A stretch of 35,165 nucleotides of DNA from contig QBMH01000026.1 of NCBI GenBank assembly GCA_003249025.1, forward strand, positions 1 through 35,165. Reading direction: 5' to 3'. The notes beneath the pieces are model-generated. The model did no database searches. It was not told where the DNA came from and was given only the letters and a program-made list of their open reading frames with translations. The stretch comes from Leptolyngbya sp. Lineage in GTDB: Bacteria; Cyanobacteriota; Cyanobacteriia; Leptolyngbyales; Leptolyngbyaceae. A program made the position numbers and the translations under genes. Shown piece after piece: positions 1-35,165 of this stretch (within the stretch, counting starts at the first letter, position 1; the number at the start of each line of letters is the position of its first letter).

Positions 1-29
1 AACAAGGTTGCTTGCTATCCTACTATTTC

Positions 30-314
30 CTACCACCACCTTGAATTAACCCTGGCATATTGGGGTGAACCAACCGGAAGATATACAGGTACTTGAGTTG
101 GAGCCGCCACAGACTGCACAGGAGCCGCGATCGCTGGCGGATTGCCTACAGCAGCAGTCGTGACTGGAGTTGTCACTGGACTAGAAGGGGTGGTCGTCGT
201 GATGTCGGTAGGAGTGGGTTGAGTTTGAGCCGACGCGATCGTCGGCTCAAAAAATAGTAGAACCGCGCTTAAAGGTAAGGTGCGGCTGAGCAACAGAGAA
301 CAAGAGTTTTTCAT
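30..314 (-). CDS. Small secreted Pro/Thr-rich hypothetical protein
   Basis: Not recognised as a named family. From the ATG at 314 it is about 94 residues. It opens with a basic n-region (MKNS), a hydrophobic stretch (LPLSAVLLFF) and a likely signal peptidase site after ASA, before QTQ. The mature part is low-complexity Thr/Pro/Val/Ala and ends in SRWW, so it is probably an exported, disordered cell-envelope or periplasmic peptide. The frame continues upstream to 362, but those 16 extra residues would precede a normal signal peptide, so I chose the internal start. I see no strong ribosome-binding site. It lies near the window edge, and its neighbour on the same strand ends upstream of it with about 260 bp between. 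The signal peptide is visible; the function is unknown. Confidence 0.5.
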   Translation of the reverse strand: MKNSCSLLLSRTLPLSAVLLFFEPTIASAQTQPTPTDITTTTPSSPVTTPVTTAAVGNPPAIAAPVQSVAAPTQVPVYLPVGSPQYARVNSRWW

Positions 315-573
315 AGAGCGTGGAGAGTGGTTATCAAAGGTGATTAAGGTTGGTAGCCGCACCCTTTGATATGAGATTTTGTTGAACAGATAGCGTTTTG
401 ATCAGAGGTTGACGAACAGAAACGTGCCAACCCATTGAATAGGGCAGGCGCACTAGACTATTTGCTGAAAGCAATGGCTGATGATGGTCAGCCAGCCGCT
501 TCCTTGGATAAATGCTGTCAACTGACTTAGCTGTCTACTTTGATAGAAAAATCTTGGTAGATGTTCCGCAATC

Positions 574-1947
574 TCAGATTTCTCTCTTGCTCAAAGGCAC
601 TAGCGATCGCATTAAAGGTTCTGTGGTGCAGGTTTTAATTAACCCATCTACCCCACTGACTGCAATCACTTCGGTTCCCAACTGAGTGGCAAGGTCATCC
701 AGGGTCATATCGTCGAGGAAGCGGGGATCATCGTGCTTCAACATCACACTGGGCAGCAGCAGCGCATCGCCCAGATCGTTTCCTTGAAGTGCATTGAGAA
801 TATCTTGTCCGGTGATTAAGCCAGTCACTGAAATCTCTTGTCCCCAATAGTGGCTGGCGATCGCCACCATTCGCACCTCCAGCCCTTCTACCTCGTTCAG
901 TCGCTTCAGCATCGGCTGAAATGCCAACTCCACGGCATTACCCACAATCCAGGTAAACCGACGGGTTGGAGAGACAGTTTTGGGTAGTTTTTTCGCTGCC
1001 TTTTGAAATGCTTTGAGAAACTGGCGAATCGAGCCAACGCCATTGCCAATTTGGGGATAGTCTTCATAATGAGACTCTGGCGGCAGTTCCCGCCCTGCAA
1101 TCAAAAACCATTCGTCTGCTAGCCACACAAACGTAGAGCCTAGTTGCTGTCGAAACTTGGTTTGCAGCGCTTGAACTTGATCGATGACTTCCCGCGCTTT
1201 GTCAGGTGTAACGGGGATTAGCTCATCGTCAGCCGGACGAAAACGGGTCAAACCCACGGGCACCACGGCAACCGAAGCGATCGCCGGCAGATCGCCTTGA
1301 TGAAACCGGGCTAAATCCGTCAGGGTTTGAGTCAAATGTTGCCCATCATTCACACCCGGACACAGCACCACCTGAGCATGGATCTGCAACTCTCGTTCTT
1401 GAAACCACTGCAAATGATCCAGCAGTTGTCCGGCACGCGGATTTTTCAGCAGCCGAGTCCGCACCTCTGGCTCTGTCGCATGAACCGAAACATACAAAGG
1501 CGAGAGGCGCAGTTGCTCAATCCGATCCCATTCTCGCTGGGTCAAGTTTGTTAGGGTGAGGTAGCTACCATAGAGAAAACTCAGCCGATAATCATCATCT
1601 TTGAGATACAGCGTTTCTCGCTTGCCGGGGGGCTGCTGGTCGATGAAGCAAAAGGGACAGCGGTTGTTGCATTGAATCAGCCCGTCAAATAGGGCGGTTT
1701 CAAACTCTAAGCCCAAATCATCGTCATAGTCTTTTTCAATTTCAACTTGGTGCGCTTTGCCGCTGACATCCAGCACTTCTAATTCCAACACTTCGTCGGC
1801 ACAGAGGAATCGATAGTCGATTAGGTCACGAGGACGCTCCCCGTTGATGGAAACGAGGCGATCGCCTGCTTCAAACCCAATTTCTGCCGCGATCGAGTCG
1901 GGCAAAACAGCAGTGATTAAAGCAGGACGGATCGACAGTTCGCTCAT
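574..1947 (-). CDS. PDZ + DUF512 radical-SAM FeS protein (TIGR03279-like)
   Basis: About 457 residues from the ATG at 1947. The N-terminus is PDZ-like (ITAVLPDSIAAEIGFEAGDR, then LVSINGE). It is followed by a compact cysteine motif CNNRCPFCF, matching the CxxxCPFC arrangement that binds a radical-SAM type 4Fe-4S cluster. The rest matches the DUF512 family, annotated in cyanobacteria as a putative FeS-containing oxidoreductase (TIGR03279). The substrate is unknown; the family assignment is from recognition and the enzymatic role is inferred. The frame extends upstream to 1989, but those 14 residues are encoded by a heptamer/dispersed repeat, so MSELSIRPA is the better start. The promoter and leader therefore lie next to or inside a repeat cluster (1960-2047). 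Confidence 0.85.
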   Translation of the reverse strand: MSELSIRPALITAVLPDSIAAEIGFEAGDRLVSINGERPRDLIDYRFLCADEVLELEVLDVSGKAHQVEIEKDYDDDLGLEFETALFDGLIQCNNRCPFCFIDQQPPGKRETLYLKDDDYRLSFLYGSYLTLTNLTQREWDRIEQLRLSPLYVSVHATEPEVRTRLLKNPRAGQLLDHLQWFQERELQIHAQVVLCPGVNDGQHLTQTLTDLARFHQGDLPAIASVAVVPVGLTRFRPADDELIPVTPDKAREVIDQVQALQTKFRQQLGSTFVWLADEWFLIAGRELPPESHYEDYPQIGNGVGSIRQFLKAFQKAAKKLPKTVSPTRRFTWIVGNAVELAFQPMLKRLNEVEGLEVRMVAIASHYWGQEISVTGLITGQDILNALQGNDLGDALLLPSVMLKHDDPRFLDDMTLDDLATQLGTEVIAVSGVDGLIKTCTTEPLMRSLVPLSKREI

Positions 1948-1959
1948 TGGAAGAAGAAG

Positions 1960-2047
1960 TTTTGAGTTTTGTTCGCGTTCGCGTAGCATCTGCCTTGCAC
2001 TCAGCGTCTCCGAAGGAGATATTTTGAGTTTTGAGTTTTGAGTTGAG
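1960..2047. repeat. TTTTGAG heptamer tandem interrupted by a 50-bp dispersed element
   Basis: TTTTGAG begins at 1960, and a partial second copy ends at 1971. Three perfect copies lie at 2022-2028, 2029-2035 and 2036-2042, with a trailing TTGAG. Between the two arms (1972-2021) is a 50-bp segment with GCGTTCGCGTAG and a TCTCC-GAA-GGAGA hairpin. This resembles the small palindromic repeats dispersed in many cyanobacterial genomes. The heptamer array is typical of cyanobacterial short tandemly repeated repeats. The layout suggests the element inserted into a pre-existing heptamer array. Confidence 0.75.
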
Positions 2048-2104
2048 AAATTTGTTTAAACTCCATCAATAAACTCATTGCCTGCACTATTTATCTCTCC
2101 ATTC

Positions 2105-2971
2105 TTACGTGTTTTTTATCCAGCCGATCGCAACCGATGCCAGAAGCGTGATGCCAAATGCCAGCCGATACCAGACAAACACCCAGGTGCTTTGACTTTG
2201 CAGATATTTCAGCAGCCACGCGATCGCCAAATAGGAAAAGATAAAAGTAGAAACAATCCCTGCCATCAGAGCAATGATGCTGTCAATGTTGCCAAAAGCT
2301 TTGCGCGCCTGAAATAAGGTGGCGATCGTCAGAGTGGGAATGCCCAGCAAAAAGGAAAAGCGAGCAGCAGTTCCTCGCTGCAACCCTAAAAACATTGCCG
2401 TTGTTAACGTTGATCCAGAGCGCGAAGCACCCGGAAGCAAGGCGATCGTTTGTCCTAATCCAACTAAAAGACCGTCTTGAATCGTGAGGGAGTCGAAATC
2501 CCGTTTGCGACTGCCAATCTTCTCAGCTAGCGCCAACAATAGCGCCATGACGATCGACATGACCGCAATCAGCAAAATGCTGTCTGGCAAAACATCTTTT
2601 AACAGAAAGCCGAAAAACAAAGCGGGAATCGTACCCACCACGATTCCGACTAAAACTTTCCATTCTTCCCGCTGCCAATCTTTTTGCCGATAGGCAGCCC
2701 ATGCGCCCGACAGGATTTGAACGATATCTTTCCAAAAATACATCACGACCGCAATCACGCTACCAAATTGGATGGCATCCACAAAGTATTTTTGTCCCAG
2801 TGCATCCCAGCCCAGAACTTTTGTAAAAACAAGCAAGTGAGCCGTACTGCTAATGGGCAAAAATTCAGTAATGCCCTGCACTAATCCCAGCGCGATCGCC
2901 TGGAACACTTCTACAACTAACCCAGGGGATTGAGCAGATTGTGTTGCAGTGTCTATCACTGCCAGCAACAT
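2105..2971 (-). CDS. uppP: Undecaprenyl-diphosphatase (BacA/UppP)
   Basis: Integral membrane phosphatase that regenerates undecaprenyl phosphate, the lipid carrier for peptidoglycan and other envelope glycans. Both family signatures are present: GITEFLPISSTAHL near the N-terminus, with the Glu and Ser residues of motif 1, and LLPGASRSGSTLTTA in the middle (motif 2, with the PGxSRSG core). Several hydrophobic segments follow, ending with TWVFVWYRLAFGI. The open frame reaches a TTG at 3085, but the extra 38 residues are poorly hydrophobic and unlike the family. The ATG at 2971 gives about 288 residues, close to the usual 265-290. It is transcribed alone; the next minus-strand gene downstream ends 158 bp away and is separated by the 1960-2047 repeat. 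Confidence 0.93.
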   Translation of the reverse strand: MLLAVIDTATQSAQSPGLVVEVFQAIALGLVQGITEFLPISSTAHLLVFTKVLGWDALGQKYFVDAIQFGSVIAVVMYFWKDIVQILSGAWAAYRQKDWQREEWKVLVGIVVGTIPALFFGFLLKDVLPDSILLIAVMSIVMALLLALAEKIGSRKRDFDSLTIQDGLLVGLGQTIALLPGASRSGSTLTTAMFLGLQRGTAARFSFLLGIPTLTIATLFQARKAFGNIDSIIALMAGIVSTFIFSYLAIAWLLKYLQSQSTWVFVWYRLAFGITLLASVAIGWIKNT

Positions 2972-3085
2972 GGTTGAAATCAAAATGAGTCCTCTGCTTT
3001 CACTAAAGCTCGTCAATTTTAAGCCGCTAACGTTCTGGCACCCGATTGAGCTAGCTACTGAGCAGCGAGTCAGGCTTTGCAGCAA

Positions 3086-3446
3086 CAGCGCTTTTTCGTA
3101 GCTAGTATGGCATTCGTTCGGTCAAGATTCGCCACTTTCAATAGTCTCAATTCTTATCCTTACATTTGGCTCACGTTTGGCTTGCCAGAGCCAGTGGCTA
3201 GATCCAATCTTTAGGGTTCCCGCGATCGACAGATCTTTTCTATCTTCAGGAGATTAGGTGCCTTACAAAACTTGCTACTTTTACGAAGAGCAAATTGGAG
3301 AACTGCAAGAGAAGTCTTTCCCAGTTTATAATTGAAAAATATGCCCCCCATGGGGATAAACAACTTCTTGTGTTATGTTAAATAACGTAAACTAAATAAG
3401 AAATATTACTCAACTTCACTGACACCTTATTATTTTTTAACCTACC
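3086..3446. promoter_or_regulatory. Intergenic region between divergent uppP and the DUF3120 gene
   Basis: About 360-475 bp, depending on the uppP start, without a convincing gene. It should carry both divergent promoters. The part next to the plus-strand gene is very AT-rich and contains a short inverted repeat around 3372-3387 (GTTATGTTAAATAAC). I found no GTAN8TAC box, tRNA or terminator. The assignment as a promoter region rests on position only. Confidence 0.35.
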
Positions 3447-4208
3447 TTGATTTCCTATCCTCCCCCTTCCCCAAGTAGTTATGCACCTGAATCACCCTTT
3501 TTACCTAAGGCTGACAGTGCGCTTGAAAGTTTCTCTTTTGCTGAAGCGGTCGAAACAAAAGTTATCGGGATAGCGGGGCAGCACTGGCGTTTATTTGCAG
3601 CGGCCGTGTTGTTGGTGTCTTTGCCTGTGTTTGTCCAAGCTCCATTAGTGCGATCGCTGCCCCTTATCAGCTTGCTGACAACATTGGGATTGTGGGTATT
3701 ATCTAATCGCTTATCGTCTCAGCCTAAAACCCAGGTTTGGGGAGATTTATTATTAGGGTTTACCTGGACTTGGCTAGCAGGATCTTTATATTGGGGTTGG
3801 TTCCGCTGGGAGCCTTATTTTCACTTACCTCTTGAATCAATCGGCTTACCCTTTGCGATTTGGGGTATCGCTCGGAATCAAAATAAAATTGGTCATTTCT
3901 TTTACTTAGGGTCTCTTTTAGGGACGGCGATTACAGATAGTTATTTTTACCTAGTCGATTTGATTCCCCATTGGCGTGCGCTGATGCTGGTGAATGAAGA
4001 GTTAGCTCGTCCAATTTTTCACGCCGCGATCGCGCAAGTTCAAACTCCTTGGGGTACTGGCTGGGCTTCAGTGTTGGTTATTTCGCTACTTTCTTTTAGT
4101 CTCTTGCCTCTCCGCTCCTCACAGCTACATTGGTGGGCATTTGGCGGCGCTGTTTTAAGTACTATTTTAGTAGACGGTTTGTTTTGGGTAGCGGCATGTC
4201 TTGCTTGA
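3447..4208 (+). CDS. DUF3120 cyanobacterial membrane protein
   Basis: 253 residues, starting with TTG. The N-terminus is a soluble Ser/Pro-rich tail (about residues 1-45), followed by five or six hydrophobic segments: LFAAAVLLVSLPVFVQAPLV, ISLLTTLGLWVLS, LLLGFTWTWLAGSLYWGW, HFFYLGSLLGTAITDSYFYL, ASVLVISLLSFSLLPL and FGGAVLSTILVDGLFWVAA. The WxWxRWEPYFHLPLESIGLP region and overall length match the cyanobacterial DUF3120 family, whose biochemical role is not known to me. It is probably a thylakoid or plasma membrane protein. The TTG start is uncertain, because the low-complexity N-terminal tail could be shorter. No ATG lies between the TTG and the first membrane segment. Confidence 0.8.
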   Translation: MISYPPPSPSSYAPESPFLPKADSALESFSFAEAVETKVIGIAGQHWRLFAAAVLLVSLPVFVQAPLVRSLPLISLLTTLGLWVLSNRLSSQPKTQVWGDLLLGFTWTWLAGSLYWGWFRWEPYFHLPLESIGLPFAIWGIARNQNKIGHFFYLGSLLGTAITDSYFYLVDLIPHWRALMLVNEELARPIFHAAIAQVQTPWGTGWASVLVISLLSFSLLPLRSSQLHWWAFGGAVLSTILVDGLFWVAACLA

Positions 4209-4227
4209 TTGGAAGTCATGCCGGGTC

Positions 4228-4306
4228 ACTCTGAGTTGCATTGGGGGGGATGTCTATTAGCCCCTTGTCAGAGTACACTCGGAATGAAGAGTGGTCAGCC
4301 ACTCTT
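4228..4306. promoter_or_regulatory. Two hairpins in the leader of the FHA-cyclase gene
   Basis: Two inverted repeats lie between DUF3120 and the cyclase. The first pairs ACTCTGA (4228-4234) with TCAGAGT (4268-4274), with an inner GGGG/CCCC. The second pairs AAGAGTGG (4287-4294) with CCACTCTT (4299-4306) around a TCAG loop. Neither is followed by a T-run, so these are not canonical terminators. They could end the upstream transcript weakly or fold in the cyclase 5' leader. The pairing is visible; the function is inferred. Confidence 0.4.
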
Positions 4307-4369
4307 TGGCGCTATACTGACACCGCATTAATGTGTCGGGACGCATCATAGGGGAAGCCTTTTCTTTAA

Positions 4370-5365
4370 ATGCAGTCTGTGTTGACCACACAACCTACTC
4401 CTCATCTGCTGCTCCGTACCGATTCGGGCTACCGTCGTTTGCCGCTGACTGGAACAAACTGTTGGACAGTAGGTCGCAGCGAGGACAATAACTTTGTACT
4501 GCCAGATCGGTGGATTTCGCGTAACCACGCCATGTTTCAGTACATGGAAAGCGGTGAGTTTTATTTGATTGACTTGGGCAGCCGCAACGGGTCGTTTGTC
4601 AACGGTCGCCGTGTTAGCATTCCCGTTACGCTTAAAAACGGCGACCACCTTACCTTTGGGCAGACGGAACTTGAGTTTTACTGTCCGTCTTCGAGGCATT
4701 TTGAGGAGGTGGAATCAGGAAGCGAAAAAGATTTTACGGCAACGGCAACTTTGCATGTGCGGCGGTTGATTTCAGTATTAGTTGTAGACATCCGCAACTT
4801 TACGGGTTTAACCCGTCAGCTTGATGAAAAAATTCTTTCTGAAATGATTGGAACGTGGTTCCGTCATGCGGGGGAGATTATTCGTGAAAATGGCAGTTGG
4901 GTTGATAAGTATATTGGCGATGCGGTGATGGCAGTTTGGATTCATGGCGCGCAAGAAGTGGATAACCATGAAATGCTGCAAATTTTGCAGGCGCTCAGTG
5001 CGATGCAAAAAATGACCACCGATCTTTACAACCATTATCCCCTACCGTTTCCTTTACGGATTGGTGCTGGCATTAATACGGGGTATGCCATGGTTGGCAA
5101 TACGGGCAGTGGCGATCGCCCAGATTACACTGCTTTGGGAGATACCGTCAATGCTGCTTTTCGATTAGAAACTTCGACTAAGCAAATCGGTAAAGATATT
5201 TCCGTTGGTAAAACGACTTTTCAATATATTTCCACCTTGGGTAATGGCTCCACGCCGTTGTCAGAACATACGGTGACGATGCATGGCTATGAGGCACCTG
5301 CGATCGCCTATGCTTGCACCTTCCCTGAACTTGAAACTTTCCTCAAAAAGCAAGAACCTGTTTAA
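4370..5365 (+). CDS. FHA domain - class III adenylate cyclase
   Basis: 331 residues. An FHA phosphopeptide-binding domain occupies about residues 30-100, with the conserved GRS (R36), SRNH (S50-H53) and SRNGSFVN (71-78). A class III nucleotide cyclase catalytic domain spans about residues 133-290. Metal-binding aspartates are in VVDIRNFT (D140) and KYIGDAVMAVW (D184). The purine-specifying pair is K180 and T254 (DYTALGDTVN), and the transition-state residues are N261 and R265 in VNAAFR. All catalytic residues are therefore present. The Lys/Thr pair is the type known from cyanobacterial adenylate cyclases such as CyaC, so the product is probably cAMP. FHA input implies control by Ser/Thr phosphorylation of a partner. 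The gene converges with nadB, with only 9 bp between the stop codons. No membrane segment is visible, so it is probably cytosolic. Confidence 0.92.
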   Translation: MQSVLTTQPTPHLLLRTDSGYRRLPLTGTNCWTVGRSEDNNFVLPDRWISRNHAMFQYMESGEFYLIDLGSRNGSFVNGRRVSIPVTLKNGDHLTFGQTELEFYCPSSRHFEEVESGSEKDFTATATLHVRRLISVLVVDIRNFTGLTRQLDEKILSEMIGTWFRHAGEIIRENGSWVDKYIGDAVMAVWIHGAQEVDNHEMLQILQALSAMQKMTTDLYNHYPLPFPLRIGAGINTGYAMVGNTGSGDRPDYTALGDTVNAAFRLETSTKQIGKDISVGKTTFQYISTLGNGSTPLSEHTVTMHGYEAPAIAYACTFPELETFLKKQEPV

Positions 5366-5374
5366 GATTAGCCT

Positions 5375-7099
5375 CTATTCCATCGTTCTTAGCTCGATTT
5401 GAACGGGTTCTGTCCACCAGCGATTCGCCTGCACTAGTGTATGAACTTGCCATTCAGGTTGCGTTTGTGGATAGTCTAGGCGGTAATGTCCACCCCGGCT
5501 TTCTGTGCGGAAATTGGCACTCTTGAGCATTAAACCAGCGACTTCTAGTAAATTCCGCGTTTCTCCCCATAGCCGTAAAATAGATGCGAGATTGGGCGAG
5601 GTCAATTCAATCGTCTGTCCCGGATTAATTGCCTGTAGCGATCGACTGATGAGAAGGGCTGTAAACTCCTGTTGCCATGCTTCAACTTGCGCGATCGCGG
5701 CTTCCATCTGATGTTGATTTCGGCAAATTCCAGCACTCTGCCACATTAAGCGCGGCAGTTCTCGCCGAAAAAGCTCTAGAGATTCAATCTCAGAGGGCGT
5801 AAAGCTTAGGGCAGAGGGCACACGAGAAGGCTTCTGCTGATCCATTCGCCCTTCCCCATTCGTCACCCGCCACTCGTCATTCGTCATTTCTCGAAATTGG
5901 GCACCAAATACTAAACATTCCAGCAAAGAGTTGCTGGCGAGGCGATTGGCACCCTGTACACCAGTGCTAGCCGTTTCGCCAACCGCATACAAGCCTGAAA
6001 TGGAGGTACGGTTAGTTATGTCTGTGGTAATGCCCCCCATCCAGTAGTGGGCGGCAGGTGCAACGGGAATCGGTTCGTTGAAAACATCAATTCCCCACCG
6101 TTGGCACACTTGGATAATGTTAGGAAACCGGTGCTGAATTTTATCAGCAGGAATGCAGCGCAGATCGAGCCAGACATGGGCAGTTGCAGGATCGGTTTTG
6201 GTGGCTTGTAGATAGCTGAAAATTGCTCGACTGACCACATCTCGTGGGGCTAATTCGCCATCAGGATGGTAGTCAAAGGCAAACCGCCGTCCCTGATCAT
6301 CCACTAAATGGGCACCTTCACCCCGCACTGCTTCACTAATTAGAAATCGAGGCGCACCCGGTTTAGTTAAAGCGGTGGGGTGAAATTGAACAAATTCTAA
6401 ATCGCGCAGAGTGGCTCCAGCCCGATGGGCGATCGCCACTCCATCGCCCGTACTCAATTCTGGATTCGTCGTTTGGGCAAACACCTGTCCACCGCCGCCA
6501 GTCGCCAAAATTACCGCTCCAGCCCGAATCCAACCGATTTGAGTGCCATAGACTATCGCGATCCCCAAGCAGCGCTGAGTCGTATCATCCATCCACAGAT
6601 CAAGCGCAAAACCTTGCAGCACTTGAATATTTTTTTGAATCAGAACCTGTTCTGCTAGGGTGCTGACGAGGGCGCGTCCAGTTGTGTCAGCGGCATGAAG
6701 CACCCGACGGCGAGAGTGGGCGGCTTCTAGGGTTAGTGCTAAGGTGTCGCGATCGCGATCGAATCCTACCCCCATTTCCACCAGCGCCTGAATACACTGG
6801 GGCGCTTGCTCTACCAAAAACTTAACCGCATCATAATCGCATAAGCCTGCTCCAGCGCTGAGAGTGTCCTTGATATGCAGATCTGAAGAATCATTTGGGT
6901 CAATCACAGCAGCAATCCCGCCCTGTGCCCAATCACTGGCAGAAAGGGAAATTGGCTCTTTGGTAATCAGACCGATGCTGAGATCTTTGGGCAAGCAAAG
7001 CGAGGTATATAGCCCTGCTGCACCTGCTCCAATAATCAGCACATCAAAGGCTGGGAGAAGTGACAAAGATTGAGGCGTTGCTGCAAAACTAGAGGACAA
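5375..7099 (-). CDS. nadB: L-aspartate oxidase
   Basis: FAD enzyme oxidising L-aspartate to iminoaspartate, the first step of de novo NAD synthesis, which is then condensed to quinolinate by NadA. The N-terminal dinucleotide fold is DVLIIGAGAAGLYTSL (residues 19-34). Succinate dehydrogenase/fumarate reductase-type active-site blocks follow: FVQFHPTAL (about 237), SEAVRGEGAHLVD (about 255), PRDVVSRAI and AAHYWMGGI (about 349), then GLYAVGETASTGVQGANRLA. A helical C-terminal domain closes the protein. 574 residues is slightly long. The excess is a 25-30 residue insertion at about residues 404-430, just after FGAQFREM, whose DNA is a TGACGAA-type tandem repeat (5842-5892). The active-site core is untouched, so the enzyme is probably functional. 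Confidence 0.95.
   Translation of the reverse strand: MSSSFAATPQSLSLLPAFDVLIIGAGAAGLYTSLCLPKDLSIGLITKEPISLSASDWAQGGIAAVIDPNDSSDLHIKDTLSAGAGLCDYDAVKFLVEQAPQCIQALVEMGVGFDRDRDTLALTLEAAHSRRRVLHAADTTGRALVSTLAEQVLIQKNIQVLQGFALDLWMDDTTQRCLGIAIVYGTQIGWIRAGAVILATGGGGQVFAQTTNPELSTGDGVAIAHRAGATLRDLEFVQFHPTALTKPGAPRFLISEAVRGEGAHLVDDQGRRFAFDYHPDGELAPRDVVSRAIFSYLQATKTDPATAHVWLDLRCIPADKIQHRFPNIIQVCQRWGIDVFNEPIPVAPAAHYWMGGITTDITNRTSISGLYAVGETASTGVQGANRLASNSLLECLVFGAQFREMTNDEWRVTNGEGRMDQQKPSRVPSALSFTPSEIESLELFRRELPRLMWQSAGICRNQHQMEAAIAQVEAWQQEFTALLISRSLQAINPGQTIELTSPNLASILRLWGETRNLLEVAGLMLKSANFRTESRGGHYRLDYPQTQPEWQVHTLVQANRWWTEPVQIELRTME
5842..5892. repeat. In-frame TGACGAA-type tandem repeat inside nadB
   Basis: On the coding (minus) strand the run reads as repeated ATGACGA units, two adjacent and one more after a GTGGCGGG spacer, then GAATGGGGAAGGGCGAATG. 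It translates as NDEWRVTNGEGRMDQQ, unlike the flanking NadB sequence. Similar heptameric arrays are normally intergenic in cyanobacteria. Here the array keeps the frame open. Confidence 0.65.
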
Positions 7100-7141
7100 G
7101 GATTAACCCCATAAACGGATTTTCTGAGCGAGTGATGGATC

Positions 7142-7188
7142 AAAAAAAAGTTGCTCTCTGTCTACTTTAAGCATAGACATTGAGCAAC
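7142..7188 (-). terminator. Rho-independent terminator of psbU
   Basis: Outer stem GTTGCTC (7150-7156) pairs with GAGCAAC (7182-7188); inner stem TGTCTA pairs with TAGACA. Read on the minus strand, the hairpin is followed by a run of eight T (7149-7142). It lies 27 bp past the psbU stop codon and before the nadB start, so psbU and nadB are probably separate transcripts. Confidence 0.85.
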
Positions 7189-7214
7189 CTTAAGATAATC
7201 GGTAGGAGAATGAT

Positions 7215-7688
7215 TTAACGATAGATGCCGTTGTTAATTCGATCTGCCCCTTCAACCAACGCTGATTCTTGAGTGGTCGCGGTGAAGCTATCTAGGTTTG
7301 TACGCAAAATTTCCTTTTGGCGATCGCTTAACCCAGAAATCTCTAATACATCCTCTACTTTTTCGTAGGGTGCATTTTTCACAATTAAACTTGCCAAGGT
7401 TGGATACATCCCTTGATATAACCGAAATGACCGCATGTTGGTATTGTTCAAATCGATTTTTGCACCCAACTCACTCATTTTGTCGCTAACAACATCCCGA
7501 AGATCGGCTGCTGCTTCTGCTTCTGCAAAAAACCTAGGGGCTGAGGCTGTATTGAGCCAGCTAAATTGAGCGATCGAAAGTTGGCTTGCTGAAGCAGTTT
7601 GAGTAGTAGCCAATGCAGTTTGGCTTAAGCCTGACCAACTCAAAAAGCTAACCATGCAGGTTGCCAACAGGCAGAATAGTCGTTTCAT
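7215..7688 (-). CDS. psbU: Photosystem II extrinsic 12 kDa protein PsbU
   Basis: Lumenal extrinsic subunit that stabilises the oxygen-evolving Mn4CaO5 cluster of photosystem II. The precursor is about 157 residues. It has a signal peptide starting [18 protein letters not shown] and a cleavage region around ALA or further downstream. The mature domain contains [38 protein letters not shown], the helix-hairpin-helix stretch [19 protein letters not shown], and the usual C-terminal [15 protein letters not shown]. Three in-frame ATGs cluster at 7706, 7697 and 7688. GGGAG sits too close to 7697 and about 11 nt before 7688, so I prefer 7688, where the signal-peptide n-region begins. A strong terminator follows. 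The gene is monocistronic and confirms an oxygenic phototroph. Confidence 0.95.
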
Positions 7689-7833
7689 AAAGTTCATATC
7701 TCCCATTCCATCTCACGGAATCTTGACGATGTGTGGCGTTTCTTAGAGCCTATCATTTCCCGGTGCCTATCTATCATTGCTCTCAGCCGAACAGCCCGCT
7801 TCTACAGAAAACGTGATATTTGCATAATCTTTT

Positions 7834-10071
7834 TCACAGCTTTCTCATGACTTCTGGTAAAAGATTGGCTGGAATTTTGGACAGTGCCAGCGTTTGCCCT
7901 TGGATGCCAAATTCGCTGTGAAACGCACGGGTGGTTTGGATGATGTAGTCCAAGGTTGTCTGATAAAAATCGGAGCGGGGTTCCCACCCTTGGAACGCTT
8001 GCAAATGTTGATTTAGAGCAGACTCTAGTAAAGTTTGGCGCTGAGGGGAGGTGAGGCTATTGCGTCGATCGCCCGCAAGCTGAAAATAAGACAAGCCCAA
8101 GTTGTTAAATGTGGCGCAGACATCAAAAGTGAGAGCAGGGCGCTGTTCAGTTGGGGCGGAGAGTGATTCTACAGCCGCGATCGCGGCTTCATATGCCTGA
8201 ATCGCCTGCTGTAACTGCTGCGCGCGATCGTCCTGGGCAGTTGTTTTCAGGTTTGCCAGGTTCCAATAAGCAGTACCCAAGTTGTTTTGGGTTGCGGCAA
8301 AGGACGCAGGCACAGTGTCCACCGTGCGGTAGTTAAGGGCAGTGCGATAAGCGGCGATCGCCAATTGCAACAGTCGAGTCGGAGATAAGGTGGAGTGAGC
8401 CAGCTTTGGATTAGGGTTGGGTTTAAGATGCTGTGCCAGATTCCAGTAGGCGGTGCCCAGGTTGTTTTGAATCATGGCATAGTGCATTGGCTCACAGGTT
8501 GGGGTGTAGTGCTGGAGGGCAGCGTGATAGGCGGCGATCGCTTGATTCAGTCGAACAATGGGCTGTTGATGCTGCGCTAAATTCCAACAGGCAGTGCCCA
8601 AGTTGTTTTGGGTGGCAGCATCGCGAGCCATATCCTCTTGTGGATCGCGATAGCGCAATGCCAACTCATAGGCTTCAACTGATTTCAGTAAATTATTTGC
8701 AGGGTCTTGATATTGAGCCAAATCTCCATAAGCAGAGCCAAGATTATTTTGAATCATGGCATAGGTATGAGAATTGGCTTGAGGCGTGATTGTGTTGAGT
8801 GCCAGGGTGTAGGTTTGAATTGCCTGTTGCAAGCTGGCAAGCTGTTGATCGACTGCAACTGGGCTGTGAGACTGCATCCAATACAGATTGCCTAGATCAT
8901 TTGCCCCATCCACCCATTCAGGGCTGTCATCTTGTAGCCATTCCAACGTTGCTTCATGCACCGCGATCGCAATGTCTAGGATTTCTGGAGATGGATTGCC
9001 CCGCTCAAGTCGATTTCGGTAAAGCCGACCTAAATTGAGATATGCCGCCGCGATCGTTTTTTGGGCTGCGCGCTGCTCCAACAATTGATCGATTTGCTGC
9101 AAGTTTCTTAGCGCTATTTGATGGTCTGCCAAGTTGGGTTCGTGGGCGATCGCGGCGAGAATCTGTTCAGTCAGGCGGGATGAGAAGTGCGGGATGCGGG
9201 GTGAAGGGTGCGGAGGGTGAAGGACTTTTGAGTTTTGTAAGTCCTTTGGACTGGCGTTGCCAACGGGCGGCGTTGACCCAGGAGGTATTTTGGATTTTGA
9301 TCCGTTGCTTCGCTGGTTGCTTATATCTAACTGCGCTAAATCGTAGGTCAGCATGTCCCACACTGATTCTTCGAGAGGGGCACCCTCTGTGAGAGTCTCG
9401 GTGTGAGGAATAGGAACGATGGGCGATAAGTTAGGGTGGCTCGAAAGAGGCGTGTCGGTCAGGACTGGAGGCGTTTGAAACTGGGAGATCGCAGAATCTA
9501 GGGTGCGATCGCTGCTCAACCGAGTTTGACTGGTGCTGCGCAGCGGCGTGGGGTCGCCCTCAAACTCAAATAATGCGGTGTGCCAATCCCAAAAAGCTGG
9601 AGCCGATTGTTGCAGCGATCGTAGCCACGGACGCGGCAACCACAACACCATAGTGCCGTCGATTCCTGGCAAATAATATTCAATGGCTTGCAGATGGGTC
9701 AAAAATCGTTTTTGCACCGAGGCAGGTTGACGAGTGAGATGTTCTACCCCAAGAATCTGAAAACTCAGAGAATGGCTAGTAGGTGCATTGCTAGGCTGCG
9801 ACAACCACTGAGCAACTTGAGCCATGGGATTCGGATCACTCAAATTCAAATTCAAACTCACAAAATGTGGAGAGCGAAGAGCCGTCTGCAATTGGGCAAC
9901 GAGATGACTGCGTAGTTCTAGATCATCACAAACTGCCAAAAAGATTTGACGACGCAAATTTAGTTGCAGCGACGTTTTCAGCCGCGAATACAGCTTCTGG
10001 TTTGCTCCAGAAATAGAATAAGCGGCAGCGTTCATCACAATGGCAGGCGTAGGGCAGTCGGCAAATTGCAT
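7834..10071 (-). CDS. Large tetratricopeptide-repeat protein
   Basis: About 745 residues from the ATG at 10071. The N-terminal part contains LYSRLKTSLQLNLRRQIFLA then VCDDLELR, an N-terminal module I associate with cyanobacterial TPR proteins of unknown function. A variable Ser/Pro-rich linker follows. The C-terminal half has at least five consecutive TPR units sharing the QNNLGTAYWNLAQ core (variants QNNLGSAYGDLAQ, QNNLGTACWNLAQ and FNNLGLSYFQLAG). TPRs mediate protein-protein contacts, so this is probably a cytosolic scaffold. The start is uncertain. The frame is open to 10293, but that N-terminus is unlikely; ATGs at 10113, 10071 and 10035 are alternatives and none has a clear Shine-Dalgarno. 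The linker includes a repeat-derived insertion (9181-9247). Its promoter region is shared with divergent der. Confidence 0.75.
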   Translation of the reverse strand: MQFADCPTPAIVMNAAAYSISGANQKLYSRLKTSLQLNLRRQIFLAVCDDLELRSHLVAQLQTALRSPHFVSLNLNLSDPNPMAQVAQWLSQPSNAPTSHSLSFQILGVEHLTRQPASVQKRFLTHLQAIEYYLPGIDGTMVLWLPRPWLRSLQQSAPAFWDWHTALFEFEGDPTPLRSTSQTRLSSDRTLDSAISQFQTPPVLTDTPLSSHPNLSPIVPIPHTETLTEGAPLEESVWDMLTYDLAQLDISNQRSNGSKSKIPPGSTPPVGNASPKDLQNSKVLHPPHPSPRIPHFSSRLTEQILAAIAHEPNLADHQIALRNLQQIDQLLEQRAAQKTIAAAYLNLGRLYRNRLERGNPSPEILDIAIAVHEATLEWLQDDSPEWVDGANDLGNLYWMQSHSPVAVDQQLASLQQAIQTYTLALNTITPQANSHTYAMIQNNLGSAYGDLAQYQDPANNLLKSVEAYELALRYRDPQEDMARDAATQNNLGTACWNLAQHQQPIVRLNQAIAAYHAALQHYTPTCEPMHYAMIQNNLGTAYWNLAQHLKPNPNPKLAHSTLSPTRLLQLAIAAYRTALNYRTVDTVPASFAATQNNLGTAYWNLANLKTTAQDDRAQQLQQAIQAYEAAIAAVESLSAPTEQRPALTFDVCATFNNLGLSYFQLAGDRRNSLTSPQRQTLLESALNQHLQAFQGWEPRSDFYQTTLDYIIQTTRAFHSEFGIQGQTLALSKIPANLLPEVMRKL
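9181..9247. repeat. In-frame low-complexity insertion with TTTTGAG core in the TPR gene
   Basis: The G-rich run GTGCGGGATGCGGGGTGAAG is followed by AAGGACTT (9220-9227), a TTGAGTTTTGT loop and the perfect complement AAGTCCTT (9239-9246). The loop shares the TTTTGAG unit seen at 1960-2047. It translates as a His/Pro/Ser-rich linker (HPPHPSPRIPHFSSR) unlike the surrounding folded domains. Confidence 0.55.
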
Positions 10072-10334
10072 AGTTAAAAAAATCAATGCCAGAGCCTCCG
10101 AATCAAAAGGCATCTGGCGACACTGACGTAGATACCACCTTCTTTCAAAGTTTTTCTGCACTCTCAGGAAAGTGAACCGGAAATCGTTCTGTTGATTTAA
10201 GAAAAAAAGAAATAGTGAAAAATCGATACAACAGCATCCTGGAAAGATCGCTAGAATGAAAGACGGAGATTCAAGCGAATTTGTGCTAGGCAAATTAATG
10301 ACTTGAACTCACTTTCCTTTCAACGTCTTCACCC

Positions 10335-11711
10335 ATGCCATTACCTATTGTTGCCATTATTGGTCGCCCAAATGTGGGCAAGTCTACTGTTGTCAATCGG
10401 TTGGCAGGGGTGCAAGAAGCGATCGTCTATGACGAACCGGGTGTAACCCGCGATCGCACTTACAAGCCTGCCTACTGGCGAGATCGCGAGTTCATGGTCG
10501 TTGATACGGGTGGCTTAGTATTTGACGACGACACCGAATTTTTGCCCCTAATCCGCGAACAAGCGCTGACTGCACTAGCCGAAGCAAGTGCCGCAATCTT
10601 CATTGTGGATGGCATGACCGGACCGACGGGTGGCGATCAGGAGATTGCTACATGGCTACGACAACAGCCTGTACCTGTGTTGCTGGCAGTCAACAAATGT
10701 GAATCGGTTGATCACGGCATCATGCAGGCAATGGAGTTTTGGGAACTGGGTTTGGGTGAACCCTATCCGGTTTCTGGCATTCACGGCAACGGCACCGGGG
10801 ATCTGCTGGATGAATTGCTGAAGCATCTGCCTCCCCAAGAGGACATTGTTGAAAATGATGAAATTAAGGTGGCGATCGTCGGACGACCTAACGTAGGTAA
10901 ATCGAGCCTGCTGAATGCGTTTGTCGGCTCAAACCGCGCCATCGTCAGCCCCATTGCAGGCACTACCCGTGACGCGATCGATACGCTGGTCGAGCGGAAC
11001 GGGAAAACCTATCGTTTGATTGACACTGCTGGGATTCGCAAGAAAAAGAGTGTGGAGTACGGTCCCGAATTTTTTGGCATTAACCGCGCCTTTAAGGCGA
11101 TCGCCCGCGCAGATGTGGTTTTGTTTGTGCTAGATGCGATCGATGGCGTGACTGAGCAAGATCAAAAACTGGCGGGTCGTATTGAAGAAGAAGGCCGCGC
11201 CTGTGTATTAATCGTTAATAAATGGGATGCCATTGAAAAAGATAATGAAACTATTTATGAGTACGAGCGCGATATTCGCAATCGGCTGCACTTTGTAGAT
11301 TGGGCAGAGATGATTTTCATCAGCGCCAAAACAGGGCAACGAGTAGAAAAGATTTTGGATCTGGTCAATGTTGGTGCTGAGCAGCATCGTCGCCGGGTAA
11401 CGACCTCTGTGATCAACGAAGTGCTGGAAGATGCCGTCAGTTGGCATACTCCTCCTACCACTCGCGGAGGTCGCCAGGGCAAAATTTACTACGGCACTCA
11501 GGTGAGCACTCAACCACCGTCGATCGCATTATTTGTTAATGATCCTGACCTGTTTGGCGATGGCTATCGTCGCTATATTGAGCGCCAGTTCCGTCAATCT
11601 CTTGGGTTTACAGGAACCCCTGTGCGCCTGTTTTGGCGGGGCAAAAAGCTACGCGATTTAGAGCGCACCGAGCGGACTGTGAACCGAGCCACACGAGTGA
11701 AGACAAAGTAA
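10335..11711 (+). CDS. der: Ribosome-associated double GTPase Der (EngA)
   Basis: Essential tandem GTPase for 50S ribosomal subunit assembly. 458 residues, the normal family length. G-domain 1 has GRPNVGKS (10-17), DTGG (57-60) and NKCE (120-123). G-domain 2 has GRPNVGKS (183-190), then [16 protein letters not shown] and NKWD. The C-terminal KH-like domain follows, ending in a basic tail ([15 protein letters not shown]). The ATG at 10335 begins the first beta-strand directly. The stop codon is followed after 2 bp by the ecfT start, so the two are probably co-transcribed. It is divergent from the TPR gene. Confidence 0.97.
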
Positions 11712-11713
11712 CC

Positions 11714-12700
11714 ATGGATTTGCTGCGATCGCTCCCGTTGGGACTTTTTTTGGAACAACCCACTACATGGCTGCATCGCCTCGATCCTCGGATTAAATTG
11801 GCATGGCTGCTCACCTTTCTGTTGGCACCCATCCTAGCAACTCCTTTTTGGCGAATTCTATTAGTGGGGTTTCTACTTCTTCTTACCCTTTCCGCTAAAA
11901 TTCCGCTGCGGGTGTGGCGGCAACAACTCGGCTGGCTCACTTTTCTTTGTGGTCTCATCTTTGCCCTCACCACCTTGCTTCCCGATGGGTTAAATGCTAG
12001 TCATCAACCCCGCTTGCCGACGAATGAACTGGCGTTTTCTCAACAAACCACGCTGCCCCCAATAGCAGACTCTCAGTCTTGGAATCCATTAACTTGGACG
12101 AAAGCTCTAGAGAATCCCACAGAGCAGCCTCCAGCGCTGACTTTCCCACAACCTACCGATTATCGCTACGTGTTGCTGAAAATCGGTTCGTTGACCGTGA
12201 CCCGCCGATCGCTCGATCTGGCTATTCGAGTTAGCACCCTACTGTTTACGCTGCTTTACAGTACAAACCTGTTTTTGCTGACGACGGCACCCGAAGCAGT
12301 CACCGCCGCGATCGAAAATTGGATGAGTCCCCTGCGTCGCTTCAAGGTGCCAGTCACCGAAATTGCCCTGACGCTCACGCTTTCTCTGCGGTTTATTCCC
12401 CTAGTGTTAGAAGAATTTCAAAATTTGGTGCGATCGGTCAGCACCCGCGCTATTAACTGGAAAAAGCTAGGGTTACGCCGCACGCTTCAGATTTGGCTGC
12501 TCGTGGCTGAGCGATTACTAGATAATTTGTTACTTAGAGCCGAGCAAATCTCCAGCGCGATGACCGTTCGTGGGTTTACCACGCCAAACCAGCATCATGT
12601 GCCGTGGCATCAATTTCGTCTGAGAGTTCTAGATTGGTTGGCGATCGCGGCTATTATTCTATTTTGGGGAGTTCGTATCTTGTGGAGTGGCGGTCTTTAA
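11714..12700 (+). CDS. ecfT: Energy-coupling factor transporter transmembrane protein (EcfT/CbiQ family)
   Basis: About 328 residues from the ATG at 11714, 2 bp after der. The signature WLHRLDPRIKLAWLLTFLLA and several membrane helices place it in the CbiQ/EcfT family. This is the T-component that couples two cytosolic ATPases to a substrate-binding S-component for vitamin or metal uptake. The C-terminal coupling region contains SSAMTVRGF, the Ala-Arg-Gly-type cytoplasmic motif that contacts the ATPases. No A- or S-component lies in the window, so the solute cannot be deduced. A roughly 60-residue segment (about residues 95-155) is hydrophilic and Pro/Thr-rich, forming an extended loop. The frame is open upstream to 11633 inside der, but the internal start gives a family-like N-terminus. 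Confidence 0.88.
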   Translation: MDLLRSLPLGLFLEQPTTWLHRLDPRIKLAWLLTFLLAPILATPFWRILLVGFLLLLTLSAKIPLRVWRQQLGWLTFLCGLIFALTTLLPDGLNASHQPRLPTNELAFSQQTTLPPIADSQSWNPLTWTKALENPTEQPPALTFPQPTDYRYVLLKIGSLTVTRRSLDLAIRVSTLLFTLLYSTNLFLLTTAPEAVTAAIENWMSPLRRFKVPVTEIALTLTLSLRFIPLVLEEFQNLVRSVSTRAINWKKLGLRRTLQIWLLVAERLLDNLLLRAEQISSAMTVRGFTTPNQHHVPWHQFRLRVLDWLAIAAIILFWGVRILWSGGL

Positions 12701-12825
12701 TGGCTTGATTGATTGTTTCAATTCCACCGTTGGATCATCGATTACCTAATAAGAAAATAGTGGTGCCGATAGGCGTAGAATCAAAACCATGTACTATCGA
12801 GAGCGTTTATCTAAAGCAAGTTTTA
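12701..12825. promoter_or_regulatory. Upstream region of pipX
   Basis: 125 bp between ecfT and pipX. The pipX reading frame is open through it (from a TTG at 12709), but PipX proteins start at the position equivalent to 12826, so this is leader or promoter DNA. A GTA...TAC pair occurs around 12772-12791 with 14 nt between, too wide for an NtcA box. No better site is visible. Confidence 0.35.
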
Positions 12826-13095
12826 ATGAGCGACGAAAATTACTTAAATCATCCAAACTTTGGCTTGCTTTTTAGAATGTGTCTGGTCGATGCTAACCGA
12901 GAGTTATTCACAACCCTTTATGCCCAAAGACTATTTTTCCTTGTGTCAACTGGCGAAGAAGGATTAGAGTTTGAGCCTGTGGGTCGTGCCGATGCTCGAC
13001 TAGCGGTTGAAAATCGCATCCGTCAATTGCGACGTTTAGGATCGCCACCAGAACACACTGAACTTCTCAAGCTCTATAAACAAACCTTTCAATGA
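12826..13095 (+). CDS. pipX: PII-interacting protein X, NtcA coactivator
   Basis: 89 residues, the same length as PipX of Synechococcus elongatus. PipX binds either the signal protein PII or the transcription factor NtcA according to 2-oxoglutarate and ADP/ATP levels, so it links nitrogen status to transcription. Sequence hallmarks are the Tudor-like N-terminal domain starting SDENYLNHPNFGLLFRMC, the near-invariant LFTTLYAQRLFFLV, FEPVGRADARLAVENRIRQL and the C-terminal helices ending YKQTFQ. The ATG at 12826 was chosen over the upstream TTG because it reproduces the family N-terminus exactly. Its stop codon overlaps the pipY start by 4 bp (ATGA), the conserved arrangement for translational coupling. 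Confidence 0.94.
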   Translation: MSDENYLNHPNFGLLFRMCLVDANRELFTTLYAQRLFFLVSTGEEGLEFEPVGRADARLAVENRIRQLRRLGSPPEHTELLKLYKQTFQ

Positions 13096-13775
13096 CAGGG
13101 TACATAGTCGGTACGATTTCTGAACGCATTGCTCAAATTCAAGTGTCTTTGCCTGCTTCAGTTCGCTTGATAGCAATCACCAAACAGGTTCCCGTAGAGG
13201 CAATGCGAGAAGCGTATGCGGCAGGAATTCGAGATTTTGGGGAAAGCAAAGTTCAAGAAGCCGAAATTAAACAGAAGGAATTAGCCGATCTGCCCGATAT
13301 AGTCTGGCATTTGATTGGACATTTGCAAATGAACAAAGCTCAAAAAGCATTGCAATGTTTTCAATGGATTCATTCGGTTGATAGCTTAAAACTTGCACTG
13401 CGGCTCGATCGCTTGGCACCTCTACTAATCCAAAAACCTCAGATTTGTTTGCAGGTAAAACTATTACCAGATCCCAACAAATATGGCTGGACACCATCAG
13501 AATTGTTGGCTGATCTAGCCAAACTGGATCAGTGTCAGTATCTCCAAATCAAAGGATTAATGACCATTCCCCCGATGGGCTTAAGTGCCGCAGAGGTCGT
13601 TGAACTGTTTGAACAAAATCGCCAGCTTGCCAACAAAATTCGAGCGCAAAATTGGCAGCGACTTCAGATGCAAGAACTTTCCATGGGCATGTCAGGAGAT
13701 TTTTCTCTGGCAATCCAATCAGGTGCAACCATGATCCGCTTAGGGAGGATTCTATTTGGCGATCGTCAACCTTAA
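13092..13775 (+). CDS. pipY: PLP homeostasis protein PipY (YggS family)
   Basis: 227 residues. Single-domain PLP-binding TIM-barrel protein of the YggS/PROSC family, involved in pyridoxal phosphate homeostasis; the cyanobacterial member is called PipY because of its linkage to pipX. The PLP Schiff-base lysine is K31 in IAITKQV. Other hallmarks are FGESKVQEAEIK, WHLIGHLQMNKAQKAL, IHSVDS, GLMTIPPMG and the phosphate-binding LSMGMSGDFSLAIQSGATMI with the terminal RLGRILFG. It overlaps pipX by 4 bp, implying coupled expression. Confidence 0.95.
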   Translation: MTGYIVGTISERIAQIQVSLPASVRLIAITKQVPVEAMREAYAAGIRDFGESKVQEAEIKQKELADLPDIVWHLIGHLQMNKAQKALQCFQWIHSVDSLKLALRLDRLAPLLIQKPQICLQVKLLPDPNKYGWTPSELLADLAKLDQCQYLQIKGLMTIPPMGLSAAEVVELFEQNRQLANKIRAQNWQRLQMQELSMGMSGDFSLAIQSGATMIRLGRILFGDRQP

Positions 13776-14396
13776 GTTTTGATCAAATGTATAGAAGCTA
13801 ACAGAAAAAATAGATTTTATATTAGTAAATGCACACGCGATCAGTGATGGTACTAAATTCTTAGGAAATAACTATTGCTCTGGCTCCAGAGTATCGCTTT
13901 ATAGTTTCACCAATTCAATCAAGAAATACAAATGGATCAGTCAAGAGAGCTTAGTTGATCAGCTTTATAAGGTTCCTTCTCTTTCCCACTAAGGCTTTTA
14001 GAAGAGCTTACATTGTCAAGACTTGACATAAACATTGTCTAGGTTTTGAATACTGTTGAGTGGTTAAACTATCAAACAGTGCAAAATCAGGTTTCTTGAA
14101 ACTTCCTTTCGCCATTTTCAAAAAATGAAGAGAAAAAATCTTAATAAAAGATCCACTTTAACCAAGTAGGAGTATACTAATCTCTCAATTCAGCGAAAAC
14201 GGGTAGGGGCATTGAATTGATTAACCTACCGCTTCAGCCAGTGCCATCATCTAAAAGTATTTAATTAGCACCTAAGCTGAGAGGCAATTTTTATTGTGAG
14301 TTGACAGAGTGGAACTGCTAATTACTTAGCGTGCATCGATGAACATTGGGAAATGGGTGTGTGATATAGACAACTGATCGTGATGGAGCGTAAACA
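13776..14396. promoter_or_regulatory. Long AT-rich leader/promoter region upstream of sepF
   Basis: 620 bp without a credible gene, unusually long for this window. It contains two interlocked inverted repeats: CAATTCA (14186-14192) with TGAATTG (14213-14219), and GGTAGG (14202-14207) with CCTACC (14225-14230). The two stems alternate (a-b-a'-b'), so they could form a pseudoknot or switch. A short CTCTGG/CCAGAG inverted repeat lies near 13877-13890. No T-run terminator or tRNA was found. Confidence 0.4.
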
Positions 14397-15005
14397 GTGA
14401 GCAACAATATTTTTGGCAAGCTACGGGATTTTGTTGGTTTTAATGAGCCAGCAGAGTATGAGTATGAGTACGACGAAATGGATGGGGAAGACTATCAGGG
14501 TCTTTATCAACAAGAGCAAGTGCAGCAAGCCTCTCCTGAAGAGCCTCGTGCTCGGCGGAGTCGTTATCGCGATCGCCCCATGATGACTGAACCAACTAAT
14601 GTGGGAGCACAAACCATGACTACAGCCTCAATGAGCAACGTAATTGGTATGCCAGGAGCCGTCAATGGGATTTCTGAAGTAGTGGTAATGGAGCCACGCT
14701 CTTTTGAAGAAATGCCTCAAGTAATTCAGGCATTGCGGGAGCGCAAATCCGTTGTGTTGAATTTGACGATTATGGACCCTGACCAAGCTCAACGTGCGGT
14801 TGACTTTGTGGCAGGCGGCACCTACGCGATTGATGGTCATCAAGAGCGGATTGGCGAAAGCATCTTCTTATTCACACCTAGCTGTGTTCAAGTTAGTACG
14901 CAAAACAACGTGGTTCATGAAGTGCCTCAGCCTCAAGTGCGCGTTCCTCGTGCAACAAACCCCGCTGCAACTTGGGGTGGTGAACAGGTCCGTATGGCTC
15001 AGTAG
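14397..15005 (+). CDS. sepF: Cell division protein SepF
   Basis: 202 residues with a GTG start preceded by TGGAG at suitable spacing. SepF (Cdv2/YlmF) anchors and bundles FtsZ at the division ring in cyanobacteria and Gram-positives. The N-terminal [13 protein letters not shown] is the amphipathic membrane-targeting helix. An acidic, Glu/Tyr/Asp-rich linker follows (about residues 18-75). The C-terminal DUF552 dimerisation domain begins at [20 protein letters not shown] and includes [32 protein letters not shown] and SIFLFTPS. It sits between pipY and proC, a neighbourhood repeatedly seen in cyanobacteria. Confidence 0.95.
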
Positions 15006-15025
15006 TATTAAGCTGTTAAAAGTCG

Positions 15026-15078
15026 ATCATTAGTCGTTAGCGATTGCTGATTGCTGGTTAACGATTGATGATTATTTT
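15026..15078. repeat. Short degenerate direct repeats between sepF and proC
   Basis: The 120-bp spacer contains related units TAGCGATTGCTGATTGCTGG and TTAACGATTGATGATTA, that is, repeats of (A/G)CGATTG-TGATT. This is the same style of short tandem degenerate repeat seen elsewhere in the window. No gene and no clear promoter is visible. A purine-rich GGAGATAAA precedes the proC ATG. Confidence 0.45.
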
Positions 15079-15127
15079 TTCGCGATTCTTGGTTAGAAAG
15101 ACGCGATAAAGCAGCTTAGGAGATAAA

Positions 15128-15934
15128 ATGTCGATTCAACTTGGCATGATTGGTGGCGGGATGATGGGAGAAGCTCTCATCTCCCGCCTTGTTATTCAAG
15201 AGGTGTACGCGTCTGAGCAGATTTTAGTCAGTGATCCTCAAGCAGAGCGCCGGAAGTTTTTGAGCGATCGCTACGGAGTTCAAACCACCTCTGAAAATTT
15301 AGAAGTTGCCCAAGCAGAAGTACTACTGTTAGCGATTAAACCACAGGTATTTGATCGAGTCGCGGCAGAACTTGCTGGGAATGGAGCAACATCACTGTCA
15401 CTAATCTTATCCATCCTTGCAGGCACATCCTTAGAAAAATTAGAACAGGCTTTTCCCAGTAAAGCCGTGATCAGAGCGATGCCCAACACTCCGGCTACCG
15501 TTGGTGCAGGAGTGACTGCGATCTCGCCTGGTCTGTTTGTCCAACCCCATCACTTGCAACAAGCAACCCGCATTTTTGGTGCCGTTGGCGAGGTGGTAGA
15601 AGTAGCAGAGTCCTATATGGATGCGATCACAGGTTTGTCTGGCTCTGGTCCGGGTTATGTCGCACTGATGATTGAAGCGTTGGCGGATGGAGGTGTGGCA
15701 GTAGGATTGCCCAGGGCGATCGCCACGAAACTTGCCATTCAAACGGTCAAAGGCTCTGCCCAATTGCTGCAAGATACTGGAATGCACCCGGCTCAACTGA
15801 AAGATCAGGTGACTAGCCCCGGTGGCACCACAATTGCTGGCATTGCTCACTTAGAGCGTGCGGGTGTTCGCTCGGCTTTGATTGAAGCTGTTCATGCAGC
15901 GTATGTGCGATCGCAAGAATTAGGAAAGTCATAA
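15128..15934 (+). CDS. proC: Pyrroline-5-carboxylate reductase
   Basis: Catalyses the last step of proline synthesis, NAD(P)H reduction of 1-pyrroline-5-carboxylate. 268 residues, normal for the family. The N-terminal Rossmann dinucleotide loop is LGMIGGGMMGEAL (5-17). The central part has LLLAIKPQVF and RAMPNTPATVGAGVTAI. The C-terminal helical dimerisation domain carries the signature SGSGPGYVALMIEALADGG and KDQVTSPGGTTIAGI. A GGAGATAAA sequence just upstream of the ATG is a good ribosome-binding site. It is the last gene of the plus-strand run, closed by the terminator at 15965-16005. Confidence 0.97.
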   Translation: MSIQLGMIGGGMMGEALISRLVIQEVYASEQILVSDPQAERRKFLSDRYGVQTTSENLEVAQAEVLLLAIKPQVFDRVAAELAGNGATSLSLILSILAGTSLEKLEQAFPSKAVIRAMPNTPATVGAGVTAISPGLFVQPHHLQQATRIFGAVGEVVEVAESYMDAITGLSGSGPGYVALMIEALADGGVAVGLPRAIATKLAIQTVKGSAQLLQDTGMHPAQLKDQVTSPGGTTIAGIAHLERAGVRSALIEAVHAAYVRSQELGKS

Positions 15935-15964
15935 GTCTTTCGGCATTGCTGAATTAAACGTACT

Positions 15965-16007
15965 AAAAAGGGACAGGAGTTACTGAGTAGCCCCTGTCCC
16001 TTTTTTT
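15965..16007. terminator. Bidirectional terminator between proC and the giant adhesin gene
   Basis: AAAAAGGGACAGG (15965-15977) pairs with CCTGTCCCTTTTT (15993-16005), a 13-bp perfect stem around a 15-nt loop, with T-runs in both directions. It sits 30 bp after the proC stop and 11 bp after the adhesin stop on the opposite strand, so it can serve both converging transcripts. Confidence 0.9.
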
Positions 16008-16015
16008 AGAGAACT

Positions 16016-19000
16016 TTAAGAAGTGAAGGCAATTTGGAAGAAGCCGCTGCCTCCCAGTTTGCCGAGAGAATCTACAATCGTGAACTGGAAGCCATCACTG
16101 GAGCCAACCCCAGAATAACGGTAGGTGATAATGCCATCCGTAATATCCTTCTGACTAAAGGTTTGTCCTGTAGTCAAGGCTGTACCATTGAGGCGTATCT
16201 CACCGGCACTCGGCAGCGTCCCTAATTTAAAGAACACTTGAGCTGGTGAATTATCGTTATCTGTTGCTCGTAAGATGCTGGTGCTAATTTGACGAGTTGC
16301 TGGAGTTCCCGCCGTGAGTGTGAGTGGAAGATTCGTCACTAGAATCGGTGCGTCATTTACAGGTGCGATCGCGATAGGAACAACATTTGCAATTGCTGGT
16401 GCCGTGCCATCTGATACCTGGAAGCTAAAGAAATCTGATGGATTTTCGCTTCCATTATTTAGGTAAGTGATCGTGCCATTATCAATCTCTTGCTGAGTAA
16501 AGACCGTACCAGAACCAACACTAACTCCGCTCCTTTGAAGTTGACCAAAGGTTGGTTGTCCTTGCAAGGTATAGCGAATTTGAGACGGTAAGTTATCTGG
16601 ATCAGTGGTTAATACAAGGTTTCGCAAGTTCACAGATCCCCCTTCATTTAAGGACAATGGACCTGCCGAAACCACCGTTGGTGCATCATTGACTGGAATT
16701 ACTGAGATATTGAATGAACCCAACACGACACTGCTACCATCACTCACCGAGAAGTTGAATCCATCGGTAGGCGACTCAGCACCACTATTTTGGTAAATCA
16801 AGAGACCATTGTTAACATCCTCCTGCGTAAAGGTTTGACCTTGGGTTAACGGCGTACCACCAAACTGTAGTTGTCCAGCATTCAGATTGCTCTCCAGCGT
16901 ATAAACCAGTTCAGCAGGATTGGTATTATCTACGTCTGTGAAGAGTAGAAGCGTATCCAAGATCGCGCTACCAGCCTCCTCAGATAAGGTTAGCCCTGCG
17001 TTGACTAATACTTTAGGCGGATCGTTGAACGGTATAATTGCGATATTAAAGGTCGTTGGTGTTGCTGGTAGTAAGGCACCTCCATCCGAAATTTGGAAGG
17101 TGAAGCTATCTGAAGTTGCTTCGCTGCCATCCTGGGCATATCGCAAACGATTGTTATCGATATCTGCCTGAGTAAATCGGCTACCTGCACTCAGGGTTGT
17201 AAACCCAGCCCCTGTAGAAATTCGCAACTGCCCAGCAGTTGGCGAACCTGCAACGACGTAACTAATTTGGGCTGTGGTGTTGTCAACATCCGTTGAGCGA
17301 AGCAAGCTGTTGCTAATAATGACGTTTGTTGGAGTTCCGCTACTTTCACCAACTGTTAAGGTGTTCACCGATAGTAAGACCGGATCGTCATTCACCGAAG
17401 TCACATTGATTGTGACGGTGCCTAGCACCGGAACCGGAACTACCGGACCAGAACCTGTTGCTCCTAGATCACTGATGTTAATAATCAGCCTATCGGTGCC
17501 AGAGAAGTTGGCGTTAGGCTGATAGCTGACGTTGGCAAAGGCACTAACGAAGTCATCGATCGCGCCTGTAAAGGTGACGAAACTACCGCCATTCGAGCCA
17601 CCTGTCACATTCAGTCCATCCGCTTGCGGGAGCGTAATCGTCCCTTGCTGTACCGAGAGTATGACCCGAACAGGACTACTACCCGAATCAATATCCGTGA
17701 ACTGAATCGCATTCGCTCCACTAAACACCAGTGGCATTAGCGGATCTTCCGAAATGGTTTGTGTTCCAGGTAAGGTCAACGTGGGTCTATCATTCACCGG
17801 AGTGACGATAATGGTAAACAGTTGCGGAGCCGACGTATCTTGTCCACTTCCAGGGGTAACTCCACCATTGTCTGTTAACTGAACCGTCACTACTGCCGTG
17901 CCGTTGGCATCCGGTGCCGAGGTGTAAGTTAACGTACCCGTTGGGCTAATGGTTGGTGCTACTGAGAATAGAGATGGATTGTCGTTGGCAACCAAGAAAC
18001 TGACGACCTGCGAACTGCCTTCACCCGGACCTGCGGTAATGTTGGATGCAAAGCCGCTCACCGTTCTTGGTCCACTATCTTCAGCCACCGTTTGATTAGC
18101 ACCCTTAGTAAAGGAAGGTGCATCATTGACTGGCAGCACATTAATCGTAAAGACGTAGGGTGCTGCCGCGTCCACACCGCCATTAGCAGTGCCACCGTTA
18201 TCCCGCAGAGTTGCCGTGATTACCGCAGAGCCAAAAGCATTAGGAGCCGTTTGGAAGCTGAGTAATCCTGTTGTTGCATCAATCGCAGGTCTTGCATTGG
18301 ACAAGAATAGATTTGGATTGCTATTCGTAACGCCAAAGCTGAGGGTTTGAGCCGCTTCATTAGTAGCTCCGACTGATAAGTCAGTTGCAATTTGAATGCT
18401 CTGAGCCACATCATCCTCAAGCACTTCTACTAAAGGCGATGCCAAGATGGGTGTGAAGGTTGGCGCATCGTTCACCGATCGCACCACAATTGTGAACAGT
18501 TGTACCGGAGAAGTATCCACACCACCGTTCTCAGTACCACCATCATCTTGTAGACTCACTGTGACAACCGCTGTTCCAAACGCATCTGGTGCAGCCGTGT
18601 AGGTGAGAGTCCCCGTCGGACTAATGGTGGGAGCAACACTGAACAAGGAGTCGTTATTGGTACTAACCAGGAAGTTTGCAGATTGAGTACTTTCATTTGC
18701 CAAGGTTGTGGTCGGACCGGTGCGAATGTTGGTTGCCCAGCCATTGACCGTGACAGCGGCAGCATCTTCATTAATGGTCTGGTTTACTCCCTTCGTGAAA
18801 GTTGGCGCATCATTCACTGGATCAATGGTGATGGTCAGGACAACCGGATCAGAGGTATTAATACCCCCATTGAGAGTGCCACCATTATCTCTGAGAGTCA
18901 CTGTCACGTTTGCCACCCCATTCGCATCTGCGCGCGGTGTATAGGTGAGTGTGCCCGTCGATGAAATCACGGGGGGAGTCTGGAACAAGCTGGGATTGTC

Positions 19001-22000
19001 GTTCCCTGTGACCAGGAAAGTCAATGCTTGACCTGATTCATTCGGTGCCCCTGCGGAAATACCCGTTGCCCAACCCGGAACAGTCACTTGAGGGGCTGCT
19101 GTAGTCGATGAGCCAGATTCATTAATCGTGAAACTGGTGGCAATGGGTGTAAAGGTCGGTTTATCGTTGATTGAAGTGACGTTCAGGCTGATTGATTTCG
19201 TTACCGCTAACGGTCCAGATAGCCCGGTTGCGCCTTGGTCGTTCACGGTTACTGTAATCCGATCGCTTCCAAAGTAGTTGGGATTGCCTTGATAGACTAG
19301 ACCAGCAAGTGCCGCTTGAGCATCAGCAACCAATCCGGTAAAGGTCAGGGAACTGCTGCCGTTGGCTGTGTCATTAATAAAGGTGAGCAGTCCGTTATCA
19401 TTGACTGTCAAAGTACCGTTGGGAGCAGTTAGGGTTACCTGAAGCGGGCTATCTCCAGAATCCACATCATTCAAGGTGAGATTCAGTGCGGCAGTGGGTA
19501 GATCTTCGCTGATGGTAATGGTTGCGGTTGGCACCGTTAAGGTGGGCGCATCATTGACCGCCACCACGTTCATGGTGATGACCTGAGTGGTGGGTGTTGT
19601 ACCATCGTCTACCACAACTGTGATTTGCTCAGTGCCGTTAAAGTCTTGCGTACCTCTGTATTTCAGACCGTTTAGGGCACCTGAGATCGCATTACGGGCG
19701 ACACTGAAGGAGATGGAACCTGTATTGTTCCCTGTTAAACCGATTAATCCAGTGGTGGACGCTAATCCTAACGTTCCGCCAAACTCGCTAGTGAGGGTTA
19801 CTGTTAGCGGCGTGGAATCTGGGTCAGCAGCGTCGATCCGATTGATGCCGGAAAACGTGAATTGAGTATCTTCATTTACGTTTAAGAGTGCGGCAGTGGG
19901 TATGGTAATCGTGGGCGCATCATTAACGGGATTGACCGTGAGGCTAAACGTGGACAGGGGCAAGGTGCCGGTTGAGCCATCGGATGCAGTGAACGTAAAG
20001 CGATCGCTCGTTACCTCACTACCGTTATTCACATAGGTCAAGAGCGCGGCGCTAATATCTGCCTGAGTAAAGGTTTGTCCCGAAGAAAGCGTTATGCCAT
20101 CTCTTACCAGCAATCCACGGGTCGGTGCTGTACTGAGAGTATAAATGGGGCTGAGAGCCGGACCATCTGGATCTGTAATGAGAAGAGCCGCATCATTAAT
20201 GATCAGCGTGTTCCCTTCATCAACTGCCAACCCGGTGTTCAACACAATCTTCGGTGCATCGTTTACTGGGGTGACGGAGATGTTGAAGGTTTGGATGCCA
20301 GCCGCGTCTCCGCTGGTATCAGTTACATCAAAGACGAAGTTATCAGTCGTGGTTTCACTGCCATTGTGCTTGTAGGAAATCAGATTGCCGTCAATGTCTG
20401 CCTGAGTAAAGGTGCTAACGGCTGTACCCGCTTTGAGCAGGGTTCCGTTGGCAGGCGAAGAGGAGACACTGAAGGTTAGCTGTGAAGACACATTATCTAC
20501 GTCGGTTGCGCTGAGAATGGACTTGTTGATGGTAACCAATCCTTCCTCTAGAAGCGTGATGCCGAGATTGGTAGCAATGGTTGGTGCATCGTTCACAGGT
20601 GTGATGGAAATGCTAAAGGTAGTTAAACCAATTAAGCCCGGTGCGCCTAGTCCAGAGGTTGCCCCATCGGAAGCCGTGAAAGTGAAGCGATCGCTGGTAA
20701 ACTCACTGCCATCGTTATCGTAAAAGACCTGACCATTATCCAAATCGAGTTGACTAAAGGTTCCACCAGCCGACAGAGTGGTATTGCCACTGCGTAAAAC
20801 CCCTCTCAGAGGACCATTGCCCAACGTGTAAGTTAATAGTCCAGGTCCATCGTTATCAGTAATCAGCAAGTTGCTGCTGTTTAAAGCAGCCGTAGCCCCT
20901 TCACTTAACGTGAGGGTGACCTTGGTGGCTAGTCCTGGTGCGTCATTGACTGGAATAACACTGATGTTGAATGTAGACGGACCAACTGGAGTTCCAGACT
21001 GATCCGTAATAGTGAAGGAGAAACTGTCAGATGAGGCTTCTGATCCACTCTGCTGATATCTAATCAATCCGCTATTTACGTCAGATTGAGTAAAGGCAGA
21101 TACGGCTGTGCCGTTTAGCAGAATTGTGCCATTGGATGGTGCAGCCGCGATCGCATAGGTGATTTGAGAGGCTAGACCATCGGGATCAGTTGCATTAAGC
21201 AGCGAACTGGAGAAGCTAACACTTCCCCCTTCTGTTACGGTAGCCTGCGGGTTAGTTGTGAGTAAGATGGGCAGATCGTTGACCGGAAGAACACTGATGC
21301 TAAAGGTTTGGGGTGCCAGCAGAGTGGTATTACCCGATTCATCAGTAAAGGTAAACGTGAAGGCATCCCTGGTGGTTTCGCTGCCATTCTGTTGGTAGGT
21401 AACCCGACCATTGTTGATGTCGTCTTGCGTGAAGATGCCACCCACGGAAATCGGGGAACCGGCTACGGCTAACTGCCCGTTTAGTGGAGCAAGAGAGCCA
21501 ACGGTATAGCGAAGGAACGGTGGGGCACTATCAGAATCACTAATATCAAGCTCAGCATTCGATAGGGTTACTCGCTCGTTTTCATTGACGATTAAACTTG
21601 GGTTCGTTGTTAACAATACGGGAGAGCTTTTCACTCCCAGCACAAAGATCTCGAAGGTCGATGGGGCGATCGTGTTGACACCATCCGAAACGGTGAAAGT
21701 AAAGCGATCGCTGTTGGTCGAAGTCCCGTTATGCACGTAGGAAACGCGACCAGCATTCAAATCTGCCTGGGTGAAGGTATTCGCCACAGTAGAGTTGAGA
21801 AAGAGCGTCCCTTGAGTTGGCGAACCTGTCACTGAAAAGGTGATCGAATCTTGAGCCGCCGGAGATAAAAGCTCAGCATCGGTTGCTCTCAAAAGCGTTG
21901 CCGCGATCGTTCTACTTGCTCCAGTGCTAACAGTAGTCCCCGTATTGGTCACAAGTACTGGCGCATCATTCTCCTGCAACACTGAGATGCTAAACGTGCG

Positions 22001-24223
22001 TTGGGCTGGCACCAAGAACCCACCAGCACCATCGGTTACGGTGAAGGTAAACTTGTCACTACCCGGTATATCGGCTCCGTTTATATCGTAAGTCTCACTG
22101 CCATTCTGTTGATAGCTCAGATTACCGCTGTCAATATCTGCTTGGGTAAAAGTATTGCCCAACGTGAGCGGCTGGGCTCCACCTAAAACATTCAGCAGCA
22201 ATGTGCCCTTCGTCGGCGAACTGTTCAAGCTATAGACAATTTGAGATGCCCCTTGCTCCACATCGGTAACGGACAAACTGCTGCTGCCAATGGTGGTTGC
22301 AGATCCTTCTGAAACCGTAATGGGCGCAAGAGCGACTAGAACAGGCAAGTCATTGACTGGAACGGTGTTAATAGTAAATGTTGTATTGGGAATCGCACCA
22401 CCTTGACCATCAGATACCGTAAAGATAAACCGATCGGTTAGGATAGCTTGCTCACTACCATTTTGCTGATAGACAAGCCTTCCCTGATTAATGTCTTGCT
22501 GAGTGAAAATGTCACCCGTGCTAATTGCGGCTCCATTACGCAGCAGACTGCCATTGGCAATATTAGGTGCGCCTGCTAGTTGATAGGTTAATTGTGTAGG
22601 TGAATTATTTGCATCTGTGACCAAGAGCAAGTTACTGCTAATTGTTCGTGATGATGACTCACTAACGATGAGTGGACCGCTAGAAACCAGCACAGGCGGA
22701 CTATTTGCCTGCAAACTTAGCTCATAAGGGCTAGCTGCACCCGCCGTACCCGCAAAGACTCGAACATAGTAAGTCCCGCTAGCAAGGTTCAGATTTGTCA
22801 AGCTTTCGGGTGTTATGGCTCCGTTACGTGAAGAGGCAACCACTCCTCCACTGCTGTTCAAAATCTGTACGTCTAAGTTGTCTGCTAGGGGGGCACCCCC
22901 TACGCCGTTTAGGTTTAAGCCAACCAGCGATCGCGCATTCAGTGAGAATCTATAGTAATCATTCGGATCACTGGCTGTAATAGAATCACGGTAAATTCCG
23001 CTCGCATTTAAGGTGCCTATATTGAGGGATGCCGCCAAGGTATTTCCGGCTGCATCTTGTTGGATAACTGGCAGCGATCGCGTCCGAGGAGCAGCGGCCT
23101 GCCAATTCGTGCCAGCGACCGTAGTGATTGGAACCACTGCCGTGCGATCTATTCCATCCATTAGCCAAACTTGGTTTGCCCCCGTGGAGAAGTTGCGGAA
23201 GAGGATATCATTCCGTCCATCTCCATTAAAATCTCCAACAACTTGAGGAGTTAAGGCAGGTGAAGCCAGCAGACTAGCGGAGGAAGCCAAGGTTGTTCCA
23301 TTCAAGAACCAAACCAAATTGGCACCTGTAGTGCTGTTATGCCATAGCAAATCGGGAGAGTTATCGTTGTTGAGATCACCAACCCCCTTAACGCGCCAAC
23401 CAGCACCAGGCAGGGTTCCTATCGTTACGGTGCTGGCTATAGAAGAAGTTGAATTTAATAACCAAGTGCGAACTGTGCCTGTCGAAACATCTTGAAAGAT
23501 AATGTCTGGAACAGTATCGCCATTCAGATTGCCAACTCCAGCGATAACGACAGCAGGATTTGGTTCGCGAGGCAAGACACCGGAGCCAGTTAGCTGAGCG
23601 TTAGAGTTTAATAGCCAAAATGTCTGCGTCCCTATAGGAACATCAGTAGTGCCAAAGTAGCGCCAAACGAGATCACCAATACCATCATTGTTAAAATCAC
23701 CTGAGCCTGAAAGAAACCAAGAAGGGTTCGGACTAGATTGAATGCGAGTATTTGCGGCTATAGCCGTGCCATTCATTGTCCAGACACGAGTCTCGCCATA
23801 GGCATAATCACGCCAAGTAATGTCAGTACGAACGCCTGTATCGCTTCGCACATTAAGCGTATAGTTTGTGCTAGGAGTTGTGTTGGCAGGAGCGGCAGGA
23901 TCGGCAGGATCGCCCGGAAACACTCGAATGAAATAGTCACCTGGAGGAAGAACGGTGTTGATTGTTTCAATCAACGATCCTTGATTAAGGGACTGAAGTA
24001 GAACACCACCCACGGAGACCACCACGTCACTGGCATCAACAATGGCAACATCGGCATTGGCACTTAAACCTGTCAGGGCTAGGTTGAAGCTGCTACTTTT
24101 ATTTAGCGTAAATTTGTAATAGTCTACATCGCCAAACTCTACTGAGTCGGTAAAGGTCTTCGTATTTGTACCTAAGAAAATCGGACGAGCGAGATCTCGG
24201 GTATTTCCAATACTGTCGGGCAT
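16016..24223 (-). CDS. Giant cadherin/CSPG-repeat surface protein (type I secretion candidate)
   Basis: 2735 residues. There is no N-terminal signal peptide, and I found no cysteine on reading it. Domain order: PPC-like beta-sandwich (about 10-130); FG-GAP/VCBS-like repeats with Ca-binding-type loops such as GDFNNDGIGDLVW, GDLNNDNSPDLLW and GDFNGDGRNDILF (about 130-385); a second PPC-like domain (about 390-510, YYRFSLN...GTYYVRVFAG); then 19 Ig-like repeats of about 105-130 residues. Repeats 1-8 and 16-19 are CSPG type (TFTQADIDxGxxxYxxNGSE, then SDxFTFTVSDG). Repeats 9-15 are cadherin-like and different. Most are joined by PVNDAP linkers. No RTX nonapeptides (GGxGxD) are visible. It probably acts as a Ca-stabilised extracellular adhesin or sheath protein. 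The ATG at 24223 has only a weak upstream GGGG. Its export system appears to be the two minus-strand genes upstream. Confidence 0.88.
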   Translation of the reverse strand: MPDSIGNTRDLARPIFLGTNTKTFTDSVEFGDVDYYKFTLNKSSSFNLALTGLSANADVAIVDASDVVVSVGGVLLQSLNQGSLIETINTVLPPGDYFIRVFPGDPADPAAPANTTPSTNYTLNVRSDTGVRTDITWRDYAYGETRVWTMNGTAIAANTRIQSSPNPSWFLSGSGDFNNDGIGDLVWRYFGTTDVPIGTQTFWLLNSNAQLTGSGVLPREPNPAVVIAGVGNLNGDTVPDIIFQDVSTGTVRTWLLNSTSSIASTVTIGTLPGAGWRVKGVGDLNNDNSPDLLWHNSTTGANLVWFLNGTTLASSASLLASPALTPQVVGDFNGDGRNDILFRNFSTGANQVWLMDGIDRTAVVPITTVAGTNWQAAAPRTRSLPVIQQDAAGNTLAASLNIGTLNASGIYRDSITASDPNDYYRFSLNARSLVGLNLNGVGGAPLADNLDVQILNSSGGVVASSRNGAITPESLTNLNLASGTYYVRVFAGTAGAASPYELSLQANSPPVLVSSGPLIVSESSSRTISSNLLLVTDANNSPTQLTYQLAGAPNIANGSLLRNGAAISTGDIFTQQDINQGRLVYQQNGSEQAILTDRFIFTVSDGQGGAIPNTTFTINTVPVNDLPVLVALAPITVSEGSATTIGSSSLSVTDVEQGASQIVYSLNSSPTKGTLLLNVLGGAQPLTLGNTFTQADIDSGNLSYQQNGSETYDINGADIPGSDKFTFTVTDGAGGFLVPAQRTFSISVLQENDAPVLVTNTGTTVSTGASRTIAATLLRATDAELLSPAAQDSITFSVTGSPTQGTLFLNSTVANTFTQADLNAGRVSYVHNGTSTNSDRFTFTVSDGVNTIAPSTFEIFVLGVKSSPVLLTTNPSLIVNENERVTLSNAELDISDSDSAPPFLRYTVGSLAPLNGQLAVAGSPISVGGIFTQDDINNGRVTYQQNGSETTRDAFTFTFTDESGNTTLLAPQTFSISVLPVNDLPILLTTNPQATVTEGGSVSFSSSLLNATDPDGLASQITYAIAAAPSNGTILLNGTAVSAFTQSDVNSGLIRYQQSGSEASSDSFSFTITDQSGTPVGPSTFNISVIPVNDAPGLATKVTLTLSEGATAALNSSNLLITDNDGPGLLTYTLGNGPLRGVLRSGNTTLSAGGTFSQLDLDNGQVFYDNDGSEFTSDRFTFTASDGATSGLGAPGLIGLTTFSISITPVNDAPTIATNLGITLLEEGLVTINKSILSATDVDNVSSQLTFSVSSSPANGTLLKAGTAVSTFTQADIDGNLISYKHNGSETTTDNFVFDVTDTSGDAAGIQTFNISVTPVNDAPKIVLNTGLAVDEGNTLIINDAALLITDPDGPALSPIYTLSTAPTRGLLVRDGITLSSGQTFTQADISAALLTYVNNGSEVTSDRFTFTASDGSTGTLPLSTFSLTVNPVNDAPTITIPTAALLNVNEDTQFTFSGINRIDAADPDSTPLTVTLTSEFGGTLGLASTTGLIGLTGNNTGSISFSVARNAISGALNGLKYRGTQDFNGTEQITVVVDDGTTPTTQVITMNVVAVNDAPTLTVPTATITISEDLPTAALNLTLNDVDSGDSPLQVTLTAPNGTLTVNDNGLLTFINDTANGSSSLTFTGLVADAQAALAGLVYQGNPNYFGSDRITVTVNDQGATGLSGPLAVTKSISLNVTSINDKPTFTPIATSFTINESGSSTTAAPQVTVPGWATGISAGAPNESGQALTFLVTGNDNPSLFQTPPVISSTGTLTYTPRADANGVANVTVTLRDNGGTLNGGINTSDPVVLTITIDPVNDAPTFTKGVNQTINEDAAAVTVNGWATNIRTGPTTTLANESTQSANFLVSTNNDSLFSVAPTISPTGTLTYTAAPDAFGTAVVTVSLQDDGGTENGGVDTSPVQLFTIVVRSVNDAPTFTPILASPLVEVLEDDVAQSIQIATDLSVGATNEAAQTLSFGVTNSNPNLFLSNARPAIDATTGLLSFQTAPNAFGSAVITATLRDNGGTANGGVDAAAPYVFTINVLPVNDAPSFTKGANQTVAEDSGPRTVSGFASNITAGPGEGSSQVVSFLVANDNPSLFSVAPTISPTGTLTYTSAPDANGTAVVTVQLTDNGGVTPGSGQDTSAPQLFTIIVTPVNDRPTLTLPGTQTISEDPLMPLVFSGANAIQFTDIDSGSSPVRVILSVQQGTITLPQADGLNVTGGSNGGSFVTFTGAIDDFVSAFANVSYQPNANFSGTDRLIINISDLGATGSGPVVPVPVLGTVTINVTSVNDDPVLLSVNTLTVGESSGTPTNVIISNSLLRSTDVDNTTAQISYVVAGSPTAGQLRISTGAGFTTLSAGSRFTQADIDNNRLRYAQDGSEATSDSFTFQISDGGALLPATPTTFNIAIIPFNDPPKVLVNAGLTLSEEAGSAILDTLLLFTDVDNTNPAELVYTLESNLNAGQLQFGGTPLTQGQTFTQEDVNNGLLIYQNSGAESPTDGFNFSVSDGSSVVLGSFNISVIPVNDAPTVVSAGPLSLNEGGSVNLRNLVLTTDPDNLPSQIRYTLQGQPTFGQLQRSGVSVGSGTVFTQQEIDNGTITYLNNGSENPSDFFSFQVSDGTAPAIANVVPIAIAPVNDAPILVTNLPLTLTAGTPATRQISTSILRATDNDNSPAQVFFKLGTLPSAGEIRLNGTALTTGQTFSQKDITDGIITYRYSGVGSSDGFQFTIVDSLGKLGGSGFFQIAFTS

Positions 24224-24460
24224 CGCGGCTTATCACCCCATCAAATGGCATTGCTATGATGCCCCAGGAGTTGATCTCGGCGCACACACTTTACACAACT
24301 TTACAAAAACCGCCCATTAGCATGGAAAAAATCGTGGTTTTTACCCCAGGTAGACAGTATTTTATACAAAGCTTTTTAGAAAGGATAGAAGCTTGTACTA
24401 TTTTGTCGGGCTTGACTATCGAGAATTTACGGTTGAGATCGCCCGTTCAACATAATTTCT
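24224..24460. other. Spacer between the ABC exporter and adhesin genes
   Basis: 237 bp with no gene. It contains a small inverted repeat GGCAT (24247-24251) / ATGCC (24259-24263) upstream of the adhesin start, and no T-run terminator. Co-transcription with the exporter is possible but not shown. Confidence 0.3.
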
Positions 24461-27049
24461 TTAAACAGCCGCTTGTTGTCTCTGGTAAAGCGACCAGTAC
24501 AATCCCTTGCTCTTAAGCAGATCATCATGAGTGCCCTTTTCTACCAGCACCCCTTTTTCTAGCACTAAAATTAAATCTGCTTTTTTCAATGGTGCAAATC
24601 GGTGAGCAATCAGAAAAACGGTGCGATTCGCTGAAACCCGCTGCAAACTTTGCAAAACTTGCTGCTCAGTTTCACTATCTAAAGCACTCGTTGCTTCATC
24701 AAGCACTAAAATTGGAGCCTGTGAAAGAAACAGGCGCGCCAGCGCTAATCGCTGCCGTTGCCCACCAGACAGGGCTGTCCCTCTTTCTCCAATATTGGTT
24801 TCATACCCATGAACTTGATCACTAATAAAGTCATGGGCAGCCGCTAAGCGAGCTGCTTCAACCACCTGTTCGGCGGTCACATTAGGATTTCCAAGACTGA
24901 TATTGTCAAAAATAGTGCCATTAAACATGAAATCTTCTTGCAGCACTACCCCAATTTGCTGACGCAAGGAAACCAAGTCAGCACTTTTAATATCAAATCC
25001 ATCTACTAAAATGCGTCCAGATTCCGCTGGATAAAGCCGCTGAATTATTTTAGAAAGAGTACTTTTTCCAGACCCGCTTCGACCCACTACTCCTACGAGC
25101 ATTCCTGGCTCAACCGTAAAGGAAATTCCGCGTAATACAGGTTCCTGATTGGGGTTATACCGAAAAAAGACTTGATCAAACATAACTTGCCCTTGTAGGG
25201 GTGGCAAGACTAAACCAGTGCCTGCTTCGGTTTCGGGAGCAGTGTTAAGAATATCGCCAATGCGATCGACTGAAAGCAGGACTTGCTGAAGCGTTTGCCA
25301 AAGCTGAATTAATCGCAGCAAAGGTCCCGTCATGCGACCCGACAGCATTTGAAAGGCAACCAGTTGACCAATCGTCAGCTTTTGCTCAATCACTAGCTTT
25401 GCCCCAAACCACAGGATAAGCACAGAAGAAAGTTTAGTGAGGAAGTCCGCAATGTTGCCGCTGATGTTAGAAGTCGTTGAGGCTTTGAAACTGGTGCGGA
25501 TGAATCTGGCAAATAATCCTTCCCATCGTTCTCTCGAAACTGGCTCTGCCGTATGGGCTTTAACAGAGTGAATGCCAGTTACCGTTTCAACTAAAAATGA
25601 CTGACTATCAGCACTGCGGTTGAAGCTCTCATTGAGCCATCCTCGCAAAATTGGGGTTGCAATGATAGTAAGCGCCGCAAATAGAGGTAATACTGACAAT
25701 GCAACCCACGTTAGGGTAACGCTGTAATAAAACATGACCGTTAAATAAACGCTGGCAAAAATTGCGTCTAAAACAACCGTCATTGCAGTGCCTGTGAGGA
25801 AGCTGCGAATATTTTCTAGCTCTTGTACTCGTGCAACCGTATCACCAACGCGTCGTGCTTCAAAGTAAGACAAGGGCAGCCTCATCAGATGCCGAAAAAG
25901 TTGGGCAGAAAGGCTCAGGTCTAACCGCCGCGCAGTATGGGTAAAGACGAACAAGCGCAGCGCTCCCAGAAACCCTTCAAAAAAGCCCACTGCCAAGAGA
26001 GCAAATGCCATCACGTCTAGGGTGGAGAGGCTGCCCTGCACCATGACTTTATCGATGACAACCTGCGTAATGACTGGACCTGCTAAACCCAAAATTTGTA
26101 GGGTGAATGATGCTAGCAACACCTCACTGAGCAGGCGGCGATATCTCCAGACGGCTGGCAAGAACCAAGATAAACCAAAGCGTTCTTGCTTCTGGATGGT
26201 TTCAATTTGCCACAGTTGACCATCCCAAACTGTTTGAATGATGGAGCGGGGAATGCTTTCACAGGTTTTATTAGGATTGAGAGGGTCTGCAACAATCAGG
26301 CGATCGCCCTTCGTGCTATAGACCACCACCCAATGAGCCGATCCTTTAGAGCTATTGTTTTGAAACGTTGACGATGCGGTATCTTGGTCTTGCCACATCA
26401 TCAGGATGGGATACTCTAACCGCCGCAATCCGGTCCAATCAATCCCTTGGCTACTGCGTAAATCAATATGACGTAACTGCAACCCTACTTTTTCAGCCGC
26501 TTCAATCACATCGGCTGGCCGTTGACTCGACAGTTGCCGTTGCACCCAGTCCAAACTGGTAGAAATTTGCAAATGATTGGCTGCCATAGTTAGGCAGGCA
26601 GCAGGAGTATTTACGGCTGCCACAAAAGGAAAGCCAGAAACAGCCTGAGGGGAATCATCTGTTTTAGGCTGTAGACGGATGCGGTGAGATGCCCAGTAGC
26701 TCTCCAACGCTGGAGTTGCGATCGCCTGCCATAGATCGGTTCGCCAACTGACCAAAACCACATCCTTCTCTGCCGCCCTTGCCTTCCAAGCACCCGGCAA
26801 CTCCAGCAAATCTCCCACCCAGTCTCCCGCTTTTAGAATGACAGACTGCTCATCCTCAGGCACTAAACGCACCTTACCCTTCAGCACATAACTATGCATT
26901 CCAGGAGAATCAGTTGCCCAAATCACTTCTCCCAGCCCATAGCGACGAACTTCTGCTTGCTGCTTAAGCTGAACCTGTTGGTCTGCATTTAGCAAGCTAA
27001 GCGGTGGAGAATTCCAAGGCAGATTGGTAGTGAGATCAGTTGCAATCAT
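24461..27049 (-). CDS. Type I secretion ABC exporter with cNMP-like and inactive C39-like domains
   Basis: 862 residues. Order: degenerate cyclic-nucleotide-binding-like beta-barrel (about 15-120, GKVRLVPEDEQSVILKAGDW); C39 peptidase-like domain (about 140-280); six-helix ABC membrane domain (about 300-590); nucleotide-binding domain with Walker A GRSGSGKST (656-664), LSGGQRQR (760-767), Walker B ILVLDEAT (780-787) and H-loop H816. In the C39-like domain the catalytic Cys position is Thr148 (NTPAACL), although His239 and Asp255 are kept. It therefore probably docks substrate without cleaving a leader, as in HlyB. AGGAA lies 6 nt before the ATG. It is downstream of the PPIase and upstream of the giant adhesin, both on the same strand, so the adhesin is the likely cargo. 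A HlyD partner and TolC must be encoded elsewhere. Confidence 0.9.
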   Translation of the reverse strand: MIATDLTTNLPWNSPPLSLLNADQQVQLKQQAEVRRYGLGEVIWATDSPGMHSYVLKGKVRLVPEDEQSVILKAGDWVGDLLELPGAWKARAAEKDVVLVSWRTDLWQAIATPALESYWASHRIRLQPKTDDSPQAVSGFPFVAAVNTPAACLTMAANHLQISTSLDWVQRQLSSQRPADVIEAAEKVGLQLRHIDLRSSQGIDWTGLRRLEYPILMMWQDQDTASSTFQNNSSKGSAHWVVVYSTKGDRLIVADPLNPNKTCESIPRSIIQTVWDGQLWQIETIQKQERFGLSWFLPAVWRYRRLLSEVLLASFTLQILGLAGPVITQVVIDKVMVQGSLSTLDVMAFALLAVGFFEGFLGALRLFVFTHTARRLDLSLSAQLFRHLMRLPLSYFEARRVGDTVARVQELENIRSFLTGTAMTVVLDAIFASVYLTVMFYYSVTLTWVALSVLPLFAALTIIATPILRGWLNESFNRSADSQSFLVETVTGIHSVKAHTAEPVSRERWEGLFARFIRTSFKASTTSNISGNIADFLTKLSSVLILWFGAKLVIEQKLTIGQLVAFQMLSGRMTGPLLRLIQLWQTLQQVLLSVDRIGDILNTAPETEAGTGLVLPPLQGQVMFDQVFFRYNPNQEPVLRGISFTVEPGMLVGVVGRSGSGKSTLSKIIQRLYPAESGRILVDGFDIKSADLVSLRQQIGVVLQEDFMFNGTIFDNISLGNPNVTAEQVVEAARLAAAHDFISDQVHGYETNIGERGTALSGGQRQRLALARLFLSQAPILVLDEATSALDSETEQQVLQSLQRVSANRTVFLIAHRFAPLKKADLILVLEKGVLVEKGTHDDLLKSKGLYWSLYQRQQAAV

Positions 27050-27165
27050 TGAGGGTTCCTGGACTAACGCGTTTAAGGGGTGGGGATAACCGAACTTCGC
27101 AAGACATCAACAGCGCTACTCTAGCAAATGGATCAAATCAAATGGATACTGGAAAACTCAGGGTG

Positions 27166-27951
27166 TTATTCATTTACTTGAAGCTTAACCGTCATCGCTT
27201 GGATTTTTTCAGTTAGCCATCGTTCAAACAGTTCACCTTGCATCGTTTGCTTGAGTTGGGCATCCTCCAAGGTCGCAGGCAGAAATTGTTCAACGCGAAA
27301 AATTGCCCAGTAACTCTCAATCGGTAAAGGACCTACTACACTTCCCGGCTCAACCGAATCAAGCGCCGACCTTAACACATCGGGCATGGTGCCACGACTC
27401 ACGGGTCCCATCATGCCATTAGCAACCCGCTCATCCGCCTTAGAGTATTCGCGAGCAAGTTGCTCAAAACTACCGCCTTCAGCAATTTGGGTATGCAGTT
27501 CTTCTGCCATTTCCTTGCTTTCTACCACAATGCGCGATAGGACAATTCGATCGAGCATTAGCTTTCGTTCAATAAAATGCTCTTGCAGACGAGGTTCGGT
27601 CACCTGAGCCTTGAGTTTTTCAAGCTTAAAGCTATTTTTGATTTGATCGTGAAATAAATCATAGGTTGTGCCATTCCGCACGAGCCAATCTTGAAACGAC
27701 TGCTGATCGGTCAATTGATTTTGCAACCGGAAATCAACCGATGCTTGTTCCACCGCAGCGGGGTTAATCTCCAACCCTTCGCGAGTGTCTAACTCTTGTT
27801 CTAAAACATACTGGCGCAAAACATCTCCAATAAATCCTTGTAATTTTCCGCCCATTTGCAGATAGCGTAAACATTGCCTCAGCGAAAGGGGCTTTTCGTC
27901 AACAATGAGGAGTGCGTTTGTTTCTGTGACGTTTGCGACGTTTGCTTCCAT
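27166..27951 (-). CDS. Parvulin-type peptidyl-prolyl cis-trans isomerase (SurA/PrsA-like)
   Basis: 261 residues with no signal peptide. A helical N-terminal SurA-N-like region (about 1-130: LSLRQCLRYLQMGGKLQGFI, QLTDQQSFQDWLVRNG) precedes a parvulin/rotamase domain (about 130-230). That domain contains LSRIVVESKEMAEELHTQIA, EGGSFEQLAREYSKADERVA, MGPVSRGTMPDVLRSALDSV, and GPLPIESYWAIFRVEQF. A short helical tail closes it. The catalytic rotamase core is recognisable but lacks the usual first-strand HILV histidine (here DRIVLSRIVV), so isomerase activity may be reduced. It is 116 bp upstream of the ABC exporter on the same strand. With no export signal it would act in the cytosol, perhaps holding the adhesin unfolded before export. 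That role is inference. Confidence 0.85.
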   Translation of the reverse strand: MEANVANVTETNALLIVDEKPLSLRQCLRYLQMGGKLQGFIGDVLRQYVLEQELDTREGLEINPAAVEQASVDFRLQNQLTDQQSFQDWLVRNGTTYDLFHDQIKNSFKLEKLKAQVTEPRLQEHFIERKLMLDRIVLSRIVVESKEMAEELHTQIAEGGSFEQLAREYSKADERVANGMMGPVSRGTMPDVLRSALDSVEPGSVVGPLPIESYWAIFRVEQFLPATLEDAQLKQTMQGELFERWLTEKIQAMTVKLQVNE

Positions 27952-28355
27952 GAATCTCTAACTCTGAATATTTTTTGAGGACTGTCTCGTCTGAAATTAT
28001 CGCTTTTTCCTGAAGGTTTTTTGCAAACTGTAAGATTTGGTGATAACTGAAGTAAGACGCAGATAGCTAAGATCGTCAACCGATAGATTGCTGTTGGATG
28101 GTCGAATCCTTGAAAATTCTAGCCTACATAATGCTGAGAAGAGGGATTAAGGGCACGATCGCCTGCCCATCTTCTAAAATGTCAATCATACATTTGTCCG
28201 AAAATGTAACAACTTTGAAACATTTAGGACGCGATCGCGTCCTTGACTCATCTCAAAAATTAAATAGATCTGGAATCCGACCGGGGAACCGGGGTTTATG
28301 GCATGATCTAAACAGCGATTATGTAATTTAGATAGCAGAAAGGAATTAATCGGTT
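27952..28355. promoter_or_regulatory. Divergent intergenic region between the PPIase and peroxiredoxin genes
   Basis: 404 bp without a credible gene, presumably holding both divergent promoters. It contains an 18-bp perfect palindrome centred on HIP1 (28226-28243) and a doubled ACCGGGGA/ACCGGGG at about 28280-28294. No terminator or tRNA is seen. Confidence 0.45.
28226..28243. repeat. 18-bp perfect palindrome centred on HIP1
   Basis: AGGACGCGATCGCGTCCT is its own reverse complement. Its centre is the HIP1 octamer GCGATCGC, and the symmetry extends five bases to each side. It lies 113 bp upstream of the peroxiredoxin ATG. Confidence 0.7.
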
Positions 28356-28991
28356 ATGGCTCTCTACCTTGGCGATACAGTGCCCAACTTTACCCAGCAA
28401 TCCTCCGAAGGAGAGATTAACTTCTACGATTGGGCAGCAGATAGCTGGGTTGTGCTTTTTTCTCACCCTGCCGACTACACGCCCGTTTGCACCACTGAGC
28501 TTGGCGAAGTCGCTAAACTCAAGCCTGAGTTTGACAAGCGAAATGTTAAGGTCATTGCTCTCAGTGTAGATGATGCAACCTCTCATGCTGGTTGGATTGG
28601 AGATATCAATGAAACTCAAAAAACGACTGTAAACTATCCAATTCTGGCAGATGCGGATAAGAAAGTGTCAGACCTGTATGACATGATTCATCCCAATGCG
28701 AATGCAAAGGTGACCGTGCGTACCGTTTTTGTAATTGACCCTAGTAAGAAACTCAGGTTGAGCCTGACCTATCCTCCTAGTGCAGGTCGCAACTTTGATG
28801 AAATTTTGCGGGTAATTGACTCGCTGCAATTGACCGACAATTACAGTGTGGCAACTCCAGCCAACTGGAAAGATGGGGATGATGTCGTCGTCGTGCCTAC
28901 GATTCCTACGGAGGAAGCGAGACAGAAGTTTCCTAAGGGTGTGACTGAAATCAAGCCCTATTTGCGTACCACTCCCCAACCTAACAAGTAA
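28356..28991 (+). CDS. 1-Cys peroxiredoxin (Prx6 type)
   Basis: 211 residues. Thiol peroxidase reducing H2O2 and organic hydroperoxides, probably cytosolic. The peroxidatic motif is HPADYTPVCTTELGE, with the single cysteine of the protein at C45. Thr42 and the arginine in VRTVFVID complete the family active site. There is no resolving cysteine, and the extended C-terminal domain (KDGDDVVVVPTIPTEEARQK) is typical of the Prx6/1-Cys group rather than AhpC. It is monocistronic, with its own T-run terminator. A GAAAGGAATT sequence before the ATG is a plausible ribosome-binding site. It is divergent from the PPIase gene. Confidence 0.95.
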   Translation: MALYLGDTVPNFTQQSSEGEINFYDWAADSWVVLFSHPADYTPVCTTELGEVAKLKPEFDKRNVKVIALSVDDATSHAGWIGDINETQKTTVNYPILADADKKVSDLYDMIHPNANAKVTVRTVFVIDPSKKLRLSLTYPPSAGRNFDEILRVIDSLQLTDNYSVATPANWKDGDDVVVVPTIPTEEARQKFPKGVTEIKPYLRTTPQPNK

Positions 28992-29022
28992 CTAGCTCAG
29001 CGAATCAGGCGATTTAAGCAAA

Positions 29023-29049
29023 AGGGAGATGTTGATCATCTCCTTTTTT
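29023..29049 (+). terminator. Rho-independent terminator of the peroxiredoxin gene
   Basis: GGAGATG (29025-29031), loop TTGAT, then CATCTCC (29037-29043), followed by TTTTTT. It starts about 32 bp past the stop codon. Confidence 0.85.
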
Positions 29050-29132
29050 GTTGAGATGTGGAAAAGGTGGGCGATCGCCTTACCCGTTTTGGGAAGCAGG
29101 CTACATCGTGCGATCGCGCCGTCCTCCTAACC

Positions 29133-29828
29133 CTATCCCCGCAACTCATCCAGCTTAGTCCGCACCGTTTGAACGTCCTGCCACATTAACCATTTAGGCT
29201 GCCCAACCTCCCGCGATTGGTTTCTGAGCAGATATGCCGGGTGAAAGATTGGCATATAGAAACGCCCTTCCTGCTCAATCCACTGTCCCCGGACTTTAGT
29301 AATTCCCTGCTTAATACCCAGCAAATTTAATAGGGCAACTTTTCCGGTGAGTAAAATGATTTTGGGATCGACCAACCGAATTTGCTCCAGTAGATAGCCT
29401 TTGCAAGCTGCCGCCTCCGCTGGTTTTGGATCGCGATTTTCGGGCGGACGGCACTTCACCACATTACAAATAAACACATCTTGATCTCGCGTTAGCTTAA
29501 CGGATGCCAAAATTTTGTCGAGCAGTTCGCCCGATCGCCCCACAAACGGTCGTCCGGTCGCATCCTCAGTCTGCCCTGGACCTTCCCCCACAATCATGAT
29601 GTCAGCCTTTAAATTGCCTTCTCCCACCACCGCATTCGTGCGGGTATGCCCAAGCTCACAGCGATAACAGCGGTTACAATGCTGTTGCATTGCATCCATC
29701 GTGGCGTAGGTTCCTACAGGAATCGGGACTTTGGCATCGGTAGGGATTTGCTCCGGGTCAATTGTGAGTGGAGGTGCATCTAAGATGTTGGATAAATTGA
29801 ATAGGTCGATCTGGTTTTCAGCAGTCAT
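29133..29828 (-). CDS. Family-4 uracil-DNA glycosylase
   Basis: 231 residues. Removes uracil from DNA in base-excision repair. The Fe-S cluster ligands match family 4: C54-x2-C57 (CNRCYRCELG) and C126-x15-C142 (VKCRPPENRDPKPAEAAAC). Catalytic motif 1 is VGEGPGQTEDATGRPFVG. The DNA-intercalating motif 2 is HPAYLLR near the C-terminus. About 40 N-terminal residues precede the first cysteine and are variable in the family. The ATG at 29828 faces the divergent phosphoribosyltransferase gene, with about 90 bp between the starts. Confidence 0.93.
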   Translation of the reverse strand: MTAENQIDLFNLSNILDAPPLTIDPEQIPTDAKVPIPVGTYATMDAMQQHCNRCYRCELGHTRTNAVVGEGNLKADIMIVGEGPGQTEDATGRPFVGRSGELLDKILASVKLTRDQDVFICNVVKCRPPENRDPKPAEAAACKGYLLEQIRLVDPKIILLTGKVALLNLLGIKQGITKVRGQWIEQEGRFYMPIFHPAYLLRNQSREVGQPKWLMWQDVQTVRTKLDELRG

Positions 29829-29921
29829 GACGGTGGAAAATGATTTGATACCTTTGGGCTAGCGTAGGACAGGTCTGAGAATTTTTCTAGTGTCAGCCGA
29901 CAGATTCAAGAGAATTCAGGC

Positions 29922-30662
29922 ATGATGAAGAAAATCCCACTATCAGTTGCTGGGGTCGCCATGTCTTCTAATTTACCGTCTCCACGTTCAGATTCAACGG
30001 TTTTTGCAAATCGGCTGGAGGCAGGTGAGCGTTTAGCCGAAGCGGTTTTGGCTGTGGTGGAGGCTCACACAAGTCGCGATCGCGAAGCTGAAGTAGCCCC
30101 TCGTTTTGTAGTTTATGCGTTACCTAGGGGCGGCATTACGGTCGCAGATCCGATCGCCCAAGCGCTGCATTGTCCACTAGATGTAATCGTGGCAAAGAAA
30201 ATTACTCGCCCTGAAAACCCAGAACTCGCGATCGGTGCTGTCACATCCAATGGGCATGTATTGTGGTCAACTCAAGGGCAATCCCTCTCTTCCGACCTAG
30301 ATGAACTGCTGTTACAACAAACACAGAAGCGTGCCCAAGCTCAATGGGATCAATTGGCACCGTTCAGTCCTCAAGTTGATCCAGCGGGAACGATCGCGCT
30401 GATTGTGGATGATGGAATTGCTACAGGAATGACAATGGCAGTGGCAGCCCAATCTCTGCGCGCCAGAAATCCGGCTGAGATTTGGATCTGCGTTCCCGTT
30501 GTTCCGCCAGAAATTTTGCCCTATCTGCAAACTTGGAGCGATCGCGCGATCGTGTTAGCAACTCCTCAACCGTTTCACAGTGTCAGCCGATTTTATAAAG
30601 AGTTTCCCCAAGTTGAGATGGAGGAAGCGATCGAGTGTTTAAGGAAGAGGGAAGAGGGGTAA
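29922..30662 (+). CDS. Phosphoribosyltransferase-domain protein
   Basis: 246 residues. Type I PRTase fold. The PRPP-binding loop is IALIVDDGIATGMTM (hydrophobic strand, two acidic residues, GxATG), and an early ALPRGGITVADPIA forms the PPi loop region. KKITRPENPELAIGAV is characteristic of the small family often found as predicted phosphoribosyltransferases. The substrate base is not known, so I give no symbol. ATGs at 29922, 29925 and 29961 are all possible; family N-termini resemble STVFANRLEAGERLAEAV, which favours 29961. The 3' end runs into a GGGAAGAG-type repeat (30648-30676) that also encodes the terminal KREEG. Confidence 0.85.
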   Translation: MMKKIPLSVAGVAMSSNLPSPRSDSTVFANRLEAGERLAEAVLAVVEAHTSRDREAEVAPRFVVYALPRGGITVADPIAQALHCPLDVIVAKKITRPENPELAIGAVTSNGHVLWSTQGQSLSSDLDELLLQQTQKRAQAQWDQLAPFSPQVDPAGTIALIVDDGIATGMTMAVAAQSLRARNPAEIWICVPVVPPEILPYLQTWSDRAIVLATPQPFHSVSRFYKEFPQVEMEEAIECLRKREEG

Positions 30663-30676
30663 GGGAAGAGGGAAGA
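30648..30676. repeat. GGGAAGAG direct repeats across a stop codon
   Basis: GAAGAGGGAAGAGGGGTAA, then GGGAAGAGGGAAGAGC: about four GGGAAGA-like units. The phosphoribosyltransferase stop codon lies inside the array, so the last codons of that gene come from the repeat. Confidence 0.5.
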
Positions 30677-30760
30677 GCTTGGGTAGTTGCCCTTTTCTTT
30701 TGGGTCTAGCCAATTTCTGCTGCCTGCATTATCCTACAAGGTAGTTTTGGGAAAGTTTGC

Positions 30761-31066
30761 ATGAGACGATGGCGTGATTTGTGGGCTGGGCTGGAGATGA
30801 CTAGCCGATACAATCCTCCTCAACTGGTGGAAGCGGCAATGTTGGGTTTGTCGCTGGCGCTGTGTGCAGCATGGTGGATTTGGCAAGATTGGCAGTATTT
30901 GACCCTGTGCCTTAGCTATCTTTTTGGCGCGATCGCGTCTATTTTGGTGCGCGAGTGTATTGTGCCTTCACCCCACACAAAGCGGGTGCGCCTCACCGCG
31001 ATCGCCTGTTTTTTAGCGCTGGCATCCGCAGCCGGATTTTATTTCTTACAAACCCATCCAGTTTAG
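30761..31066 (+). CDS. Small three-helix membrane protein, unknown
   Basis: 101 residues. Not recognised. After a basic, soluble N-terminus (MRRWRDLWAGLEMTSRYNPP) there are three hydrophobic segments: AAMLGLSLALCAAWWIW, LTLCLSYLFGAIASILV and LTAIACFLALASAAGFYFL. Basic residues between the second and third (HTKRVR) suggest a cytoplasmic loop. It lies 98 bp after the phosphoribosyltransferase gene and could share its transcript. Coding status is supported by coherent hydrophobic periodicity and HIP1 sites in frame, not by a known family. Confidence 0.6.
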   Translation: MRRWRDLWAGLEMTSRYNPPQLVEAAMLGLSLALCAAWWIWQDWQYLTLCLSYLFGAIASILVRECIVPSPHTKRVRLTAIACFLALASAAGFYFLQTHPV

Positions 31067-31122
31067 CGAACGACTATTCCCTGCGGGAAGCAAGCAACGT
31101 CGCGCGAAGTGCTATCGACCGA
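31067..31122. repeat. Dispersed palindromic repeat fragment
   Basis: A TTCCCTGCGGGAA perfect inverted repeat (TTCCC-TGC-GGGAA, near 31078-31090) is followed by GCAAGCAACGTCGCGCGAAG. This resembles the small palindromic elements common between cyanobacterial genes, and the segment inserted at 1972-2021. It lies directly after the small membrane-protein gene. It is not transposase-bearing. Confidence 0.5.
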
Positions 31123-31297
31123 TCCCATCTTTTTAGCCAGTGCATCCTGGCATACGCAAACTGAATAATACGCGAACTGATCCTGATGGGCTGTAAACCC
31201 AAATGAAAGGGATGAGAGATTCTAAGGCAGTTTTGGAACGAAAAATCAGCCTAAGTCGTCTCAAGATCTCAATACAGTTGCGCTCTGTTTGGATTCT

Positions 31298-32146
31298 ATG
31301 TTGCTAAAAAATATAAATATTCGGAGTTTGGTTTTACCTATACTGATGGTCGGATTGGCTTCTGCAATTGGCTCGATCTCTTCGGTGAATGCAGAATTAT
31401 CTCAAAACACGTCGTCCGTTACCGAAGCAGCAGTCGGTCAAGGCGGGGTTGAGCCTCATCCAACTTCGATCGCTGTGCCAACGGCTGCGATCGAATCAGT
31501 CGATTTTTCTGCTCCTTCCCAGCGAACCCTACAAAAAAACGCAGGATTTTCAGCCGATGGACGCTACTTTTTATATTTAGAAAGCTGGCGAGATTTAGGA
31601 GCCGGAATTCCCAAATCGGCGCTGCAAGTCGTGGATGTGGCAAAGAATGCCTGTGTTGAAGCCGGCTGCATTGAAACCCAATATGGTGAAGTGGATGCAG
31701 GGTTAAGTTTGGAAGTAGCGGAAAAGAACGTATCACAGCAAACTCAAACTCTACGCAAAAATCTACAGCTAGAGACTCCTATAGCGGGCACGAGTTTGCC
31801 TATCACCCAGCGATCGCGCACGCCTGATGGCACTGAGACAGCCACAGTTGATCTAGGAACAGGCACACCCCCAATGCAAATTCGATTGCAGCAAACAGCC
31901 ACGGTTTCTCCTATGTTTGGCGGCACCGCGCAAAAAGATCAGGCATTGATGCAATTACAGGTAAACTACGGCGCAAAATCAAAAGCGATCGGTTTAACTA
32001 CGCCCCAAGATTGGACAGTCGGTTTTTCCATCCGCGAAGTAGTGCTATCGCCTAATGGTAAAAATGTTGTGGTACTCCTAACCTCCACTCAACGGGCTTA
32101 TGAGGGCACTTTGGGTAAAACCCTAGTTCAAGGATTTGAGTTATGA
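31298..32146 (+). CDS. Secreted DUF2259-like protein
   Basis: About 282 residues from the ATG at 31298. The frame opens three codons earlier at a TTG, which is less likely. The N-terminal signal peptide is KNINIRSLVLPILMVGLASA with possible cleavage after VNA. A domain starting FSADGRYFLYLESWRDLGAG, followed by KSALQVVDVAKNACVE, resembles the DUF2259 predicted secreted family. Two cysteines (KNACVEAGCIE) could form a disulfide. The C-terminal half is beta-rich and ends VVLLTSTQRAYEGTLGKT, then LVQGFEL. It probably acts in the periplasm, with unknown function. The family call is from recognition of the SADGRYF block and is moderate. Confidence 0.7.
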   Translation: MLLKNINIRSLVLPILMVGLASAIGSISSVNAELSQNTSSVTEAAVGQGGVEPHPTSIAVPTAAIESVDFSAPSQRTLQKNAGFSADGRYFLYLESWRDLGAGIPKSALQVVDVAKNACVEAGCIETQYGEVDAGLSLEVAEKNVSQQTQTLRKNLQLETPIAGTSLPITQRSRTPDGTETATVDLGTGTPPMQIRLQQTATVSPMFGGTAQKDQALMQLQVNYGAKSKAIGLTTPQDWTVGFSIREVVLSPNGKNVVVLLTSTQRAYEGTLGKTLVQGFEL

Positions 32147-32179
32147 GAACAGGTTCAGGGGGACAAAAATTGAGAACTC

Positions 32180-32211
32180 ACTCCGCCCTCTGTACTCCGC
32201 CCTCTGTACTC
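32180..32211. repeat. 14-bp tandem duplication between convergent genes
   Basis: ACTCCGCCCTCTGT occurs twice without spacing (32180-32193 and 32194-32207), followed by ACTC. It sits between the DUF2259-like gene and the GH1 gene and touches the GH1 stop codon. No terminator hairpin is visible. Confidence 0.8.
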
Positions 32212-33763
32212 ACTTAGTTGACAAACTACCTTTCATTTCGCGGATGAGTTGAGCGTAGGTTTCGGAGGGGCGATCGCCTAGATGATCTTCCAGGATGCGA
32301 TCGCTCCCCTGAGTAAAGTCAATCGAAAGCAGCCCAAATCGCGGCGTATACGATCCCCACTCGTAGTTATCCGTCAGCGACCAGTGCATATAACCCACCA
32401 TGGGCACGCCCTCTTTAAGCAAGCGCTCCACTTGAAACACATGGGCTTTCAAAAACTCGCTGCGTTGTAGTTGATCCCCGCGTCGGGATGCTACGCTGTT
32501 ATCGGGTTTTCGCCGTAACGCCATGCCATTTTCAGCAATTAAAATCGGATAATTGCCAATTTCCTGAGCATAAAACTTACAGAAAAAATGCAACCCTTCC
32601 GGTAGACTTCGCCAATCCCACCATTTACTGGTGATGCCGCTCATCAGCCAGCCGCGAAAATCTTTCGTCTCAAACTCAAAATCAGAAAACGAGGGCAAGC
32701 GAAAAACATGGGCAATAAAGGGATCGTAGTAATCAATCCCAATGAAATCAAACACTTGGGCGCGGGGTGAGGCTTCCAGTTCTTGCAAAAAGCTGCCTAA
32801 GTGACGCGCATCAAAGTTACGTCGCCCCAACCGATTGCTAAACCAATGAGCGAAGCGCCCCAGTTGATAGGGTAAATCTCGCCGAAACGAAAGATTAGCG
32901 CTTTTTAGCGCGGCTTCCATTCGTTGAGCGTTGGCGTAGACGTAAGTTTGCAGATCGGTCAAATCTACCGATCGCAGCCGCAAACTGAGCAAATCCCAAA
33001 TGACTTTTTCAGACCAGTAGAGATCGCTGCAATAGGTGTTGAGCGATACGCGGGGAGTTGCCCAACCTTCCGTTTCGTACAGGTCGTGAATCAGGTTGTA
33101 AGCACGCACATGAGCCGCCAGCAAATGGTTATAGGCTGGAAACACCGACCCGATCCCCAGCATAGAATCGGTGGGAAATTGTCCACTGAGGTAGGTATTA
33201 GAAACCAAAATATTGGGTTCATTCAGGGTGATATACCAGTGGATTGGGGCAAGCTGATGATTGTCAATCAGGCGACGGTTAATGTAAGCAACCGTGGTTT
33301 GGACGTATTCGCCAAAGCGATCGATGGTGTCTTCTGACAACCAGGCATCTAATCCCAGCCAAGCAGGATGGGTGAAGTGATGCAGGGTAATTACTGGCTC
33401 CAGTCCATAGCGACGACAGGCAGCAATGCGATCGGCGTATCCGTCTAGAGCCTCAAGGTCAAATGCTGGAGTTGAAGCGGGCGATAGTTCTGTGGAAGGC
33501 TGAATTCGCGCCCATTCCAAACCGAGACGAAAGGCGGTTAACCCCATGTGCTGGCAGGCTTGAAAGTCTTCTTCATAGCGTGTCCAAAATTCCGCTGCTG
33601 CGCCCGTTTTCATGACGCTGCCGCGCTGTTCGCTGAGGAACCAGTTGTTTTTGGGTTCGCCTTCGCCGTTGTAGCCGCCTTCAATTTGATAACCGGAGGT
33701 TGCGACTCCCCACAGAAATGGTTCTGTTGCGGAAGAGGAAGCGGAATGGGAATTACTCTGCAT
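32210..33763 (-). CDS. Family 1 glycoside hydrolase (beta-glycosidase)
   Basis: 517 residues from the ATG at 33763; a GTG at 33775 would add four. TIM-barrel beta-glycosidase. The N-terminal signature is FLWGVATSGYQIEGGYN. The acid/base Glu is in YITLNEPN (E182). The nucleophile Glu is in LIAENGMA (E411). The sugar-binding aglycone/glycone motif VGYMHWSLTDNYEWG is near the C-terminus. There is no signal peptide, so it is probably cytosolic or membrane-peripheral. The start lies inside the last codons of the upstream glycosyltransferase gene (about 11-bp overlap), implying one transcript with coupled translation. The natural substrate is unknown; its partner hints at glycolipid metabolism rather than cellulose use, which is inference. 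Confidence 0.93.
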   Translation of the reverse strand: MQSNSHSASSSATEPFLWGVATSGYQIEGGYNGEGEPKNNWFLSEQRGSVMKTGAAAEFWTRYEEDFQACQHMGLTAFRLGLEWARIQPSTELSPASTPAFDLEALDGYADRIAACRRYGLEPVITLHHFTHPAWLGLDAWLSEDTIDRFGEYVQTTVAYINRRLIDNHQLAPIHWYITLNEPNILVSNTYLSGQFPTDSMLGIGSVFPAYNHLLAAHVRAYNLIHDLYETEGWATPRVSLNTYCSDLYWSEKVIWDLLSLRLRSVDLTDLQTYVYANAQRMEAALKSANLSFRRDLPYQLGRFAHWFSNRLGRRNFDARHLGSFLQELEASPRAQVFDFIGIDYYDPFIAHVFRLPSFSDFEFETKDFRGWLMSGITSKWWDWRSLPEGLHFFCKFYAQEIGNYPILIAENGMALRRKPDNSVASRRGDQLQRSEFLKAHVFQVERLLKEGVPMVGYMHWSLTDNYEWGSYTPRFGLLSIDFTQGSDRILEDHLGDRPSETYAQLIREMKGSLSTK

Positions 33764-34976
33764 GGGCGATCGCACTGGTTTCTAATGAGCCTGCTTCTAT
33801 GGCATTGGTTTCTAATGCACTGGTTTCTAAAGTCTGCATCACTCGACGAGCATGGAGATCATTCAGGATGTGTTCGGCGATATTCAGCGCCGCCCGTGGT
33901 TGTCCTAGTTCTAATGCCGATTGGTGCATTTCGGCAAGGCGATCAGGGCGCTTCAATAGGTATTGCACGGCAGGTGCCACCATCTCTAGTAATCGTAGCT
34001 GCACTCCCGCACCCGCCGCCGCAATCACGTCTGCATTTTGCTCCTCTTGCCCAGGAATGGGGTCTACAATCACCATGGGATTTCCTCGCGCCAAAATTTC
34101 GCTGGTAATTAAGCCCCCGGCTTTGGTCACCACCAAATCACTTGCGACCACTAAATCATCCACATAATCAATCTCTTTCAACTTACGCAATTGGACATGA
34201 GCACTATCGGTCACCTCTTCCAGTGCTTCCACTAATTTTTCATTTCGTCCAGCAACCACGATTAAGACCATGGGCAATGGGCTTGTCAGCAAATCGACCA
34301 CCATTGATTTGACCCGCCGGGGATTCAAGCCGCCACCAAACAGGGTGACTACAGGGAGATGATTGGGCAAAGAGTGCCGCGATCGCGCCTCTTCCCTCGT
34401 TTTTGGCTCCATAATCTCCAGCTTTACAGGAATCCCCGTTACATGCAGCACTGCCGGATTCACGCCCCGCTGGATCAGCAAATTGGCGCTGAGAATATTG
34501 GGTAGAAAATAGCCATGCACGCCGTAATTAATCCAAGTACTATGGGCAATCACGTCCGTTACTACGACATATTGAGGTTTTGCTGTGTGAGCATCTTGCT
34601 CCAAAATTTGCAGTAAACGGCTAGGAATTTGCTGGACACAGACGATCGCATCAGGATCAAACTCTTTGAGCAACTGTTCCAAATCAGCAAAAAAGGGGCG
34701 TTCTAGTTTTGCCCAAGTCAGGTTGCTATCGAGGGATTTTTCCAGATCGCTGATGTCGCTCCCTTCATAAAAGGCTTTGTAAAGCTGGGGAGCCTTTTCG
34801 CTCAATTGCTTGTAGGCTTGGGTTACCGCACTCCGGTAAAGCGGATTGGCATAGCTCAAGGCATCTTCAGTGCGAACTTCCACCTCAGAAATACGTTCAA
34901 ACGCATCGCATAGAGCCTTCGCTGCATTCAGGTGTCCGGCTCCTAACGAAGCGTGTAATATCAAAATCCGCGTCAT
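33753..34976 (-). CDS. MGDG-synthase-like GT28 glycosyltransferase
   Basis: 407 residues. GT-B fold glycosyltransferase of the MGDG synthase/MurG-like group. The N-terminal domain begins RILILHASLGAGHLNAAKAL, the MGDG-synthase-type acceptor domain, with AYKQLSEKAPQLYKAFYEGS. The C-terminal donor domain has TLFGGGLNPRRVKSMV and VVTKAGGLITSEILARGNP, then PGQEEQNADVI, the nucleotide-sugar binding site. It probably transfers a sugar from a UDP-sugar to a lipid acceptor at the membrane. Whether the product is MGDG, a glucolipid or something else cannot be told. The last 25 residues are a 5-residue tandem (LETSA-type) encoded by a 15-bp DNA repeat, outside the fold. It overlaps the GH1 gene downstream. 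Confidence 0.88.
   Translation of the reverse strand: MTRILILHASLGAGHLNAAKALCDAFERISEVEVRTEDALSYANPLYRSAVTQAYKQLSEKAPQLYKAFYEGSDISDLEKSLDSNLTWAKLERPFFADLEQLLKEFDPDAIVCVQQIPSRLLQILEQDAHTAKPQYVVVTDVIAHSTWINYGVHGYFLPNILSANLLIQRGVNPAVLHVTGIPVKLEIMEPKTREEARSRHSLPNHLPVVTLFGGGLNPRRVKSMVVDLLTSPLPMVLIVVAGRNEKLVEALEEVTDSAHVQLRKLKEIDYVDDLVVASDLVVTKAGGLITSEILARGNPMVIVDPIPGQEEQNADVIAAAGAGVQLRLLEMVAPAVQYLLKRPDRLAEMHQSALELGQPRAALNIAEHILNDLHARRVMQTLETSALETNAIEAGSLETSAIAHAE
33774..33838. repeat. 15-bp coding tandem repeat at the glycosyltransferase 3' end
   Basis: Four or five degenerate units of the type (G)CACTGGTTTCTAATG are read on the minus strand as LETSA, LETNA, IEAGS, LETSA and IAHAE. The period is 15 bp / 5 residues, so unit gain or loss keeps the frame. 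The GH1 start codon lies just beyond it. Confidence 0.75.
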
Positions 34977-35165
34977 AAATTCCCTTGCAGCGTAAATGTG
35001 GGAAAAACAGTTGCTAGTGTTACAGCGATCTTTACATGCTCTACTGGGTTTCTCAAGTTCATTGGGTCATCCAATAGACGGATTTTTGAGCGCAGACAAA
35101 CATATTTTTTAGGCCTTACGCAAAAGTCATCTTCAGCGCTGGACTTTTAAGCTGCTGACAAAGGT
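34977..35165. other. Non-coding window end
   Basis: 189 bp upstream of the glycosyltransferase gene. It presumably holds that gene's promoter. No motif, gene or repeat is recognisable. Confidence 0.3.

Follow-up and report, generated by a model that had tools for sequence, protein, structure and literature searches.

A conserved glycosyltransferase–GH1 glycosidase gene pair in Leptolyngbya sp. as a possible module of glycolipid turnover or remodeling

The window analyzed here is the whole 35,165-nucleotide stretch of Leptolyngbya sp. DNA (contig QBMH01000026.1), and it contains two adjoining genes on the minus strand. The upstream gene (33753-34976) encodes a 407-residue glycosyltransferase (GT) of the MGDG-synthase/UgtP type (GT28), and the downstream gene (32210-33763) encodes a 517-residue β-glycosidase of family GH1, of the type-1 subfamily. 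Both frames are open. When the ATG is taken as the GH1 start, the end of the GT gene and the start of the GH1 gene share 11 nt (33753-33763, minus strand), which agrees with the overlap of about 11 bp in the original prediction; an alternative GTG start at 33775 would give a GH1 of 521 residues. The same spacing of -11 was found in seven other cyanobacterial loci (L049, L054, L059, L070, L074, L076, and L094). Over 70 related pairs, the starts of which were chosen heuristically, the median gap was 5 nt and the genes overlapped in 26; the gap values of L053, L084, and L118 are inflated because the extraction continued beyond a stop codon.

The GT matched the MGDG_synth profile PF06925 with 83.4 bits (cut-off 25) over residues 15-184 (34425..34934, minus strand). 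Its top NCBIfam match was UgtP (PRK13609), at 171.7 bits and so under the equivalog cut-off of 500, and the top PDB sequences were UgtP (9wde) and MGD1 (4wyi). Structure comparison of the GT model (pLDDT 89.6) confirmed a two-domain GT-B fold of the MGD1 kind; MGD1 (4wyi) was retrieved at Z 34.8 (rmsd 2.5, 320 aligned), whereas the best non-MGD1 entry scored 26.1 and the MurG and GT1 folds 26 and below. G12, G14, and H15 directly ahead of the MGDG_synth domain, as well as G309, Q310, E311, and E312 of the PGQEE motif (residues 308-312; 34041..34055, minus strand), were invariant in 45/45 aligned GTs, and the PGQEE motif presumably serves in donor binding. The window GT thus resembles MGD1 and UgtP in its domain, fold, and GxGH and PGQE motifs, but it is only 24% identical to MGD1 across the aligned fold and, unlike both, is encoded together with a GH1. 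Cyanobacteria use MgdA, MgdE, and DgdA, as stated in a passage of PMC6946739.

The downstream protein matched the GH1 profile PF00232 with 195.2 bits (cut-off 22.6), and its model (pLDDT 87.6) retrieved GH1 structures at Z 35.8-37.9. In an alignment of 54 sequences, the glutamates E182 of the NEP motif (33218..33220, minus strand) and E411 of the ENG motif (32531..32533, minus strand) were invariant, and by GH1 homology we take these to be the acid/base and the nucleophile, respectively. Q26, H129, N181, Y346, W461, E468, and W469 were invariant in 54/54 too and presumably have roles in the glycone site. The matches to the standard GH1 profile break over much of residues 245-340 (32744..33031, minus strand), a helical stretch between strands β-5 and β-6 in which the model places helices at residues 253-259, 268-289, 297-316, and 319-331. 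In 32 cyanobacterial relatives, the 19-residue hydropathy mean peaked at 1.27 within the first 60 residues. The N-terminus of the window GH1, MQSNSHSASSSATEPFLWG, was read by eye and lacks a hydrophobic stretch; thus, the earlier claim that a secretion signal is absent looks right.

Two elements of the GH1 are candidates for contact with the membrane. One is a cationic amphipathic helix, LPYQLGRFAHWFSNRLGR (residues 297-314; 32822..32875, minus strand), which had the highest moment-plus-charge score among 500 windows along the protein. Out of 161 segments, the helix segment, which had been picked for scoring after the sequences had been read, ranked first across 21 cyanobacterial rows, but 9th across 26 verrucomicrobial/Methylococcales rows and 11th across seven actinobacterial rows. 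It stands out in cyanobacteria and not in the other groups, and was therefore rejected as a family-wide membrane anchor and kept as a candidate only. The other element is a basic loop directly after the nucleophile (residues 414-435; 32459..32524, minus strand) with a net charge of +4. The mean charge of this loop was +3.88 in 32 cyanobacterial, +3.03 in 39 verrucomicrobial/Methylococcales (range -4 to 8), and +3.71 in seven actinobacterial GH1s, compared with -0.57 to -1.58 at the same position in three other GH1 groups. The basic loop is absent from a second GH1 lineage described below (charge -0.8), and it is not tied to the GT because the GT-less actinobacterial relatives have it too. The window GH1 is predicted with moderate confidence to dock on the membrane.

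When named genomes were scanned, a GT was found directly upstream on the same strand in 70 of 79 relatives of the window GH1, and the pairs were distributed over Cyanobacteriota, Verrucomicrobiota, and Methylococcales. Twelve of the 42 genomes of the window's order carry the GH1, and in all 12 it is paired with the GT. Pairing was also observed in 9/10 GH1 carriers among 121 Methylococcales genomes, the tenth locus being cut by a contig end, and in 7/8 type-1 carriers among 240 Verrucomicrobiota genomes, one of the seven having its GT split over two frames; split GTs (L052 and L065) were counted as paired. The genomes of Methylacidiphilum and Methylacidimicrobium contain the pair as well. These genome samples overlap with the named-genome scan and the counts are thus not independent. 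The pairing is far beyond chance, and the pair is a conserved unit across phyla, which supports the original prediction. Within Cyanobacteriota, a close GH1 and a close GT were found, in the same genomes, in only 6 of the 386 of a phylum sample, as against the 12 of 42 in the order, and the pair is patchy there rather than general.

Unpaired relatives of both genes were also found. Seven actinobacterial GH1s (37-39% identity) have no adjoining GT, and no PF06925 match was detected in the four genomes of this group that were tested. One verrucomicrobial GH1 (G517) is unpaired, and non-photosynthetic relatives in the phylum sample have weaker GH1 (35-43%) and GT (34-35%) matches on different contigs. 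A GT match was present in 74 of the 240 Verrucomicrobiota genomes, and a GH1 adjoined it in the same direction in 16 (seven type-1 and nine type-2). Many GTs are thus unpaired. The unpaired relatives of both genes count against a two-enzyme glycolipid module.

Neighbor families were sought by greedy ORF calls and single linkage in flanks that extended to 10 kb at most, contig ends permitting. No ORF family other than GH1 and GT occurred in more than six of the 79 loci, and a conserved third gene of the pair was rejected. One six-locus family was an antisense ORF over the GT. No sugar-utilization gene recurred around the pair (79 loci clustered, 14 read), in keeping with the earlier view that the pair does not serve saccharide degradation. 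In one locus (L078), the GH1 reading frame continues into a segment whose start is signal-like, and this was considered as a Rosetta-stone fusion; it was found in a single MAG and was dismissed as a read-through or assembly effect. By sequence reading, the L078 segment resembles another secreted glycoside hydrolase. Pho-box control was likewise set aside: the best two-repeat matches upstream of 28 cyanobacterial GTs had 3.46 mismatches on average, compared with 3.83 in shuffles. Judged by title and abstract, no article retrieved from the open-licence PMC literature deals with a pairing of this kind.

A second, distant GH1 lineage was found in Verrucomicrobiota, and the same GT family adjoins it in 9/10 cases and in both gene orders. 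In a GH tree of 66 rows, built from every third type-1 locus together with named additions, this lineage formed one clade apart from type 1. Its nearest solved sequence was BGPh, the alkyl-β-glycosidase of Pyrococcus horikoshii (1vff, 293 bits; next 264). The window GH1 matched 1vff at 3.7e-32, with 27 chains better among the matches listed, and is 29% identical to it over the fold; BGPh is thus the closest solved relative of the second lineage only and not of the window GH1, which belongs to another lineage. BGPh is not known to have a GT partner. The interfacial habit proposed for the window GH1 would be shared with BGPh, which, according to passages of PMC4687101, associates with the membrane and acts on long-alkyl glucosides.

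The two partners have diverged unequally. Between cyanobacterial and verrucomicrobial loci, the GH1s were 39-59% identical, whereas the GTs were only 25-35% identical. The identities of GH1 and GT rose together among the cyanobacterial loci (465 pairs, r 0.78) and among those of Verrucomicrobiota and Methylococcales (630 pairs, r 0.89), but between these two groups r was 0.03 (1116 pairs). At a GH1 identity of 55-60%, the mean GT identity was 60.0% in cyanobacteria and 62.9% in Verrucomicrobiota and Methylococcales, compared with 31.2% between the groups. The comparison covered 67 of 72 candidate loci; in the others, the read of the GT or of the GH1 was short or absent. A single origin of the type-1 pairs with joint inheritance was rejected with moderate strength by an AU test against one type-1 GT clade (p 0.034), for which the pairing labels were fixed before the tree, whereas the choice of test and the inclusion of L202 in the group followed inspection of the tree. 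It is as if the GT partner had been exchanged while the pairing was kept. Accelerated evolution of the GT is the alternative, since the stem of the cyanobacterial GTs is long (2.52) in the GT tree (70 rows, every second type-1 locus plus named additions, in which L196 and L206 are the same gene). The identity comparison fits both equally; replacement is, we think, the simpler. Because the second GH1 lineage adjoins the same kind of GT and the divergence of GH1 and GT does not match, a functional coupling of the two enzymes is suggested.

The sister GT L202 adjoins a PlcP/LpxH-like phosphoesterase gene and an LplT gene (552.6 bits, cut-off 297), and PlcP-like genes were also found in the GT loci L177 and L185. 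No PlcP-like gene was detected in the type-1 pair loci examined or in the six pair-bearing cyanobacterial genomes searched, which counts against the module. Among 23 genomes searched, almost all with the pair, 16 lacked one. The PlcP-Agt remodeling of Proteobacteria is similar in that it involves a gene pair for diacylglycerol glycosylation, and a relative of the window GT adjoins a PlcP/LpxH-like gene in Methylobacter. It differs in that the type-1 pair loci examined lack PlcP-like genes and that Agt is grouped with GT4 enzymes, and the relevant passages of PMC9239053 name no GH1 for Agt. These passages report that a putative DAG glycosyltransferase replaces agt in Methylobacter tundripaludum and Crenothrix, and that verrucomicrobial methanotrophs lack PlcP. 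Since PlcP is reported as absent there and the pair is present in Methylacidiphilum and Methylacidimicrobium, the pair is a candidate for glycolipid metabolism in these methanotrophs. The MGD1/UgtP fold and sequence, the PlcP and LplT neighbors of the sister GT, and the proximity of the second lineage to BGPh together argue strongly that the acceptor of the GT would be a lipid, as originally predicted.

Glycolipid turnover or remodeling by a two-enzyme module of GT and GH1 is the best explanation of these data and a probable one. Like MGD1 and UgtP, the GT would be a peripheral membrane enzyme, and it would transfer a hexose, either glucose or galactose, from a UDP-sugar to diacylglycerol in β linkage. 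The GH1 would be a cytosolic retaining β-glycosidase that docks on the membrane via a basic, amphipathic face near the active site and acts on the glycolipid made by the GT, from which the sugar would be removed (turnover) or passed to another acceptor (remodeling). One operon would thereby set the level or the head group of one glycolipid. We lean somewhat toward turnover or trimming over net synthesis of oligoglycolipids.

Plant SFR2 (GGGT) acts on membrane lipids in freezing tolerance and has an N-terminal hydrophobic membrane anchor. The window GH1 keeps both catalytic glutamates, probably has a glycolipid substrate, and would, like SFR2, act on what an MGD-type enzyme has made. However, it lacks the anchor, and at the place where we presume loop A of SFR2 to map its profile falls short of the standard GH1 by about 4 residues, with no long insertion. 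In a comparison that serves as a lead only, an SFR2 sequence scored at best 94 bits against the window's lineage and 201 bits against the second lineage. The likeness to SFR2 is an analogy only, and the close relation that the original prediction brought to mind was not supported. SFR2 is nevertheless a precedent for a GH1 acting as a transferase on galactolipids, and its loop A is variable, needed for activity, and different in length among SFR2-like proteins, according to parts of PMC11525325. With this precedent, the complete active site, and the tight pairing with an MGD1-type GT, the GH1 might mainly be a glycolipid:glycolipid glycosyltransferase that builds di- or oligoglycosyl lipids from the monoglycosyl lipid of the GT. 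We find this prokaryotic analogue of SFR2 conceivable but doubtful, in view of the differences above and of a Bacillus subtilis enzyme of the GT's family that alone makes mono- to tetraglycosyl lipids (a passage of PMC9239053), so that a separate transferase may be unnecessary.

It is unlikely that the pair makes and removes a β-glucoside of a non-glycerolipid aglycone, such as a polyprenol, a hopanoid, a sterol-like lipid, or a small metabolite, in a reversible cycle of storage or detoxification. The GT-B fold is common to MurG and natural-product GTs, a relative of BGPh cleaves steryl glucosides (a passage of PMC4687101), and most of the largely pair-bearing genomes searched lack a PlcP-like gene, all of which would suit such a cycle; the far higher score of MGD1 over the MurG and GT1 folds, the PlcP/LpxH-like and LplT neighbors of the sister GT, and the lack of a recurrent biosynthetic gene family near the 79 loci speak against it. 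That the GH1 is an ordinary β-glucosidase for cellobiose or other soluble glucosides, its adjacency to the GT being functionally meaningless, is very improbable. Its fold and conserved active site do resemble those of soluble enzymes, but the pairing persists in several phyla, with either of two GH1 lineages and in both gene orders, no sugar-utilization family recurs near the 79 loci, and the score of the window GH1 against the BGL model TIGR03356 (195.1 bits) is far under the equivalog cut-off of 478.5.

That the two genes have kept their adjacency in very different bacteria suggests that two-enzyme control of sugar-bearing membrane lipids is widespread. A bolder form of the proposed module, which we put forward tentatively, is a dedicated "make-and-move" operon, in which the GH1 and not a second nucleotide-sugar enzyme would build or reshuffle the head group; it would be a prokaryotic counterpart of MGD1 and SFR2, with at least two origins from different GH1 lineages and a re-chosen GT partner. 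If the proposed glycolipid module is right, the pair would be a compact bacterial means of tuning non-phosphorus membrane lipids in cyanobacteria, methanotrophs, and Verrucomicrobiota, and GH1 enzymes that act on membrane lipids could be studied in simple bacterial models. For two gene families that otherwise draw little notice, the module is a claim open to test.

In the window, the genes for the 407-aa glycosyltransferase of the MGDG-synthase/UgtP type (GT; 34976 to 33753, minus strand) and the 517-aa family-1 glycosidase (GH1; 33763 to 32210, minus strand) are both open reading frames and real genes. They overlap by 11 nt as counted from the ATG start of GH1, which bears out the overlapping gene pair of the original prediction. 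The GT belongs to PF06925/GT28, with UgtP and plant MGD1 as its closest relatives of solved structure; the GT model (pLDDT 89.6) matched two MGD1 entries with Z of 34.8 and 33.6, and all others among the matches listed scored at most 26.1. GH1 is divergent: it scored above the Pfam cut-off, yet under the cut-off of all eight NCBIfam models matched. Its profile matches were interrupted at residues about 230-315, where, between strands beta-5 and beta-6, the GH1 model (pLDDT 87.6) forms several helices. The residues that we take to be catalytic and glycone-site residues were invariant in 54 of 54 relatives. Elsewhere in the window, a 2735-aa cadherin-repeat protein, an ABC exporter, and a PpiC-type isomerase are encoded consecutively on the minus strand (16016-27951) and look like a secreted giant adhesin and its export system; an 819-aa ORF (7834-10293) had no Pfam match at 1e-5.

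GH1 of this lineage (type 1) was present in 12 of 42 genomes of the window genome's order and adjoined the GT in all 12. In a phylum sample of 386 genomes (threshold E 1e-30), 17 genomes had a GH1 match and 11 a GT match. A close GH1 (at least 66% identity) was found in six genomes, the window's own counted, and a close GT (at least 60%) in the same six, adjacent in all; the weaker matches (GH1 35-43%, GT 34-35%) were on separate contigs wherever one genome had both. A scan of named genomes gave 79 GH1 loci in Cyanobacteriota, Verrucomicrobiota including Methylacidiphilum and Methylacidimicrobium, Methylococcales, and seven actinobacterial MAGs, and the GT was immediately upstream on the same strand in 70. 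With heuristic starts, the median gap of these 70 pairs was 5 nt; 26 overlapped and 54 were separated by less than 50 nt. The nine loci lacking an upstream GT were the seven actinobacterial ones, one at a contig edge (L110), and one from Methylobacter (L089), in which GT fragments remain at the GT position. GH1 was present in 10 of 121 Methylococcales genomes (GT adjoining in nine, the tenth cut by the contig end) and type-1 GH1 in 8 of 240 Verrucomicrobiota genomes (GT adjoining in seven). No ORF family besides GH1 and GT occurred in more than 6 of the 79 loci when a third conserved gene was sought. The idea that the GT–GH1 pair is a prokaryotic module is well supported, and the pair extends far past cyanobacteria, into Verrucomicrobiota and Methylococcales. 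In one cyanobacterial genome (L018/L019, G015), GH1 is spread over two frames beside an open GT. The actinobacterial genes (L119, L120, L122, L124-L127) form a sister group of GH1s without GT; by eye, a PIG-L-like gene lies beside two and a 2-oxoacid:ferredoxin-oxidoreductase-like set beside three.

A shorter GH1 of another lineage (type 2) stood beside a related GT in 7 of 20 stretches examined (L192, L193, L194, L196, L198, L199, L200), the seven being from verrucomicrobial genomes with a related GT and without type-1 GH1. A type-2 query against 240 Verrucomicrobiota genomes recovered ten close relatives (at least 54% identity), nine of which adjoin a GT (the exception is on contig C99 of G569), in the order GH1-GT in five and GT-GH1 in four; only 1 of 20 weaker relatives had a GT neighbour, on the opposite strand. 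Since the type-2 GH1s form a single clade (support 100/100) far from type 1 in the GH1 tree and are also GT-adjacent, GH1 and this GT family have been joined more than once.

Among 67 type-1 pairs, GH1 and GT identities were correlated in cyanobacteria (r 0.78), and likewise in Verrucomicrobiota and Methylococcales taken together (r 0.89). In comparisons across these two sets, GH1 identity reached 59%, whereas GT identity was only 25-35% (r 0.03). The cyanobacterial GH1s are nested within the verrucomicrobial GH1s (97/94), and the verrucomicrobial paired GTs cluster with type-2 and unpaired GTs (100/99), apart from the cyanobacterial GTs. An AU test, picked after the tree had been seen, disfavoured a single clade of type-1 GTs (p 0.034). 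The simplest reading of this mismatch in sequence divergence is that one partner was replaced while the partnership was retained; alternatively, the cyanobacterial GT may have gone through a phase of rapid change.

Three lines of evidence suggest that the substrate is a membrane lipid: the fold and family of the GT, the neighbours of a sister GT, and the likeness of type 2 to the Pyrococcus horikoshii alkyl-beta-glycosidase BGPh. The sister GT (locus L202) groups with the paired Methylococcales GT of L084 (100/99) and comes after two genes, for a PlcP/LpxH-like metallophosphoesterase and for the lysophospholipid transporter LplT (552.6 bits vs a cut-off of 297). The phosphoesterase matched Pfam Metallophos and fell under the LpxH equivalog cut-offs; from its motifs and the gene setting, it is presumably PlcP-like. 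Its kin are also present in GT loci L177 and L185. The L202 GT, with these neighbours in the stretch G431:C82, 2841-6256, is an open gene located elsewhere in the Methylobacter whose GH1 (L089) has only GT pieces alongside. No PlcP-like gene was found in the type-1 pair loci examined, nor in 16 of 23 genomes searched, including 6 of 6 cyanobacterial ones. Excerpts of PMC9239053 state that in Methylobacter tundripaludum and Crenothrix a putative DAG glycosyltransferase takes the place of agt, and that PlcP is missing from verrucomicrobial methanotrophs. The latter statement agrees with our search, in which a PlcP-like gene was present in none of three genomes (Methylacidiphilum G427, Methylacidimicrobium G428, and strain LP2A, G429). 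In L187, L189, and L190, the gene upstream of an unpaired verrucomicrobial GT touches or slightly overlaps it. By Pfam, the upstream gene of L187 is a low-molecular-weight phosphatase, and those of L189 and L190 resemble it by eye; all three GTs face an EamA-type transporter. A second, longer MGDG_synth-domain protein (about 650 aa) is encoded away from the paired GT in Methylacidiphilum-type genomes (L205, G427:C27, 3540-5474; also L142 and L145).

BGPh (1vff) is the nearest solved relative of type-2 GH1. In excerpts of PMC4687101, it is described as membrane-associated, with a hydrophobic mound surrounded by basic residues, and as cleaving long-alkyl glucosides; a relative acts on steryl glucosides. 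Immediately past the nucleophile, the window's GH1 lineage has a basic loop, with a mean net charge per group of +3.0 to +3.9, compared with -0.6 to -1.6 for other GH1 groups. The loop is absent from the type-2 lineage and present in the actinobacterial GH1s, which have no such GT. In cyanobacteria, the most amphipathic segment of the window's lineage lies in the helical stretch; this helix was not outstanding in the type-1 groups outside cyanobacteria.

The original prediction had likened GH1 to SFR2, the plant galactolipid-remodelling enzyme. The window's GH1 is not SFR2-like in detail: it lacks the anchor of SFR2 and has no long insertion at the presumed site of SFR2 loop A. An approximate SFR2 query gave 201 bits against type 2 and 94 bits against type 1, which is a lead only. 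The likeness to SFR2 is at most an analogy in function. Lipid remodelling or turnover is probably the best explanation of the GT–GH1 pair.
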